Source: an uncultured Lachnospiraceae bacterium (lineage in GTDB: Bacteria; Bacillota; Clostridia; Lachnospirales; Lachnospiraceae). From it: a stretch of DNA of 64,000 nt. Positions 1 to 64,000 of this stretch are shown piece by piece (position 1 is the stretch's first letter; every line of letters starts with the position of its first letter). Both the position numbers and the translations under genes were made by a program. The stretch is taken from assembly GCA_946554445.1 (NCBI GenBank), contig CAMNSD010000014.1:1-64000 (forward strand), written 5' to 3'. Below the pieces are notes generated by a model. It ran no database searches and had not been told where the DNA came from. It saw only the letters and a list, made by a program, of their open reading frames with translations.

Positions 1-125
1 TTTTTAGTGCCTGTCATTTTTTCTTGATACAAAACACGACTATCTACACCAACTGCTTTTAAAGCGTCTATCTGCCTATCCAAGTTTTGTGAATCCGTTG
101 AAACTCTTGCATATCCCACTAACAT
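1..125 (-). CDS. Serine recombinase (resolvase/invertase family), N-terminal fragment cut by window edge
   Basis: The reverse strand encodes a protein beginning MLVGYARVSTDSQNLDRQID, the classic N-terminal signature of small serine recombinases (resolvase/Hin/Gin type). The serine in the ARVSTDSQ motif is the nucleophile that attacks DNA. About 41 residues are visible before the window edge. The ATG at 125 is chosen over the one at 134 because AAGGAG (135-140) sits nine bases upstream of the former and directly abuts the latter. Dyad sequences just upstream (167-281) look like its recombination or operator sites. It could belong to a transposon, an integrated plasmid or a DNA-inversion module; the missing C-terminus prevents a choice. 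Confidence 0.85.
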   Translation of the reverse strand, partial: MLVGYARVSTDSQNLDRQIDALKAVGVDSRVLYQEKMTGTK

Positions 126-166
126 AACATCCATCTCCTTTGTTTTGATTTAAGTATATTATGTCA

Positions 167-204
167 AAAACGTGTCAATATGTAAATAGATTTTGACACG
201 TTTT
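167..204. repeat. Dyad site 1 upstream of the serine recombinase
   Basis: A perfect 11-bp inverted repeat, AAAACGTGTCA (167-177) and TGACACGTTTT (194-204), with a 16-bp spacer. It lies 42 bp before the recombinase start. Serine resolvases bind inverted 12-bp half sites of this kind in res sites that also serve as operators, so the role is inferred from position and symmetry. Confidence 0.55.
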
Positions 205-255
205 CTGAATTGTTTTTAGGGGTAAAATGCTATGCTTTGGGGCATAAATGGAAAT

Positions 256-281
256 GTGCCAAAAACAATCGTTTTTGACAC
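256..281. repeat. Dyad site 2 with the same TGTCAAAAAC core
   Basis: GTGCCAAAAAC (256-266) and GTTTTTGACAC (271-281) form an inverted repeat with one mismatch and a 4-bp centre. The half-site GTGTCAAAAAC resembles site 1 in sequence, so the two together look like subsites of one recombination locus. It ends ten bases before the stop end of the next gene. Confidence 0.45.
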
Positions 282-290
282 ACCTACTTT

Positions 291-1097
291 TTAACTCTTT
301 CGTTCTGGATAATCCATAATATACAACTCGGGAATTATCTTATTAACACCGCAAAATTTACGAATCACCTTATACTGATGTTTATTAACGAATCTTCGTT
401 TATAAACAGGACATATTCTTGATACCATATCATTTCTGCCATTATGTATAATTAAGTCTTCTAAAGAATTTTCACAAAACGGACAATTCAAATTGTCTTT
501 ATATATTTCTGTATTTGTCACAATCAAAGAATCCATTTGAGAATTATCTACTGTTTTCTTATTTATATGATATGAAGATTCTTTCATGACATCAGCCATC
601 AATTCATCAAATGTTTTCTCTATCCTATTTCGTTGTATTTGATATGCATTATCGGGAGATTTACTTCCTTTTTTGAACAGCAAAATATAGTTTTTATTTT
701 TTTGAATCCTGATAGTGATTGCACGATTTTCCTCTACATTCTGATACTCCGTATATTTAAGGACAATTATTTCACTATCTTTTAAGTCAGGCTGCTTACA
801 CAGCAAATATAAAAATATAGGGTAATCATACTTTTCGTTATATGCTTTTAATTTCTGCTTATCATCATCGGAAAACGTAAACAAATAACTAATATCATCT
901 TCATTCTTTCCATTTGTTTTCGGTGATGCATATTTGAAAAACAATATACATTCCTGTGATGTATTAGTCATTACCTTATAAACTTGTCTAGGTTCTTCTT
1001 CATGCGACATCAAAATAGGTGATGCATCTGGATTGTACTGACATAATGCATCTAATATTGCTCCGTAATAAAAATGATTCTTTTTTAACTTTGCCAT
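291..1097 (-). CDS. Unknown 268-aa protein with C-terminal Cys cluster
   Basis: I do not recognise this family. The first 180 residues are a mixed alpha/beta region rich in Lys, Asp and Tyr. The C-terminal part carries a possible zinc-binding set: C205-x2-C208, C229 and C249, with H218 and H240 nearby. There is no signal peptide or membrane segment, so it is probably cytoplasmic. The start is supported by GAAGGTGA four bases before the ATG. It sits between a serine recombinase and a large Mrr-type nuclease protein in an AT-rich islet, which suggests accessory, mobile or defence-associated cargo; that is inference from context only. Confidence 0.6.
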   Translation of the reverse strand: MAKLKKNHFYYGAILDALCQYNPDASPILMSHEEEPRQVYKVMTNTSQECILFFKYASPKTNGKNEDDISYLFTFSDDDKQKLKAYNEKYDYPIFLYLLCKQPDLKDSEIIVLKYTEYQNVEENRAITIRIQKNKNYILLFKKGSKSPDNAYQIQRNRIEKTFDELMADVMKESSYHINKKTVDNSQMDSLIVTNTEIYKDNLNCPFCENSLEDLIIHNGRNDMVSRICPVYKRRFVNKHQYKVIRKFCGVNKIIPELYIMDYPERKS

Positions 1098-1125
1098 AAA
1101 TTCACCTTCTTGTGTATGCTGTTTT

Positions 1126-1269
1126 CTATTCCGTTTTAATCATACCACTTTGACAACAGAAATTCATCATTTTTCTACAACCAGTTCTTAAAATAGCAAT
1201 TTCATCCTACTCGTCTGTAAAATATTCCTGATTGGATAATTCCATCTTTAATCTGTTTAATACTTGCAT
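1126..1269 (-). pseudogene. Possible remnant of a small gene with in-frame stop
   Basis: An ATG at 1269 has a good ribosome site (AAAGGAG, seven bases upstream) and reads MQVLNRLKMELSNQEYFTDE before a TAG at 1207-1209. The same frame stays open after that stop to 1126. The translated start looks like the beginning of a real helical protein, so this may be the decayed 5' end of a larger gene or a genuine 20-residue peptide. No function can be given. Confidence 0.3.
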
Positions 1270-1305
1270 TGTTGAACTCCTTTCCAAACAAAAAGGACTG
1301 TTAAT

Positions 1306-3468
1306 TTACAACAATCCTTCTTGCTTACTAGAAATATATGCTTTCATAATTTTTTGTGTTTCTTCATAATATTCAATTGTATTTTTCCTTAGCACATTTA
1401 TCCTATCATCTTTTTCAACATAATACTGCAATGCTATTCCTAATTTTTTTACATATTCTACGTGATATCCCAATAATTTTGAAAGAAATGTGTAGTCGTA
1501 CATTTCATTTGATATCGTTGCTATCATATTCCAAAAAATTCCTACTGGACTATTACCATAAGGAAGAACTGCTTCTTTTAATGCTTCTCTTAACCCCCCT
1601 TCATTTGTGACCAATTGAGTAAAATATTGCTGTCTATTTCCGATTCCACTAACATTTTCCACATCTAACATTTGGCAAAACATTTCAAACTGTATATCTT
1701 CTTTTATGCTTACAGCCATCATAAATATTTCATATACTTTAAACGCAAACAAAACATCATCATGCCTCTCTTGGCTTTCTTGCCATATTGATGTTTCTTT
1801 TAATTCTATCAAACACGTATCAAATAAGTAATAAGCATTTTTATATTCTGTCCATGCTTTATCGTAAAACTTTCTATTTTCATTAGTGTTATTACAATAA
1901 TAATCACAATATTTTGATGCGGATAGACCATATTCACTCAATAAATTTTGCATGGCTACACCATCAATCAATTCAATCGGTTTTCCATCTGCAAAACCAA
2001 TTGCACTCTTAGTAAAATATCCAGTGGTCATAAGAATGCCTTTATTTGCTCGCTCTGACATCACTACACCATACAAATCTCTGATAATTGGTTCTCCAAC
2101 ACTACCTGAATATCTTTTACATTGAATGATATATTTGCCCGACAACAAAGGTTGGTGATTATATGCAATCAAATCAATGCCACCGTCACCGCTGGCTTTG
2201 GTTGTCTCTGTTTCAAATCCCATTTTTTCAACCAATTGTTGACACACCTTTTCAAATTCTACTCCAGATAGTTGGTTAATATCATCTGCTATATATGAAA
2301 AGTTCTCTTCTGAGTTTTGGCTATTTATAACTACCATTTTATTATCATAGTTGTCATAATAATCTTTAAATTTAATTGCATCTTCCGTGTCCATCACAAA
2401 GCAATTATCCAAAAAATGAACAATTCTTCTATTTTCATCAACATTTACATTTGCTAATGATACATCAATACAAAAATTTTTAGGTATCGTAATTTCTTTC
2501 ACGCTACCTTCATCACTAAGTATTTCGCAATTTTCATGATCAAATTTTATTACATACTTTCCAGATAAGAAATTTTGTTTCTCTGTATCCCATATTTGTA
2601 CATCATATACTCTTCCTCCATTGCTATCAATGGCATTTATTCTAAGCATACTATTATGTTTTCTATACAATTCCATAACCTTTTCGGCTTCACTATTAGT
2701 ACAAAGTATCTGCAAAGCATCAATAACTACCATTGACCATCCCTCAACAGCCGGAATAGGCAGTGATGCTATGTCTAATTTTCGATTCTTCCCTATCATT
2801 ACATTACAATATAACTGCGAATGCTCATCCAATTCATAACTATATATGTAAATATTTGTTTCTGTAAATACTAACGAAATGGTTTTATACTCCAGAAATT
2901 GCACTGTATCTTCACTATAAAGTTTAGCCGTACCAACTTTTATTGTATTAGTTGATTCTTCCCAATCATCATACGGAATAAACAAATCATTTCCCTTTGT
3001 AACAATTCCATTTAGAATATTTCCTTTCAAATTTACTAATGATGCTGAAGAATTATCTTCTCGTACTGCACGCTCTATTTCGTCCTTTACCAAAAATAAA
3101 TCTAACCCCAGAAACTCTTGTTGTTGGTTTACATAACCAACAGATTTCAAATATTTTATCACTTCTATATAATCGTCTAGTTCTTCTACATCGTAAATAT
3201 ATTTCCCTTCTCCGCCTAAATTAAGAAATTCTTTTATTTTTCTCTTGTATCGTTCGATTTTATTTCTAACTGAAGATGCAGGTTCATCAACCTCAGATAC
3301 ATATATCGCATTACTACCAATGCTCTTCAAGTAATTGGAAAATTCTTCTTCATAAGTCCAAGTCAAGCGCAAATTATCATTCCATTTTTGTGTCTCTTTT
3401 TCTTCTTTCTTCATTTCAGTATATACATTAGCAGCGGCATGACCGAAAAAACTACTCCAAAATCCCAT
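1306..3468 (-). CDS. Large protein with Mrr-type restriction endonuclease domain
   Basis: A 720-aa protein with a recognisable Mrr_cat nuclease domain at about residues 399-512. It shows the PD-(D/E)XK signature: GDGGIDLIA with catalytic D432, then IIQCKRY giving the Q449-x-K451 pair. This domain cleaves DNA, often methylated DNA, in Mrr-like enzymes. The flanks (1-395 and 515-720) match nothing I recognise; the N-terminal part is beta-rich and the C-terminal part helical, possibly sensing or target-binding modules. The start at 3468 is chosen because GGAGG lies nine bases upstream, whereas an in-frame ATG at 3477 overlaps that site. No methylase gene is adjacent, which argues against a simple restriction-modification pair and for a type IV-like or stand-alone defence role (inference). 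Confidence 0.75.
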   Translation of the reverse strand: MGFWSSFFGHAAANVYTEMKKEEKETQKWNDNLRLTWTYEEEFSNYLKSIGSNAIYVSEVDEPASSVRNKIERYKRKIKEFLNLGGEGKYIYDVEELDDYIEVIKYLKSVGYVNQQQEFLGLDLFLVKDEIERAVREDNSSASLVNLKGNILNGIVTKGNDLFIPYDDWEESTNTIKVGTAKLYSEDTVQFLEYKTISLVFTETNIYIYSYELDEHSQLYCNVMIGKNRKLDIASLPIPAVEGWSMVVIDALQILCTNSEAEKVMELYRKHNSMLRINAIDSNGGRVYDVQIWDTEKQNFLSGKYVIKFDHENCEILSDEGSVKEITIPKNFCIDVSLANVNVDENRRIVHFLDNCFVMDTEDAIKFKDYYDNYDNKMVVINSQNSEENFSYIADDINQLSGVEFEKVCQQLVEKMGFETETTKASGDGGIDLIAYNHQPLLSGKYIIQCKRYSGSVGEPIIRDLYGVVMSERANKGILMTTGYFTKSAIGFADGKPIELIDGVAMQNLLSEYGLSASKYCDYYCNNTNENRKFYDKAWTEYKNAYYLFDTCLIELKETSIWQESQERHDDVLFAFKVYEIFMMAVSIKEDIQFEMFCQMLDVENVSGIGNRQQYFTQLVTNEGGLREALKEAVLPYGNSPVGIFWNMIATISNEMYDYTFLSKLLGYHVEYVKKLGIALQYYVEKDDRINVLRKNTIEYYEETQKIMKAYISSKQEGLL

Positions 3469-3505
3469 AACGCCCATCCTCCAATAAGATAAAATCCTTT
3501 TTTAA

Positions 3506-3751
3506 TTATACTTCACAAATGTTCCAAATTCCACATTTTTCTACATGAACTGAAAATCTTGTGCCATCTGTAAGGTAAACATTTATTAAATCATTTCTAT
3601 CTTCCACCATAATATCCTGTATTGGTAGATTATCCGTATCATTCAGTACATCAAATAACCTGTCCTTAATTTCGTTCTTTCCAATGTTTATCCTTAAATA
3701 CCTAACACTTTTATGAATATCATATCTGTGAATTATATTTCTGTCATTCAT
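3506..3751 (-). CDS. Small unknown protein (81 aa)
   Basis: The frame reads MNDRNIIHRYDIHKSVRYLR and ends in a beta-strand-rich tail. No family is recognised. A longer version starting at 3811 would overlap the divergent XRE-like gene, so the internal ATG at 3751 is preferred, though no clear ribosome site precedes it. It lies 37 bp upstream of the nuclease gene on the same strand and may be cotranscribed with it. It could be a small partner of that protein or a spurious frame. Confidence 0.4.
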   Translation of the reverse strand: MNDRNIIHRYDIHKSVRYLRINIGKNEIKDRLFDVLNDTDNLPIQDIMVEDRNDLINVYLTDGTRFSVHVEKCGIWNICEV

Positions 3752-3790
3752 TATATAAAATAACGAGTGGAAAGTAAAGGAGATTCTTCT

Positions 3791-4012
3791 ATGGATTATG
3801 GCAATTTGCATTTACGAATAAATGAAATATTGGAAGAAAAAGGTATCAGCAAGAATAAGATTTGTAAAGACCTCGATATTCCCCGAACCAACTTCAACAA
3901 ATACTGCCGTGATGGCGTCAGCCGATTTGATACTGGATTGATATGTAAATTATGTTGGTATCTCCATATAGGGGCAGGGGAATTGATTGAATATAAGCGT
4001 CCTGAAGAATAA
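3791..4012 (+). CDS. Small XRE/Cro-type helix-turn-helix regulator
   Basis: A 73-aa protein made almost only of an HTH_XRE domain: helix LRINEILEEKGISKNKICKD, then DIPRTNFNKYCRDG as the recognition region and a C-terminal helix typical of Cro/C1 repressors. It should bind DNA as a dimer. The ATG at 3791 follows AAAGGAG by eight bases, so it is preferred to the in-frame ATG at 3767. It is divergent from the small gene and the nuclease gene and probably controls the shared intergenic promoter. Short GTTCGGTAA-like repeats downstream (4027-4294) could be its operators, unproven. Confidence 0.75.
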   Translation: MDYGNLHLRINEILEEKGISKNKICKDLDIPRTNFNKYCRDGVSRFDTGLICKLCWYLHIGAGELIEYKRPEE

Positions 4013-4026
4013 CGTACCTTCGGAAA

Positions 4027-4294
4027 TATGTTCGATAACGGCTAAAATAGCCATTTCCCCGTAATTTCACCTATCGCAATATATGTTCGGCAAATCAGTA
4101 AAAACCGCCATTTTATAAGCATTTTAAGGATATTCTGCTATATTTATAACATTTTTAAGCATAGTTCGGTAAAAGCCTTTATTTTCAATACTTTTGGGCT
4201 TTTTCTTCACAAATCCTAAATATATAAATATCTTAAAAAGCCTTATTTTACCTACTATTCCTATGATTGCCCTATTTTATTTCTGTTCGGTAAC
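4027..4294. repeat. Four dispersed copies of a TNGTTCGGTAA-like motif
   Basis: TATGTTCGATAA (4027-4038), TATGTTCGGCAA (4082-4093), TAGTTCGGTAA (4162-4172) and TGTTCGGTAA (4285-4294), all in the same direction. They lie just downstream of the XRE-like gene in DNA with no other coding signal. Candidate operator or iteron set. Confidence 0.45.
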
Positions 4295-4543
4295 ATATTA
4301 TAATCTTGCTTTGAAAAGAAATCCTATTCATATTTCGATGTTCCATTTTTTGATCCAATGCATGAATACATCAGATACACTCTTTTCGTAAAATACTGCT
4401 GCCCTCCAAAATGTAAACCATCCCGACATACAAAAAGACACCATCACTTACATTTCTATAAGCAATGATGCCTTATCATTTCGTTCAAACATTTCATTTT
4501 CAATCCGTTTTTAAGTTGCAAGCAAACTTTTCATTAAGAAGTT

Positions 4544-4561
4544 GGGTAAAACATTTTACCC
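4544..4561. repeat. 18-bp palindrome GGGTAAAA-CA-TTTTACCC
   Basis: A perfect 8-bp inverted repeat with a 2-bp centre. A further half copy, TTTTTACCC, follows about 15 bp later, so GGGTAAA-type half sites recur. No T-run follows, so a terminator is unlikely; a recombinase or regulator binding site fits better. Confidence 0.4.
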
Positions 4562-4711
4562 ATTTCCATACCCAATTTTTACCCAAATTATCACGATACT
4601 TTGCGATATTTTATGATAGGTTACGATACTTTGAATTTCCTCTTAAAACCGCTTGCAAGGCTTGAAAATGCTTTGTTTTCTGGTTTTGTTTCTTCCAAGA
4701 ACTTTCCAGTC

Positions 4712-5647
4712 TTACTGTCCCATCTGCTTTGCAACTTCCTCAGCAAAATTCTCTTCCTTCTTCTCGATACCCTCGCCGGTCTCGAAACGCACGAATCTCT
4801 TCACAGAAAGGTTTGCATTGTTCTCCTTCGCCACCTGCTCCAGATACTTGGCAACGCTCTGCTTACCATCCTCAGCCTTTACATATACCTGCTCTAACAG
4901 ACATACTTCTTTCAACTCTTTGTTGAGGCGGCCGTTCACTGCGCCCTCGATCACTTTATCAGGCTTCCCAGCCATCTTCGGATCGTTCTTGATCTGCTCT
5001 GTGATGATCTCCTTCTCATGCGCCTTGAACTCCTCAGATACCTCGTCTGTGGACACATACTTCGGATACAGGGCCGCTACCTGCATGGCAATATTGTTCA
5101 GCGCTTCCTTCACTGCATCGTTTACCACATCGGTAACTGCCTCTACGATAACGCCGATTCTGCCGCCGCCGTGCACATAAGTCACAACACAGCCATTCTC
5201 AGCTACTACCTTTTCAAATCTTCTGATGCTCAGGTTCTCACCAATCACTGCCACCTTATCTACCAGTGCATCCTTTACGGTCTTGGACTCATCCAGATGC
5301 CATTTCTCTTCCAGGAAAGCATTTAAATCTGCCGCATCGGACTCTACCGCCTGCTTGGCAACTGCTTCCACATACTCCTGGAAGTCTGCGTTCTTCGCCA
5401 CGAAATCTGTCTCAGAGTTTACCTCTACGACAGCCGCCGTCTTCTCATCCTTAACCGCCACACGGCAAAGACCTTCCGCTGCAATCCTGCCGGCCTTCTT
5501 CTCTGCCTTCGCCTGACCGTTCTTTCTCAGATATTCTACCGCTTCATCCATGTTGCCGTCTGTCTCATTCAGAGCCTTCTTGCAATCCATCATGCCTGCA
5601 CCGGTCATCTCTCTTAACTCTTTTACCATTGCTGCTGTGATAGCCAT
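4712..5647 (-). CDS. tsf: Translation elongation factor Ts
   Basis: EF-Ts is the nucleotide exchange factor that regenerates EF-Tu-GTP in the cytoplasm. The protein starts MAITAAMVKELREMTGAGMM and shows the signature DCKKALNE, followed by the TDFVAKN segment (about residue 80) that contacts EF-Tu, and a long C-terminal dimerisation domain. At 311 aa it has the usual length. AGGAGGG lies about eight bases before the ATG. It follows rpsB by 148 bp, the order found in most bacteria, and is expressed from the rpsB promoter, perhaps modulated by the hairpins in the spacer. Confidence 0.97.
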   Translation of the reverse strand: MAITAAMVKELREMTGAGMMDCKKALNETDGNMDEAVEYLRKNGQAKAEKKAGRIAAEGLCRVAVKDEKTAAVVEVNSETDFVAKNADFQEYVEAVAKQAVESDAADLNAFLEEKWHLDESKTVKDALVDKVAVIGENLSIRRFEKVVAENGCVVTYVHGGGRIGVIVEAVTDVVNDAVKEALNNIAMQVAALYPKYVSTDEVSEEFKAHEKEIITEQIKNDPKMAGKPDKVIEGAVNGRLNKELKEVCLLEQVYVKAEDGKQSVAKYLEQVAKENNANLSVKRFVRFETGEGIEKKEENFAEEVAKQMGQ

Positions 5648-5702
5648 CTATATTCCCTCCTGATTCTCTTTTTACGATTTAAACAACTTTATAATCAACG
5701 CG

Positions 5703-5788
5703 GAGAATGCCCGATTTATGGGCATTCTCTGGTACAAGACTTAGTACTTCTTAGCGAAACGCCCTCTGGCGTGAGTTTTAGAAGTACT
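5703..5788 (-). promoter_or_regulatory. Paired hairpins in the rpsB-tsf spacer
   Basis: Two stems: GAGAATGCCC/GGGCATTCTC (5703-5712 with 5720-5729) and AGTACTTCT/AGAAGTACT (5743-5751 with 5780-5788), the second enclosing an inner ACGCC/GGCGT stem. Neither is followed by a T-run in the direction of transcription. They may be RNA processing sites or a partial attenuator setting the rpsB:tsf ratio. Confidence 0.5.
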
Positions 5789-5795
5789 TCTTGTA

Positions 5796-6533
5796 CTATT
5801 CGTCAGCCTCTTCGATCTTCTCAGCCTCAGCCTCTTCCACATACTCCTCGGCGCCCTGGTTAGCCTCGATGACAGCATCCGCCATCTTGGAAACGATCAG
5901 TTTCACGGCACGGATCGCATCATCATTACCGGGGATAATATAATCCAGTTCCTCAGGATCACAGTTGGTATCACCGATACCGATCAGGGTGATGCCCAGC
6001 GTATGCGCTTCCTGTACGCAGATTCTCTCCTTCTTCGGATCTACTACAAAGATACAGTCAGGAGTTCTGGTCATGTTCTTGATACCGCCCAGGTTCTTCT
6101 CCAGTTTCTCCCACTCTTTCTTAATCTTGATAACTTCTTTCTTAGGAAGCACATCAAAAGTACCGTCCTCAGACATTGTCTCGATTGCTTTTAATCTCTC
6201 GATTCTGGACTGGATTGTCTTAAAGTTGGTAAGCATGCCACCCAGCCATCTCTCGTTGACATAGTACATACCGCAGCGTTCAGCCTCTGTCTTCACGGCA
6301 TCCTGCGCCTGCTTCTTTGTACCTACGAAAAGGATTGTGCCGCCCTGGGATGCTACATCAAACACTGCCTTATAGGCCTCGTCCACCTTGCCCACGGACT
6401 TCTGTAAGTCGATGATGTGGATACCATTTCTCTCGGTGAAGATGTAGGGAGCCATCTTAGGGTTCCATCTTCTGGTCTGATGTCCGAAATGAACACCTGC
6501 CTCCAACAACTGTTTCATTGAAATAACGCTCAT
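5796..6533 (-). CDS. rpsB: 30S ribosomal protein S2
   Basis: Primary structural protein of the small ribosomal subunit head. The 245-aa product starts [20 protein letters not shown] and contains the S2 signatures [15 protein letters not shown] and, near residue 200, [10 protein letters not shown]. The C-terminus is acidic, as in other Firmicutes. The ATG at 6533 is set by GGAGGT seven bases upstream; a longer in-frame extension runs into the structured leader and is not part of the protein. It is cotranscribed with tsf and lies directly after the fla/che operon, as in Bacillus. Confidence 0.97.
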
Positions 6534-6665
6534 GATTCTACCTCCATTTGGTTGTCTGCCATATATCTTGCGCCGCTTGACCACCCAAGCGTTATGGGCA
6601 CCGGCAAGGGCTGGATATATGTGATTAATAGGATATTGGCGCACTGCGCCGTGTGCAACGCACAC
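6534..6665 (-). ncRNA. Structured rpsB mRNA leader
   Basis: The region between the predicted transcription start and rpsB folds into at least three compact stems: GTGTGC/GCACAC (6651-6665), GGCGCA/TGCGCC (6638-6650) and CGCTTG/CAAGCG (6574-6591). The first two stack at the very 5' end. S2 represses its own operon by binding the leader in enterobacteria; a similar feedback role here is inference. Confidence 0.5.
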
Positions 6666-6671
6666 TTAGAT

Positions 6672-6700
6672 ACTATAACATAAAAAGAACCCCCTTGCAA
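6672..6700 (-). promoter_or_regulatory. rpsB-tsf promoter overlapping the upstream terminator
   Basis: On the minus strand, TTGCAA (6695-6700) and TATAGT (6672-6677) are separated by exactly 17 bases, a good housekeeping-sigma match. The -35 hexamer is the loop of the mcp terminator hairpin and the spacer is half its stem plus the T-run. Confidence 0.6.
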
Positions 6701-6708
6701 GGGGGTTC
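6681..6708 (-). terminator. Strong intrinsic terminator ending the fla/che gene train
   Basis: After the mcp stop the minus strand forms GAACCCCC-TTGCAA-GGGGGTTC (6687-6708), an eight-pair stem, followed by CTTTTT-like U-rich sequence (6681-6686). Confidence 0.9.
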
Positions 6709-6721
6709 CGATCAATTCCCG

Positions 6722-8806
6722 TCAATTCTGGAACATATCCACAATCTGACGCAATTTCACAACATTCTCCGCATTGGTTTCCATCAGTTCCACATTGCCT
6801 TCTACCAGCTGGGATACATCCTGTGTCTTCTGTGCAATACTTGTGATATTGTGCGCCGCTTCTCCAATCGTTGTCGTAACGCCGTTGACAGAATCCGCTA
6901 TTTCTACGATAGCTTCCAGAAGTGTATCCACTTCCTGCCCGATTTCTTTCATATTTCCTTCAAATCCAGAAGCATCCTCGGTATATTTTTCCGCCACATC
7001 CATAAAGCCGCTGTAATCCTTGAGAACGGTCTCCTCCAGAAAAGCAAGCGTCTCCTGCATACAGGCTTCCATACTCTTTACCGCCTGATTGACTTCTGTG
7101 GTTATGCCGTTGATGTTGCCCACTGTGGAAGATGTCTGTGCAGCGAGTCCTCCAATCTCATCCGCCACCACTGCAAACCCTTTGCCCGCTTCACCGGCCC
7201 TGGCCGCCTCGATGGATGCATTTAAAGCAAGCAGATTGGTCTGTCCGGAAATATCCAGGATAGACTGGGTAAGCTGGTTGATCTTCTCCACCGCCTTGGC
7301 CTGTTCCATAGCCGCCGCCGTCTTCTCCTGTACCGACCGGTACATCTGTGTGGTCTTATCCTGTGCCACGCCTGTGGTGTTTTTCAGATTATCCGCACGC
7401 TGTTTGCTCTCTATGGAAGCCTGCTCGCCCTCCTTAGAATTATCCCGGATTGTCTGGGCGCGGTCTCTTACCTGCGCTACCGTATTATTCACAGTCTCCA
7501 TAGCTGCCGCTGTCTCCTCCATGGCTGCCGCAAGACCTTGTGTCATCTCGGAATTTTCCCCGCTCATGGTCTGTACCTGGTCCGTGATACTCGTAAGTTG
7601 TTTGAGCGTATCATCTAAATCGGAATGAGCCCTCTGTATATCCGCCACCATGGCGCGCAGACTGGCCCGCATCTCCCGCAGGGAATTGGCCATATTACCG
7701 CTTTCATCCCGCCGCTTGCAGAGTTTATCGCTGTTCTCATTTCTCTGGAAATTAAACTGGGCCGTTTTCTCCACGATTTCATTGATCTGGGTGATCGGTC
7801 TTGTGATCACACTTCCTATCACTGCGCCGATGACCACAGAGATACCCATCGCAATCAGAGCACCGCACAGAATCAACAATACAATATGCGCCGCCGCGCT
7901 CTTCAGTTCATCTTCCGGCGCCGTAAGCACATACCGCATATTATTGCGCAGCGTCATATAACACAATTCTTTATCTTCTCCCTGGAACCGGTAACTGAGC
8001 GCTGTCTTTTCTTTCGCAGGATCAGTCAACGCCTGTTTTAAACTTTCCGCCCCCTGCAGGGTGCCGATATCCGTCCCTGTTTCCAGTTTCTTGTGGTAAA
8101 CAATATTGCCGTCTCCATTCGCCAGGAAAGCATACCCGGTCTCAAACAAGCTGGCACTGTCTATCGCATCGGTAAACTTGCTGAAATCTATATCCATACC
8201 AATGATACCAATAGACTCGCCGTCAATAACGATCGGTATGACATAGGAAACCATATAGACATTGATATTGGAATTTAAATAAGGATCCATCCAAAGCGGC
8301 GCGCCATGCTGCACCGGTATGTAATACCACCCTACATGTTCCAGATCGCTGGGATCATACATGCTAAAATCCGTGGGCGTTATGCTGGTAAACTTTTCCC
8401 CATCATTGTTTCTGGTAAGGAATACGCCGCTGTCCGGTTCTGTAAAATCAGGATTATAACGGATATAAGCCGTCAGCGCGCCCTCCGTATTACCACCGAT
8501 CTCATACAACATCTGTTCCATGATCACGGTAAAAGCATCCACATATGCTTTATCACTTTTGAAAGCCGCCACATCCGTAAGCTGCTGCAATACTACGCTG
8601 TACGCCGTATTGACAGACTGCTCCACTCTCTCTAACTGGGCCTCCATCTGTGCACCCTGATTTTCGCAGACATACCGCATCTCCTCTTTGGAATCTTCAT
8701 ATTCACTTTTACCGGAATTAATGATACTGATTCCGCCACAGATACCTGCTGATAAAAGAGAACATATCACTACTGTCAAAATAATTCTGGCCTTGATGCT
8801 TTTCAT
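6722..8806 (-). CDS. Methyl-accepting chemotaxis protein with Cache sensor
   Basis: A 694-aa membrane chemoreceptor that feeds CheA/CheW. TM1 is at about residues 8-30, followed by an extracellular double-Cache sensor (about 35-300, with the typical GxxGIDIDFSKF and [15 protein letters not shown] strands), TM2 (about 307-335), HAMP, and the long cytoplasmic coiled coil. The hairpin tip [20 protein letters not shown] is the conserved CheA/CheW contact region. The ligand is unknown; Cache receptors often sense amino acids or organic acids. It is the last gene of the fla/che train, 21 bp after the MltG-like gene, and is closed by a strong terminator. Confidence 0.95.
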
Positions 8807-8827
8807 AATGCCGCTCCTTTATGCTAT

Positions 8828-9469
8828 TTATTCTTGTCCCGTTATAATCCTGGCAATCTGCTCATCACTGGCATCCGCCGGTATCTGAAATGTTCCGGTC
8901 CTGAGTCTTTTGTCATAGCCCTTCTCACACAGATAAGTATCGAATGTCTCCGCCGACATGACAACCCCTGCCTCTTTCAGCTTACGCGCCACCGTATAGG
9001 AACCGTCACCGCTGACTACTGTGACTGTCTTCTTCGTGGAAGTGGACGGCGTATCCTCCTGTTTGGTCATCTCATTCGTATTTTCTTCCGGCGCTTCTTC
9101 CAGAGGCGGCTCCTCTGAGACAGATTCTGTCTCTGGCAATTCTATTTCCACCGGCTCCACCACTTGCACCGGCTCTTCCTCGGCGGGTTCCAAATCGTCT
9201 TCCGTCTGCGACGGCTGGCTTTCCGGTTCCTGCGTGACCGCCGGCAGTTCCTCCGGATCCATATCTTCTATATTCTGCTCTCCCTGTGTCTGCTCCCCGT
9301 CGGTATCCACCTCCGCCAGATAAGTATCTTCCACCATGCCAAGTTCCTTAGCTCTTTGGATAATCTCCTCGTCTGTCATTTTTCTGGGACGTGAGAGAGC
9401 AATGCCCATAATAACCGCCGTCACCACAATGCCGAGTCCAAGTCCCCGCAAATAATATTTTCGTTCCAT
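8828..9469 (-). CDS. Membrane-anchored protein with MltG-like (YceG) LysM-type domain
   Basis: A 213-aa single-pass membrane protein: TM at about residues 8-25, a long acidic Glu/Pro-rich linker (about 50-140) and a compact C-terminal domain (about 150-210) reading GSYTVARKLKEAGVVMS then RTGTFQIPADASDEQIARII. That domain resembles the LysM-like N-terminal part of the lytic transglycosylase MltG, but the catalytic domain is missing, so it probably binds peptidoglycan rather than cuts it. Lying between the SwrB-like gene and mcp, it may help the flagellum pass or anchor in the cell wall; this is inference. Confidence 0.65.
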   Translation of the reverse strand: MERKYYLRGLGLGIVVTAVIMGIALSRPRKMTDEEIIQRAKELGMVEDTYLAEVDTDGEQTQGEQNIEDMDPEELPAVTQEPESQPSQTEDDLEPAEEEPVQVVEPVEIELPETESVSEEPPLEEAPEENTNEMTKQEDTPSTSTKKTVTVVSGDGSYTVARKLKEAGVVMSAETFDTYLCEKGYDKRLRTGTFQIPADASDEQIARIITGQE

Positions 9470-9493
9470 ATCTCACCTGCTCATCTGTCGTCC

Positions 9494-10609
9494 TTACACG
9501 CCTTCAAACAAATCTATGACTAATTTCACCTCACCGAGTCCCAGCCCCAGTTCTTTCGCAATCGCCATATTAGATTTACCCGCTTTGTGCAGTTCTAAAA
9601 TCCGCTCATTACTGTTACGCCCATTATCCTTGCCCTTGGCAAACTGAATCTCCACGCTGCGGGCATCCTCCGCGGTTTCCCTGCGAAATCCTCTTCTGGC
9701 CTTTGTCCTGCGCTTCAACCCTTCCGCTTCCTCCTGCTTGGCTCCGAATATTCCCATGCTGGCAAAAGCCTCGCTGGTAGTCATTTCCTGTGTCGGCGCC
9801 ACATAATCGCCGTCAGGCTCATGAAGTATCTCTACCCGCTTTGGTCTAATAGGCTGAAATTCTGTATCTTCCGTCTGTTCCTCCATGACAAAATCGGACG
9901 CTGTCTCCTCTTCCGGTACTTCCACCGGAATCTCTTCCACCGTCCTATTCTCATCACCAGTCAATGCCTGCACTTCTTCCAGCACATCCTGCCGATATTC
10001 TTTGGCGCTGTGAAGCGACAATAAATCTGTCCTGGTATCCTGTACAGCACCCATCACAGACTCCACCGCTTCCTGCACAGCCTCCTTAGCCTGTCTGGCT
10101 GTATTCTCTGCCTCCTGCACCTTCAAAATCGCCGCTTCAGCCGCATCCTCCGCGTCCTGTACTTTCTGCGCCGCCTCCCTGGCCGTGATCTCCGCATCCT
10201 TTACAGTCTGCTTAATTTCCTCAGACGCCTGAGTAGCCTCGTTTATCATCACCATCAGATTGTCATGCTTATCATTCAACATATCATAGAGAAACACAAC
10301 TTCTTTATGATTTTTATTAATCTCCTCAAGCACGGTATCGGAATACTCATTTACCGCCATAATCTTCTCATTGGTCACGCGTTCCATGGCGCGCTCCGTC
10401 TTTTCTATGGAATAGTTAATCGTCTCATCAACAATGTCTGATATTTTCTCCCTGACATCCTTCACCTCCGCCTCCACCATTCTCCTGACTTCGGCCTCGC
10501 TGATCAACTGTACCTCCTGACTCGTATCTTTCTTTCTGGCCGGCATAAGATATCCTAACAAGAATACGCCTGCGCCAATGATGATCATAACGACTTCTAT
10601 TACGCTCAT
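9494..10609 (-). CDS. SwrB-like / DUF6115-type coiled-coil membrane protein
   Basis: A 371-aa protein with an N-terminal TM (about residues 4-22), a long coiled coil (about 35-210) with many Ala/Glu/Gln heptads, an acidic linker, and a C-terminal helix-turn-helix-like motif, ERILELHKAGKSNMAIAKEL followed by GLGLGEVKLVIDLFEG. The layout and the C-terminal motif match Bacillus SwrB (YlxL), which activates the flagellar export apparatus, and the location after sigD is the same. It is about twice as long as SwrB, mostly by coiled coil. Function in export activation is inferred. Confidence 0.65.
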   Translation of the reverse strand: MSVIEVVMIIIGAGVFLLGYLMPARKKDTSQEVQLISEAEVRRMVEAEVKDVREKISDIVDETINYSIEKTERAMERVTNEKIMAVNEYSDTVLEEINKNHKEVVFLYDMLNDKHDNLMVMINEATQASEEIKQTVKDAEITAREAAQKVQDAEDAAEAAILKVQEAENTARQAKEAVQEAVESVMGAVQDTRTDLLSLHSAKEYRQDVLEEVQALTGDENRTVEEIPVEVPEEETASDFVMEEQTEDTEFQPIRPKRVEILHEPDGDYVAPTQEMTTSEAFASMGIFGAKQEEAEGLKRRTKARRGFRRETAEDARSVEIQFAKGKDNGRNSNERILELHKAGKSNMAIAKELGLGLGEVKLVIDLFEGV

Positions 10610-10639
10610 GTTCTTTTCATTCCCTTCCGTGACACGACG

Positions 10640-10957
10640 CTATCTGGAAACATCAAAGGTACTCACTCCCTTTAAAAGCACCTTTCCGTCGTTCTCTCTC
10701 TTTGTACCCTTTCTATTTTTTCCGCCATCTCCATGATACTCATTACTTCCTTTATCTTTAGCGTCAAACTTACGCTCATGATACTCCGGCTGCTCCCCTT
10801 GATTGACGCGTTTGACCTGCTTCTCTACCTGTTTTGTCATCTGCTGTCCAAAGTTTGCCTGTTCCACCATACCCTTCGTATCGTCATTGTGTTTGATCGT
10901 CGTATAATCCTGGGCCCTCGTAATCTGCCCCTGCATCTCCACAAATCCTATTGCCAT
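10640..10957 (-). CDS. Unknown 105-aa hydrophilic protein of the flagellar operon
   Basis: Begins MAIGFVEMQGQITRAQDYTT and is strongly hydrophilic, with a central helix rich in Gln and Lys and a Gly/Lys/Asp-rich tail. No membrane segment or signal peptide. I do not recognise the family. It lies between the FapA-like gene and the SwrB-like gene on the same strand with short gaps, so it is probably cotranscribed and linked to motility or its regulation. Confidence 0.55.
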   Translation of the reverse strand: MAIGFVEMQGQITRAQDYTTIKHNDDTKGMVEQANFGQQMTKQVEKQVKRVNQGEQPEYHERKFDAKDKGSNEYHGDGGKNRKGTKRENDGKVLLKGVSTFDVSR

Positions 10958-11012
10958 CCCCTGACACCCCTTTTTCTTTTTCTATCTTATTTTCTTTTTC
11001 TATCTTATTTTC

Positions 11013-12602
11013 TTAGAACGGCTTCATCTTGACATCGCCTCTTTCTCTGACAAAACGACAGTAGTGAGAGGGCTTCTGTACAATCATGGAAACATCGCCG
11101 ATACAGATTCGAGTACCCGGGTAGACCATTCCCTTGACGCGCACTACCGTATCCGCTGAATTTCCCGCCTGTTCCTGCAGCTCGTGCAACTCCTTATTTG
11201 CCTCCTCGAGCGCTTTGGTCTTCTGCTCGTTGGCCAGCACCAGTGACTGCACATATTTAATCTGTTCATCGCTCAATCTTACACCCTGGGCAAGTTTCTG
11301 CTTCGTGGACAGAAGAATCGGCTGCACCATCTGCAGTGTCTTCATATCCTCATTAATCTGCTGCTGCAGCTGTTTGATTCGTTCTTTAATTGCCGGATCC
11401 GCACCGACTTCAATAATCGTATCGGCTCCCATCTCAGATCCTAACGTCTTCACATTGACACTCCCTGTTGCGCAGACCCTGCCGCCGGTGATAAAACCGC
11501 GTTTTCCATCCACATTCACTTCCCCGCCCGCAGAAATCTTGCTGTGCAGGATTGATTCGGAACTTACATATCCTTTCGCCTCAGCGATAACATTTTCCAA
11601 GAACTTGGATACAATATTTCCCTCCGCCTTGAGCTTGCCTTTACCCATGCCGTTCATGCCTCTGGCGATAATGATATTACCGCCTGCCTCCAGGATGGCG
11701 CCTTCCACAACGCCTTTTACCATGATGTTTCCCTTGGCTTTCACCTGGAAATTGGTGGATACGTTACCGTTAATCTGCACATTACCCTCATAATCAATAT
11801 TACCGGTAGAATTGTCTACATTCTCCACCGTCAATTCATCCGAAACAAAAATTGCATCATCCACCAGTTCCACATGACCATCCACCATGGAGAACAAAGT
11901 CAGGCCATCCTCAGATTTTTCAATATTATGACCATAATTAAAAGATACTTTCTTCACCTCTGCAGGCATAATCTTATCACCCATAATGGTACTGCCCGCC
12001 ACGCCCGGCTGTGCCGGATGAAGAACTGCCAGTTCATCGCCTTTGTTGCAATGATTTAGTATATTCAAATGAAAGAAATCTACGCTGCCATCCTCATTTA
12101 AAGTCGGCTTCGCCTTCTTATCCGTATTAAATTTATATTCAATATAAGCATCCTTACCCTGCACAGGAGGTTTGCCCTCCACTACCAGGATATCCTCACA
12201 ATACTGCCTATTTTGGAAAAATTTCATAACAGCATCTTTTTTTAGGCCGCATTTAATACCACGCAGGCTGAGGTCATGCACGAATTCCTGAGGCGTCATA
12301 TTCTCGCCGCCCACAGAAGCCGCGTAGAACTTCGCATAAGCCTGCATTTTATCAGGCGTAATCGTCAACTTATAACATTCTCTCTCCGGATACCTGGTCT
12401 GCGCGCCAAGAAAAATCTCAGTTTCCTCTTTCTCCGCCGTTTCCAACGCTTTCCTGATTGCCGGCAGGTCGCAGGCATAATCTTTCATTGTAAGATATTC
12501 CGCCACATCGTTGATGTCAACCGGTTTCCCACCCTCTGTTGGCGGAAATATCCTGAGCGCTGACATCTTTTCTCCATTTACCAGTCTGAAATAACCGTTC
12601 AT
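11013..12602 (-). CDS. FapA family protein (DUF342)
   Basis: A 529-aa cytoplasmic protein. The N-terminal third is a flagellar assembly protein A N-terminal domain, followed by a right-handed beta-helix of glycine-rich repeats (about residues 215-400: for example GNVQINGNVSTNFQVKAKG, then GGNIIIARGMNG and GGEVNVDGKRG), a coiled coil (about 410-480) and a small beta-domain. FapA/DUF342 proteins lie in many clostridial and Vibrio flagellar loci, and in Vibrio affect localisation of flagellar assembly. The ATG at 12602 is preferred over an upstream GTG because AGAGG sits just before it. It starts eight bases after the sigD stop. Confidence 0.85.
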   Translation of the reverse strand: MNGYFRLVNGEKMSALRIFPPTEGGKPVDINDVAEYLTMKDYACDLPAIRKALETAEKEETEIFLGAQTRYPERECYKLTITPDKMQAYAKFYAASVGGENMTPQEFVHDLSLRGIKCGLKKDAVMKFFQNRQYCEDILVVEGKPPVQGKDAYIEYKFNTDKKAKPTLNEDGSVDFFHLNILNHCNKGDELAVLHPAQPGVAGSTIMGDKIMPAEVKKVSFNYGHNIEKSEDGLTLFSMVDGHVELVDDAIFVSDELTVENVDNSTGNIDYEGNVQINGNVSTNFQVKAKGNIMVKGVVEGAILEAGGNIIIARGMNGMGKGKLKAEGNIVSKFLENVIAEAKGYVSSESILHSKISAGGEVNVDGKRGFITGGRVCATGSVNVKTLGSEMGADTIIEVGADPAIKERIKQLQQQINEDMKTLQMVQPILLSTKQKLAQGVRLSDEQIKYVQSLVLANEQKTKALEEANKELHELQEQAGNSADTVVRVKGMVYPGTRICIGDVSMIVQKPSHYCRFVRERGDVKMKPF

Positions 12603-12610
12603 ACACACCT

Positions 12611-13396
12611 CTATTTTCTTCCATCAGCATCCGTAAGTATCCCGATATATTTACCAAGCCGGCCACGCATTTTCTGCAGCGCCCTAGTGTGCAGCTGGGA
12701 TATCCTGGATTCAGACACTTCCAGGATATTACTGATTTCCTTTAATGTCAGTTCCTCATAATAATATAATACAATGACTTTCCGTTCCTTCTCCGTCAGA
12801 AGTTCAAGCGCTTCCGCCAGAATTTTTTTCAATTCCTCTTTTTCTAAAATCTCCTCCGGCGAATCAAACTGAGAACTCTTGGAATGACTTGCCTCATTGG
12901 ACAATTCACTTCCCTGCTCCAGGAACTCATTGAGAGACACCACGTTGGTAATCTTCATCTGCGACTGCCATTCCAGATACTCATCATCCGTGATTCCCAG
13001 ACTGACTGCGATTTCCTCATCCGTAGCGCTCCTGCCATATTTGGCCTCAATCTCCTTGATCGCCGTATCAATCCTCTTCTGTTTCTGTCTGATCGTACGC
13101 GGAATCCAGTCCATCTTCCGGATCTGGTCCAGAATGGCTCCCCTGATCCGCAGACTTGCATAAGTCTCAAACTTAACATCCTTGAGACAATCAAACTTAT
13201 CTATGGCATCGATCAGCCCAAAAATCCCATAACTGACCAGGTCTTCATACTCTACGTTATATCCCAGATACATACTGAGACGCCCGGCAACCACCTTTAC
13301 GAGCGGGGCATATTCCAATATAATATTTTCCCTTATCTCGGGAGACTTCGTTTTCGCGTAATCTTCCCAGAGTTTCTTTCTGCCTGCCTCGTCCAT
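12611..13396 (-). CDS. sigD: RNA polymerase sigma factor SigD/FliA (sigma-28)
   Basis: A 261-aa sigma-70 group 3 factor that directs transcription of late flagellar and chemotaxis genes. Region 2 covers ENIILEYAPLVKVVAGRLSM through DAIDKFDCLKDVKFETYASL; region 3 follows KMDWIPRTIRQKQKRID; region 4 ends in the HTH LTLKEISNILEVSESRISQL. Position after cheC-cheD in the operon is the same as in Bacillus, so SigD amount depends on reading through the whole operon. The anti-sigma factor FlgM is not in the window. A sigma-28-like promoter lies upstream of fliK in this same operon, giving possible positive feedback. Confidence 0.96.
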   Translation of the reverse strand: MDEAGRKKLWEDYAKTKSPEIRENIILEYAPLVKVVAGRLSMYLGYNVEYEDLVSYGIFGLIDAIDKFDCLKDVKFETYASLRIRGAILDQIRKMDWIPRTIRQKQKRIDTAIKEIEAKYGRSATDEEIAVSLGITDDEYLEWQSQMKITNVVSLNEFLEQGSELSNEASHSKSSQFDSPEEILEKEELKKILAEALELLTEKERKVIVLYYYEELTLKEISNILEVSESRISQLHTRALQKMRGRLGKYIGILTDADGRK

Positions 13397-13404
13397 CTCG
13401 GCTC

Positions 13405-13839
13405 CTACTCATCTTTTTTATTTGCTGTTGCTGCCCGCGGCCCATCCTGTTCCGAAGGATCTTTCTCTATCACTTCGCCCTCTTCCATGTGCGCTTCTTC
13501 AATCTGTCTCTCAAACCTGTCTAACATAGCCTTCAAAACACATCCCGCAAAATAGAAACCGACCAGCACACACAAAAGAATAATCAACATGGCCTTCAAA
13601 TCATAGTGCAGGATGCGCATGGTAATACTGGTAATTGCCCCGGCAAGAAGCATCACAAAAGGAGGGATCAGTCTGCGTTTCTTCGCTCTCGCCTGTCTCT
13701 CTTCTTCCTCCCTCTTTTCTCTTGCCTCTCTCTGCGCCGCAGTCTCCGGTTCCAGCTGCTCCGCGCCTTCTTCCTGCACATCGTCAGACTGCTGCCTGAC
13801 ATTCTCTTCTTCTCTGGTGTCTGTCTCTTGCCAATCCAC
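13405..13839 (-). CDS. Unknown small membrane protein between cheD and sigD
   Basis: A 144-aa protein with a charged Glu/Gln/Arg-rich N-terminus (1-47), two predicted membrane helices (about 50-70 and 76-98, PPFVMLLAGAITSITMRIL and LIILLCVLVGFYFAGCVL) and a hydrophilic acidic tail. No known domain. Its stop is eight bases before the sigD start, so it is in the operon. It could be a regulatory or assembly accessory of the flagellum, but nothing in the sequence states which. Confidence 0.6.
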   Translation of the reverse strand: MDWQETDTREEENVRQQSDDVQEEGAEQLEPETAAQREAREKREEEERQARAKKRRLIPPFVMLLAGAITSITMRILHYDLKAMLIILLCVLVGFYFAGCVLKAMLDRFERQIEEAHMEEGEVIEKDPSEQDGPRAATANKKDE

Positions 13840-13874
13840 CCTATCAATCCTTCCGCCGTATACGCTTCATCCGA

Positions 13875-14360
13875 TCAGATCTTATACTCCGCCTTGCCTA
13901 CCGCACGAATCACAAAATCTCCCGTCTCCGGATAAAAAATAACGGTCCTTCCAAAATTCTTTCCTGTGTCCTCCGCCAAAATTGGAATCCGAAGCTGTGC
14001 CAATTTCTTCTTCGTCGCTTCCACATTCCGCTCTCCTACACGGACCATCTCACTCTTGCTTGAAAATCCGAACATCTGTGCACCGCCCGCAATTTTGGCC
14101 ACTAAGCGGCCCCTATCAGCGCCCCGTCTGACTACTTGTCTGACCAATTCCTCTATCCCTGTATCAGCAAACTTTGGAATATTGGTATTATTACGGATTG
14201 TTGTGCTATCCGGAAGCATGATATGTGCCAGTCCGCCAATCTTCTTGACTGGATCGCGAATCGCAATCCCGACACAGGATCCAAGCCCCAGCGTGATAAT
14301 ACTGTCAGGGCTGACACACACGTTCAGATCAGCCATTCCGACCTTTATCTCTCTTCCCAT
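13875..14360 (-). CDS. cheD: Chemoreceptor glutamine deamidase CheD
   Basis: CheD deamidates glutamines on chemoreceptors and binds CheC for adaptation. The 161-aa protein has the catalytic cysteine in GLGSCVGIAI (about residue 29), the histidine in GGLAHIMLP and the conserved threonine downstream, plus the KIAGGAQMF segment. It directly follows cheC, its usual partner. CheR, which would methylate the same receptors, is absent from the window. Confidence 0.95.
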   Translation of the reverse strand: MGREIKVGMADLNVCVSPDSIITLGLGSCVGIAIRDPVKKIGGLAHIMLPDSTTIRNNTNIPKFADTGIEELVRQVVRRGADRGRLVAKIAGGAQMFGFSSKSEMVRVGERNVEATKKKLAQLRIPILAEDTGKNFGRTVIFYPETGDFVIRAVGKAEYKI

Positions 14361-14405
14361 ATTACCGCTTTCTCCTGTTTACACATATTACTCGATATTT
14401 GAAAA

Positions 14406-15023
14406 TCAAACTCCAATTCCCAGGGCAGCCAAAATTCTGCCATAGGACTCTAAATCTGGAATCAAAATAAAATACCCATCTAGGACCATTTCATCAAAGA
14501 ACTGTGTCTGTATCAATAATATTCTGTCTCCCAGTGCGCCGAACTCGATCGCTGGCACACTCAAGATTGCTCCCGCCATATCCACACACAGATCCGGAAC
14601 TGACGGATAAATCGACAGATTCGTGATGCTGGACAAGGAATTGAGATAGGCTCCTGTAATGATATTACCCACCTCTTTCAATGCGGAAAACTCCATCTCC
14701 GTAAAGTCCTCGCCTTCCGATTCCATCCCCATCAGCTTTCCTACCAAATGTTTCGCGGCAAGTTTCTCTAAAAGGAACATGATACTGCCTGTGATATCGC
14801 CCTCAATTCCGAGATAGATACCAGCCATAACCAATTCTTCACCGCCCATGGTCTCTCCAAGTTCTTTAAACTCCAGAAGCCTGACCTGTGGAACAGCCAT
14901 ATCCACTTTACACTGCATCATCTGCGCCAGCGCGGTAGTCGCATTGCCGGCGCCGATATTGCCTAATTCTTTCAAGACGTCAAAATACTCATTTGACATT
15001 TCTTCTAAGGAAATTTCACCCAC
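14406..15023 (-). CDS. cheC: CheY-P phosphatase CheC
   Basis: A 205-aa CheC/CheX/FliY-type phosphatase. Two copies of the active-site helix are present: LKELGNIGAGNATTAL near residue 15 and LKEVGNIITGAYLNSL near residue 115, each with the Glu-x3... -Asn pattern that hydrolyses CheY-P. It works with CheD, encoded next, in the adaptation feedback known from Bacillus and Thermotoga. It starts 11 bases after the cheW stop. Confidence 0.95.
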   Translation of the reverse strand: MGEISLEEMSNEYFDVLKELGNIGAGNATTALAQMMQCKVDMAVPQVRLLEFKELGETMGGEELVMAGIYLGIEGDITGSIMFLLEKLAAKHLVGKLMGMESEGEDFTEMEFSALKEVGNIITGAYLNSLSSITNLSIYPSVPDLCVDMAGAILSVPAIEFGALGDRILLIQTQFFDEMVLDGYFILIPDLESYGRILAALGIGV

Positions 15024-15034
15024 TCTGTTTCCTC

Positions 15035-15487
15035 CTATATGCCTTCTAATACTACTGAATTCAAATCCAGCAATGAAATCAGTCCACCTTCACATTTACC
15101 GACTCCACATAAGAAGCTTGCTTTCTCATCCTTGGAATCATAAGCCATCTTCTCAATGTTTTCATTCTCTAAAGTCACAACCTCTTTGACCTCATCAACA
15201 ATTACGCCGATCGTCCCATGCTGCTCCAGCTTCAAGATGATGATTCGGCTGGACTTTGTCTCCACATCTGGCTCCAGCCCCATTTTGATCCGTATGCTCA
15301 TGACGGGAATTACCTCGCCGCGCAGATTGATCACGCCTTTCAGATAAGCGTCTACCTTAGGGACTCTGGTGATGTGCTGCATCCTGACAATATTGTCAAT
15401 GTATTTGATATCGATTCCATACTGTTCTTCCCCCAGCTTAATGACGATGAACTGTGTGGTCTCTCCAACTGCTTTTAATTCTTCCAT
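15035..15487 (-). CDS. cheW: Chemotaxis coupling protein CheW
   Basis: A 150-aa SH3-like CheW domain protein that joins chemoreceptors to CheA. It has the typical FIVIKLGEEQYGIDI start, LKGVINLRGEVIPV at about residue 48, and IGVIVDEVKEVV in the second subdomain. It lies 19 bases after cheA. Confidence 0.97.
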   Translation of the reverse strand: MEELKAVGETTQFIVIKLGEEQYGIDIKYIDNIVRMQHITRVPKVDAYLKGVINLRGEVIPVMSIRIKMGLEPDVETKSSRIIILKLEQHGTIGVIVDEVKEVVTLENENIEKMAYDSKDEKASFLCGVGKCEGGLISLLDLNSVVLEGI

Positions 15488-15506
15488 AGCCTGTTCCTCC
15501 CTCTTC

Positions 15507-17672
15507 TTAGATCAGTGTATTGGCATCAAGGATCAGTGCCACTTCACCATCACCCAGAACCGTAGCGCCGCTGATGATCTTACATTTGCTGATGTACTTG
15601 CCAAGCGACTTGATAACAATCTCCTGCTGCCCGATCAGTTCATCCACTACGAGACCTGCCAGCTTATCACCCTTCTTAACGATAACGACCACCAGATTGT
15701 CCTCTGGATTCTTCTTACTTGGAATATCCAGGATATCGCACAGACGCACCAACGGAATGACTAAATCGCGAAGCTGAATCACTTCTTTGGCCTGTACCAG
15801 CTTCACATCTGCGGGGGAGATATCCTCTATGGTCTGAATGGAACCTAAGGAAATCGCATATTTCTCATTTCCGATATCCACCATCAACGCCTGTATAATA
15901 GCCAATGTGAGCGGCAGTCTGATTGTCCAGGTACTTCCCTCTCCCAGTTTGGATTTCACTTCCACTTCACCGCTTAAGGACTCGATCATGGATTTCACAA
16001 CATCCAGTCCCACGCCGCGGCCCGATACATCGGAAACCACCTTGGCGGTAGAGAATCCAGCATTGAAGAGAAGGTCGATGATCTCCTTCTCGCTCATGTT
16101 CTCACCCTGCTCAGGCGTGATAACACCGCGCTCAATCGCTTTATTCTTAACAGCCTTCGTATCGATACCATTACCGTCATCCCTGACCTCAATCACGACA
16201 TTATTACCGTCCTGATAAGCATCCAGGAAAATAGAACCTACTTCCGGCTTGCCTCTCTCTTTACGAACCTCAGCCGACTCTAACCCATGGTCTGCAGAAT
16301 TACGCAACAGATGCATCAGCGGATCGCCGATCTGATCTACCACAGTTCGGTCAAGTTCGGTCTCTTCACCGCTCATATACAATTCCATCTTCTTGCCCAG
16401 TTTCTTCTGCAGGTCACGAACCATACGAGGGAATTTATTAACCGTACTCTCGATAGGCACCATGCGGACTTTCATGACAGATTCATGCAGGGATGTGGTG
16501 ACACTCTCCAGATACTCAATCTGTTCATTCACTGCCGGGCTTGAATTGCCGGACATGGTCGATGCCGATACCAGGGAATTCTTTGCAATGATCAACTCAC
16601 TGACCAGATTCATCAACGTATCCAGTTTCTCAATATCCACTCTGACAGTCCGGTTCACCACCGGTTTATTGGCTGTGTTCTTCTTGGCCGCAGGCGCCGG
16701 GGCTGCTGCCGGTGCAGGCGCCTGATCCTGTGGTGTGGGCTGCGTCTGAACTGTTTCTGCCGGAGGCGCCGCCTCAGCTGCCGGCTGCGTCTGGACTGCA
16801 GGCGCCGGCTGCGCTGCCTCCTGATGTTCTGCTGCCTGCTCCTCTTCCTCATCCGGCTCCTTGGCAGAATTTACATCATTCATATTCAGTACGCCGCCAA
16901 CCACATCTTCAATTTCCGACACGCTCTTAGCCGCATTCACCACCTTGTCAAGTTCTTCCTCTGAAACAATGATCAGGCTGAAATGCAGATCGAATTTCTC
17001 ATCCTCGATATCCTGTGAGGAAGGATCAGAGACAATAATCTCGCTGGTCTCCTCGATGGCCTTGAACACCAAGAATGCCCTTGCCGCTTTTAAGATACAA
17101 GACTCTTGCACTTTAACAGTAAGTCCATAAACGTTCTTGCCCTGTCTATCTGCTTCCTGAAGCACATTCTGCTGATTCTCATTTAATTTAATCTGTCTGA
17201 ACATCTGGGTGTCTGCCGAAGCCGCCTGCGCACTCTCCTTCGTTGGTTCCTGTGCCGCCGGAGCTGCCTTATCGGAGCCCTCCCCTTCACTGCCGTTCAT
17301 GATCACATTAAGGCGTTTGATCAAAGCGCCATTATCATTGGTACCTTCATCCGAACTCTCTCTGATATTGGTATTATATTCTTCAAGCGCATCCAAACAT
17401 TGAAATAGCACATCAATCATATCCGCATTTACTTTGATATTGCCATTTCTCACTTCCGAAAATACATTCTCCATGTCATGTGTCAGAGTCTGCATCCTCT
17501 TGTAACCCATGGTCCCCGCCATACCTTTCAGGGAATGGGCTGCACGGAAGATCTCATTGATCGTATCCATGTTCTCCGGATCCTGCTCCAGAGAGAGAAT
17601 CTGTGTGTTAAGATTCTGCAGATGCTCATTTGTTTCATCCAGGAAAATCTCGAGATACTGACTTACATCCAT
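15507..17672 (-). CDS. cheA: Chemotaxis histidine kinase CheA
   Basis: A 721-aa kinase. The HPt domain carries the phospho-accepting H46 in RAAHSLKGMAG. A P2 domain (about 160-250) docks CheY/CheB, followed by an Ala/Pro/Gln-rich linker (about 275-335), the dimerisation helix pair, the ATPase with N box (LLRNSADHGLE), G1 (DDGNGID) and G2 (GRGVGLDVVK), and the C-terminal CheW-like domain. It phosphorylates the CheY and CheB encoded in the same operon. The low-complexity linker is longer and more Pro/Gln-rich than in Bacillus but is otherwise ordinary. Confidence 0.97.
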   Translation of the reverse strand: MDVSQYLEIFLDETNEHLQNLNTQILSLEQDPENMDTINEIFRAAHSLKGMAGTMGYKRMQTLTHDMENVFSEVRNGNIKVNADMIDVLFQCLDALEEYNTNIRESSDEGTNDNGALIKRLNVIMNGSEGEGSDKAAPAAQEPTKESAQAASADTQMFRQIKLNENQQNVLQEADRQGKNVYGLTVKVQESCILKAARAFLVFKAIEETSEIIVSDPSSQDIEDEKFDLHFSLIIVSEEELDKVVNAAKSVSEIEDVVGGVLNMNDVNSAKEPDEEEEQAAEHQEAAQPAPAVQTQPAAEAAPPAETVQTQPTPQDQAPAPAAAPAPAAKKNTANKPVVNRTVRVDIEKLDTLMNLVSELIIAKNSLVSASTMSGNSSPAVNEQIEYLESVTTSLHESVMKVRMVPIESTVNKFPRMVRDLQKKLGKKMELYMSGEETELDRTVVDQIGDPLMHLLRNSADHGLESAEVRKERGKPEVGSIFLDAYQDGNNVVIEVRDDGNGIDTKAVKNKAIERGVITPEQGENMSEKEIIDLLFNAGFSTAKVVSDVSGRGVGLDVVKSMIESLSGEVEVKSKLGEGSTWTIRLPLTLAIIQALMVDIGNEKYAISLGSIQTIEDISPADVKLVQAKEVIQLRDLVIPLVRLCDILDIPSKKNPEDNLVVVIVKKGDKLAGLVVDELIGQQEIVIKSLGKYISKCKIISGATVLGDGEVALILDANTLI

Positions 17673-17673
17673 A

Positions 17674-18744
17674 CTATTTTACCCCCACGTTCATTATGAT
17701 CTCCTGCGCAATCTGTTCAAGCGGCACAGTCTGATCAGCCAGTCCTGCCTGTACGGCGCTCTTTGGCATCCCGTATACTGCACATGTGCTTGCTTCTTGA
17801 ACAATAACATGCGTTTTTTTCTTTGCCTTCAGATTCTGGATTCCCTGTGTACCGTCGGCACCCATACCAGTCATAACAACACATACAATCTGGTCGTACC
17901 TGCTGTCTGATAAGGACTCGTACATATAATTCGCGCAGGGTTTTACACCTTCCCTGGCTGGCTCGTTCGTATAATGAATCGTATACTTGCCGCTCATTGT
18001 CAGGACATTCAGGTGTTTGCCGCCCATAGCGATATAGACCGTCCCCGCTTCCAGCACATCCCCTTCTGCCGCCTCCTTGACCGTTACCTCGCTTAACGAA
18101 TCCAATCTCTCCGCCAAGGACGCCGTAAAGCCGGCAGGCATATGCTGTACTACCACAACCGGTGCCTTCAGGTTCTTTGGAAGTCTGGGAATCACTGCCT
18201 GCAGGGCCTTGGGGCCTCCTGTGGAACTTGCAAGGGCAACGATCTTATTACCACTCACGGAAGCGGTATGCTTACTCACAAGCGACACCATCTTCTTCGT
18301 GTTCCTAATCTCGTCTACACTAAACGCCTTGCTGATTACCGGCGTCCGCGACTCCGCTACCACTGCCAGAATCTTTAAAAGTCGCTCCTTAAATTCCCCG
18401 CCGCGGCAGTCCATCGCATTATTCGGCTTGTGGACAAAATCCAGGGCGCCCAACTCCAAGGCGTCCAGGGTTGTCTTGGCCCCTTCCTTGGTATCGGTAC
18501 TCGCCATCATGACCTTTGCCGAAATCTTGCGTTTCTGCAGTTCCTTCAACAGTTCCAGACCGTTCATCTGCGGCATATTGACATCCAACACCACCGCATC
18601 GTATGTCTTTTTGCTAAGCAGATCAAGCGCTTCCAAACCATTCGCTGCCCGGTCTTCTACATGGAATCTTTCATCACTGTTTATTATATCACAGAGCACC
18701 CTTCTCATGAGTGCAGAGTCGTCAACTAATAATATGTTTTTCAT
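17674..18744 (-). CDS. cheB: Chemoreceptor methylesterase/deamidase CheB
   Basis: A 356-aa response regulator-enzyme. The receiver has D54 in VVLDVNMPQMNG; the C-terminal esterase shows the serine in ASSTGGPKAL, the histidine in QHMPAGFT and the aspartate in MTGMGADG, a complete triad. It removes methyl groups from receptors when phosphorylated by CheA. The start at 18744 (MKNILLVDDSALM) matches the family; AAAGGAG lies 13 bases upstream, slightly far, and the in-frame upstream extension to 18840 overlaps the PilZ gene and is rejected. Only one base separates its stop from the cheA start region. Confidence 0.95.
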   Translation of the reverse strand: MKNILLVDDSALMRRVLCDIINSDERFHVEDRAANGLEALDLLSKKTYDAVVLDVNMPQMNGLELLKELQKRKISAKVMMASTDTKEGAKTTLDALELGALDFVHKPNNAMDCRGGEFKERLLKILAVVAESRTPVISKAFSVDEIRNTKKMVSLVSKHTASVSGNKIVALASSTGGPKALQAVIPRLPKNLKAPVVVVQHMPAGFTASLAERLDSLSEVTVKEAAEGDVLEAGTVYIAMGGKHLNVLTMSGKYTIHYTNEPAREGVKPCANYMYESLSDSRYDQIVCVVMTGMGADGTQGIQNLKAKKKTHVIVQEASTCAVYGMPKSAVQAGLADQTVPLEQIAQEIIMNVGVK

Positions 18745-18781
18745 ATTAATAAACTTTCTCCTTTCATAACCTCCATCCGTC

Positions 18782-19531
18782 TTAACCGATATATCCGTAA
18801 TCGCCCTTTTGATTCTTGAGTGTCTTGCGTTCTTCGTCAAAAATATATTTGATGATTTCTTCTCTCTCTCCCGGGTTTACATTGACATACTGTACCCGAT
18901 GTTCAAACACACCCTTGCGGTTCTCCACTTCCCTGGCTTCCAGCACCTTACCGACCAGATTGAATTCCTTGATCTTACCTTCCACCATCAGATGGTATTT
19001 ACACAGGATCAGGCTGTTCACATCATAAGAATAATTCGCCACAAAACGCAGACCGCCGCCGCTGATATCCACTATGACACTGCTCTTTAAGGGAAGTTCC
19101 GGCATCAACGCCTCATCTTCCCTGTCGACAAGGTTGATCTCCTCCTCTTCAAGCTGCCTGGAATTCATCTCCAGCGCACAACTGAATCTATAGTACTCCC
19201 TGCGCTGGTATTTACGCAGATTACTCATCAAATCCATCACCAGCACATACATGTTATTGTTTTTATAACGATCAACCACCCTGGCATAACACTGATAGAG
19301 TACGTTTTCACCATAAAAATACAAATCGTACTCCCCATCCACCGGCAGCAGGATCAACTTACTCTTCTCCATCGGCATCGCAATCTCAATCCGGTCTTCC
19401 GATAAAATATCAAGTACCTGACTCTGATGGCTCTTCTTGCCCTCGCCTCTCTTTGCTCCGGGAGATCTCTCAATCGCCTGCAGATCCACCCGTCGGCCGG
19501 GAACTACATACTTGGATAAAAGATTCGCCAT
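18782..19531 (-). CDS. PilZ-domain c-di-GMP receptor (YcgR/MotI-like)
   Basis: A 249-aa two-domain protein: a YcgR-type N-terminal domain (about residues 1-100) and a PilZ domain (about 105-240). The c-di-GMP binding signature is complete: the RxxxR motif in YQRREYYRF and the D-x-S-x-x-G motif in VDISGGGLRF. Such proteins slow or brake the flagellar motor when c-di-GMP is high (YcgR in E. coli, MotI in Bacillus). Between flhG and cheB it is well placed to be cotranscribed with the motor and chemotaxis genes. Confidence 0.92.
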   Translation of the reverse strand: MANLLSKYVVPGRRVDLQAIERSPGAKRGEGKKSHQSQVLDILSEDRIEIAMPMEKSKLILLPVDGEYDLYFYGENVLYQCYARVVDRYKNNNMYVLVMDLMSNLRKYQRREYYRFSCALEMNSRQLEEEEINLVDREDEALMPELPLKSSVIVDISGGGLRFVANYSYDVNSLILCKYHLMVEGKIKEFNLVGKVLEAREVENRKGVFEHRVQYVNVNPGEREEIIKYIFDEERKTLKNQKGDYGYIG

Positions 19532-19580
19532 AACGACTTCCTCCTAATTTCTCCTTCAAGTTACCTCTTTGCTTTTGTTG

Positions 19581-20456
19581 TCATCTTCTAGATACAATAT
19601 GTGAAAAAAAGGCCGCCATGCCGCGTTTCGTCAGATTTTTATTCAATTCCTTATTCATCAGTTTCGCCGCGATTACCTCATACGCGACAGCCGACCTGGC
19701 ATGCGGATTATCCAAAGATACCGGCGCCTGCTGCATGACCGCCCTGGTCAGCTGGCTGTCCTGAGGAATCATCCCCAGATAAGAAATCGGCATCTTTAAA
19801 TACCGCGCCACCACCGCCTCCAGTTTTGCATAGAGCGCCTCTGCTTCCGCCTCGTTGGAAACCTTATTGGCAAGAACCTTGATCTGCGTTGTATCGCGTA
19901 AGTAACGCGGATGTCTGTTCAACGCTTTTAAGAGAGAGTAGGAGTCCGTGATCGAAGTAGGTTCCGGCGTGGTCACAAGCAATATCTCCCCGCTGGCCAC
20001 CAGAAACTCAAGCACCGCATCAGCTATGCCTGCTCCCGTATCCACGATGATTGTATCCGCCATCTCATCCAATTCTGTCAGATTTTGGATGATGTAATTC
20101 AAATAATCTTTATCTAAGTTGGACATTCCAGCAATCCCGGATCCTCCGGAAATAAATCCCACATCCATCGGTCCCCAGGTAATAATATCCTTAATACTCT
20201 TACCCTGATAAATTAAATCACACAAGTTATGCTTTGGGACTGCCCCAAACATGATCTCTATATTAGCCAATCCAAAGTCCGCATCCAGGATAATGACCTT
20301 CTGTCCCATCTTGCGAAACTGTATCGCCAGATTAATGGCCGTATTGGATTTACCTACGCCTCCCTTGCCGCTGGTAACTGTGATAACCCGTGCCAGGGAC
20401 TTACGAGGCTGTATATTTGCCTTGATTATATTCCTTAACTGTTCAGCCTGATCCAT
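19581..20456 (-). CDS. flhG: Flagellar number regulator FlhG (MinD-like ATPase)
   Basis: A 291-aa deviant Walker ATPase with TSGKGGVGKSNTAINLA as the P-loop (about residues 28-44), ILDADFGLANIE as the switch region and VDTGAGI as Walker B. FlhG (YlxH, FleN) stimulates the FlhF GTPase and limits flagellar number and position. A short N-terminal helix, DQAEQLRNII, carries the FlhF-activating Gln pattern. It starts 12 bases after flhF. Confidence 0.95.
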   Translation of the reverse strand: MDQAEQLRNIIKANIQPRKSLARVITVTSGKGGVGKSNTAINLAIQFRKMGQKVIILDADFGLANIEIMFGAVPKHNLCDLIYQGKSIKDIITWGPMDVGFISGGSGIAGMSNLDKDYLNYIIQNLTELDEMADTIIVDTGAGIADAVLEFLVASGEILLVTTPEPTSITDSYSLLKALNRHPRYLRDTTQIKVLANKVSNEAEAEALYAKLEAVVARYLKMPISYLGMIPQDSQLTRAVMQQAPVSLDNPHARSAVAYEVIAAKLMNKELNKNLTKRGMAAFFSHIVSRR

Positions 20457-20468
20457 TAGGCTTCCTCC

Positions 20469-21716
20469 TTAGTTCTTACCTCCAAGCAGTCGCTTGACTG
20501 TCTTTTGTGGATTAAAATCTTCGATATCATCCGGCACATTCTGTCCATGCGTCACATAAGATAATGACGCGCCCGTATAAAGTCGAAGATTCAAGAGATT
20601 TCCCAATGTAGTGGTTTCATCAAGTTTGGTAAAGATCAGTTTATAATCTGCCATTTCTTTGTAGGAATCTGCGATACTGATCAGATCACGATACTTGGTC
20701 GTCGCACTCAGGACCAAATGTACCTCTTTCTCCACTTTGTCATCCACTGAATGGATAAAATTACTCATGTTATCTTTCTGTGTCGTATTCTGATGAGAAT
20801 GTCCCGCCGTGTCGATCAATATGTAGTCATAATCTTTAAAATCCTCTATGGCCTTGTTGATCTCCTCCACCGTATAAATTACACGGAAAGGCACCTCCAA
20901 TATATTTGCATAGGTTCGCAGCTGTTCCGCCGCCGCGATGCGGTAGGTATCCGCCGTAAGAAGCGCCACTTTTTTCTTCTCATCCACCCGGAACTTAGAA
21001 GCGATCTTGGCAATCGTGGTAGTTTTGCCCACGCCTGTGGGACCGATGAAGAACACCATCTTGATACCGCTTTGCGCCGGTTCAATGGCGCTTGGCTTGC
21101 CAAATTTTAGGATCATCTTCTGATAGGTGTTGGCCAGCGCATAATCAAAGGGAATATTGGGTTTATTGATCTGCTCGATTTCGCTGATGATCTCCTGCGC
21201 ATACTTCTCATCCACCTCATTATCCAGCATAGTGTCATGCAGAAGACGCATAAATTTGTCTGTCTCCGTCTCTTCTTTCTGTTCCTCTATCTTCGCTGCT
21301 TTTTCTTCCTTATCTTCCTCCGGCTTTTGTAGTTGTTGTTCCAAAAGCGACTGCAGGCTATCCAGCTTCTCCTCGATAGCGCTGCTTTCCTTTCTTGCCA
21401 CGGGTTCCGGGGCTGCCGCCTGTACCGGTGCCTGTGCGGGAACCGAAGTTGGCGCAGGAGCAGGATTCGCAGGTTCGGCCGCCTTATTCTGACTGGAAGC
21501 GATCACATTGTTGATGGCAGACACTGCCGCCGTATATTTCTCGCTCTCTTCCTCCAAGGCCACCGTGACCTCTACCATATGCGGCTTTAAAAATGCCAGA
21601 AAGCCTTTGCTCTTCACGGTCTTGACGTTCATGACGACTACGCCTTCCCCCAGCTCCTTCTTCGCATTCTCAATTGCTTCCTTTTCAGTTTTCGCAATAA
21701 ACTTTTTGATTATCAT
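20469..21716 (-). CDS. flhF: Flagellar SRP-like GTPase FlhF
   Basis: A 415-aa protein with an N-terminal basic domain, a Pro/Ala-rich and charged linker (about 80-145), and the NG GTPase domain: P-loop GPTGVGKTTTIAKIA (about 228), DTYRIAAAEQL, LIDTAGHSHQN and specificity motif TKLDETTTLG. FlhF marks the site of flagellum assembly together with FlhG. The gene overlaps the flhA stop by one base (TAATG), indicating translational coupling. Confidence 0.95.
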   Translation of the reverse strand: MIIKKFIAKTEKEAIENAKKELGEGVVVMNVKTVKSKGFLAFLKPHMVEVTVALEEESEKYTAAVSAINNVIASSQNKAAEPANPAPAPTSVPAQAPVQAAAPEPVARKESSAIEEKLDSLQSLLEQQLQKPEEDKEEKAAKIEEQKEETETDKFMRLLHDTMLDNEVDEKYAQEIISEIEQINKPNIPFDYALANTYQKMILKFGKPSAIEPAQSGIKMVFFIGPTGVGKTTTIAKIASKFRVDEKKKVALLTADTYRIAAAEQLRTYANILEVPFRVIYTVEEINKAIEDFKDYDYILIDTAGHSHQNTTQKDNMSNFIHSVDDKVEKEVHLVLSATTKYRDLISIADSYKEMADYKLIFTKLDETTTLGNLLNLRLYTGASLSYVTHGQNVPDDIEDFNPQKTVKRLLGGKN

Positions 21717-23758
21717 TATGCTGTCACCATTCCAACGGACTGTAATTCAATGTTGGATTCCACTTCATTGTATGATACAACCACCAAATCTTTGTAATAA
21801 TCTTCCGTCAATTTCTTAAAATATGCCCGGACGATCGGTGATGTGATCACGATCGGGATCTTGCCCAGATCTTCCAGTTTCTTCGTCTCCACGCCCACAG
21901 AATCCATGATCTCCCTGGTCTTGGCCGGATCCAGCGTCAGGTATGCACCCTGCTCCGTCTGCTTCACGCTGGCCATGATCTCCTGCTCCAGTTTCGGATC
22001 CAGCGTCACCACGCTGGTGGTCTCATTAGCCGGGAAGAACTTATTAGAAATTGCACGTTTCAGACTCTGTCTGACATACTCTGTCAGAATGTCCGTATCC
22101 CTTGTGGTAGCCGCATAGTCTGCAAGCGTCTCAAATATTGTAAGCAAGTCCCTGATGGAGATACCCTCCCCCAAGAGATTCTGCAATACTTTCTGTATTT
22201 CGCCAAGCCCAAGCAGTTTTGGCACCAGTTCCTCCACCAGCGAAGGGTTGGTCTCTTTCAAGTTGTTGACCAGGTTCTGTACATCCTGTCTCGTCAAAAG
22301 TTCTGCAATGTACTGTCTGATGACTTCCGTCAGGTGTGTTGCAATGATGGAAGGAGGATCCACTACCGTATAGCCCATGCTCTCCGCACGTTCCCGCTGT
22401 CCTTCTGTGATCCAAATAGCTGGCAGATGGAACGAAGGCTCAAAGGTGGGGATACCCGTAATCTCTTCCTCCACATAACCGGGATTCATGGCCATGTAAT
22501 GATCGAAAAGGATCTCTCCCTCACTGACCTGTACACCTTTTATTTTAATAATATATTGGTTCGGATTCAACTGTATGTTATCCCGCAGACGAATAATCGG
22601 TACAACCGTACCAAGTTCCAGCGCGATCTGTCTTCTGATCATAACCACACGATCCAAGAGGTCGCCGCCCTGATTCACATCCGCCAACGGAATAATCCCA
22701 TAACCAAATTCCAATTCGATCGGATCTACCTGTAGAAGCGAAGTAACATTCTCCGGCTGCCGAATTTCCTCTGCTACAGCCTCTTCCTCATCCGCCTCAT
22801 GTTCAATCTCCGCCGTCTCAATCGTACCTGCCATGATCCTGCCCACCACGATAAAGATGAGTCCCAAGCCTACAAACACCACCTTATTCAGGGGTGTGAC
22901 GATACCCAGACCGGCAATGACAATACCCACCAGATATAAGACCTTGGGCACGCCAAAGAGCTGCCGGATCAACACCGTGCCGAAGTCCGCATCCTTAGAC
23001 CCCTTAGTCACCAGAATACCGGTAGCCAAGGAGATCAACAGGGACGGAATCTGGCTCACCAGACCATCACCAATCGTCAGGATTACATACTTATTCATGG
23101 CTTCGGTCATTTCCAGGTTTTCACGCAGGACACCCATGGCAAATCCGCCCACAATATTGATAAATGTGATGATCAGACCTGCCGTAGCATCTCCCTTAAC
23201 GTATTTCACGGCACCGTCCATAGAACCGAAGAAGTTGGATTCATCTTGAATCTTCTCACGGCGTTTCTTTGCCTCTTCATCCGTGATGGCGCCCGTATTT
23301 AAATCTGCATCAATAGCCATCTGTTTACCAGGCATAGCATCCAGCGTAAATCTGGCCGTAACCTCAGCCACACGCTCAGAACCTTTATTGATGATCATAA
23401 ACTGCACAATGATCAGAATGATAAACACGATGACACCCACGATCAGGTCGCCGCCGCCCACATACTGACCAAAAGTCTGTACCACATTACCGGCGTCACC
23501 GGTAGTCAGAATCAATCTGGTCGAGGAAACGTTTAGGGCAATCCTAAAGATTGTCGTAAACAGAAGGATTGTCGGATAGAAAGACATGTTCAATACTTCA
23601 TTGGCAAACATACAGCCGAACATGATTGTAAAGGCTATGGAAATATTACAGGCTAACAGTACATCCAAAAGCCCCGATTTGATCGGTACGATCAGCATGA
23701 TAAACGCGGCGAGCACATATGCGGCTACGCCCATATCGGCTGACTTTAACTTTCCCAT
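21716..23758 (-). CDS. flhA: Flagellar export gate protein FlhA
   Basis: A 680-aa FHIPEP-family protein of the type III export gate. The N-terminal half has about eight membrane helices and the conserved cytoplasmic loop (RFTLDAMPGKQMAIDADLN, about residues 135-155). The C-terminal half is the cytoplasmic ring domain that docks chaperone-substrate complexes. Length is normal. Placed between flhB and flhF as in all Bacillus-type operons. Confidence 0.97.
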   Translation of the reverse strand: MGKLKSADMGVAAYVLAAFIMLIVPIKSGLLDVLLACNISIAFTIMFGCMFANEVLNMSFYPTILLFTTIFRIALNVSSTRLILTTGDAGNVVQTFGQYVGGGDLIVGVIVFIILIIVQFMIINKGSERVAEVTARFTLDAMPGKQMAIDADLNTGAITDEEAKKRREKIQDESNFFGSMDGAVKYVKGDATAGLIITFINIVGGFAMGVLRENLEMTEAMNKYVILTIGDGLVSQIPSLLISLATGILVTKGSKDADFGTVLIRQLFGVPKVLYLVGIVIAGLGIVTPLNKVVFVGLGLIFIVVGRIMAGTIETAEIEHEADEEEAVAEEIRQPENVTSLLQVDPIELEFGYGIIPLADVNQGGDLLDRVVMIRRQIALELGTVVPIIRLRDNIQLNPNQYIIKIKGVQVSEGEILFDHYMAMNPGYVEEEITGIPTFEPSFHLPAIWITEGQRERAESMGYTVVDPPSIIATHLTEVIRQYIAELLTRQDVQNLVNNLKETNPSLVEELVPKLLGLGEIQKVLQNLLGEGISIRDLLTIFETLADYAATTRDTDILTEYVRQSLKRAISNKFFPANETTSVVTLDPKLEQEIMASVKQTEQGAYLTLDPAKTREIMDSVGVETKKLEDLGKIPIVITSPIVRAYFKKLTEDYYKDLVVVSYNEVESNIELQSVGMVTA

Positions 23759-23787
23759 TCCGGTTCTCCTCCTTTCTTCTTACATTT

Positions 23788-24906
23788 TTATACTCGTCCT
23801 TGTAAATGATATACGAAGGCGAGCACTTCCGCAACCGCCTGATAAAGTTCCGGCGGCACCACATTCCCCACATCCACATTGGCATATAGCATACGGGCCA
23901 GGGGTTTATTCTCCACAATCTCTATATGATGTTCTTTGGCCGTCTCCTTAATCTTCTGCGCCAGGTAATCCGCACCCTTGGCCACCACATACGGTGCATC
24001 GTAAAGTTCCGGATCGTACTTGATCGCAACCGCGTAATGCGTAGGGTTGGTAATGACCACATCCGCTTCCGGCAGTTTCTGCATCATACGGCGTCTGGAG
24101 GCTTCCTGCATCCTCTGCCGCTGTTTGCTTTTGATCTGGGGATCCCCTTCCTGGTTCTTATATTCGTCCTTTACTTCCTGCTTGGTCATCTTCATGTCTT
24201 TCTTGAACTTAACCTTCTGATATACAAAGTCAAGCGCAGCGATGAGCATATAAAACAGGGAGATCCTGATCCCCAGATTGATCACCAGCACACCCACCTG
24301 CACAATCCCCTGATTTAGGGAAAGGGAGTAAAATTGAAAGAGCGGCGGCATATTTTTCTTGAGATAAGAATATACCACATAACCAATCAGCGTAAGTTTC
24401 AAAACGGATTTCAACAGTTCCATCAATGAATTCGGGGAGATGATCCTCTTAAATCCGCTGACCGGATTGATCTTACTAAATTTCGGCTTCAAAGGTTTGG
24501 ACGTTGGTTTCCATTTCACTTGCAGGATGTTCACCACCATCGCCACCACAAAGCCTACGATCAGAAACGGCGCAATACATAGCAGTACCCTGCTCATAGA
24601 CTGGACGAACAGATAATAGAACGTCTGATCCTGCACGTACCCGTCATACATTTTAACATAAGTGGGAATCTGGGAATAAATATCATAAATATTTCCCACG
24701 AAATAGGTTCCCATCCGTTCTATCCAGAAGTTGAGCAGAATAAAGGCAAACAGCATCTCAAAAGCGCTGGTCACCTCTTTGCTTTTTGCAACCTGCCCTT
24801 CCTTACGGGCATCCGACAGCTTTTTGGCTGTAGGCTCTTCCGTTTTTTCCCCGCCCGGACCGTCCTTGGCGAAGAACTGGAGATCATATGTCAAGATCAA
24901 TTCCAA
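23788..24906 (-). CDS. flhB: Flagellar export switch protein FlhB
   Basis: A 372-aa inner-membrane protein with four TM helices (about 45-245) and a cytoplasmic domain holding the autocleavage motif N287-P-T-H. Self-cleavage here switches export from rod/hook to filament substrates with FliK. The N-terminus GEKTEEPTAKKLSDARKEGQ is typical. FlhB lies 37 bases after fliR; no FliR-FlhB fusion is present, unlike some clostridia. Confidence 0.97.
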   Translation of the reverse strand: MELILTYDLQFFAKDGPGGEKTEEPTAKKLSDARKEGQVAKSKEVTSAFEMLFAFILLNFWIERMGTYFVGNIYDIYSQIPTYVKMYDGYVQDQTFYYLFVQSMSRVLLCIAPFLIVGFVVAMVVNILQVKWKPTSKPLKPKFSKINPVSGFKRIISPNSLMELLKSVLKLTLIGYVVYSYLKKNMPPLFQFYSLSLNQGIVQVGVLVINLGIRISLFYMLIAALDFVYQKVKFKKDMKMTKQEVKDEYKNQEGDPQIKSKQRQRMQEASRRRMMQKLPEADVVITNPTHYAVAIKYDPELYDAPYVVAKGADYLAQKIKETAKEHHIEIVENKPLARMLYANVDVGNVVPPELYQAVAEVLAFVYHLQGRV

Positions 24907-24943
24907 TTCGACCGACCTGTCCTTTCCTGTCCGGAAGACATTC

Positions 24944-25723
24944 TCACATCATGCCTTCCACAAAAGATACGATCATTCTCTTCATCTGCGTAAACACATG
25001 ATCCGCGGCCAAAGGCAGCATCCGAATCGTCAAAAAGAGGATGCCAAGTCCTACCAGGACCTTCAACTGCATACCCACCGCAAACATATTTAACTGCGGA
25101 GATACTTTGGCCAAAACGCCCAGCACACAGTTTAAAAGGATCATGGTACAAAAGATCGGAAGGATAATCCTAAATCCTATGGTGATATAATCACTCAAAA
25201 ACATAATCACGGACTCAAGCAGCGCTTCCGTCCTAAAGACCGCACCATTTATCGGTATTAGAGTAAAGGTATCCACCAGCGCCTGCAAGAGATACTGGTA
25301 CATGCCTGTAATGATCAAAAACAACGTAAACAGATACTGGTAAAACACGCCGGTAAAGGTTGCCTGCTCTCTCGTCGTCGGATCCATTAATGACACCATC
25401 GAAAGACCGACCTCCATATCAGCGATGCTTCCAGCAAAGGATGTCACCGTTGTACAAACCTGTGCGCCCCAGCCGATTAGGAATCCTGTCAGCACCTCTT
25501 TCATGACGATCACTGCATAGCCAAGCAGCGTATCATAGACCACATCCCCCCGATCTACCGCATGAAAAATTAGATATGCCAGGAAAATACTGAATCCTAT
25601 CTTCACCCGCCTGGGTACATTAGACATGCCGAAAAACGGTGCAATATACACAAAGGACGTGATCCGCACCAGGATCAGCAGGAAATATTCTAAATCTGCA
25701 TACGTAAAGGTTAGATTTATCAT
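24944..25723 (-). CDS. fliR: Flagellar export protein FliR
   Basis: A 259-aa polytopic protein with about six hydrophobic segments; with FliP and FliQ it forms the helical export gate. It begins MINLTFTYADLEYFLLILVR and contains the conserved GMSNVPRRVKIGFSIFLAY stretch near residue 34. It is a separate gene from flhB. Confidence 0.95.
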   Translation of the reverse strand: MINLTFTYADLEYFLLILVRITSFVYIAPFFGMSNVPRRVKIGFSIFLAYLIFHAVDRGDVVYDTLLGYAVIVMKEVLTGFLIGWGAQVCTTVTSFAGSIADMEVGLSMVSLMDPTTREQATFTGVFYQYLFTLFLIITGMYQYLLQALVDTFTLIPINGAVFRTEALLESVIMFLSDYITIGFRIILPIFCTMILLNCVLGVLAKVSPQLNMFAVGMQLKVLVGLGILFLTIRMLPLAADHVFTQMKRMIVSFVEGMM

Positions 25724-25735
25724 GCGCTCCCACTT

Positions 25736-26005
25736 CTATCTGATGTAAGCATTAAAGTTTGTCCATAAACGTGTCATGTATTCGACCATATTATTCATGA
25801 TCCAATGTCCCATCAAAATCAGCGCCAGAAAGATCGCCAGTATCTTGGGCACAAAGGTGAGCGTCTGCTCTTGGATGGACGTCACTGTCTGGAAAATACT
25901 CACGATAAGTCCCACTACCAAAGACACCAAAAGCAACGGTGCCGCACACTTAATGATCGTAAAGAGCGCATCCTCAGCGATAGCGGTGACATCATTTATC
26001 GTCAT
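25736..26005 (-). CDS. fliQ: Flagellar export protein FliQ
   Basis: An 89-aa two-TM gate subunit, the exact usual length. It begins MTINDVTAIAEDALFTIIKC and has the conserved VGLIVSIFQTVTSIQEQTLT between the helices. The ATG at 26005, with AAAGGA nine bases upstream, is chosen over an in-frame start at 26038 that would add eleven untypical residues. Confidence 0.95.
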   Translation of the reverse strand: MTINDVTAIAEDALFTIIKCAAPLLLVSLVVGLIVSIFQTVTSIQEQTLTFVPKILAIFLALILMGHWIMNNMVEYMTRLWTNFNAYIR

Positions 26006-26049
26006 GTACTCACATCCTTTCCTCAGTCTTCTGGTCAATGCTCAAATGC

Positions 26050-26937
26050 TTAATATTGATAATAAAAACTCTCCACCACACCTTTGATCACCAGATACCA
26101 TCCGTCAGCCAGTACAAACAGAAGTATCTTAAACGGCATGGAAATCGTAGTTGGCGGCAGCATCATCATACCCATGCTCATCAGGGTAGACGCCACGACC
26201 ATATCAATCACGATAAACGGAATATATATCAGAAAACCTATAATAAATGCGGTGCGCAGTTCATTGATGATAAAGCTTGGCACCAGCACGCTCATAGGGA
26301 TACTTGCCAGTTCTCCATCCCATTCGGTACGGTTAATGTCCATAAAGAAGGCCACGTCCTTTTTCAAAGTCTGACCATACATAAACTGTCTGATTGGTCC
26401 CACCGCCGCCGTGATAGCTTCTTCTGTTTCCAGTTCACCCGCCTCATAGGGCACCACCGCCTCCGTATAAATCTGCGTCAACGTAGGCTGCATGATAAAA
26501 AACGTCAAAAAGAGCGCAATACCAATCAACACCGTATTAGGCGGTGCCGTCTGCGTATTGAGCGCCTGCCTCGTAAAATGCAGGACAATGATCACCCTGG
26601 TAAACGAGGTTAACATAATAATCAATGACGGTGCAATAGCAATCAGGGTAAGGATCACCAGAATACGCAAAGCGCCATTCACACTGCCATTACCATTGTT
26701 GTATGTAACCGTCACCGTATTGGCTATATTTAGTTCTGCAAGATCATCGGCATTATCCGAATCCCCCGGCGGATCAATATTCGTCCGTTCCGTACTGGTA
26801 CCAGTGAGATTGGAGTCCCGATAGGGAGTGTCATTTACTGCATAGGCCGTAGCCTTCTGACTAAGACACAATATGCCTGCCACCACTAGCAGGCATATTA
26901 ATTTTGCCAAATGATATCCGGAAAAATATCTCTTCAT
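26050..26937 (-). CDS. fliP: Flagellar export protein FliP
   Basis: A 295-aa gate protein. A signal peptide-like segment (about residues 8-30) is followed by an unusually long polar periplasmic-side insert (about 31-85, rich in Asp, Asn and Thr) before the first core helix; the core then has the FliP signatures SFTRVIIVLHFTRQALNTQT and PFIVIDMVVASTLMSMGMMM. The insert makes it longer than the roughly 220-250 aa of most FliP. It overlaps the fliO stop by four bases (ATGA). Confidence 0.95.
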   Translation of the reverse strand: MKRYFSGYHLAKLICLLVVAGILCLSQKATAYAVNDTPYRDSNLTGTSTERTNIDPPGDSDNADDLAELNIANTVTVTYNNGNGSVNGALRILVILTLIAIAPSLIIMLTSFTRVIIVLHFTRQALNTQTAPPNTVLIGIALFLTFFIMQPTLTQIYTEAVVPYEAGELETEEAITAAVGPIRQFMYGQTLKKDVAFFMDINRTEWDGELASIPMSVLVPSFIINELRTAFIIGFLIYIPFIVIDMVVASTLMSMGMMMLPPTTISMPFKILLFVLADGWYLVIKGVVESFYYQY

Positions 26938-27317
26938 TCGTCTCGCCCGTCTTCTTTTTCCAGAAATTTTTCTCTTTGTATTTTGGCCAATACGTCCTTA
27001 AAACCGGACAGGCCGCCAGAGTTTCCTTCTACAAGGCATAAATCCCCCTTCGGAATCTCTGCTAACATTGTAACACTATCTTTGCAAACTGCAACTGCCA
27101 AATATTTCTGACCGATTCTTATAATCTGCACATATTTGTTGTTGGACATACGAAGCGTCTCAACAACCTCCATATTCGTATTAGAAGACGCACTCTTCTG
27201 ATAGCCGCCAATCCATCTGGTGACAAAATAAGTGATTCCCAATACAAATACGAAAAGAATCAATATCGTCATAAACTGTACATAGGAGTCAGTTCTACCC
27301 GATACCGCAAGAATCAT
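26934..27317 (-). CDS. fliO: Flagellar protein FliO/FliZ
   Basis: A small (127-aa) single-TM protein (TM about residues 13-35) with a short cytoplasmic domain containing VVETLRMSNNKYVQIIRIGQ and the KYLAVAVCKDSVTMLAEI strands typical of FliO. FliO helps FliP assemble. An in-frame TTG at 27326 overlapping the cheY stop is an alternative start; the ATG at 27317 is preferred but the ribosome site (AAGG) is weak, so translation may be coupled to cheY. Confidence 0.88.
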   Translation of the reverse strand: MILAVSGRTDSYVQFMTILILFVFVLGITYFVTRWIGGYQKSASSNTNMEVVETLRMSNNKYVQIIRIGQKYLAVAVCKDSVTMLAEIPKGDLCLVEGNSGGLSGFKDVLAKIQREKFLEKEDGRDE

Positions 27318-27318
27318 A

Positions 27319-27681
27319 TTATCCAACGACCTTCTTCACAGCCTCAAGCACACGGTCAGCCTGGAAAGGTTTTACGATAAAATCCTTTGCACCGGACTGA
27401 ATAGACTCGATAACCATTGCCTGCTGTCCCATAGCAGAGCACATGATAACCATCGCCCCCGGATCTCCCTCTTTGATCTTCTTAAGTGCCTGAATACCAT
27501 CCATTTCAGGCATGGTAATATCCATCAATACAAGATCGGGTTTCAGCTCATTGTACTTTTCAACTGCCTTTGCGCCGTTCTCAGCCTCTCCTGCCACGTT
27601 GTAACCATTTTTGGTCAGAATGTCCTTAATCATCATTCGCATAAACGCTGCATCGTCACATACTAAAATATTCTTTGCCAT
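27319..27681 (-). CDS. cheY: Chemotaxis response regulator CheY
   Basis: A 120-aa single receiver domain with the acidic pair CDD at 8-10, phospho-acceptor D54 in LVLMDITMPEMDG, a threonine/serine equivalent position in VIMCSAMGQ and K in FIVKPFQ. CheY-P binds FliM and FliY in the motor switch. It lies between fliY and fliO, the same position as in Bacillus. Confidence 0.97.
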   Translation of the reverse strand: MAKNILVCDDAAFMRMMIKDILTKNGYNVAGEAENGAKAVEKYNELKPDLVLMDITMPEMDGIQALKKIKEGDPGAMVIMCSAMGQQAMVIESIQSGAKDFIVKPFQADRVLEAVKKVVG

Positions 27682-27701
27682 CTCTCTTCTCCTATTACAT
27701 A

Positions 27702-28940
27702 TTATTTAATGATTTCAGTTACACGAATACCAAAACTTTCTTCGATCACTACTACTTCGCCCTTCGCCACGAACTTTCCGTTCACTAAAACATCGATCGG
27801 TTCTCCGGCGATCTTATCCAGTTCAATGATTGTTCCCGGCGCAAAATCCAGGATGTCTGAAATGGATTTAGAAGTTCTTCCCAGTTCTACCGTTACCTCC
27901 AGAGGCACATCCTTGATCAGTTCAATGTTCTCCTGACTCTGCATCGGATTAAAATCGCTGGCAAAACTCTGGAACTGAACCGGCTGTATATTCATGTTAG
28001 GCTGCATCTGCATCTGTGGCATCATCTGCATCTGCGGCATTTGCATCTGTGGCATCATCTGCATCTGCGGCATTGCCATTTGTGGCATCCCCATCTGCCC
28101 CATATCCATCTGTGGCGCTGCCATCTGCGGCTGCATAGTGGGCGCCGGCTGTGGTGCAGGATCAGGTGCAGGTGCAGGTGTTGGCGCAGGTTCCGGGGCC
28201 GGAGCCGCGGCTGCGGGTTCACCACCATCCTGACTGTTTATAAAGGTATTATATATTTCTTTTGCAAATTCTATCGGATACAGCTGCATAATGGAAGAAT
28301 CTACCAAATCATCAATCTGCATCCTAAACGCAATCTTTACAAATGTCCCTTCCAGGAACGGCGCGATATCACCGCCGGATTTGAAGGCTGTCAGGTCTAC
28401 CAGACTTGCCTCTGGAGGGCTGATATCAATCATCTTACCTAACATCGTGGAAAGAGATGTGGCCGACGAGCCCATCATTTGGTTCATTGCCTCTGAGATC
28501 GCGCTCAAGTGCAGTTCACCCAATTCCCCGTCTGTATTGCTTCCGTCACCGCCCATCATCAGGTCGGTAATGACCTTTACGTCATGCTCCTTTAATACTA
28601 AAATATTGGAACCATCCAAACCCTGTGTATATTTAATCTGAATAAACACACACGGCTTTTCATACTCATCCAGTACGTTCTTCCACACCGCCATCGAAAC
28701 AGTCGGCGTTGTGATATTGACCTTACGGTTTACAATGGAAAACAATGTGGTGGCTGATGATCCCATACTGATATTTGCCACTTCACCAACAGCGTCTTTT
28801 TCATAATCCGTAAGAAGACTCTCATCCGGCACCAGATCGCCCGCTGACGATGTATCTTCCATCGCAGCGCCGTCATCAGCCGGAGCATCCATGCCGGTCA
28901 GGAGCGCATTTATTTCATCTTGTGATAACATTCCGTCCAT
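27702..28940 (-). CDS. fliY: Flagellar motor switch phosphatase FliY
   Basis: A 412-aa C-ring protein. The N-terminus MLSQDEINALLTGM is a CheY-P docking peptide, then a CheC-like domain with two phosphatase helices (EVANISMGSSATTLF and SEAMNQMMGSSATSL), a long linker (about 240-320) and a FliN/SpoA C-terminal domain. The linker first runs Pro/Ala-rich and then Met/Gln/Pro-rich (repeated PQMQM units), which is unusual in composition. It hydrolyses CheY-P and is part of the switch. It lies four bases after fliM. Confidence 0.95.
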   Translation of the reverse strand: MDGMLSQDEINALLTGMDAPADDGAAMEDTSSAGDLVPDESLLTDYEKDAVGEVANISMGSSATTLFSIVNRKVNITTPTVSMAVWKNVLDEYEKPCVFIQIKYTQGLDGSNILVLKEHDVKVITDLMMGGDGSNTDGELGELHLSAISEAMNQMMGSSATSLSTMLGKMIDISPPEASLVDLTAFKSGGDIAPFLEGTFVKIAFRMQIDDLVDSSIMQLYPIEFAKEIYNTFINSQDGGEPAAAAPAPEPAPTPAPAPDPAPQPAPTMQPQMAAPQMDMGQMGMPQMAMPQMQMMPQMQMPQMQMMPQMQMQPNMNIQPVQFQSFASDFNPMQSQENIELIKDVPLEVTVELGRTSKSISDILDFAPGTIIELDKIAGEPIDVLVNGKFVAKGEVVVIEESFGIRVTEIIK

Positions 28941-28944
28941 GCCT

Positions 28945-29925
28945 TTATTCCCCCTCTCTGATTACCGATGTGACCCTTACAGCATTCTTGTCTTTGCTGG
29001 TACCAGGCAATGCGGTAAACTTCTTGATATTGCCGACATATACCTTAAGATCCTGTTCCACTTCGGTATCTAATCGTATGATATCTCCGACCTGCAGATT
29101 GACAAAATCCGTGACCGATATATTGGTCTTGCCAAGTACTGCCTTAACCGGAACATCCACTCTCTTGATCAGAGCTCCGATATATTCTTCGAAGTCTTCC
29201 TCGTTCTGTTCCTGCATATTCGCATACCAGAACTTCGTATTGAGTTTATCCATGACGCTCTCCAACGTGAAAAAGGGGAGACATATATTCATGAAGCCTT
29301 CGACTTCGCCTATCTTTACATTCAATGTGATAATTGCGATCATATCGTTTGGCGCGATAATCTGTGCAAACTGGGAATTAGTCTCAATCCTCTCCATCAT
29401 AGGATTGATATCAACCACATTCCTCCATGGTTCCCGCATCAACTGCATACAAACCACCATCATTTTCTCTATGATCGTCATCTCTATTTCTGTATAATCC
29501 CGGTTCTTTTCCAAGGGATCACCTGCGCCGCCCAGCATTCTGTCTATCATTGCAAACCCCAGCTGCGCCGCCAGTTCTATCAATATCGTGCCGCTAAGAG
29601 GCTGGAAATTGACGATACCTAAAATAACCGGATTGGAAAGGGCGTTACTGAACTCCGAGAAAATGACTGTCTCGGAACTCGCCACAGACACCTGTACGTT
29701 CTTTCTAAGATATACCGGCAGGCTCGTGGATAACAGCCGTCCATAATGTTCATATATAATTTCCAATGTTCGCAGATGCTCTTTGGAGAACTTTGTAGGA
29801 CGCTTAAAATCATAGTTCTTCACCTGTTTATCATTGGCGTCATTCATCTCATCTGCATCTAATTCACCACTGCTCAGCGCGGCAAGCAGATTATCAATCT
29901 CACTTTGTGATAGTACCTCACCCAC
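28945..29925 (-). CDS. fliM: Flagellar motor switch protein FliM
   Basis: A 326-aa C-ring protein. It has the N-terminal CheY-P binding peptide LSQSEIDNLLAAL, a CheC-like middle domain (including GGAGDPLEKNRDYTEIE) and a C-terminal SpoA/FliN-like domain. Length and order are normal. It sits between fliL and fliY. Confidence 0.97.
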   Translation of the reverse strand: MGEVLSQSEIDNLLAALSSGELDADEMNDANDKQVKNYDFKRPTKFSKEHLRTLEIIYEHYGRLLSTSLPVYLRKNVQVSVASSETVIFSEFSNALSNPVILGIVNFQPLSGTILIELAAQLGFAMIDRMLGGAGDPLEKNRDYTEIEMTIIEKMMVVCMQLMREPWRNVVDINPMMERIETNSQFAQIIAPNDMIAIITLNVKIGEVEGFMNICLPFFTLESVMDKLNTKFWYANMQEQNEEDFEEYIGALIKRVDVPVKAVLGKTNISVTDFVNLQVGDIIRLDTEVEQDLKVYVGNIKKFTALPGTSKDKNAVRVTSVIREGE

Positions 29926-29964
29926 GAAAAGTTCACCTCCTGTGGTATTTATTTGTTTTAAATA

Positions 29965-30483
29965 CTATCCAAACATGATGTCACCGAATGACACATTATA
30001 GATAAAGTCAGAATCGAACATGGTCTGAATTCTCTCAAGGATTTCCTGCTTGATCTGCTCCTGATTGCTTCTGGCCTCTTCCATGGTATAGTTAGCAAAG
30101 ACACTATTAATCTCATCTTTTATCAGGCCTTCCTGCTTGCTGAGATCGGAACCATAGTCCTTGTAGCCTTCCGCCTTCATATTGATCGCCAGCGTAATGG
30201 AAACGATACAATAATGATCTTTATCATCTCCCTCGCTCTTCTTCAGCGGAATTGTCATGGGTTCCACAATGGAATACGTCTCCGTATCCGCCATCGAAAC
30301 AGGCTCTACAACTTCTTCTTCCTGACTGGAAACCAGTTCCAAATCCATGGCAGTGGCAATCGTATCCACCAGGGCAGCGGTTTTCTTAGAAGCGCCCGTC
30401 ACACTGAACATCATTATGGCTGTCAATACTATGTTTACGATTAACAGCGCCAGAATAATAATGGAAATCAGATTTTTCTTCAT
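29965..30483 (-). CDS. fliL: Flagellar basal body-associated protein FliL
   Basis: A 172-aa single-TM protein (TM about residues 5-27) with an extracytoplasmic SPFH-like domain ending in FNVSFGDIMFG-type residues (here YNVSFGDIMFG). FliL rings the stator and supports torque. It follows motB by about 90 bases, a wider gap than its neighbours but without a clear promoter. Confidence 0.93.
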   Translation of the reverse strand: MKKNLISIIILALLIVNIVLTAIMMFSVTGASKKTAALVDTIATAMDLELVSSQEEEVVEPVSMADTETYSIVEPMTIPLKKSEGDDKDHYCIVSITLAINMKAEGYKDYGSDLSKQEGLIKDEINSVFANYTMEEARSNQEQIKQEILERIQTMFDSDFIYNVSFGDIMFG

Positions 30484-30576
30484 AGCCTTACCATTCTCCT
30501 TTTACTCACCTTATACCTATATCTGAAGTCTACTTTCGTAAAGAAGCTTACTTATGTAAACTTGCAAATCTTTCCT

Positions 30577-31383
30577 TTAATATGAACTCAACGCATTATA
30601 TATCTTAATCTCTACGCGTCTGTTCTTAGCTCTGCCTTCCGCAGTGGAATTATCCGCCACCGGAAGATATTCTCCCCTACCGGCATGTTTGATATTAGCC
30701 GGATTTAAATTTGTGACATCCAACAGGTAATTGAACACTGACAGCGCACGACCGGAACTCAGTTCATCATTATTAGAGTACTTTGCCCCCGACATCGGCA
30801 CATTATCCGTGTGGCCTTCTATCTCGATAGTACCGTCCGCATATCGTTCCAGAATCAGTCCCACCTGGTCTAACACCGGTTTGGCCTCATCTTTTAAAAG
30901 AGTACTTCCTGAATCAAAAAGGAGTGCTCCTTTCAAGGTAAGCTGTACATACTGGGAAGTAAACTCGATATCGATCATCTCATCCATATCCTTCTCCTCG
31001 ACAGCTTCCTGAATCATCTCGGCAAGTTCCTCAGACTCCTCCATCTGGGCCGCCTCCATCTGGGCCTGTGCATTGGCCACATCCTCGGAGACGATCTCAC
31101 CCTCATCCATCTTACCTGTACTATTAATATACTCATCCAACTCATTGAGCTGGCTAACCCCGTTACTGATCAGAATACCATCACCGATTGCCGTAGAACC
31201 CGCGGTAAATACAGAAAAAGTCTGGTTAAAAGAAGCCACCACCTTTTCCCATTTCTCCGCATCCACAGTGGACATGGAGAAAAGCAGCACGAAGAAGCAG
31301 AGCAACAGATTCATCAGATCCGCAAACGTGGACTGCCACGCAGGGGCGCCTTTCGGCGGCTCGTCTGGTTTTCTGTTAGCCAT
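30577..31383 (-). CDS. motB: Flagellar stator protein MotB
   Basis: A 268-aa stator subunit. The single TM (about 16-40) contains the proton-binding aspartate D22 in TFADLMNLLLCFF. The C-terminal OmpA-like domain has IEIEGHTDNVPMSG and binds peptidoglycan. MotB overlaps motA by eight bases (start inside the motA end, with GGAGGTGA upstream). Ion type, proton or sodium, is not decided by the visible sequence. Confidence 0.96.
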   Translation of the reverse strand: MANRKPDEPPKGAPAWQSTFADLMNLLLCFFVLLFSMSTVDAEKWEKVVASFNQTFSVFTAGSTAIGDGILISNGVSQLNELDEYINSTGKMDEGEIVSEDVANAQAQMEAAQMEESEELAEMIQEAVEEKDMDEMIDIEFTSQYVQLTLKGALLFDSGSTLLKDEAKPVLDQVGLILERYADGTIEIEGHTDNVPMSGAKYSNNDELSSGRALSVFNYLLDVTNLNPANIKHAGRGEYLPVADNSTAEGRAKNRRVEIKIYNALSSY

Positions 31384-32185
31384 TCATTTCACCTCCGCCT
31401 TCTTCTTCCGAAGAACCTCTCTCAGCAGGCGCCAGGAAGGACTTCAACTTCTCCTCGATGACACGAGGGTTCTCACCTGCCTGAATGGACAAAAGACCTT
31501 CTATCTCAATCTCCTTGACCATCATCTCGTCCGCATTCTTGGACTTCAACTTGCTGGCCACAGGCGCGCAGATCCAGTTCGCAAGAATCGAACCATACAA
31601 AGTGGTGATCAACGCGACCGCCATGGAAGGACCTATAGCAGACGGATCGTCCATCTTTTTCAACATGTTGATCAGACCGATCAGTGTACCGATCATACCC
31701 CAGGCAGGACCCATGGCACCCAGATTTTCCCAGAATCCAATCTTATCCTTATGTCTGCCTTCCACGCTGACAAGTTCCGTCTCCATGATGGCGCGCACCA
31801 GTTCAGGATCCGTGCCGTCAACAATCAGAAGGATACCCTTTTTCAAAAATTCATCATCAATGTCGCTGGCTGCTTCCTCCAAAGAAAGCAGACCTTCTTT
31901 ACGAGCCACATTAGATAATTCTATAATCTTTGCAATTACATCGGGAACATTCATCGCCGACATCTTAAAAATCAGCTTGATACTCTTAAGCCCGGCGAGA
32001 TAATTTGGCAGCGTATAACTGGCAAGAATACAACTGAAAGAACCTCCGAAAGTAATCAGTATGGACGGAACATCTACAAAGCTAAAGAGATTGGTAACTA
32101 CGATACCCGCGTCCTTATCGAACACGATACCAAAAATAACTAATACCATACACAATACCAATCCAAGAATTGAAGCTATATCCAT
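31376..32185 (-). CDS. motA: Flagellar stator protein MotA
   Basis: A 269-aa four-TM stator subunit with the MotA/ExbB domain (about 100-240): GLLSLEEAASDIDDEFLKKG and, later, GMIGTLIGLINMLKKMDDPS followed by MAVALITTLYGSILANWICA. It forms the MotA5B2 ion channel that drives rotation. Motor genes inside the main operon between flbD and fliL are a clostridial arrangement; in Bacillus motAB is elsewhere. Confidence 0.96.
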   Translation of the reverse strand: MDIASILGLVLCMVLVIFGIVFDKDAGIVVTNLFSFVDVPSILITFGGSFSCILASYTLPNYLAGLKSIKLIFKMSAMNVPDVIAKIIELSNVARKEGLLSLEEAASDIDDEFLKKGILLIVDGTDPELVRAIMETELVSVEGRHKDKIGFWENLGAMGPAWGMIGTLIGLINMLKKMDDPSAIGPSMAVALITTLYGSILANWICAPVASKLKSKNADEMMVKEIEIEGLLSIQAGENPRVIEEKLKSFLAPAERGSSEEEGGGEMNG

Positions 32186-32205
32186 ATGTATACACCCACT
32201 TTACA

Positions 32206-32391
32206 CTAGTCTGCAAAAATATCCTTTCTATACGATTTTACTAAATTTTTCACTTCTTGTCTACTTTCTTTTACAATTATTTTCCGGCCGGTTGTAAAAG
32301 ACAACACTGTATCGGGCGTCTCCTCCACCAGTTCCAGAAGATCAGGATTTATCAACACTTTGACACCATTTATTTTTGTCACTTCAACCAT
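32206..32391 (-). CDS. swrD: FlbD family protein SwrD
   Basis: A 61-aa protein, MVEVTKINGVKVLINPDLLE, with the conserved TGRKIIVKES core of the FlbD/SwrD (YlzI) family. In Bacillus, SwrD raises torque by increasing stator levels or function. Here it is the first gene after a terminator and promoter and directly precedes motA and motB, in keeping with that role. Confidence 0.93.
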   Translation of the reverse strand: MVEVTKINGVKVLINPDLLELVEETPDTVLSFTTGRKIIVKESRQEVKNLVKSYRKDIFAD

Positions 32392-32465
32392 TGCGCACCC
32401 CTACAATTGTCGTAAATTCTTTCCAATATTTTCTCTCCTAAAGTCCTATAGCATGGAACCTTTTT

Positions 32466-32494
32466 ATTCTAACACACATCGCCCAAAACTGCAA
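32466..32494 (-). promoter_or_regulatory. Internal promoter before flbD/swrD
   Basis: TTGCAG (32489-32494) and TAGAAT (32466-32471) on the minus strand with a 17-base spacer. It lies just downstream of the flgE terminator and about 75 bases before swrD, so it would restart transcription for swrD-motAB-fliL and beyond. It fits a housekeeping sigma factor better than sigma-28. Confidence 0.55.
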
Positions 32495-32536
32495 AAAAAA
32501 TTTTAAAAGAGGAACTCTCTTTCCAGAAAGTTCCTC
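32493..32536 (-). terminator. Mid-operon intrinsic terminator after flgE
   Basis: GAGGAACT/AGTTCCTC stem (32509-32516 with 32529-32536), with inner TTC/GAA pairs, followed on the minus strand by TTTTAAAATTTTTTTT (to 32493). A strong rho-independent signal inside the fla/che train. Confidence 0.85.
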
Positions 32537-32554
32537 CCTCTTTACTTTATGATA

Positions 32555-34588
32555 TTATCTCTTCAAATTAACCAACTCTTCCAGCAGGGAATCGGAAGTG
32601 GTGATGATACGGCTGTTAGCCTGGAAACCTCTCTGTGTAGTGATCATCTCCGTAAACTCTGCGGACAGGTCCACATTACTCATCTCCAGCACGCCGGACT
32701 CCATGGAACCGCCGTCCGAAGTGATATCCGAACCGATACCATCGAACTCGCCGGAGTTCATGGTAGCAGAATACAGGTTATTACCCGCCTTGGAAAGACC
32801 TGATGCATTGGCAAAATTCGCCACCGCGATCTGTCCCAGCAATTTAGAGATACCGTTGTCATAAGATGCTGTGATCTTACCATCCTGGCCTACCTCGATA
32901 CCGATTAATTCACCGCGCTTTCTGCCGGCTCCTGTATTGGCCTCATCGCCAGCGCCCCTGTCAGCGCCGATGGTGGATACTTTACCGTTATTGAGCATAG
33001 TTGTGGTTGAGAAGTCAATATCAATATTGGTAAAGTGAGTCAGGCTCACATTGTCGCCTGTCAGGGTGGAAGCAGATGGATTAAAAGTCAATGTCGCACT
33101 GTCGCTTCCCTGGGTACCAATGTAGATAAATTCACCATTATCCGTATTATACTCTAACGGGAAACCGGTCTTTAAGGTAGTCGCCGTAATCTGTGCACGG
33201 CCGTCCGGTGACACATAATCAAGGGTGTATGTGGTGCCGTCCTTATCCTCTACATTATAGACATATTTCAGGATATCCTTCTCATCTGTCAATTCACGCC
33301 CGAAGCTGTTCTTACCCGTCTCACGTTTCGCATCCATGATCGGATCAACCTCGGCCGCAAAATCAAACGCCACACTGCCGTCAGTATTGACGGTTACAGT
33401 ATTCAGCGTAACACTATCCATTCCATCCATGGCCTGAAGCGCAGCCTGCCATTGATCCTTTGTCTCAATTTTTTGAGACACTTTCTGATCTGGCGTAGCA
33501 GTATCATCCACTCCATCCTTTTTGGTATAATATTCGCCATTATAAAATACCAGATTATAGGGATCTTTCTCCAGGTCGGTCTTGTTTACCGTAACCGTAG
33601 CATTTACAGTCACCGGCGTTCCCACTTCGGCTTTATCCACCGCAGCAGGAATCGTGATGTTTTTCTCTCCCGCCGCCTTCAAAAGTGCGTTTGTATCAAT
33701 ATTAAGCACCTCTGCAAGAGGGAATGTAACACTGAATGTATTAGGGCCTGCGCCATTGTTCGTGTCAACTGTCGCATTGTCAGCCGGACTAAAGAGTGAA
33801 GTTACCCGATCCTCAGAACTGCCACCGAAACTTGCAATCTGCTCAATATTCTGCAGACCATACTTCTTCACCAAAGACACGGAATCCGCATCAATAATGT
33901 CATCCAGTCTCACACGGTATTTACCTTCCGCCCCATCCTTATGGATGCTGAGTTTCGCCGTATACTCATAACCCAGATTATCAAAGAAAGAAAGCGTCAT
34001 GATCTTACCGCCGGGGCTGTTGACATCGGTATCATTCTTATCTAAGATACCCGATGCATAAGCTTTGGTCGTGGACTCCGCACCCACTTCCAGATTCTTT
34101 CTGTGCATCACCTGCAGCGCGGATACAGTATCCGCCCTGATATCGCCGGTAGTCTCATCATACTGCCAGCCCATTACTTTATAACCGGTACTTGCCATAA
34201 CCAGATTGCCCGCGCCGTCAATGGTGAAGGAACCGTCCCTGGTAAAGAAGTTCTGTGTACCGTTGTTGACGATAAAGAAGGATTCTCCTGTGATCATGAT
34301 ATCAAACGGGTTGTTGGTAGACTGTGCGGAACCCTGTCTGGTGATCGCTGTGGAAATTGCTGATGTCTTGGCGCCCAGACCGATCTGTCTGGGGTTGGTG
34401 CCGCCTCGTCCGGTCGCTTCGTTAGCGCCGGTAGCTGCCTGTGTCTGCTGATATAATAAGTCGCTGAATACCATGGACTGTGCTTTGTATGCTGTGGTGT
34501 TAACGTTAGCGATATTGTTACCGATAACGTCCATTCTTGTCTGATGTGTCTTAAGACCTGCCACACCAGAGAACAATGATCTCATCAT
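32555..34588 (-). CDS. flgE: Flagellar hook protein FlgE
   Basis: A 677-aa hook protein. The N-terminal rod-type helix reads MRSLFSGVAGLKTHQTRMDV then IGNNIANVNTTAYK, and the C-terminus ends TTQRGFQANSRIITTSDSLL. Between lie D1-D2 and an enlarged central region (about 180-500, Asp/Thr-rich beta domains). This is well above the 264 aa of Bacillus and about 400 aa of Salmonella, so the hook surface carries extra domains. A terminator follows the gene, isolating it from swrD. Confidence 0.95.
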   Translation of the reverse strand: MMRSLFSGVAGLKTHQTRMDVIGNNIANVNTTAYKAQSMVFSDLLYQQTQAATGANEATGRGGTNPRQIGLGAKTSAISTAITRQGSAQSTNNPFDIMITGESFFIVNNGTQNFFTRDGSFTIDGAGNLVMASTGYKVMGWQYDETTGDIRADTVSALQVMHRKNLEVGAESTTKAYASGILDKNDTDVNSPGGKIMTLSFFDNLGYEYTAKLSIHKDGAEGKYRVRLDDIIDADSVSLVKKYGLQNIEQIASFGGSSEDRVTSLFSPADNATVDTNNGAGPNTFSVTFPLAEVLNIDTNALLKAAGEKNITIPAAVDKAEVGTPVTVNATVTVNKTDLEKDPYNLVFYNGEYYTKKDGVDDTATPDQKVSQKIETKDQWQAALQAMDGMDSVTLNTVTVNTDGSVAFDFAAEVDPIMDAKRETGKNSFGRELTDEKDILKYVYNVEDKDGTTYTLDYVSPDGRAQITATTLKTGFPLEYNTDNGEFIYIGTQGSDSATLTFNPSASTLTGDNVSLTHFTNIDIDFSTTTMLNNGKVSTIGADRGAGDEANTGAGRKRGELIGIEVGQDGKITASYDNGISKLLGQIAVANFANASGLSKAGNNLYSATMNSGEFDGIGSDITSDGGSMESGVLEMSNVDLSAEFTEMITTQRGFQANSRIITTSDSLLEELVNLKR

Positions 34589-34671
34589 AATGAAATGACC
34601 TCCTTATTCTGGTATGGAACCGTCCGCCCTATCTGTCAGTCAAGGGCCATTAAGCCTCCATTAAGGTCCGG

Positions 34672-35076
34672 CTATATGATCACGGCTCCGTCAATATTTG
34701 TAAATACATTTTCATCGGTCTCTGTCTGATTCATCGCAGTGATGACCGTTTGATTCGGTACATTCACGATAAACGCGAGAGAATCCACCAGGACCAGTGA
34801 TTCGTTGATCCCTTTCGCAGATGCTTTTGCTGCTCCCAGGTTCAGGCGGTTGACCTGATCCTTCGTCAGTTCAATATTCCTGTCTGCCAGCCGATTGGCG
34901 GCGTGCTTGGAAAATCTGACTTCCCCATTTTCCTGGATACTGTTCTTCTTACCGGATAAGATATCCTGAAAGCTTAAACCTTCCTGGGTAAGCGCACTGC
35001 CTTTTGGCTTATTGCCATGTAAATATTGATCTTGCAGCTGTTCTATGGAAAGGAATGAGTTACCTTGAATCTTCAT
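34672..35076 (-). CDS. Flagellar operon protein, TIGR02530 type
   Basis: A 134-aa protein beginning MKIQGNSFLSIEQLQDQYLH with the core VRFSKHAANRLADRNIELTK and the tail LVNVPNQTVIT-like (here IVNVPNQTVITAMN). This matches the small protein placed between flgD and flgE in many clostridial and bacilli flagellar operons (TIGR02530). Function is not established; position suggests a role in hook assembly or export order. Confidence 0.85.
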   Translation of the reverse strand: MKIQGNSFLSIEQLQDQYLHGNKPKGSALTQEGLSFQDILSGKKNSIQENGEVRFSKHAANRLADRNIELTKDQVNRLNLGAAKASAKGINESLVLVDSLAFIVNVPNQTVITAMNQTETDENVFTNIDGAVII

Positions 35077-35115
35077 ATTACTCTCCTCCTTGAGATAGCT
35101 GCCGCTTCCTACTTA

Positions 35116-35862
35116 TTACTTATCGCCGCCCGCTCCGTCCTTGTCCGGATCCTTGTCTTTGTCCGGATCTTTATCTGGATCTTTGTCTTTGTCTGGATCT
35201 TCGCCTTTATTAGCTTCGGCAATCGCTACCAGATCCCTCATCTTGGCTGCATATTTCTCCACTGTCTTTCCATGCTCCTCTGTCAGGAAACTCTTCTGGT
35301 ACTCTGTCATTTCCTTATACATCTTATCGAGCTTTTCTACTCTCTCTCTGTCGGTTATGGTCAGTTTGTCAAGTGAAGGAAGCTTCTTATAATCATTTAA
35401 GAACTCTGCCGCCAACTTGTAGGCCTCCAGATAGGTGGGATCTGCCACTGTAACCAGATCATCCATGGAATATAACTCTCCATTAATGGAAAGATATGCT
35501 TTATTTCTCTCATAATGCACATAGTCCACATTACCCTGTACCTGAGTAGTTCTGCCCGTATTGTCTGTAATCTCGAGAAGCACTGTCTCTCCTACCAGGG
35601 AAGATGCCCTAAACAGGTCCATCGATGCGCTCATATTCTGCATCTGCTCCAATTCTGAGAATGTCGCGTACTGAGAAATATACTCGGTATTCGAGGTGGG
35701 TTCCAGCGGATCCTGGTATTTCATCTGTGCTACCAGAAGCTGTAAGAACGCGTCTTTGTCAAGACTGTCATTACCGGTCTTCTTAGCGCTTTTGTTCGCA
35801 AGAGACGCTGCGGAATTAGACTCCACTAATTCGCCGTGCTCGACTTTCTGTACTGCTCCCAT
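35116..35862 (-). CDS. flgD: Hook cap protein FlgD with acidic DPDK repeat tail
   Basis: A 248-aa hook scaffolding protein. The N-terminal core is normal: LDKDAFLQLLVAQMKYQDPL then EPTSNTEYISQYATFSELEQ. The usual FlgD-type C-terminal domains are reduced, replaced by a helical region (about 150-215) and a tail of repeated DPDKDKDP units (about 220-248). The tail is low complexity and unusual for a hook cap; it may be flexible or bind divalent ions. Confidence 0.9.
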   Translation of the reverse strand: MGAVQKVEHGELVESNSAASLANKSAKKTGNDSLDKDAFLQLLVAQMKYQDPLEPTSNTEYISQYATFSELEQMQNMSASMDLFRASSLVGETVLLEITDNTGRTTQVQGNVDYVHYERNKAYLSINGELYSMDDLVTVADPTYLEAYKLAAEFLNDYKKLPSLDKLTITDRERVEKLDKMYKEMTEYQKSFLTEEHGKTVEKYAAKMRDLVAIAEANKGEDPDKDKDPDKDPDKDKDPDKDGAGGDK

Positions 35863-35920
35863 ATGTCTTACTCCTTTCTGTGTTTATGTTGTTTCGCCTG
35901 TACTGTTTCATACATGCTGC

Positions 35921-37423
35921 CTATGCCATATAGTCCACTGTGTTGCCGTTTGCCTGCATCATCTCCACTGCGATTCTCTCGGAATCTTCCAGTTCGCTAA
36001 GGTCTTCTTCCTCACCCATCAGATCCAAGTTAATCTTCCTGGTTCCCTTCTTAGCGCTTCCCTTATCCTGATCCATATTCTCCTGACCTTCAAAGGACTG
36101 GTCGCCATATGCATGGTTGGCTACTGTGACTTCCACGGCATCTACTTTGATACCCTGCTCCTCAAACTGCTCTTTGAGTTGAATCATCTGTGACTCGATC
36201 ACCGCACGCACCGCCTCGTTCTGCGTGGTAAACTGCGCTGTTATTGCGCCGTCTTTGGCTGCGATCTGTACATTGACCGTTCCTAAGCTCGCGGGATGAA
36301 GCTGCATCTCCATCTTCTGGGTATCTTCGCTTACGTTGATCTTCATGTACTCCATGATCTGGTTCATAATCTGCTCTGGCTGCGCCGCCTGATATACTGG
36401 CTGTTCCACAGGCGCTTCCGTATGCTCTACCTGTTGTAAGAGTTCCTGCAAAATGGCATTGCCCGCCGCATGATGGCCTGCAAAAGCATTTTCCTGCCCA
36501 TGCTGTCCCATGTCGGAAGCCGCCTTCTCTTGCTTCACAGGTGCCTCAATCTGTATCTTAGCCGAATCTGTCACCTGCTCACTGGTACTCTTCGCCCCGC
36601 TGGCATCATCCACGGTGACTTTAATCTGCACGGTCTCGCCATCTTTCTGTACGGATACGGCATAATCTTTCATGCCCTCCACACTCACTTCCGGCTCTTC
36701 CGTTATCTCCTGTACCGGTACCTCTGCCTGCTCTTCCTGCACCTCGGCATTCATCTGCTCTATCAGCGCATCCAACTCTTCCTCACTCAGTCCGAGTTCT
36801 TCCTGTAATGCTCCCAGACTCTCCTCCACTGCCGCAAACAGTTCCTGCAGATTGCCATAAAGAGTTTCATTGGTCACAAGAGCCACATCATCCACGCTGT
36901 CTGTGAGATTCAATAACAGCTGTTTTAAATTAGCCGGCTCAAACAGATCTATCGCCGTCAATCCCAGGATTTCCATGGCTTCTTCCACTTTCTCAAGCGG
37001 AATGTCCAACACATCGGCAACTTCTTCCACCAGTTCCCCGGCTTTTTCTTCCACAGTTTCCTTCGCCGCCTCTGTCCCGGTCTCCTGTGCTTCCCCTGTC
37101 ACTTCCTTCTGTCCATCCTGCTCCACCTGGGTATCTGTCTTGTCAGTCCCGGTTTCCTGTCCATTCTCGACAGCCTGTGCAGTATCGTCTTTAGGCGTGA
37201 TATCCTTCGCCGGCGTACTCTCAGCCGCCCTGGTCTCCACCGTTTCCTTCGGTGCGGGCATCTGGGCTGTATTCACCTTGGCCTGTAGATTTCCGAGTTG
37301 ATCGCTCATCTTGCTCATGAGTTTATCAAACCCTTCCTTCACGACTTCTTCCGTCTTCGCCGTCGTCTGGACTTTCTGGTTCGCAGTGTAAGTGAGCAGA
37401 GCATTTACATTGTTTACCGTCAT
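35921..37423 (-). CDS. fliK: Flagellar hook-length control protein FliK
   Basis: A 500-aa protein. The N-terminal two thirds are Glu/Thr/Gln-rich and disordered (the ruler and export signal). The C-terminal domain (about 355-450) holds the FliK core MQLHPASLGTVNVQIAAKDG and LKEQFEEQGIKVDAVEVTVA. FliK measures hook length and triggers the FlhB switch. It has its own sigma-28-like promoter about 170 bp upstream. Confidence 0.92.
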   Translation of the reverse strand: MTVNNVNALLTYTANQKVQTTAKTEEVVKEGFDKLMSKMSDQLGNLQAKVNTAQMPAPKETVETRAAESTPAKDITPKDDTAQAVENGQETGTDKTDTQVEQDGQKEVTGEAQETGTEAAKETVEEKAGELVEEVADVLDIPLEKVEEAMEILGLTAIDLFEPANLKQLLLNLTDSVDDVALVTNETLYGNLQELFAAVEESLGALQEELGLSEEELDALIEQMNAEVQEEQAEVPVQEITEEPEVSVEGMKDYAVSVQKDGETVQIKVTVDDASGAKSTSEQVTDSAKIQIEAPVKQEKAASDMGQHGQENAFAGHHAAGNAILQELLQQVEHTEAPVEQPVYQAAQPEQIMNQIMEYMKINVSEDTQKMEMQLHPASLGTVNVQIAAKDGAITAQFTTQNEAVRAVIESQMIQLKEQFEEQGIKVDAVEVTVANHAYGDQSFEGQENMDQDKGSAKKGTRKINLDLMGEEEDLSELEDSERIAVEMMQANGNTVDYMA

Positions 37424-37479
37424 TTCCTTTCTTCCTCCTTTCTTAAGTTTTCAAGGTGCTCATGCCTTACGGCACTCTA

Positions 37480-37511
37480 TATATAACACATGATATTCCA
37501 TGTGGTATATA
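37480..37511 (-). repeat. Dyad/hairpin in the fliK 5' leader
   Basis: TATATAACACATG (37480-37492) and CATGTGGTATATA (37499-37511) pair with one mismatch around a 6-base loop. Located between the sigma-28-like promoter and fliK, so it would be in the 5' untranslated RNA; it could also be an operator. No T-run follows. Confidence 0.45.
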
Positions 37512-37588
37512 TCTACATCTCCTACATACTTCCTGAGACATACTCATGATCCTGATATCCTGAACATCAAAGAATCACTCTGCTTATT

Positions 37589-37616
37589 ATATCGGCACTT
37601 CCTCAATATCCTTATA
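37589..37616 (-). promoter_or_regulatory. Sigma-28 (SigD)-type promoter upstream of fliK
   Basis: The minus strand has GCCGATAT (37589-37596), an exact match to the sigma-28/SigD -10 element, with TAAG (37611-37614) 14 bases upstream as a TAAA-like -35. It lies 166 bases before the fliK start. Confidence 0.6.
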
Positions 37617-37670
37617 GTATATATACAAATATATTTCAAAATAATCTAAACAAGAAGGCCATGAAAACCA

Positions 37671-37806
37671 GCTTGAAGGAAAATTAATTTCTCAAGGAAC
37701 CCCTAGAACAGCACCAGTGCTTAACGAGGTCCTTTCGAGTTTAGCATCTGCTGTGCTGTGAAAGGAGCGAAAGCGCGGTGACGGAGAAATTAATTTTCCT
37801 TCAAGC
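37671..37806. repeat. 136-bp element bounded by a perfect 23-bp inverted repeat
   Basis: GCTTGAAGGAAAATTAATTTCTC (ends 37671-37693) is repeated in perfect inverse orientation at 37784-37806, enclosing 90 bp that has further internal pairing: ACAGCAC (37708-37714) with GTGCTGT (37753-37759), and CCTTT with AAAGG. No ORF is present. No flanking target duplication is seen. It looks like a miniature intergenic repeat or a structured RNA. Confidence 0.65.
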
Positions 37807-37836
37807 GTCCCTTCTCAAGTCCTATTACCCTTTTCT

Positions 37837-38724
37837 CTACGAATCCGGATCCATAATCTTCGTCAGTCTCGACGCAATCTCCGGATCCATGGCACCCAGG
37901 ATATTACCCCTGTCCTCCGCACTCATCTGGTCCAAGATCTTAGCCGCCAAATCCAGATCGTCCGTCATAGCCTCAAAAATCGATGCCGCCTGTTTTGGCT
38001 TCATCTCAGCGTAAGCCTGTGCGTAATCCTGAATCTCCTTGTCGGTCTCCACCTGTTCCACTACCTGCTTATACAGGTACTCCGCCGTGGTCGGATCCAT
38101 GGCCTGATAGTATTTCTGGTACTCCTCCGCCCCCGGTCCGTTCTCGGCATAGATAACTTCCTCGTAAAATTCCGTCTTGATGCGTTCAAACTCTATCTGC
38201 GCATCCTCAAAGGTCTGCAGTCTCTCAACCTCCGCCCGCAGCTCATTCACTTCCTCAGAACTCGTATTGGTAGCGGACTGCAATTCTTCAATCTGCAATT
38301 CCAGATCCTTGATGTAGTCCACAGCTTCCCGCAGGCTGGTATAACCGCCATAAGATTCGGTGTCATCAGTGCTTACCACCGTATCGGCCGGCAGAATCTT
38401 ATTGATCACCGGTACGTCCTTTAACACCGGCGCCAGCACGCTGGAACCGAACCCGCCCACATCCAGCTTGATCAAAAGACAGAGGATTGCGATCCAGATA
38501 ATAACAATAACGACCGTTACCAAAAATACGGATACGCCCCCCGCCTCCTCGTCCTCACTGAGTTTGGCCTCCTGCTCGGAGATTTCCTTGGCGCGCTGTT
38601 TGGCTTCCTTCTTCTGGGCCTTCCGGTCGCTCTTTATCTTATTGCGCTCTTCCTTTAGTCTCTTTTTTTCCGCTTTTTTATCTACTGGGGCTTCTTCACC
38701 CATATTTACAATTTCATTCGCCAT
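37837..38724 (-). CDS. MotE-like / MgtE-N domain flagellar protein (YlxF position)
   Basis: A 295-aa protein with a Lys/Glu-rich cytoplasmic N-terminus (about 1-65), one TM (about 66-87), a coiled coil (about 125-160) and a C-terminal MgtE N-like domain (about 210-290: ILDQMSAEDRGNILGAMDPE). The architecture and the location between fliJ and fliK match Bacillus YlxF and the MotE chaperone family, which stabilises motor or export parts. The ATG at 38724 has AGAGG seven bases upstream; it overlaps the fliJ end by eleven bases. Confidence 0.8.
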   Translation of the reverse strand: MANEIVNMGEEAPVDKKAEKKRLKEERNKIKSDRKAQKKEAKQRAKEISEQEAKLSEDEEAGGVSVFLVTVVIVIIWIAILCLLIKLDVGGFGSSVLAPVLKDVPVINKILPADTVVSTDDTESYGGYTSLREAVDYIKDLELQIEELQSATNTSSEEVNELRAEVERLQTFEDAQIEFERIKTEFYEEVIYAENGPGAEEYQKYYQAMDPTTAEYLYKQVVEQVETDKEIQDYAQAYAEMKPKQAASIFEAMTDDLDLAAKILDQMSAEDRGNILGAMDPEIASRLTKIMDPDS

Positions 38725-39178
38725 TCCCATTCCTCTTTCCACGTTGTCCGTAGGTGTAGCTGGTAAGTTCGTCCACGATCTTGCCCTCGGCTGCATTCTC
38801 CTCCTGCAAGAACTGGGCTAATGCTTTCTCTTTGAGTTTCTCATGCATCTTACGTTCCTGCATGACCTCTTTCAACTTCTCCCTGGCCTTCTCAAGTACT
38901 TCCTCGGCCTTCTTGACCTGCTTTTTCTGCTCCTCGATCCTGTCATCCATAACCCGCAGGGCATTTCTGTTGTCCCGCAGATCATTGACATTGAGAGCCT
39001 TGCTGCGCATTCGTCTGCCTTCCTCAAAGTAGGCTTCTTTGCGGTCTTTAAATTTCTGAAGCCGCTCCTCCTCCTCATTCAGCCACATCTGCGCCCTGCC
39101 CACTTCCATCTTCGCCTGGGTTTCAAGCTGATATTTAATATTCAGGATACTCTGCATCCTGTACCGGAACTTTGCCAT
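38714..39178 (-). CDS. fliJ: Flagellar export chaperone FliJ
   Basis: A 154-aa protein that is almost wholly an antiparallel coiled coil (AKFRYRMQSILNIKYQLETQ start). FliJ binds the FliI ATPase and FlhA and promotes substrate export. Length and position after fliI are normal. Confidence 0.92.
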   Translation of the reverse strand: MAKFRYRMQSILNIKYQLETQAKMEVGRAQMWLNEEEERLQKFKDRKEAYFEEGRRMRSKALNVNDLRDNRNALRVMDDRIEEQKKQVKKAEEVLEKAREKLKEVMQERKMHEKLKEKALAQFLQEENAAEGKIVDELTSYTYGQRGKRNGNGE

Positions 39179-39231
39179 GGCCGGTCACCTCATCTTTACC
39201 TTTTATCGTCCGGCTCGGACAAAGGCTTTTT

Positions 39232-40542
39232 CTAGCTTTCCGCAAAGAGTTCCCGCAGCATATCCACAGATTCCTCATAGCTGTATTTGGAATCCACATC
39301 CTGCATCAGGAAATCATTGACCGCCTCGATCTTCTCAATGGCGTAATCTATGTTGCGGTTGCTGCCGCTCTTATAGGCGCCGATATTGATCAAATCCTCC
39401 GCCTCATTATAGGTAGCCAGCACATTCTTTAATTTGCCGGCAAGCATTTTATGTTCTTTATCCACAATCTGGCTCATACATCTGGAAATACTCTGCAGGA
39501 CATCGATCGCCGGATAATGATTCTGATGGGCCAGCTTTCTGTTCAACATAATATGACCATCCAAAATACTTCTGGCCGTATCCGTGATGGGCTCATTCAT
39601 ATCATCACCGTCCACCAGCACGGTATAAAGTCCCGTGATAGAACCCACGCTAGCGCACCCTGCACGCTCCAAGAGCCTTGGCATCTCCGAGTACACACTG
39701 GGCGGATAGCCCCTGGATACCGGCGGTTCCCCGCTGGCAAGCCCGATTTCCCTCTGTGCCATGGAAAAACGCGTCAGGGAGTCCATCATCAACAGGACGT
39801 CCTTGCCCTGATCCCTGAAATATTCTGCGATCGCGCAGGCTGTCTTGGCCGCCTTATTCCTCTCTAAGGCCGACTTATCCGAGGTAGCCACTACCACCAC
39901 GGACCGGCGCATACCCTCTTCGCCCAGATCCCGCTCCACAAACTCGCGCACCTCTCTGCCGCGCTCGCCAATAAGGGCTATCACATTGATATCCGCTTTG
40001 GTATTGCGGGCAAACATGCCCATCAACGTGGACTTTCCAACGCCGGAACCGGCAAAGATGCCGATACGCTGACCTTTTCCCACCGTCATCAGCCCATCAA
40101 TGGCTTTGACGCCCAAAGGCAGCACATCCGCAATAATCTTCCTACTCATAGCATCCGGCGGCTGCGCCTCCACACTATAAGGAACGCCTGGCATATATTC
40201 TCCGTCAAGCCGTCCCAAGCCGTCCAGCACCTTTCCCAATAAGTCATCGCCCACCGGCACTGTCAGGGGATTGCCCGTATTCTCTACGATACACCCCAGA
40301 CCAATCCCATCGGTATTGTCACAGGGCATCAGAAGTGTCCTGCGATCCTTAAAGCCCACTACCTCCGCTGTGATCGGCGGATAGTCTCCCACCGGATAAA
40401 TCAGGCACAAATCTCCCAGCTTCGCTTCCGGTCCGGCAGACTCGATCGTGAGACCAACCACATTTTCCACCTTGCCCATTTTCCTGAAAAAGGTTTCGTC
40501 CGATATGCTGCTGTATTTATAAAAGTTAATTGCTTTCTTCAT
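39232..40542 (-). CDS. fliI: Flagellar export ATPase FliI
   Basis: A 436-aa F1-type ATPase. Walker A is GIFAGSGVGKSTLMGMFARN near residue 164, Walker B VLLMMDSLTRFSMAQREIGL near residue 245, with the FliI/YscN signature GYPPSVYSEMPRLLERAG. It energises unfolding and entry of export substrates with FliH and FliJ. Confidence 0.97.
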   Translation of the reverse strand: MKKAINFYKYSSISDETFFRKMGKVENVVGLTIESAGPEAKLGDLCLIYPVGDYPPITAEVVGFKDRRTLLMPCDNTDGIGLGCIVENTGNPLTVPVGDDLLGKVLDGLGRLDGEYMPGVPYSVEAQPPDAMSRKIIADVLPLGVKAIDGLMTVGKGQRIGIFAGSGVGKSTLMGMFARNTKADINVIALIGERGREVREFVERDLGEEGMRRSVVVVATSDKSALERNKAAKTACAIAEYFRDQGKDVLLMMDSLTRFSMAQREIGLASGEPPVSRGYPPSVYSEMPRLLERAGCASVGSITGLYTVLVDGDDMNEPITDTARSILDGHIMLNRKLAHQNHYPAIDVLQSISRCMSQIVDKEHKMLAGKLKNVLATYNEAEDLINIGAYKSGSNRNIDYAIEKIEAVNDFLMQDVDSKYSYEESVDMLRELFAES

Positions 40543-40578
40543 GATCGGCTCTCTGCTTCTTGCTCTGTCTTTTCAGTC

Positions 40579-41460
40579 TTATTCTATCTTTTCAAAAGAT
40601 AACACACGTAATTTCTTTGTCAGTTCTTCCAGCTGCGTGCCAATGCCGCAGTCAAAAATGCCTCCGTCCGTCTCGATCAGGCAGTCGCCTTTGGCAAGGG
40701 CTATATCTTCAATGATCTCTATCAGCCCCCGGCCGGCTACCGCGCCCTCCACAAGCGCCTGCTTCTGCATATTGACGTAGGGATAATCTTCCGCAGAAAC
40801 ATGTACGATAAAAGTCCTGCTGCTCTCCACCTTCCGCAGAGTGGAATCTATCAGATGCACCAGGATATCTCTGTTATCCGCCAGATCCACATGAAAGATA
40901 TGATTGTAGACGGCTGTGATCGTATCAATGAACTCGGGTTCAAGATCCTCCACGAGTTGACTATATTCTGCTTCTAACTGACGCTTTTCTTCCGCCAAGT
41001 CTTGTTTCATCCCATCCGCCTCGGCAAGCCCCTGTTGATATCCCTCATTATATCCCTGCTTGCTGGCTTCATCCCTTGCCTGCCTGCGCTGCGCCTCAAT
41101 CTCCGCCTGCGCATTCCGGATCATCTCATCGGCCTGCGCCTGCGCATCGTCAAGTATTTCCTGAGCCTGTGCCCTGATGGCCTCCAGATCCGGTCCTGTC
41201 TCCTCAGGCGCCGCCTTGATCACATTACTCCTATCACCATCGGCAAAGAGCGCATCTATCTCCTCGCCGCCCAATCCGCTGACAAACTCAGCTGCCTCTC
41301 CTTCTTCCTCCCCATCATACTGGGGAACGGCGTTCTCATTCGTCCGGCGCAGCGTCTCCCACTGGGCAATCCGCTCTTCCAGCCGGACATTACTGTCCAC
41401 CACACATTTATCTTCATCGGATACCTTTACCCAAAAAGATTTAAACACATTCTTAGACAA
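40579..41460 (-). CDS. fliH: Flagellar assembly protein FliH
   Basis: A 293-aa FliI regulator with a long central Ala/Gln/Glu coiled coil (about 85-160) and a C-terminal V1-E-like domain. Start choice matters: a TTG at 41460 has a full GGAGGTGA ribosome site eight bases upstream, and the next residues SKNVFKSFWVKV look like a normal FliH beginning. An ATG at 41493 would lie deep inside fliG and lacks a site. The gene overlaps fliG by eight bases. Confidence 0.9.
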   Translation of the reverse strand: MSKNVFKSFWVKVSDEDKCVVDSNVRLEERIAQWETLRRTNENAVPQYDGEEEGEAAEFVSGLGGEEIDALFADGDRSNVIKAAPEETGPDLEAIRAQAQEILDDAQAQADEMIRNAQAEIEAQRRQARDEASKQGYNEGYQQGLAEADGMKQDLAEEKRQLEAEYSQLVEDLEPEFIDTITAVYNHIFHVDLADNRDILVHLIDSTLRKVESSRTFIVHVSAEDYPYVNMQKQALVEGAVAGRGLIEIIEDIALAKGDCLIETDGGIFDCGIGTQLEELTKKLRVLSFEKIE

Positions 41461-42472
41461 TGATCTCGTCACCTCCACCTCTGGAGATAACAATTTCTGC
41501 AGAGTCTTCCAGCTTCCTGATGATATTTACGATCTTCTGCTGCGCTTCCTCCACATCCTTCATACGCACAGGGCCCATGAATTCCATATCTTCCTTGATC
41601 ATTACTGCCAAACGCTTGGAGAGGTTGTTAAAGATTGCATTCTGCACTTCCTCATTAGATCCCTTCAGCGCGATTGCCAGGTCGCTGTTATCCACGTCAC
41701 GCAGCACACGCTGGATCGCACGGTCGTCCAAAAGCAGGATATCTTCGAAGACGAACATCTTCTTCCTGATCTCGTCCGCCAGTTCCGGCTCTTCGATTTC
41801 CAAAGTCTCCATGATATGCTTCTCTGTACCACGGTCTACTGTATTCAAAATCTCCACGACTGCGTCCACGCCGCCGATGATCGTGTAATCCTGATTTACC
41901 AGGCTTGACAGCTTTGATTCCAATACTTTCTCCACTTCCTTGATCACATCCGGACTCGTACGGTCCATCACTGCAATACGCTTCGCTACATCGGCCTGTC
42001 TGTCCGGCGGTAATGCCGAGACGATGATCGCTGCCTGAGCTGCCGATAAATAAGACAGGATCAATGCAATGGTCTGCGGATGTTCGTCCTGAATAAAGTT
42101 CAGAAGCTGCGCCGCATCCGTCTTCCTGATAAACTCGAAAGGCTTTACCTGCAGAGACGCTGTCAGCTTGCCAATCACATCCATAGCTTTCTCGGCGCCA
42201 AAAGACTTCTCCAGCAGTTCCTTCGCATAGTTGATACCGCCCTCCGCGATATACTGCTGCGCCAGACACACCTGGTAGAACTCATTGACCACTTCATCCT
42301 TGACCTGCGGTGTGATACTTCTGGTATTCGCTATCTCCAATGTTAATTCTTCTATTTCATCTTCTTTCAGATGTTTAAAGATCGCCGCAGACTTCTCCGG
42401 CCCCAGCGCGATCATCAAAATAGCCGCTTTTTGTAGTCCGCCTATCTTCTCATCAGATGACTTTGCCGCCAT
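41453..42472 (-). CDS. fliG: Flagellar motor switch protein FliG
   Basis: A 339-aa C-ring torque protein. The N domain (binds FliF) has KAAILMIALGPEKSAAIFKH; the middle domain has the EHPQTIALILSYL signature; the C domain contains VFEDILLLDDRAIQRVLRDV and the charged helix that contacts MotA. Normal length and order. Confidence 0.97.
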   Translation of the reverse strand: MAAKSSDEKIGGLQKAAILMIALGPEKSAAIFKHLKEDEIEELTLEIANTRSITPQVKDEVVNEFYQVCLAQQYIAEGGINYAKELLEKSFGAEKAMDVIGKLTASLQVKPFEFIRKTDAAQLLNFIQDEHPQTIALILSYLSAAQAAIIVSALPPDRQADVAKRIAVMDRTSPDVIKEVEKVLESKLSSLVNQDYTIIGGVDAVVEILNTVDRGTEKHIMETLEIEEPELADEIRKKMFVFEDILLLDDRAIQRVLRDVDNSDLAIALKGSNEEVQNAIFNNLSKRLAVMIKEDMEFMGPVRMKDVEEAQQKIVNIIRKLEDSAEIVISRGGGDEIIV

Positions 42473-42477
42473 TTATA

Positions 42478-44082
42478 CTACCCCCAGTCCTCGTTTAACC
42501 AGTTGCGCAGCAGATTGGCTGCCGCTTCCGGATTTTCTTCCACGAACTTATTGACAAGACGTTTCTCTTCGCTCTCATTCTCAGAAGAGATCTCCTCAAG
42601 CTGTACCGTGGACTGTAACAATGTCTCCACAGACAGTTCCTCTTCTTCCTCCTCGTGCTTCTCGCCCTTCATACTCCTGAGAACCACAAACGCAAGTAAC
42701 GCCAGGATCACTATGATCAGCACGATCTGCAGAATGTCCGTAGCCGTGATGCCAGAGCCTTCTGCATCAAAGAAAAGATTTTCACTGTATGCTACCAATG
42801 TTATATTATCTGTGGCAATGCCCGTCGCATTTGACACCGCCGCATAGAACGACTCATCTACCTCTATTCTGGTTCGTTCTTTGTTGGCCAGCTTATATTC
42901 CTCCCAGGTGACACCATCCAGAAGTCCCTGTGTCTCTACATCTTCCTCCCGGATCACATTGTACTGGATCAGGGATGCCGCCAGGGAAGACGAACCATAA
43001 TTGATCACGCCCGCCGGCGTCTCCTTGGTAATGATCTCCTCATTGGGCAGATAATCCCTGGATTCCTCGGTGACCGTGGAAGAAGAATTGGTGTTATCTT
43101 CCAGCACGTAAGTGCTATCATCATCGTTGGAATCCGTGCCCGGTATCCCGCTCACACCACTGTTATTCTCAGACGCATAGACATCCTCATGGCTTAAGAC
43201 ACCCTCTGTCCGTCCATCCGGCGCCGAATAGGTGTGGCTCGTTTTTTTCTCAACTGCAAAGTCCAGCACCAGATTGGGAGAAACCTCCACATTATCAAAC
43301 TCGTTCGTGCCCAGGATCACCCGACGCACGTTATTGATCATATTCTTCTCCGCTTCGCTCTTCACGGACAGCTGGGACGTGGCCATACCAGACGTACTGA
43401 AATTATCTTCCCCCGTAAAGAGCATGTTGCCTTCCGTATCCATGATCACGATATTATTGGTGGTCTCATTGCCCATGGAAGTCGCCACGGCGCGCGCCAA
43501 ATAGGCCGCGCTCTCCTGCGAGAACTCGTCCTTTAATTCTAATAGAATCCATGCAGAGGACTCCTCTTCCTGGGCAATCAGCGTACCGGTATCCTCCGGG
43601 ATATTCAAGGTCACAAAAGCGCTCTTGATCGCTGTAAACTTGGAGATCACATCGTTCTCCAGCCTTTTTTCAAGATATACTACATATTTCTTCTGTTTGT
43701 CTGATTCAGTAGTGGAAAAGCTGCCGTCCGTCACATTATTGATGCCATAGCTGGCCGCCTGAATATTGTTGGCGCCAAGCAAAAGATTTGCATCAGAGAT
43801 CTGATCCGCCAGAATCCTTATCACCAATCCATCGTCTGAGATCTCGTATGTAAGTTCTTCCCCATCCAACAGATCCCGCACTTCCGCTGCTTCCTTGGTC
43901 GTCTCACATTCCCGAAGCAACACGTACTGCGGTTTGGTCAGCATTGATACTATGATCACGATGGCCAGGATCACAACTGCAATGATGCCAATGATCAGCG
44001 TCTTCTGCTTCGCGGTGAACCTGTTCCACCATTCCATTATCTTATTTCCAAATTCTTTTAATTTGTCTACTAATTTATCCAC
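42478..44082 (-). CDS. fliF: Flagellar MS-ring protein FliF
   Basis: A 534-aa ring protein with two TM helices (about 25-47 and 457-476), YscJ-like ring-building domains between (including YAVYLEKRLENDVISKFTAI-type strand, here YVVYLEKRLENDVISKFTAI) and a C-terminal FliG-binding tail ENPEAAANLLRNWLNEDWG. It nucleates basal body assembly. Confidence 0.97.
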   Translation of the reverse strand: MDKLVDKLKEFGNKIMEWWNRFTAKQKTLIIGIIAVVILAIVIIVSMLTKPQYVLLRECETTKEAAEVRDLLDGEELTYEISDDGLVIRILADQISDANLLLGANNIQAASYGINNVTDGSFSTTESDKQKKYVVYLEKRLENDVISKFTAIKSAFVTLNIPEDTGTLIAQEEESSAWILLELKDEFSQESAAYLARAVATSMGNETTNNIVIMDTEGNMLFTGEDNFSTSGMATSQLSVKSEAEKNMINNVRRVILGTNEFDNVEVSPNLVLDFAVEKKTSHTYSAPDGRTEGVLSHEDVYASENNSGVSGIPGTDSNDDDSTYVLEDNTNSSSTVTEESRDYLPNEEIITKETPAGVINYGSSSLAASLIQYNVIREEDVETQGLLDGVTWEEYKLANKERTRIEVDESFYAAVSNATGIATDNITLVAYSENLFFDAEGSGITATDILQIVLIIVILALLAFVVLRSMKGEKHEEEEEELSVETLLQSTVQLEEISSENESEEKRLVNKFVEENPEAAANLLRNWLNEDWG

Positions 44083-44126
44083 AGCAACTCGTTCTCCTTC
44101 AGTATCTCCCTCTTACACGCTAAATA

Positions 44127-44453
44127 CTAGACCTGCATCTGGATAAGTTCTTTGTATGCTTCCATCAACTTATCCCTGATAGCGACCGTATACTGCAGCG
44201 CCGTGGAAGCCTTCTGCAGAGCAATACTGAGATCGTGGGTGTTCTCGGTCTCTCCCAACGCCCATTTAATCTCTTCATTCTCCGCATCAGACAGATAATT
44301 ATTCGTGGTGTTCAAATTGTCGATTGCGGTATGTAACAAACTATCAAAACCATTGTCCGTATATGTCTCCGTCCGGGTGGTAGGCGCCGACTTGGCTGCC
44401 TCCTTAACTGCTCCCGATGTCACATTATACAGTGCCGTGATATCTAAAGCCAT
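44127..44453 (-). CDS. fliE: Flagellar hook-basal body protein FliE
   Basis: A 108-aa rod-MS ring adaptor. The C-terminal half has the FliE signature LSIALQKASTALQYTVAIRD followed by KLMEAYKELIQMQV. FliE is the first export substrate. Position between flgC and fliF is standard. Confidence 0.94.
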   Translation of the reverse strand: MALDITALYNVTSGAVKEAAKSAPTTRTETYTDNGFDSLLHTAIDNLNTTNNYLSDAENEEIKWALGETENTHDLSIALQKASTALQYTVAIRDKLMEAYKELIQMQV

Positions 44454-44497
44454 ATCTCTTCCTCCAATGTTTCGTTATCTTCTTATCAATCTTCTTA

Positions 44498-44944
44498 TCA
44501 GCCGTTCAACATACTCAGGCCCATCGTAGCAATATTCTTGCTCGCGGAAAAAGCCGTGGTGTTCGCCTGATACGCACGGCTCGCATCTATCAGGTTCGTC
44601 ATCTCGGTAATAATATTCACATTCGGATACATCACATAACCGTTCTCATCAGCATCCGGATGAGAGGGATCGTAAACCATGTTGCCTTCCGTCCAAGTAT
44701 CCTCATAGACGCCGGTTACCTTCACGCCGCTTCCCGAATAACGGTCCCTTGCCTTATTTAACACCTGATGAAACGGTGTCTGGGAATTTTTCTCTTCAAA
44801 TACTACTACCTTCCTGCGATAGGGCGTACCGTCCTCCGTTCGGGTAGTATTCGCATTCGCCACATTCTGCGCGATGGTATCCATACGGAAACGCTCCGCT
44901 GTCATACCAGTCGCATTGATATCAAATGCGCTAAACATTGCCAT
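44498..44944 (-). CDS. flgC: Flagellar rod protein FlgC
   Basis: A 148-aa rod protein with the N-terminal rod motif DINATGMTAERFRMDTIAQN followed by VANANTTRTEDGTPYRRK, and a C-terminal DASRAYQANTTAFSASK helix. Normal length. Confidence 0.96.
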   Translation of the reverse strand: MAMFSAFDINATGMTAERFRMDTIAQNVANANTTRTEDGTPYRRKVVVFEEKNSQTPFHQVLNKARDRYSGSGVKVTGVYEDTWTEGNMVYDPSHPDADENGYVMYPNVNIITEMTNLIDASRAYQANTTAFSASKNIATMGLSMLNG

Positions 44945-44981
44945 ATGTATTTCCCCCTTATATTATGTTCTTCTTATACTT

Positions 44982-45380
44982 TTATTTCATAACTGACTGC
45001 AGGTTCTTAAACTCCTGGTGCACGCTCTGATAAAGTCCCTGGTACACCACCTGGTTCTTGGCAAGATACACACCTTCTGTATCCGGATCCACATTATTGC
45101 CATCCAAGCGGTAGGAAAATCCCGCATAGTCCGTGTAGGCAATCGGATTGAGTCGGTTCATCTTCACATCAGCCACCTTGGCATCCATCGTCTTATATCT
45201 GGAATGTCTAAGAGCCTTGGCAAGCTGTATCTCAAAGTTCACGTCCTGTCTCTTGTATCCAGGCGTATCCGCATTGGCAATATTATTGGAGATTGCCTCA
45301 TTGCGGAGCCAGGATGCATCCATAGCCTTGTCTAACACATTGACATAGTCAAAAACATTGGTGTTAATCAAAGAACTCAT
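44982..45380 (-). CDS. flgB: Flagellar rod protein FlgB
   Basis: A 132-aa rod protein, first gene of the fla/che operon. It holds the rod motif NEAISNNIANADTPGYKRQD. The ATG at 45380 is chosen because AAGGAG sits seven bases upstream; an ATG at 45386 overlaps that site. A housekeeping-type promoter lies about 40 bases upstream. Confidence 0.95.
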   Translation of the reverse strand: MSSLINTNVFDYVNVLDKAMDASWLRNEAISNNIANADTPGYKRQDVNFEIQLAKALRHSRYKTMDAKVADVKMNRLNPIAYTDYAGFSYRLDGNNVDPDTEGVYLAKNQVVYQGLYQSVHQEFKNLQSVMK

Positions 45381-45417
45381 AGTCATACTCCTTCCACGTT
45401 AATACAATCCATATTCC

Positions 45418-45445
45418 ATTATAATAAAAATATCAAAAATTACAA
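45418..45445 (-). promoter_or_regulatory. Main fla/che operon promoter
   Basis: TTGTAA (45440-45445) and a perfect TATAAT (45418-45423) with a 16-base AT-rich spacer on the minus strand, about 40 bases before flgB. A GCGATAT sequence about 45 bases further upstream resembles a sigma-28 -10 element but lacks a TAAA partner. Confidence 0.7.
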
Positions 45446-45483
45446 GGTTTTTCGAGTGATTTTCACAATTCATATCGCTCTTT

Positions 45484-45539
45484 GAAAAATAAAAAAGGAC
45501 TTACAGCGCCATTCCCTGCCGCTTTCTGTAAATCCTTTT
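45484..45539 (-). terminator. codY intrinsic terminator
   Basis: AAAAGGATTTACAG pairs with CTGTAAGTCCTTTT (hairpin 45493-45539, one G-T pair) and is followed on the minus strand by TTTTTTATTTTT. It ends the codY transcript before the fla/che promoter. Confidence 0.9.
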
Positions 45540-45593
45540 CCACAAGATGGAAACTACCATCCGACATTCCGTTGTCTTATATGTAATTATCTA

Positions 45594-46379
45594 CTAAAAC
45601 CGGCCCTGTTCCTTCAGCTTCTCCACCTCATCAAAGACCACGTCATTCAACACTTTGATATATGTGCCTTTCATACCGGAAGAACGGGATTCTATCACGC
45701 CCGCGCTCTCAAATTTGCGGAGCGCATTGACGATGACCGATCTGGTGATGCCCACCTTATCCGCGATCTTGCTGGCCACAAGGATTCCCTCCATACCGCC
45801 CAGTTCGTCAAAAATATGCGTGATCGCTTCCATCTCCGAGAACGACAGCGTACCGATCGCCGATTTCACAACTGCGACCTTCCGGTTCTCCTCCGCATTC
45901 TCCTCGCTCACCGCCCGCAACATCTCAAGCCCTACCACTGTGGTGCCGTACTCGCACAGGATAATGTCGTCTATATCGTACTGGTCGCCGCATTTATAGA
46001 GAAACAATGTGCCCAGCCGCTCCCCTGAAATCTCAATCGGGGCAATCACCGCCTGGAAACGTTTGGTATCCACATTCTCAAATCCCAGTGTCTCCAGATT
46101 TACATTCTCCTTCGTGGATAACACGCCTAAAAGACGCTCGTTGAGCATCGGATCAATAAATCCGCCCACATGATCTACGATCAATTCCGTAATGGACTCC
46201 ACCGAGTCCATATCTCCAATGCCCAGCACCTTGCCCTTCCTGCTGATAACGAGCACATTGGAAACAAGAATTTCCTTAAGCACATCACAGATATCGTTGA
46301 ACACGACCTTGCCCGAATTGTTGTTGTGTAAAAGTTTCCCGATCTTTCTGGTCTTATCTAATAATTGAACACTGCTCAT
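45594..46379 (-). CDS. codY: GTP- and branched-chain amino acid-sensing regulator CodY
   Basis: A 261-aa global nutrient regulator. The N-terminal GAF domain (about 1-155) binds Ile/Leu/Val; the C-terminal winged helix (about 195-255) has ASKIADKVGITRSVIVNALR and FESAGVIESRSSGMKGTY. GTP raises its DNA affinity in Bacillus. CodY represses fla/che in Bacillus, and here the gene sits immediately upstream of that operon but has its own promoter and terminator. A CodY-like box lies upstream of its promoter. Confidence 0.97.
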   Translation of the reverse strand: MSSVQLLDKTRKIGKLLHNNNSGKVVFNDICDVLKEILVSNVLVISRKGKVLGIGDMDSVESITELIVDHVGGFIDPMLNERLLGVLSTKENVNLETLGFENVDTKRFQAVIAPIEISGERLGTLFLYKCGDQYDIDDIILCEYGTTVVGLEMLRAVSEENAEENRKVAVVKSAIGTLSFSEMEAITHIFDELGGMEGILVASKIADKVGITRSVIVNALRKFESAGVIESRSSGMKGTYIKVLNDVVFDEVEKLKEQGRF

Positions 46380-46432
46380 GTATCTTACTCCTCAATTTAT
46401 GACACTGTTGTTACACAATTCTATATAAATTG

Positions 46433-46461
46433 ATTTTATCACACCATTTGAGCATTTTCAA
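46433..46461 (-). promoter_or_regulatory. codY promoter
   Basis: TTGAAA (46456-46461) and TAAAAT (46433-46438) with exactly 17 bases between, on the minus strand, about 55 bases before the codY start. Confidence 0.65.
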
Positions 46462-46506
46462 TGTATTTTTGACACAATTCAAGCTCAATTAATACCAGTT
46501 GTGCAC

Positions 46507-46521
46507 AATTTTCAGAATTTC
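46507..46521. promoter_or_regulatory. CodY-box-like site upstream of codY
   Basis: AATTTTCAGAATTTC matches the CodY consensus AATTTTCWGAAAATT at 12 of 15 positions. It lies about 46 bp upstream of the codY -35 hexamer, next to the topA stop. Autoregulation is inferred. Confidence 0.5.
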
Positions 46522-46529
46522 ACAGCAAC

Positions 46530-48608
46530 TCACTGTGCCTCCACTTTTGCCGCATCTTTGATAAAGCCGCAGCTTTCATCGGAACATACCAGCTTATTGC
46601 CTTTCTGCAAAAGAATAGAACCGCAGCGGTCGCACCTTTCATTTACCGGTTTCTGCCACACCATGAAATCACAGTCGGGATTGTCGATACAGCCATAATA
46701 CTTCCGGCCCTTCTTTGTTTTTTTCAAGACAATGTCCTTACCGCACTTAGGACACTCCACGCCAATCTTCTCAAAGTAAGGCTTGGTATTCCTGCACTCC
46801 GGAAATCCAGGGCAGGCTAAGAACCTGCCGTGCGGTCCATATTTGATGACCATCTGTCTGCCGCAGACATCACAGAACTCATCCGAGAGTTCATCTGCGA
46901 TCTCCACTTCTTCCAGTTCTTTCTCCGCCTTCTCCACGGCTTCCTCCAGATCGGGATAGAAATTCTTCACCACTGTCTTCCACTTCACAGTGCCTTCTTC
47001 CACCCCATCTAAGAGGGCTTCCATGGTGGCTGTAAAATTCACATCCACGATAGAGGGAAAGGCTTCCTTCATCATATTATTGACAACTTCACCCAACTCC
47101 GTCACATACAGATTTTTATTTTCCTTTACAATATAACGCCGTGCCAATATCGTCGTGATAGTAGGCGAATAGGTACTTGGACGTCCGATACCGAGTTCTT
47201 CCATGGCATGTACCAGGGACGCCTCCGTATAATGAGGCGCCGGCTGCGTAAAATGCTGTTTTTCTTCCAGACCAAGCAGGGATAATTTACTGTCCTCAGT
47301 AATCCCCTTTGCCAGCGTATTGTTCTCCTCTTTCTCCTCATCCTGCGTATAGACGCTCATAAAGCCGTCAAACTTCACTTTGGAAGCCGCCACCGTGAAC
47401 CGCTGCCCTGCCGCGTCAATCTTCACGGAAGTGGTCTCATAAGAAGCCGCCGCCATCTGACTTGCCGTAAACCGCTTCCAGATCAGTTGATAAAGCCTGA
47501 ACTGATCCCTGGAAAGGGAATCCTTGATATCTAATGGCAGCCGGCTGATATCCGTAGGCCGGATTGCCTCATGCGCGTCCTGTATCTTGGGACCGCTCTT
47601 CTTCTCCTGCTCCTTATCGGAAGCATAATCTTTTCCATATTTCTCCGTGATATATTCCTTCGCCGCCGCCTCAGCTTCCTCCGAAACCCTGGTGGAATCT
47701 GTACGCAGATAAGAGATGATACCCGTAGTGCCATTTCCCTTGATCTCTATACCTTCATACAGCTGCTGCGCCAGACGCATGGTCTTTTGCGTGGAAAAGT
47801 TCAATACCTTACTGGCCTCCTGCTGTAAAGTTGACGTGGTGAAAGGCAGCGGCGCCTTGCGGATCCGCTCACCTGTCTTTATGGATGTAACCTTGTACTC
47901 CGCGCCTTCCAGAGACTTCTTGATCTGTTCCAGTTCCTCTTTAGAAGAAATAGTCTTCTTCTCCTCCACTGTCCCATAATATTTGGCAACCAAAGGCTTC
48001 CTCTCCCCTGCAATGGATAGAGAGGCATCCAGCGTCCAGTACTCCTCCGGGATAAATTCGTTGATTTCCTCTTCCCTGTCACAGATGATACGAAGCGCCA
48101 CCGACTGCACCCTGCCGGCGCTTAACCCCCGTTTCACCTTCGCCCATAACACCGGTGAAATCTTATACCCCACCATACGGTCGAGACACCGGCGCGCCTG
48201 CTGCGCATCCACCAGGTCCATATTGATCTCTCTGGCGTTCTTTAAAGATTCCTTTACCGCCGTCTTGGTGATTTCATTGAAGGTAATCCGATATACCTTT
48301 TTATTTTCTAGCTTCAACGCATATAATAAATGCCATGAAATTGCCTCTCCCTCGCGGTCTGGATCGGTTGCGAGATAAATCTTATCCGCTTTCTTCACTT
48401 CCTTGCGCAGATTCGCCAGAATATCCCCTTTTCCCCGAATCGTAATATACTTCGGTTCAAAATCATGTTCCACATCGATGCCCAGCGCGCTGCGCGGCAA
48501 ATCCCTCACATGTCCGTTGCTCGCCACTACCTCATAATTAGAACCTAAGAATTTCTTGATTGTCTTCACCTTCGCGGGTGATTCCACGATCACTAAATAC
48601 TTCGCCAT
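46530..48608 (-). CDS. topA: DNA topoisomerase I
   Basis: A 692-aa type IA topoisomerase that relaxes negative supercoils. The TOPRIM domain opens MAKYLVIVESPAKVKTIKKF and contains DPDREGEAISWH; the catalytic tyrosine is in GIISYLRTDSTRVS near residue 298. Three C-terminal zinc ribbons follow (CDVCGRQM with CPGFPEC; CPKCGKDI with CIDNPDC; CDRCGSIL with CSDESC). The ATG at 48608 gives the family-typical start; the seven-residue extension is rejected. Confidence 0.97.
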   Translation of the reverse strand: MAKYLVIVESPAKVKTIKKFLGSNYEVVASNGHVRDLPRSALGIDVEHDFEPKYITIRGKGDILANLRKEVKKADKIYLATDPDREGEAISWHLLYALKLENKKVYRITFNEITKTAVKESLKNAREINMDLVDAQQARRCLDRMVGYKISPVLWAKVKRGLSAGRVQSVALRIICDREEEINEFIPEEYWTLDASLSIAGERKPLVAKYYGTVEEKKTISSKEELEQIKKSLEGAEYKVTSIKTGERIRKAPLPFTTSTLQQEASKVLNFSTQKTMRLAQQLYEGIEIKGNGTTGIISYLRTDSTRVSEEAEAAAKEYITEKYGKDYASDKEQEKKSGPKIQDAHEAIRPTDISRLPLDIKDSLSRDQFRLYQLIWKRFTASQMAAASYETTSVKIDAAGQRFTVAASKVKFDGFMSVYTQDEEKEENNTLAKGITEDSKLSLLGLEEKQHFTQPAPHYTEASLVHAMEELGIGRPSTYSPTITTILARRYIVKENKNLYVTELGEVVNNMMKEAFPSIVDVNFTATMEALLDGVEEGTVKWKTVVKNFYPDLEEAVEKAEKELEEVEIADELSDEFCDVCGRQMVIKYGPHGRFLACPGFPECRNTKPYFEKIGVECPKCGKDIVLKKTKKGRKYYGCIDNPDCDFMVWQKPVNERCDRCGSILLQKGNKLVCSDESCGFIKDAAKVEAQ

Positions 48609-48722
48609 AGCAATTTCCCCTATCTGCACATACCATATGCTTCATATTCCCATATGTTTCCTGTTTCTTCATATTATAAATATTATTATGATGCACATCG
48701 TTGCATTTTATTAACGTGCAAC

Positions 48723-48751
48723 ACTATACACCATATTTGCGGCCATGGCAA
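48723..48751 (-). promoter_or_regulatory. topA promoter
   Basis: TTGCCA (48746-48751) and TATAGT (48723-48728) on the minus strand, 17-base spacer, about 115 bases before the topA start. Confidence 0.6.
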
Positions 48752-48790
48752 GTGGTAAATGATAAAAAATGTGTAAAGCATTCTGGCCGG

Positions 48791-48811
48791 CAGTATATAC
48801 TGTCACTGACA
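48791..48811. repeat. Overlapping palindromes between the divergent promoters
   Basis: CAGTATATACTG (48791-48802), a perfect 12-bp palindrome, overlaps TGTCA-C-TGACA (48801-48811). They lie between the topA and rpn promoters, so a shared operator is plausible. Confidence 0.4.
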
Positions 48812-48852
48812 AAAACATGTCCAAAAGATGTTTTAAATGTGTTGTTTTCCCC

Positions 48853-48881
48853 TTGACATGACATCTGCGTTCCCTTATAAT
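48853..48881 (+). promoter_or_regulatory. Perfect consensus promoter for the Rpn gene pair
   Basis: TTGACA (48853-48858) and TATAAT (48876-48881) with exactly 17 bases between: both hexamers are full consensus. The predicted leader before the first gene is about 178 bases. Confidence 0.8.
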
Positions 48882-48987
48882 GAGTGTCAAAGCATAACAA
48901 TTTCTAGATAACAATAATGTGTCAAATCAAACATTCTTACTTTTCAGAAAATCTATGCTTTTAAATTCAAACCAATTACATTTAAAA

Positions 48988-49051
48988 GCAGGAGATTCTG
49001 ATACGGGCAGTTCTACTCTGACGGAAATGCGGCCATGCCATTTTCTCCTGC
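48988..49051 (+). promoter_or_regulatory. Leader inverted repeat before the Rpn gene
   Basis: GCAGGAGA (48988-48995) and TCTCCTGC (49044-49051) can pair over a 48-base loop, four bases before the ribosome site GGGAGG (49056-49061). The right arm is itself an anti-Shine-Dalgarno sequence that could mask the ribosome site instead of the left arm, a possible translational switch (inference). Confidence 0.35.
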
Positions 49052-49065
49052 AGACGGGAGGAAAC

Positions 49066-49926
49066 ATGGAGAAGATTTCATTAAAGGCAGACTATGCTTT
49101 CAAGGAGCTGTTTGCCCACGAAAAAGTCAGGAAACAATTTTTGAGTGATGTGCTGGGGATACCTTTGGAACAGATCAAGTCGGTGCGGCTGGCGAATCCT
49201 TTTCTGCGAAGGACATTCCGGAGGCAGAAGCAGGGGATCATGGATATCGCGCTGGTACTTAACGACAACACCAAGATTGATATCGAGATGCAGGTGTACA
49301 GACAGAAACATTACACCCAAAGGAAACTGTACTATTTGGCGAGGATGTACACGGATGACCTGATGATTGGAGAAAAATACAGGAAACTGCGCCGATGTGT
49401 CAGTATCAGTCTGGTGGATTTTGAACTTCTTTCGGATACGGAGGAATATCACAGTGTCTATCGTCTGCGTGATGAAACGGGCAGGGAACTGACGGATCTG
49501 TGGGAGATACATATCATCGAACTGAGGAAGGAACTCACCGGGCGCAGAGTGGATGACTGGATCCGGCTGTTCAATGCGACCAGCCAGGAAGAGGTAGACC
49601 GGATTGCAGAACAGAATGGGAGGATGAGAGACGTGGCAGAGGTGATAAGACAGATGGGACTGATCAGAACATTACGCTGGATGTATGATGATTATTGGAG
49701 AGCAAAGAGAGATCGTTGGGATGAGGACGAGTATGTGCGGGATGAAGGCATTGCTATCGGTAAAGCTGAAGATACCCTCCAACTCCTCAACACCCTTGGC
49801 AAAGTCCCGACGGACCTTGCCGAGAGGATCAAATCCGAACGGGACACGGAAATCCTGGACCGCTGGCACCTGTCAGCCGCCAAGGCTGACAGCATTGCGC
49901 AGTTTCGCGAAAGGGAGGATTTGTAA
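49066..49926 (+). CDS. Rpn-family PD-(D/E)XK nuclease/transposase, full-length copy
   Basis: A 286-aa protein of the PDDEXK_2 (Rpn/YhgA-like, 'PD-(D/E)XK nuclease family transposase') type. The N-terminus KADYAFKELFAHEKVRKQFL is typical; catalytic residues are D60 in GIMDIALVL and E74-x-Q76 in DIEMQV. Rpn proteins cut DNA and promote RecA-independent recombination. The C-terminal part (about 200-286) is a charged tail with a TLQLLNTLG segment. The ATG at 49066 has GGGAGG upstream; the in-frame extension to 48919 has no ribosome site. A second, shorter copy follows. Confidence 0.85.
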   Translation: MEKISLKADYAFKELFAHEKVRKQFLSDVLGIPLEQIKSVRLANPFLRRTFRRQKQGIMDIALVLNDNTKIDIEMQVYRQKHYTQRKLYYLARMYTDDLMIGEKYRKLRRCVSISLVDFELLSDTEEYHSVYRLRDETGRELTDLWEIHIIELRKELTGRRVDDWIRLFNATSQEEVDRIAEQNGRMRDVAEVIRQMGLIRTLRWMYDDYWRAKRDRWDEDEYVRDEGIAIGKAEDTLQLLNTLGKVPTDLAERIKSERDTEILDRWHLSAAKADSIAQFREREDL

Positions 49927-49963
49927 AATAAAAAAGTTCTTGACATGCTATTCCGCCCCAACT

Positions 49964-50707
49964 ATGCGGCTGGCGAATCCTTTTCTGCGGAAATGGTTCC
50001 GCAGACAGAAGCAGGGAATCCTGGATGTCCTGCTCATATTAAATGATGATACCCGGATCGGTATTGAGATGCAGGTACACACGCAGAACCACTGGACGAA
50101 GCGAAATCTGTATTATCTGGGACGGATGTATACGGATGAACTGATGGTCGGAGAGAATTACGGGAAACTGCATCGGTGTATCAGTATCAGTCTCCTGGAT
50201 TTTAAACTGTTGCCGAACACGGGAAATTATCACAACATTTACCGTTTACGGAACAGGGACGGAGAAGAACTGACGGATCTGTGGGAAGTGCATATCATCG
50301 AACTGGGGAAGGAACTGACAGGGAACAGAGTAGATGACTGGATCCGGTTATTCAATGCGACCAGCCAGGAAGAGGTAGACCGGATCGCAGAACAGAATGG
50401 GAGGATGAGAGACGTGGCAGAGGTGGTAAGACAGATGGGGCTGATCAGGACAATAAGATGGTTCTATGATGGATATTGGAGAGCAAAGAGAGACCGCTGG
50501 GCCGAGGACGAGTATGTGCGGGATGAGGGCATTGCTATCGGTAAAGCTGAAGATACCCTCCAACTCCTCAACACCCTTGGCGAAGTCCCGACGGACCTTG
50601 CCGAGAGGATCAAATCCGAACGCGACACAGAAATCCTGGACCGCTGGCACCTGTCGGCCGCCAGGGCTGACAGCATTGCGCATTTTCGCGAAAGGGAGGA
50701 TTTGTAA
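49964..50707 (+). CDS. Second Rpn-family nuclease copy lacking 39 N-terminal residues
   Basis: A tandem paralogue aligned codon for codon with residues 40-286 of the first gene (both segments are 744 bp). It starts MRLANPFLRKWFRRQKQGIL, with the first 39 residues absent. The catalytic D21 and E35-x-Q37 equivalents are kept. The final 380 bp differ from the first copy at only a few dozen sites, while the 5' half is more diverged, suggesting gene conversion. There is no clear ribosome site before the ATG, so it may be a decaying duplicate or expressed by readthrough. Confidence 0.6.
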   Translation: MRLANPFLRKWFRRQKQGILDVLLILNDDTRIGIEMQVHTQNHWTKRNLYYLGRMYTDELMVGENYGKLHRCISISLLDFKLLPNTGNYHNIYRLRNRDGEELTDLWEVHIIELGKELTGNRVDDWIRLFNATSQEEVDRIAEQNGRMRDVAEVVRQMGLIRTIRWFYDGYWRAKRDRWAEDEYVRDEGIAIGKAEDTLQLLNTLGEVPTDLAERIKSERDTEILDRWHLSAARADSIAHFREREDL

Positions 50708-50736
50708 AAATTCCTTTCTAAATTTATAAAACTGAT

Positions 50737-50774
50737 AAAACGCCTCATAACCCAAACCGGTCATGAGGCGTTTT
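50737..50774. terminator. Bidirectional intrinsic terminator
   Basis: A perfect 12-bp stem, AAAACGCCTCAT (50737-50748) with ATGAGGCGTTTT (50763-50774), with A/T-rich tracts on both sides. It can end the plus-strand Rpn transcript and the minus-strand pilin-cluster transcript, which converge here. Confidence 0.88.
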
Positions 50775-50802
50775 ATTATATCTTTTACTATCTACAAACC
50801 AT

Positions 50803-53800
50803 TTACTCTAGCAGGAACATCTGCGCCCTTGTGAGGGCGATGACATCAGTGCCAATCGCATGACGCTCCTTGCCACCCTTCATATATCTGGTATCGAGTG
50901 CGATGAAGATTCTGGAAACTTCCTCATCGTTTCCTTTCAGCGCCACCACCGGAGCCTTAATCCGATACACAACTCCCTGTCTGAATAATCCATCCGTCAC
51001 TTCCACAAGGCGGTTATTCTCCACCATCCAGACCTGGCTGCCAAAAGGTGTGAAATCAACCTCATTGATACTGCCGTCCGCAAGCACTAACTCCGCGTCC
51101 GGATTACCACCATTTTCGTAGTAGAAGGAAATTTTCGTCACCTTATTGAACGCGATATTGTTGTCCACGAACTTGAAATACACGTCCACCGTCTCATCCA
51201 GGATTCCGCCTTCTGTATCCGCATTGAGTTTAAATTCCTGATCGAAAGGAATCGGTATGCTTTCTACGGATGTAGCTGATGCTCCAAATCCTGCCACAAT
51301 ATCTACTTTCGGGTTGTGGATACCGGCATTATATGCCGCGGTCAAAGCATTGACAAACAGCTTGCACTCATCCACACCGTCCTTCGGCTCCTCACCGTTA
51401 TCCTTCTCATAAAAATACGGATATTCGTTCTGTCCCACATACACCACATTGGCCTTGCTGTAAATATAATAGTTATTGCGGGCGTCTCTCGGGGAAACCC
51501 GATACCCACCGCCGCCCTCCGAACTATTATCATTCAGCGTATACCAACCGGTCACATGGACATCGCTATCCTTTGTATTATTGGCGAAATCTAACAAATA
51601 CTCAGGCGCCATAAGGGTTGTGACATCGCTGAAAAAGGCTGAACCCAACTCTCCTCCTACCTCAAAAGGATAGCAGGTGATACTTCCCTCATTAATCTTC
51701 TGTGCCTGCAGTGACGGCATGGGATCCGCAAACATATCCCTGTCCAAACCTTCATAGCGGTAATATGCTCCGCCATCCCGGCCAAGTTTGGAGTATGTCA
51801 TATCATTGGACTGCCCCAAAAGTGCTATATCCAATCCCAGACGTCCCGTATCTTCCGTGGCGCCTGCATAAGAGATCAGCACACTCCGTCCCTCGTTGAT
51901 ATATGCTGTCACCGCATCCTGCGCCGCTCCCAGGGAACCGCTGTTGCCAAATCCCAGCACCAGTACATCCCACTGGTTCAGATAATTGCCATTTTGGGCA
52001 ATTCTCTCTCCCAATTGTGCTGAGGTAATCGTCTCAAACTCATACTTCACATTGAGTTTATTCTCCGCCATCTCCAGATAACGGCTAAGGGTTGCATTGT
52101 TAAGCTTCTCAAACTGTGTCTGCAGATTCGCTTTCTGATTCTCCGTATCATCCAGCACCTGTAGGACATTGACCGGAAGCTGCACCTGTCCTTGGATGGT
52201 AAAATAACCCATCATGGCATCCCTGCGGTAGCCATTATTGGCATCGGAAACCTCTAATTTCCAGGGAATAATCCCCGATTCCACGCCCTCAAACGAAACT
52301 GTGACCTGGCCGTCGCCTTCCACATATCCGCCAATCTCTCCTGTGGGATACAATTCCTCAGAAGGCGCAAAGAAACCGTCATAATTCAGATCCAGGTACA
52401 GATGTATCGAAGTATCCCCATGATAGGTATTGTCTACCTCTTCGTTGTCCCCTTCTTCTCCATCCTCATTCTTCTGTTCCTGATTGCCGGTAATACGATA
52501 GAGAATCGTCCCTTCATATTTACCGTCTTCCGTGCGTTCCAGACTCTGAATCAGCGATGCCTGCTCCGGATCCTGATAATCGATCCGCGGCTTAACCACA
52601 TTCAACTGTGCTCTAAACTCCGGATTGCCTCGAACCTCACGCACCGTATACAGATAGTCCCCGTACTGGTCCAACGCTTCATTCAAGAACGCGTACATCT
52701 GCGTATTGTCCGCAATATATCTAGTATTGACAGATCTAAACTGCTCTCCATCGGATTTCTTGACATTGAGACAGTTATTCTCCACTACCACCGGATAGCC
52801 GGCGCGCAAATAATCTAACAACGCTTCTTTCTTCTGTTCGGTGATATCGCTGGCATCATATCTGGCATCCTTTCCGTATGCCGTGTCACCGGTATGATAG
52901 ACCAACCCATTTAACTCGCTGTCATTATAAACTGTATGTTTATCTCTTCCCTCACGGTTCAGCAGCTGGCCGTCCAAGCCAATGAATATCATGTCGTAGG
53001 CGCTGTTGATATCCGCCCATTCCCCATTAAACTCCGCCACGGATTTTACCACTCTATCCACATCCACAATCTTGGTAGAACGGAATATCTGCTGACCGCT
53101 CTCGCCGGAGTCTTTCTTCTGCCAATATAAGGTTGTGGTCTTCCTATCCTCATTATTATCCACATGCAGGTCGGGTTCCAGATTAGCGCTGGGCTGCAGT
53201 TCCAAGATCGACACATCCCGATAATCCCCGATCATTCCCACTGAATAATTAATGATATAGGCAATGGCCCTGGCTTTGCTGACTTCATCTTCCAGCCAGT
53301 CCTCTTCCTTCAGCATCGTATTCTCCGCACGGATAGCGATCAACACTTCCCGGAAGCCACGCTTCGCCTCATCCCCATCAAAGGACTTCGGGAAATCGTC
53401 ACTCACTAACGGTGTGTCACCATTCACCATATAGATATTTCGGTTTACATAATGGCAATCATTGTCCTCATTGTCCTCAAAATCGTCGCTTTCAAGATTG
53501 TTGAACAAATCGGCCAGTTTATCTTTCTCACCCGTATTCTCATAGAATCCTGCCAGATCTTCTTTTAAGAAAACCCTGGCCAGATTATAATAATTGCTGT
53601 CCTTATATTGATCCGATGGTCCCGGACTGGTAATGATATCATAATCCACTATGACAGGCAACAACTCCGTCACTGCCCTGTTAACGATAGCAAGCGCCAC
53701 TTCTTCGGGCATATCCGACAGCCCTCCATTGCCTTCTCCCTTTGCAATGGTCTGTATGGCAGCGCCACTATTGATGAAGATACCGTCACCATGTTCCAGG

Positions 53801-55812
53801 TAGATCAGATCCGCTTCCTGTACATCGTCCACGCTGACCTCATCCGCCGAAATACAGTTTACCTCAATCGTGAACTGATCGTAATAATTATCCTGGTCTT
53901 CCAGCGCATTGAAGACATATTCTTCAAGCCAGTTATTGCCTTTGCAGCATCGGAAATAGACAGGTGCGTTTTGCACCACCACCTCTTGGGCGTCATCATA
54001 ATTAGCATCACCTGCATAAGCCATCTGGAGATTATATTCGCCGTCTTCGTCTTCTTTTCCCACATATTCTAATATGGGTAAGTTAGTCGAACCGGTGTCA
54101 AACACTGCCACATCCCCGTCAGTCTCTTCATCCGCTTCTGCGCCTTCTTCCCCCTCTATCATTCCGGTAAAAGAATCATCGAAATCATATCGGTCAAGAG
54201 GAATAATCTCGCTGTCCCACTCAGACATCGCTGTCTTATCTTTGATCCGGTAAAGCACGGTATCCTCAGAAGGATTTGTCTCAAAATAAAACTCCAGGAC
54301 ATAATACCTAGAACCAGCATCTTGAGATTTTGGTTCTTCTTCCTCATCATCCGTATCACTTTCTTGATCAGAATCATCCGTATCTTCTATATCGGAATCT
54401 TCGACTTTCTCTTCTTCTCCAGATTCTTCTTCAGATTCCTCCTCAGTTTCCTCGGATTCCCCGTCTTCAATCAGCAAACGCCATACCGCATCCGCCGCCG
54501 CTGACTCGTCAGCTCCATTACTGTCGGAAGAACTACTGTCATTAGTACTTTCCGAACTATTAGAACTACTATCCTCGCTTCCGGCACTGCCGCTACTTTC
54601 GTCTCCGTTTCCGGTGTTGCCGCCATCTTCGTTTCCGGTGTTGTCATCACCTTCCCCGTTTCCGCTTCCGGTATTGTCACCGTCTCCACTTCCAGTGTTG
54701 TCATCACCTTCCCCGTCTCCGCTTCCGGTATTGTCACCGCCTTCGCCTTCATTTCCGGTGTTGTCGTCACCTTCCCCGTCTTTATCAGGATTGTCGTCGC
54801 CTTCGCCCTCCTTATCAGGGTTGTCGCCACCCTCCCCTTCTTTATCTGGATTTTCATCACCGGTACTGCCCTCCGGCTTTTTCCCCTCTTCCGGCTTATC
54901 CTTATCATCGTCCGAAGGCTTCTTATCTTCTTGCGGCAGCCCTAAGACATCCGCCTTCGTACCTACATATTCATAAGTACCATCATCGTTCTTATAATAC
55001 ACCCCTGTTGTATTAGAACAGGAACTTAAATCACCACAGTATTTTATGGTGGGAACATAACCGATCACAGCATCCGCATCATACGCAAAGGTCAGATGCC
55101 ATTCTCCACTATCCTGATTAAATTTAAAGATATCTCCTTCTATGCCTTCCTCATCTAATCCGACAGTCACAGTGCCTTTTACCAGCTTGTATTCCCCGTA
55201 TTTGCCCGCATCTTTATCAGCATCTGTAATCTTGGTCACATATGCCCTCAGCTGACCAGTCGGGGGATCTAACGGACCATCCGCCACAACGGAATCATAT
55301 AATTTGATCCAGTCCCGGCTCCCATCCAGACCATCTATCGTCCCTCCGTATGCTTCCTCGTATGCAATGGATAGAAAATCCGCATTATCAAAACCGGACG
55401 GAACAATCGCCTTGGCCAGAGCCTGCCGCTCCTCATAATCATAAAAAGCAGTATTATCATGAAAAATATCATAGATGTCTTTCTCAATCGGCGCCTGACC
55501 GCCGGTCAGATAGCCAATCGTTCCCGTGGACAGATTATAAGTCTTGGCATTAGAACCTCCCATAATATACATTGCCTTAGTAGGCGTAATGTCCAGAATC
55601 TTGAAAGGATTACCCTTATCATGTTCCTCCACAATCTCCTTCATGCCCGCAAAGGATTCCTTCGCATAGACATCATCCATATCCTGTACACGACCGACCA
55701 GCCCGTATATTCCGGTGGCCGCCACAGCGGCAGCCGTTACGGCTGCTACTGCCATAACGGCTGTTTTCTTATTCAGTTTCGGTTGCCCAATCTTCTGAAT
55801 CTTTTTCATCAT
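50803..55812 (-). CDS. Giant secreted/membrane-anchored DUF5057-like surface protein
   Basis: A 1669-aa protein. A basic N-terminus and one hydrophobic segment (about residues 19-40, AVMAVAAVTAAAVAATGIYG) form a Sec signal or anchor. The next part, NPFKILDITPTKAMYIMGGS, resembles the DUF5057 family of Lachnospiraceae surface proteins. Residues about 310-505 are a low-complexity Gly/Asp/Glu/Asn/Ser linker made of repeated GEGDDNTG-type units, and the rest is a long beta-rich region with few cysteines. No LPXTG motif, so it is not a sortase substrate. It is the last gene of the pilin-like cluster and may be its adhesin or tip partner. The family assignment is from memory of the N-terminal pattern. 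Confidence 0.7.
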   Translation of the reverse strand: MMKKIQKIGQPKLNKKTAVMAVAAVTAAAVAATGIYGLVGRVQDMDDVYAKESFAGMKEIVEEHDKGNPFKILDITPTKAMYIMGGSNAKTYNLSTGTIGYLTGGQAPIEKDIYDIFHDNTAFYDYEERQALAKAIVPSGFDNADFLSIAYEEAYGGTIDGLDGSRDWIKLYDSVVADGPLDPPTGQLRAYVTKITDADKDAGKYGEYKLVKGTVTVGLDEEGIEGDIFKFNQDSGEWHLTFAYDADAVIGYVPTIKYCGDLSSCSNTTGVYYKNDDGTYEYVGTKADVLGLPQEDKKPSDDDKDKPEEGKKPEGSTGDENPDKEGEGGDNPDKEGEGDDNPDKDGEGDDNTGNEGEGGDNTGSGDGEGDDNTGSGDGDNTGSGNGEGDDNTGNEDGGNTGNGDESSGSAGSEDSSSNSSESTNDSSSSDSNGADESAAADAVWRLLIEDGESEETEEESEEESGEEEKVEDSDIEDTDDSDQESDTDDEEEEPKSQDAGSRYYVLEFYFETNPSEDTVLYRIKDKTAMSEWDSEIIPLDRYDFDDSFTGMIEGEEGAEADEETDGDVAVFDTGSTNLPILEYVGKEDEDGEYNLQMAYAGDANYDDAQEVVVQNAPVYFRCCKGNNWLEEYVFNALEDQDNYYDQFTIEVNCISADEVSVDDVQEADLIYLEHGDGIFINSGAAIQTIAKGEGNGGLSDMPEEVALAIVNRAVTELLPVIVDYDIITSPGPSDQYKDSNYYNLARVFLKEDLAGFYENTGEKDKLADLFNNLESDDFEDNEDNDCHYVNRNIYMVNGDTPLVSDDFPKSFDGDEAKRGFREVLIAIRAENTMLKEEDWLEDEVSKARAIAYIINYSVGMIGDYRDVSILELQPSANLEPDLHVDNNEDRKTTTLYWQKKDSGESGQQIFRSTKIVDVDRVVKSVAEFNGEWADINSAYDMIFIGLDGQLLNREGRDKHTVYNDSELNGLVYHTGDTAYGKDARYDASDITEQKKEALLDYLRAGYPVVVENNCLNVKKSDGEQFRSVNTRYIADNTQMYAFLNEALDQYGDYLYTVREVRGNPEFRAQLNVVKPRIDYQDPEQASLIQSLERTEDGKYEGTILYRITGNQEQKNEDGEEGDNEEVDNTYHGDTSIHLYLDLNYDGFFAPSEELYPTGEIGGYVEGDGQVTVSFEGVESGIIPWKLEVSDANNGYRRDAMMGYFTIQGQVQLPVNVLQVLDDTENQKANLQTQFEKLNNATLSRYLEMAENKLNVKYEFETITSAQLGERIAQNGNYLNQWDVLVLGFGNSGSLGAAQDAVTAYINEGRSVLISYAGATEDTGRLGLDIALLGQSNDMTYSKLGRDGGAYYRYEGLDRDMFADPMPSLQAQKINEGSITCYPFEVGGELGSAFFSDVTTLMAPEYLLDFANNTKDSDVHVTGWYTLNDNSSEGGGGYRVSPRDARNNYYIYSKANVVYVGQNEYPYFYEKDNGEEPKDGVDECKLFVNALTAAYNAGIHNPKVDIVAGFGASATSVESIPIPFDQEFKLNADTEGGILDETVDVYFKFVDNNIAFNKVTKISFYYENGGNPDAELVLADGSINEVDFTPFGSQVWMVENNRLVEVTDGLFRQGVVYRIKAPVVALKGNDEEVSRIFIALDTRYMKGGKERHAIGTDVIALTRAQMFLLE
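54610..54870. repeat. Degenerate tandem repeat encoding the acidic linker
   Basis: Repeated units around TTCCGGTGTTGTCATCACC and GGATTGTCGTCGCC encode the GEGDDNTG/GEGGDNPDKE repeats of the DUF5057-like protein. Unit length varies between about 24 and 36 bp, so copy-number variation between strains is likely. Confidence 0.7.
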
Positions 55813-55876
55813 ACCATCTCACATACTGTTTACTTTGTTGCCGGTTTCTGATATTGTTGGTGATTTTGCTTTTACA

Positions 55877-58800
55877 CTACTTTTTGGTCCATGAATTCTT
55901 TGATCCATCCCATTGGAAAATAGCATCTATCTTATCGCCATCCCACTCTCGCCGGAAAAAGGTAACTTGATGCATACCTCCGGTTATTTCGTATTTTACC
56001 TTAACATTATGAACATACTGACCGGTTTCTGCATATTGATCATTTTGCAGATAAAGCACAAAGGAAGATAACTCCTTCTCTTCACCTGTTGCGAACGGGA
56101 AATCTCCTGCGGTTGGCGCCGGAAGATACATCTTATAAGTATTACCGCTCAACTGCAGCCCTTCCAGTGTCGCAACGAAATCTGTCTCTGAAGGCAGTTC
56201 TTTAAGACCTGCTGTTTTTGTCCACTTTGTCTGCCCTTGACTCCATGTGTAAGTACCATAAGAAACAACTTTTATCTTATGATTTTGATTCCACTCAGTT
56301 TTCATCGGCGTTTTACTAATAAATTCAATCTCGTAATCCGTTCCGTTCTTCGTACACTGCACAAGCAAGTTGGAAAGCTTCTTTGTATCACCTAAATTAC
56401 CGCTCCGATGGAGAGACAAGGAATAATATGTCTCCTGAAGGCCACCCGCTAACGGGAACGAAGGATCATCCGGCAACGGGAAATATGTCATCCACAGCCC
56501 TGATTCATATTCAAAATCCTCCACAGTAAAGAGCAATTCTTTCTCTACCGTTCCTCCTGTGCCTGGACGATGCACCCATTCCTTACCGTTCTCCTCACAG
56601 ACAAAAATACCATAAGAGTGTGTCCGCATTTTCTTATTCTGTGTGTCATACCTTACTTCAATAGGTTCCACTTCATATGTATGCTGTTTGGCAATATAGC
56701 GATAACGTACATAAGTAAACAACTCTTGATTTTGGGCATTAGACCAGCCATCCGGCATCACCAGCATAGATAACGATCCGCCAGATGTCTGCCAATCTGT
56801 ACTCTGGAGATTCGGGAACCGCACATCTCCTGCCATCTGGGACGGCAGTGGGAACAACACCTTACCCTTAAACCAGTCATCATTGATCACCATCGTAAAT
56901 TCGCTGTTAACTTCCACGTGGATAATACTGTCGTCAAACTGATAATAACGCTTTTCACGCGGCAGATTCGGAAAGTCAAATCCATCCCAGCCAATAATCT
57001 CATAATGATCTGAATCTAAGTTCTGGTACAACATACCCGGCACAATATGATATTTTCCGCAGGCACCCAGTATATCACCCTGATGTTCCAGTTTCATGAA
57101 CATACTGCCTCGGGGATCCACCGTTACCTTGCCAGCAAATTCCCGCTTTCCCTCATAGGACATCGTCCCTTCATTAAAATAATAGATTTTATTCCACTTA
57201 GAAATATCATTCCCTTCGCCCTCATAAAGGCTGTTGGTATAGTTATTCCAAACGGAATCATCCTGCACAATGTTCTCATAACCACATGGCTTTATCTGTC
57301 CGACAATACCAGTACCGTTACCCACTGAATAAATATTCACCGGATCATATGTGATATGTTCCCCTTTATAACGAACGTTTTTATACTCAAAAGTTAACTT
57401 TGGTTTATCCAGCACACTGTAATATACCTCGTTGTGCGGATATTTCGTTCCAATATATCCATAGGGCTTATTCTTATCCAGATGCGCAAAATATTCCTCC
57501 CTGATTGCCGCCGCATCATCTTCTATGACAGAACCAACCTCATGGTTATTATACTTATCACGGTTCTCTTTAGATACCGGATCTATCGCCTGCATATAGA
57601 AGGTATAGCTTCCGTTCAGATCCAGATCAAATAAGTCCGGTGCGATACGATAGTTATTACCACCGCCAATGGTAAAATAAAGCAGGACTTTATCTTTCTC
57701 TTTTCCGGTATTATCCACAACACGGACCGCTGTCACATATTTCGGATGATCCGTAGGCAGACCCGCGCGGATTTCCTCCAACAGCGTCTCCTCACCATAT
57801 TTCAAATTACCGCTGAACGGTTTGGCGTTGCTCTTACCTTTCACCGCTGTCAACTCAATGGCTTCCCCGAAAAAGTATTCACATCTGCCCTGCTCATTGG
57901 GACAAACCGAAAGAAGCGACATCGCCTGAATAACAAACTTGAAACTTCCGTCATCCGGCGTATTCGGCTCCAGATAGAACGTTGCACTGTGTTCATCCTG
58001 GGAAATCAGTTTCAGATAGTCCTTCGGTTTCCACCATGACATGGAAGGATCATATTCCTGTGGATCAACGATACGCCATGGAAAACCACTATTGTACTTA
58101 TTTCCCTCACATGAAACCTGTCTGTCCTTCTCGGTACTCTCTCCGCACGCACTGCAGGTCTCTCCGAGTCTGGGGCCATCGACATTCGTAGATATGGTAA
58201 AAGTACATCCCGGCGATATTTCATTGGGACCGTTCCCATCATCTGTGTCCGCCGATTTATACAAGCCCAAAGTTGTAACTCGTTTTATGTAAACTAAAAC
58301 CTCACAGGAAGCGTGGTTATTATCCTCGTCCACCGCATTGGTCGTAATCATCACTTTCACTGTTCCTGCCGGTTCATCATTCGCTATCTTCAGAATACCG
58401 TTCTCCTCATCAAACGGAGTTTCAAACCCTGTCCCACCGGAACCTGCGGACACGACGGACCATTTAACGCTCTTGTCCGTCACATTTTCGCCCGTCACCT
58501 TAGGCGCGGAAAAATGATATTTCTCGCCAGGCTCCAAAATCACTGCCGTTTCCCTCGCAATAATAGAGAGCGTCTTTCTCTTATTAAGCGGTCCAACTTC
58601 TGCATCATTGACCGCCACTTTATTACGGATGGTCACGTTATTGGATGTATTGTACTCTCTCTTACCATCCACAAAAGTCAGTTCCAGCTGAACAACACGC
58701 TTTTCCTCCACCTGTGTCAAGTCCACCTCGAACTTAGTCACATGCTCTGCAAGCACCACCCAACCAGAATCAGGATCTCCAATTTGCGGAAACCTGACAT

Positions 58801-59308
58801 TGATATTGCCGTTCGGATCCACGTCATCAGGAAGCACATCCAATTCTGCATAATAGAGCGTCTCTTCGGCCTTATCCCAATAGAACTGATAATGCTTGTT
58901 GCCATTTCCCGGTTCTATCGTTGGCGGAGCAGGAGTGACGCCAGGAGCCGCCGGTGCGGACTCAACAGGAACGCCATTATACATAATAAGACTCTTTCCC
59001 ACAGGTTCAAAACCAAACTCGGAATCTTTTAATACCAGCACCCCATCTGACGTAAACGTCTCATAGCCCACATAATTAACGCTTCTGGTGGTATCAATCA
59101 GGACATCCGACATCTGGTTCATGGCAAGCTGCGCTTCCTGCTGTACACTGATATCGCTGTTGGCGGAAGCATAGCTTCTGGAACCCACCACGATAAACCC
59201 AGATACCGCCACGACGACGATCGCCAGAATTGCCATTGCAATCAAAAGTTCCACTATGGTGAATCCTCTCTGATCCTTTCTCATCCTTTTATCTTCTCCC
59301 CGTAACAT
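55877..59308 (-). CDS. Giant prepilin-like protein with Ig-like and Cys-rich extensions
   Basis: A 1143-aa protein with a type IV prepilin leader: basic start, then QRG|FTIVELLIAMAILAIVVV, with the conserved Glu at +5 and a hydrophobic helix to about residue 45. The pilin part (about 45-240, PilW/GspJ-like) is followed by a bacterial Ig-like domain (about 245-345: LSIIARETAVILEPGEKYHF and ILKIANDEPAGTVKV), a segment with CSACGES and VCPNEQGRC cysteine pairs (about 385-500), and a long beta-rich C-terminus. Normal minor pilins are 150-250 aa, so most of this is grafted. It may act as a pilus-tip adhesin. An internal ATG at 59284 is an alternative start. Confidence 0.82.
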   Translation of the reverse strand: MLRGEDKRMRKDQRGFTIVELLIAMAILAIVVVAVSGFIVVGSRSYASANSDISVQQEAQLAMNQMSDVLIDTTRSVNYVGYETFTSDGVLVLKDSEFGFEPVGKSLIMYNGVPVESAPAAPGVTPAPPTIEPGNGNKHYQFYWDKAEETLYYAELDVLPDDVDPNGNINVRFPQIGDPDSGWVVLAEHVTKFEVDLTQVEEKRVVQLELTFVDGKREYNTSNNVTIRNKVAVNDAEVGPLNKRKTLSIIARETAVILEPGEKYHFSAPKVTGENVTDKSVKWSVVSAGSGGTGFETPFDEENGILKIANDEPAGTVKVMITTNAVDEDNNHASCEVLVYIKRVTTLGLYKSADTDDGNGPNEISPGCTFTISTNVDGPRLGETCSACGESTEKDRQVSCEGNKYNSGFPWRIVDPQEYDPSMSWWKPKDYLKLISQDEHSATFYLEPNTPDDGSFKFVIQAMSLLSVCPNEQGRCEYFFGEAIELTAVKGKSNAKPFSGNLKYGEETLLEEIRAGLPTDHPKYVTAVRVVDNTGKEKDKVLLYFTIGGGNNYRIAPDLFDLDLNGSYTFYMQAIDPVSKENRDKYNNHEVGSVIEDDAAAIREEYFAHLDKNKPYGYIGTKYPHNEVYYSVLDKPKLTFEYKNVRYKGEHITYDPVNIYSVGNGTGIVGQIKPCGYENIVQDDSVWNNYTNSLYEGEGNDISKWNKIYYFNEGTMSYEGKREFAGKVTVDPRGSMFMKLEHQGDILGACGKYHIVPGMLYQNLDSDHYEIIGWDGFDFPNLPREKRYYQFDDSIIHVEVNSEFTMVINDDWFKGKVLFPLPSQMAGDVRFPNLQSTDWQTSGGSLSMLVMPDGWSNAQNQELFTYVRYRYIAKQHTYEVEPIEVRYDTQNKKMRTHSYGIFVCEENGKEWVHRPGTGGTVEKELLFTVEDFEYESGLWMTYFPLPDDPSFPLAGGLQETYYSLSLHRSGNLGDTKKLSNLLVQCTKNGTDYEIEFISKTPMKTEWNQNHKIKVVSYGTYTWSQGQTKWTKTAGLKELPSETDFVATLEGLQLSGNTYKMYLPAPTAGDFPFATGEEKELSSFVLYLQNDQYAETGQYVHNVKVKYEITGGMHQVTFFRREWDGDKIDAIFQWDGSKNSWTKK

Positions 59309-59335
59309 CTTCTACACTCCCTGCTAAGACTATGC

Positions 59336-59875
59336 TTAATACGCTATCACTTGAGATTTTCCGGTCAATGGAATCATCTCAATCCGATATTTCTTACTAC
59401 CGCCTTCAACATAAATATTTTCATAAATGACGCCGCCCGCACCAGCTTTAAAACCGCCGTTGCTACGGTCAAAACGTATCTCGATCTTATCTCCTGCCTC
59501 CAACGATGTTTTCGTGACGCCGCTGGCATCATAGCCGACATACACTCTACTGGTTCCCACCTTCTGGGGTTCTTGCTCTGTCGATGTTCCATCGCTCTCC
59601 GTAATGTACATCTTCGTATATACTGAGCCTTCACTGTCCCGGTAAAGTTCCATGTAGGCATCCGACTTACCCATGGTGGTCACCTTGCAGTCACCGATAG
59701 AACGCTGGATATTATTGGCGCAGCTTTTGGCATTGGCACTGAATATCAAAACAATGGAATAGAAAACCGTACCCATAATGATCGCTATAATAGCAAGCAC
59801 AATAACCAGTTCTATCAGAGAATAGCCACTGTTATCAATATGAAGTTTGTCTTTTTTATGTAATTTTTGGTCCAA
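59336..59875 (-). CDS. Small prepilin (GspH/FimT-like)
   Basis: A 179-aa prepilin. The leader is cleaved at SG|YSLIELVIVLAIIAIIMG with Glu at +5, followed by the hydrophobic helix and a beta-rich head. One of five adjacent pilin-type or surface genes on the same strand; likely a minor pseudopilin that starts or caps fibre assembly. It lies 27 bases upstream of the giant prepilin gene. Confidence 0.82.
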   Translation of the reverse strand: MDQKLHKKDKLHIDNSGYSLIELVIVLAIIAIIMGTVFYSIVLIFSANAKSCANNIQRSIGDCKVTTMGKSDAYMELYRDSEGSVYTKMYITESDGTSTEQEPQKVGTSRVYVGYDASGVTKTSLEAGDKIEIRFDRSNGGFKAGAGGVIYENIYVEGGSKKYRIEMIPLTGKSQVIAY

Positions 59876-59967
59876 ACCCCGTTATCCTTCTTCCTGTTCC
59901 TATCTCTTCGTCCAGACATCCGATACGCTTCCATAGCTGACTTTCCAGTTATATTTACTTCTTGTAT

Positions 59968-62616
59968 TTACTTCTTGATCCAGTTCATATACCGGACAAT
60001 CTCACCGTAATCGATTATCAGATTACCGGCATCATCTACTGTCGGTGCTTCCGCGCCATTGACCATACTACCGTCCCCATTGACAAACATATCTATGGGT
60101 GTAATCGTATCATCGACATCATCCCTGTTCTTCGCTTCAAGCACCTTATAGAGATCCGTCTTATTCTGTTTGATAGATACGGTTGCCGAAGGATCGACCG
60201 TAATCTTACCTTTGGCAATAATCAGGCCGGTAAAGTTCCTATCTACCGTCACATCATCATAAGAAATAATCAGTCTTGTCTTATCATCAATATTTGACAC
60301 ACTTAACGGTTTTCTTGTCAGAATTGCCTGTAATCCGGAATCTGTTTTATAGACCACTGTATCACCATAATGATTGTCATCCAGATACTTCTCTACTTCT
60401 TTTTCCTTGATGACACTGTTAAACACATAATAATCTTTCGCCAGTTCGGGATCTGACGGCACCGTAGAGGCATCCTCCGTCAAATTAAACGTCAGTGCCC
60501 TGTAAATACCCGCAATGTCCGTCGAAAGTTGAAGCACATCCGCCTCTTCCTTTATAGCATTCGGCATTTCATCCGCATTTTCCCCTGTTTCTGTATAAGT
60601 GTCAGGATCTACCGGCGGTTTCTCTGTCCCCTCACCCTCTCCGGGCGTTCCTTCTTCTCCCCCATCAGGATTTAATGTGGCCTGGTCAAGACTGGTAAGC
60701 AACCTCACATCGCCGGCAGATGCCGCCTCGCTCACGAGGCTGTTGCCCAGAATCGTATACTTTATATCTGAATCTGGGTCATTCGTCTCAAAATTTCCTA
60801 AAAGGATACCGCCGGAAGCATAGGTATTAAAGTAGCGGTCAATCGACTCTTTATTCGCATTAAAATTATAATATTGCACGAAATAGCGTTCTGCATTAGT
60901 CTTATCCATAACCAGATAATAATAGAGCAGGTTTCCGCCCCGATAGGGCGCATAAACCTTACGGATATGCTCCATCTTCGTCACACCAAATTCACTTAAG
61001 GACTTACCGCCCAGGCGGTACACCTTCTTATTGAAGTCAACCTCTTGGAATACGCCCTTGCTTTCCCCTTCACCAGAAGCATCTGCATTGCCTGCCTCTC
61101 CAGAACCGCCCGCTTCACCGGTGCCGCTTTCATTTCCTTTTAACATTTCGTCAATGTCACTTTGTTTCTGTCCATTGATAGGATTCTGACCGATGACTGT
61201 CTCCCCGTCCAAGGTTCCAATACACTCCGCCGGCACCAGATAGGCAATCTGGCCGCCCTTGACAGCGATGGACTCACCCATCATCACCGGAACGCTCGGC
61301 TCGCGCGTCCCTGCTGCAATCTGTTCCCGATAAGCATCCGCCTCCGCTACGGTAGACGCCTGCCCGATATAGGAACGCCCCGCCAACAAGAGTCTTTTGA
61401 CGCCCGCCATATCCACGGTGGAGTTCTTACCATTGATGATAATAGCGCTGCTGGCTGAAGAATCCACCTGCCATTTTCCGTCAATCTGCGTCTCTCCCGG
61501 CCGCGCATTATAAGTAGAAACACCATACCCATAATATTCCTTGGTCAACGTAGCTTTACTGCCCGAACCGTTCAAAGACAAGTCGTTGGCCACATAAGTC
61601 TTGCTGTCCAAACTGACTGTACCGCAATCTAATGTGATATTCTGGGCATATACCCGGTTATCCTCTCCCGGCATGTTCCTGACTACAAGGGCTGCCGCAG
61701 GCCCTTTCACAAAAATATCTCCCTTAACAATCACTCTTCTGGCATTATCCAACGCTAATGAATTGGCGGGATAAATACGCAGTCCACCCTTGCCCGTATC
61801 ATCATTTCCTGCATACACACTGCCTTCCACCGTCGTAGTTCCGCCGCCTTTGACATTATTGATGTCATCATCGTCTTTGTCATCATTGATGTCACCGCCA
61901 CCTACGTCAATCCCCGAATTACCAATCAGGCTGTATTCATACAATCCGTCAATGGAACCGTCGTTTTCAAAAATCAACTTCGGCAAATCAATACAGATGT
62001 CCGTCTGCACGATGGACACCCGGTTCTGACTGTCCGTGTAAGACACGTAAATATTCTTGAGGATGATACGATTGTTATTTACCATCTCCATCACCGGTTC
62101 CTTTTTGCTCTCTCCCACCGGCGCGCCGCCTCTATCCCAAAGGGTTGCATCTACACCCTCATGAGCGGAAGATTCCAGAAAAATATCCGCATCCACATAG
62201 GTTTTCAGTTTATCTCTGTTATAAAAACCACTTCCTCTTGCAGGATCCTTCAGACTCTCAATCAGGGTATCCATATATGTGGTGGCAAATGTATTGTAAC
62301 GGTCATCCTCCGTCCCCAGACTCTCCCAGTTCGCCATCACTTCCCGATACGCCACGCCCACCGCATCTGCGGTAGTATGCTGCAGCCCCGCCATAATCTG
62401 CTCCACCACTTCCTCTGCGGAATAGAAGCTGTTCTTATTGCGGACATCAGCTACCTTGATCATATAGTTCATATACGCCATCCAAAGCAGGGTGGTGGCC
62501 AGAATCCCTATCATTGCCATGGCAATAATGACAATCACAATCGCAGATCCCCTGTTGTCGCGTCTTTTCCTGTAATTCTTATATGATTGTATGATTTTTC
62601 CGCACACTTTGTTCAT
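59968..62616 (-). CDS. Very large PilX-like protein (882 aa)
   Basis: The N-terminus NRGSAIVIVIIAMAMIGILA has the Gly-Ser cleavage position and a pilin-like hydrophobic helix, then an FYSAEEVVEQIMAGLQ segment typical of PilX-type proteins. It lacks the +5 Glu of classical pilins. The body (about 220-470) has glycine-rich beta repeats (SVYAGNDDTGKGGLRIYPAN, VIVKGDIFVKGPAAALVV) resembling a beta-helix, an acidic linker around 515-550 and further beta-rich parts. Ordinary PilX proteins are under 200 aa. Likely a minor pilin with a large surface domain. Confidence 0.75.
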   Translation of the reverse strand: MNKVCGKIIQSYKNYRKRRDNRGSAIVIVIIAMAMIGILATTLLWMAYMNYMIKVADVRNKNSFYSAEEVVEQIMAGLQHTTADAVGVAYREVMANWESLGTEDDRYNTFATTYMDTLIESLKDPARGSGFYNRDKLKTYVDADIFLESSAHEGVDATLWDRGGAPVGESKKEPVMEMVNNNRIILKNIYVSYTDSQNRVSIVQTDICIDLPKLIFENDGSIDGLYEYSLIGNSGIDVGGGDINDDKDDDDINNVKGGGTTTVEGSVYAGNDDTGKGGLRIYPANSLALDNARRVIVKGDIFVKGPAAALVVRNMPGEDNRVYAQNITLDCGTVSLDSKTYVANDLSLNGSGSKATLTKEYYGYGVSTYNARPGETQIDGKWQVDSSASSAIIINGKNSTVDMAGVKRLLLAGRSYIGQASTVAEADAYREQIAAGTREPSVPVMMGESIAVKGGQIAYLVPAECIGTLDGETVIGQNPINGQKQSDIDEMLKGNESGTGEAGGSGEAGNADASGEGESKGVFQEVDFNKKVYRLGGKSLSEFGVTKMEHIRKVYAPYRGGNLLYYYLVMDKTNAERYFVQYYNFNANKESIDRYFNTYASGGILLGNFETNDPDSDIKYTILGNSLVSEAASAGDVRLLTSLDQATLNPDGGEEGTPGEGEGTEKPPVDPDTYTETGENADEMPNAIKEEADVLQLSTDIAGIYRALTFNLTEDASTVPSDPELAKDYYVFNSVIKEKEVEKYLDDNHYGDTVVYKTDSGLQAILTRKPLSVSNIDDKTRLIISYDDVTVDRNFTGLIIAKGKITVDPSATVSIKQNKTDLYKVLEAKNRDDVDDTITPIDMFVNGDGSMVNGAEAPTVDDAGNLIIDYGEIVRYMNWIKK

Positions 62617-62645
62617 ACTTTCGCGCTCACCAACCCTTGCCCGTC

Positions 62646-64000
62646 TTAATTGTTCTTACTTCCCTCTATCACGATCATCCGCTCATCATCCGGAAAATCC
62701 CTACCGGCAGCGCCTTCCTTATAAACGCTGACTTCCACATCATAAATCAATTCTGTGATATCTGTGTCCGCCGGAGCCGCTCCCATAGGATTACGGACAC
62801 CGTCCAAAGAATATAATTGTACCGTATTAATAGCCGGCTTAGTATCTGTGAATTGATCTGGCGTATTAAATATGTTTTTCGTTTCATCCCACAGGTGTTC
62901 CCCTGTCAGATAACTCTTACCCACCAAATTCGTCCCAAGATTGGTCTTTAAGGTAAACTTACTGACATCCATCGGTCCAGACTTCCCATTTATTCTAACC
63001 CATGGCGCATATCCCATCTCTTTCGCCATCAACTGGGCATCTGTCAATACTTCATCCGGATTCTTATCCGCTGAGGGTACTTGCTTGGCAATCAGAAGAT
63101 TCAACTTGGCATCTGAATTATTATTAATCTCTATCTTATCTTCTATAGCGACATACAACGGATAATAAATAATATTAACATTAATTTCCTCTCCGCTCAC
63201 ATCCCCGTAGAGTTCATCTTGTACCCAAACCAGGGAACCCATATCGCCATAAATCGCAACTGGCGGATTGCCGGGATATGTGAATTCATACTCATCTGTA
63301 ACATACATATATATCTTGAAGTTTCCCTCTTCATCCTTCTCCGTGTCGCTCTGTTTCAGATTCACCTTAATCGTCCTACTAACATTAAAAACCTGGTCCA
63401 ATGTCTTAAAGGTAAGCCCATCCCGTATTTCCTGCGCAACGTTGTCGGCATCCAAAGCCGCTTTAATGTCCGCATCTTCAAGAGCACCTTTCAATATCGC
63501 CCGTCTAATCTTCTCCGTCTCCACAAAAGTCCCGTTATTCTTATCAATGCTTCTGGCATCCGCCATAGTGGAATTGTTAAACAGATTATCATGGACCGCA
63601 GAACCTTCCATATACCCTCTCGCGTCCACCTTCACCAGCGCATCGAACTTACTCCCCTGCATGGACACATCCCGCAGGCTAAAGTAATAGATACCTGGCG
63701 TGGGGTTCCCGCTCTCGTCCACTTCCATGCCGGTCTCCTCTGCAATGGCGCCTTTGATCAGGTTATCATCTATCACATAGAACTCATTCCCCGGTGTAAA
63801 CTGCGTCTTTAACTCCTCGATATCATAAGCTTTCAAACCCTCCATGATATCCTGCGCCAGGGTAGTGGCCCGCAGTGTCTGCCGGGACTTGATATTTAAT
63901 CTGTTAGAGGCAAGGAACAGATTTAACATCGGTATCACAATGATTGCCAGAATCACCACTGCAATCAACAGTTCCAGCAGGGAAAAACCCGCATCTTTAT
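62646..64000 (-). CDS. Prepilin (PilV-like), start cut by the right window edge
   Basis: The frame is open to the window end. Just inside it reads KDAG|FSLLELLIAVVILAIIVI, a complete prepilin cleavage site with +5 Glu, so only a few N-terminal residues are missing. The body (over 400 aa) is beta-rich, again longer than ordinary minor pilins. A start at 63968 within the helix would be wrong. Genes for the assembly ATPase, platform protein and prepilin peptidase are expected beyond the edge. Confidence 0.8.
   Translation of the reverse strand, partial: KDAGFSLLELLIAVVILAIIVIPMLNLFLASNRLNIKSRQTLRATTLAQDIMEGLKAYDIEELKTQFTPGNEFYVIDDNLIKGAIAEETGMEVDESGNPTPGIYYFSLRDVSMQGSKFDALVKVDARGYMEGSAVHDNLFNNSTMADARSIDKNNGTFVETEKIRRAILKGALEDADIKAALDADNVAQEIRDGLTFKTLDQVFNVSRTIKVNLKQSDTEKDEEGNFKIYMYVTDEYEFTYPGNPPVAIYGDMGSLVWVQDELYGDVSGEEINVNIIYYPLYVAIEDKIEINNNSDAKLNLLIAKQVPSADKNPDEVLTDAQLMAKEMGYAPWVRINGKSGPMDVSKFTLKTNLGTNLVGKSYLTGEHLWDETKNIFNTPDQFTDTKPAINTVQLYSLDGVRNPMGAAPADTDITELIYDVEVSVYKEGAAGRDFPDDERMIVIEGSKNN

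Follow-up and report, generated by a model that had tools for sequence, protein, structure and literature searches.

Five consecutive minus-strand genes at the right-hand end of the window (the whole stretch of 64,000 nucleotides analysed here, positions 1–64000 of a 99,462-base contig in a draft genome of 4.39 Mb) are read, with a probability of roughly two in three, as encoding the tip structure of a type IVa pilus (T4aP) that can retract, in which a DUF5057 protein would be the docked effector, surface-binding modules would make contact and PilT would drive retraction. Unusually large subunits probably make up this tip, and in many species the DUF5057 partner occurs together with the pilus genes. 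An earlier note had proposed a pilus or pseudopilus-like machine displaying very large tip or surface domains; this interpretation is partly supported, and it came through the tests that could have told against it, the machine genes being present and the genes co-occurring among relatives.

Gene run at the end of the window

All five open reading frames previously noticed are present. The first in the run (62646 to contig position 64082, minus strand, with its start beyond the window end) encodes a PilV-like (I-type) prepilin of 478 aa with the leader DAG/FSLLELL (N_methyl, 2.4e-6); its best NCBIfam match, TIGR02523 PilV at 2.9e-9, is under the cut-off of that model. It is followed on the same strand by genes for a PilX-like (K-type) minor pilin of 882 aa (59968–62616), a small prepilin of 179 aa in the H/FimU-type position (59336–59875; leader NSG/YSLIELV; N_methyl, 6.1e-7), a PilW-like (J-type) prepilin of 1143 aa with a long C-terminal extension (55877–59308; leader DQRG/FTIVELL; N_methyl, 2.9e-9) and, as the last gene, the DUF5057 protein of 1669 aa (50803–55812; PF16480 at residues 989–1314, E = 4.9e-21, in agreement with its earlier naming). 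The three class III prepilin leaders claimed for PilV, the small pilin and PilW were as described, each ending in G and followed by a hydrophobic helix with Glu5, and N_methyl was above cut-off in all three. PilX likewise has a hydrophobic helix, after RG/S, but Glu5 is absent and no Pfam match was obtained at E = 1. Pilins are usually 150–200 aa long. The earlier note put four of the five proteins at 3–8 times the length of normal minor pilins; relative to the usual length, PilV is about 2.5–3 times, PilX 5 times and PilW 6–7 times as long. The DUF5057 protein is not a pilin.

Intergenic gaps from pilM to the DUF5057 gene are 12–92 bases. A consensus scan placed an intrinsic-terminator-like hairpin of 18 pairs directly 3′ of the DUF5057 gene (50735–50776, minus strand), the longest stem among 10 terminator-like sites found in the region against 9.1 expected. 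Given the pilus machine genes that continue on the same strand, the short gaps and the hairpin after the DUF5057 stop, the five genes are considered to close a longer run of type IVa pilus genes. Chance arrangement is excluded because the identical gene order recurs in many genomes, and the five genes are very likely one functional unit. Sortase-type pili were considered and dropped, as inspection of the five proteins by eye showed no sorting signal.

Between topA and the DUF5057 gene (48919–50707) lie two PDDEXK_2 (Rpn-type) transposase/nuclease genes. The pair is a tandem duplication (spacing 781, identity blocks of 91% and 73%), the second ORF beginning within the first copy in a different frame.

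Pilus machine genes to the right of the window

The earlier note had advised looking to the right for pilB, pilC, pilD and pilT; these genes, together with pilM, were located about 1–19 kb beyond the window on the same contig and strand. The rightward order is PilO-like, PilM, prepilin peptidase, major pilin, PilC, two large membrane proteins, Rpn-like, PilB, dprA-like and comM-like genes, another Rpn-like gene, and PilT. Pfam scans covered ten of these proteins, and the Rpn-like, dprA-like and comM-like tags were given by eye. With T2SSE (1.6e-140), T2SSF (4.5e-67), A24 peptidase (3.5e-35 and 2e-19) and PilM_2 (1.4e-14) in one cluster, sequence matches make it close to certain that a T4aP machine is encoded here. 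PilT (L003:205-1260, 351 aa; T2SSE, 1.5e-47) was named from size, order and similarity. Its presence makes a retractable T4aP likelier than a pseudopilus, and of the two kinds of machine originally suggested the pilus is retained. A pseudopilus or type II-like secretion system (T2SS) exporting the DUF5057 protein is very improbable: in its favour are the likeness of the minor pilins to the H/I/J/K kind, which T2SS share, and the place of the DUF5057 gene within the run, but the region holds a PilT-like second ATPase and pilM, the DUF5057 protein has its own N-terminal signal and, Lachnospiraceae being monoderms, there would be no outer membrane for a T2SS to span.

Other parts of the T4aP cluster were as follows. 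The major pilin gene lies between pilC and pilD (N_methyl, 6.6e-9). Within pilA, 60 bases (L002:5863-5922; contig C14, approximately 67862–67921) are an Illumina P7-type adapter including its index, and the truncated pilA reading frame is for this reason regarded as an assembly artefact. The 280-aa protein in the PilO slot had no Pfam match; its profile found the PilO-slot protein of Caldicellulosiruptor (8e-18 to 1e-17). The PilM profile also matched the PilN-slot protein of that genus, which suggests a PilM-PilN fusion.

Between pilB and pilC (L002:8643-12659) are the two large membrane proteins, 746 and 587 aa long and without a Pfam match at 0.01, which might modify the pilus, and an Rpn-like gene; in several relatives, unlike here, pilB(-pilT)-pilC are adjacent. 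The same genome has two further T2SSE ATPases (G000:C2:229646-230476 and G000:C18:34085-34681), perhaps of Tad or competence systems.

Minor pilins and the predicted inserted domain of PilX

The four prepilins likely form an I/K/H/J-type complex with PilX as the capping K-type subunit and, by homology, are likely located at the tip. A structure model of PilX, of middling confidence (pLDDT 66.8, pTM 0.52), divides the protein into a pilin helix (22–95), a helical part (103–139), strands (183–210), a beta-solenoid insert (approximately 223–847) and a last strand (874–881), the end being RYMNWIKK. As judged from the model, PilX is likely a pilin whose last strand is preceded by an inserted beta-solenoid resembling that of tapirins. 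The N-[WY] motif of this end strand occurs in 78 of 99 PilX proteins, and inspection by eye showed that the short PilX of L058, L062, L063 and L065 (189–348 aa) are without the solenoid and keep the C-terminal N-[WY] strand. The identity of the PilW module was also sought, and window PilW gave only N_methyl above cut-off. No binding motif was identified in window PilX or PilW.

An extra domain inserted in the pilin sheet is a feature of the ComZ/GspK type, the topology of ComZ being taken from PMC6561018. ComZ of Thermus thermophilus is the DNA receptor of a diderm competence pilus, and it also escaped PilFind, as PilX escaped Pfam. The PilX fold match to ComZ is clearly below that to tapirins. 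That the cluster is mainly a DNA-uptake pilus with PilX as a ComZ-like DNA receptor is quite improbable.

Resemblance of PilX to tapirins

The C-terminal part of the PilX model shows the beta-helix fold of tapirins, which are cellulose adhesins according to the accessible part of PMC7142884. Sequence similarity is weak, and the Lachnospiraceae proteins are mostly 700–900 aa with extra insertions. When 398 genomes were searched with a tapirin stretch, three had a clear tapirin. The genus was named Caldicellulosiruptor because one of these genes encodes the 4wa0 protein. A fourth match (G391, E = 0.0015) was rejected, its matches falling in other genes. Tapirin genes are reportedly placed beside a T4P operon in the original tapirin paper. 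In L158 and L161 the order is pilB-pilT-pilC-pilA-pilA-pilD-x-pilin-pilin-pilM-pilN-pilO-pilV-tapirin; L160 starts inside pilB. Four other genomes of this genus have PilX-like proteins of 897–900 aa in the tapirin slot (PilX profile, 6e-15 to 2e-21), and in most other families fetched a PilX of 600–774 aa lies between two prepilin genes.

It is rather unlikely that the PilX-tapirin resemblance is a generic beta-solenoid match, i.e., convergence and not homology. Consistent with convergence, Foldseek of the PilX model against tapirin gave an E value of only 0.041, the A4 profile of PilX found no tapirin in PDB and had a probability of 4.7% against tapirins, the A8 profile likewise found no tapirin in PDB, an 897-aa bridging protein searched alone had no match, and the tapirin pilin half did not discriminate between PilX (80.6%) and PilW (85.6%). 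On the side of homology, direct profile comparison of PilX with tapirins gave 95.3% over 63 columns for A6 and, with the bridging proteins included, 97.4% over 306 columns for A8 (E = 1e-11). Solenoid-only profiles scored 45.2 and 47.2; for each, 60 column-permuted controls never exceeded 24.0, and reversed controls gave 26.0–29.5. A literature search found no paper joining tapirin, Caldicellulosiruptor and type IV pil, and none relevant on tapirin plus pilin; earlier statements may exist in subscription journals.

The DUF5057 protein

The window protein has an N-terminal hydrophobic signal, an acidic low-complexity linker (approximately residues 300–500), a calcium-type loop (D1141-x-N1143-x-D1145-G1146) and the C-terminus MFLLE. 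By a simple pattern, a hydrophobic N-terminus was seen in 83 of 85 distinct DUF5057 proteins and an A-x-A-like site in 82. With moderate confidence, the protein is thus considered a non-pilin exported by a predicted signal peptide. Modelling used a homologue, L119, which shares 23% identity with the window protein where the two align; this model, again of middling confidence (pLDDT 67.1, pTM 0.62), matched ThuA-like folds; by homology to this model, the alpha/beta part of the window protein would include at least one ThuA/GATase-like domain. Foldseek rows that were mostly long multi-domain glycosidases (TM about 0.08) were not used. A vWA domain or PilY1 propeller was dropped as a candidate, neither being among the structural matches listed. 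A literature search, in which accented words were unsearchable and most subscription journals fell outside the scope, found no paper naming DUF5057.

Co-occurrence and gene order

Within the family, 298 near-complete genomes were compared; DUF5057 (PF16480) was found in 64 and, among the matches listed, filtered PilM in 70. The two occurred together in 51 genomes, while 13 had DUF5057 without PilM, 19 had PilM without DUF5057 and 215 had neither (odds ratio 44, p = 2.8e-29, PilM again among the matches listed), a strong co-occurrence of the kind the earlier note had proposed to look for among relatives. PilM was filtered by model start (≤40) and frame length (490–700 aa) because raw PF11104 was too loose, matching 234 of the 298 genomes, many through mid-frame matches in frames of 700–1000 aa; an exception was made by hand for G049, a fragment at a contig end. 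For DUF5057, 65 rows were used, one per genome and two for G140, second and partial rows being left out. Contig and strand are shared by 45 DUF5057-PilM pairs, and in 44 of them DUF5057 is 6.9–13.2 kb downstream.

Loci of all 13 DUF5057-only and all 19 PilM-only genomes were inspected. In 12 of the former, the DUF5057 gene adjoins T4aP genes, and the locus of one (L039) ends at the contig edge. In L030, which has pilB-pilT-pilC and no minor pilins, DUF5057 lies directly next to pilC. Only three of the 19 PilM-only genomes (L057, L061, and L067) have a short divergent DUF5057 protein, and DUF5057 is therefore accessory to piliation. Others of this group have a topA-like gene immediately 3′ of PilW (L055, L064, and L065), a 5.5-kb piece only (L066) or other kinds of pil clusters (L052 and L068).

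Seven repeated PilX proteins were removed (98 to 91) and PilX genes truncated at a contig end were left out, so that gene order was counted in 91 distinct loci whose PilX is complete, the gene tags coming from profiles iterated on the same loci. The gene before PilX was PilV in 84; in 79, DUF5057 was among the 5 genes after PilX, and in 73 of these it came third. None of the 91 loci having both PilX and DUF5057 had a short PilX. Among the best 80 of 196 loci, which are the named ones and overlap with the unnamed set, the nearest named records by DUF5057 protein include Lachnospiraceae, the best with 82% identity in the best segment; Kineothrix alysoides and an Anaerocolumna also have DUF5057 loci.

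In a wider set, DUF5057 was detected in 7 of 398 genomes across the phylum: three of this family (including the genome of the window), G621 of another family in the class, and three of the distant family f32. In the f32 loci (L192-L194), DUF5057 is divergently placed between pilB-pilT-pilC and pilin-like genes. The pilin-like genes of L194 are PilV-, PilW- and PilX-like, and L193 has a PilV-like and a PilX-like gene together with another pilin. L192 has two, encoding proteins of 229 and 599 aa, the longer of which is tagged PilW but lacks Glu5. All three f32 DUF5057 proteins carry two fused domains, both above cut-offs: pAdhesive_15, putatively adhesive and ice-binding-like (E = 8.5e-50 to 4.7e-40), and Big_2. 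In L195 (G621), the fusion is to PA14 and CarboxypepD_reg, and the upstream neighbour has NPCBM and SpaA.

That the DUF5057 protein stands outside the pilus, as a separate secreted or surface adhesin or carbohydrate-binding pseudoenzyme sharing only operon and regulation, is unlikely, in view of its near-fixed third place after PilX (73/79), a linkage that persists in the second lineage despite the rearranged order, and the absence of any short PilX from the loci that have both genes.

Proposed mechanism and comparison with known systems

In the T4aP tip proposed here, the PilV-, PilX-, FimU- and PilW-like prepilins would form the minor-pilin complex, start assembly and stay at the tip, with PilX capping the complex and PilW carrying a second large module in many species. 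The exported DUF5057 protein would dock as the outermost effector, the role of PilY1 in diderms, an analogy held with moderate confidence. PilB would extend the fibre, the solenoid and DUF5057-borne modules would attach to a surface, with polysaccharide of plant, mucus or microbial origin as the likeliest target, and retraction by PilT would pull the cell to it.

The available text of several papers already describes monoderm T4aP, large modular pilins and glycan-binding tip pilins (PMC6916266, PMC8179133, PMC9934059, PMC10191384), very large minor pilins in monoderms among them (PMC6916266), so that "undescribed system", the term first applied, was too strong. What seems undescribed is the make-up of the tip: the H/I/J/K-like minor-pilin set, the tapirin-like solenoid in PilX and the secreted DUF5057 partner. 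Pili of Clostridioides difficile, C. perfringens and Streptococcus sanguinis have the same pilB, pilC, pilD, pilM, pilO-like, pilT, major and minor pilins; unlike those, the present run has a four-member I/K/H/J-like set and ends with a secreted DUF5057 protein. S. sanguinis instead uses PilA, PilB and PilC (PMC10191384, in part). Its modular PilB and PilC follow the same plan, a pilin plus a large functional module presumed at the tip (PMC8179133 and PMC9934059, as far as accessible), but there the module, vWA or lectin, is appended, while that of PilX is inserted before the last strand.

PilY1/PilC1 of diderm T4aP is likewise a large secreted non-pilin encoded with minor pilins and bearing modular adhesive fusions. 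Myxococcus PilY1 forms a priming/tip complex with minor pilins, with PilX at the top (PMC7541494, accessible part), and varied adhesive modules on one carrier, as in the f32 and L195 fusions, are a design described for PilY1 in the portion of PMC8179133 at hand. DUF5057 differs in that its model matched ThuA-like folds and PF05567 had no match in the window protein or in 200 family genomes, the control genomes giving none either. The available part of PMC9934059 states that PilY1 is absent in monoderms.

The boldest readings, in which DUF5057 is an effector like PilY1 and tapirins are tip pilins of the K type, are moderately supported. The wider proposal is offered tentatively, at slightly below even odds: monoderm Firmicutes would have their own PilY1-like system, with DUF5057 as a non-homologous modular secreted effector on a K-type PilX with a tapirin-type solenoid; tapirins, regarded as structurally unique, would be K-type T4aP tip pilins; and a polysaccharide-gripping tip would be widespread in gut Lachnospiraceae. 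If true, monoderm pili gain a counterpart of PilY1, DUF5057 gains a testable role, Lachnospiraceae PilX, tapirins and ComZ are united as solenoid-bearing tip pilins, and the way gut Lachnospiraceae attach to and pull along fibre or mucus is indicated.

Other large proteins of pilus loci

Seven further giant pilins were examined for modules. Five gave only N_methyl, and that of L062 gave only N_methyl below cut-off. In L055, a T4aP cluster lacking DUF5057 encodes a protein of 2475 aa (6223-13650, minus strand) that has a class III leader and in which only a GLUG motif was above cut-off (E = 3.8e-4). Tandem DUF5057 genes (1633 and 1661 aa) follow one minor-pilin cluster in L040 (6671-16801). In L063 (1143-6851, minus strand), a 1699-aa protein follows a T4aP cluster with small pilins only and a gene tagged by eye as signal-peptidase-like; it has an N-terminal hydrophobic stretch, gave no convincing Pfam match and is possibly another tip cargo.
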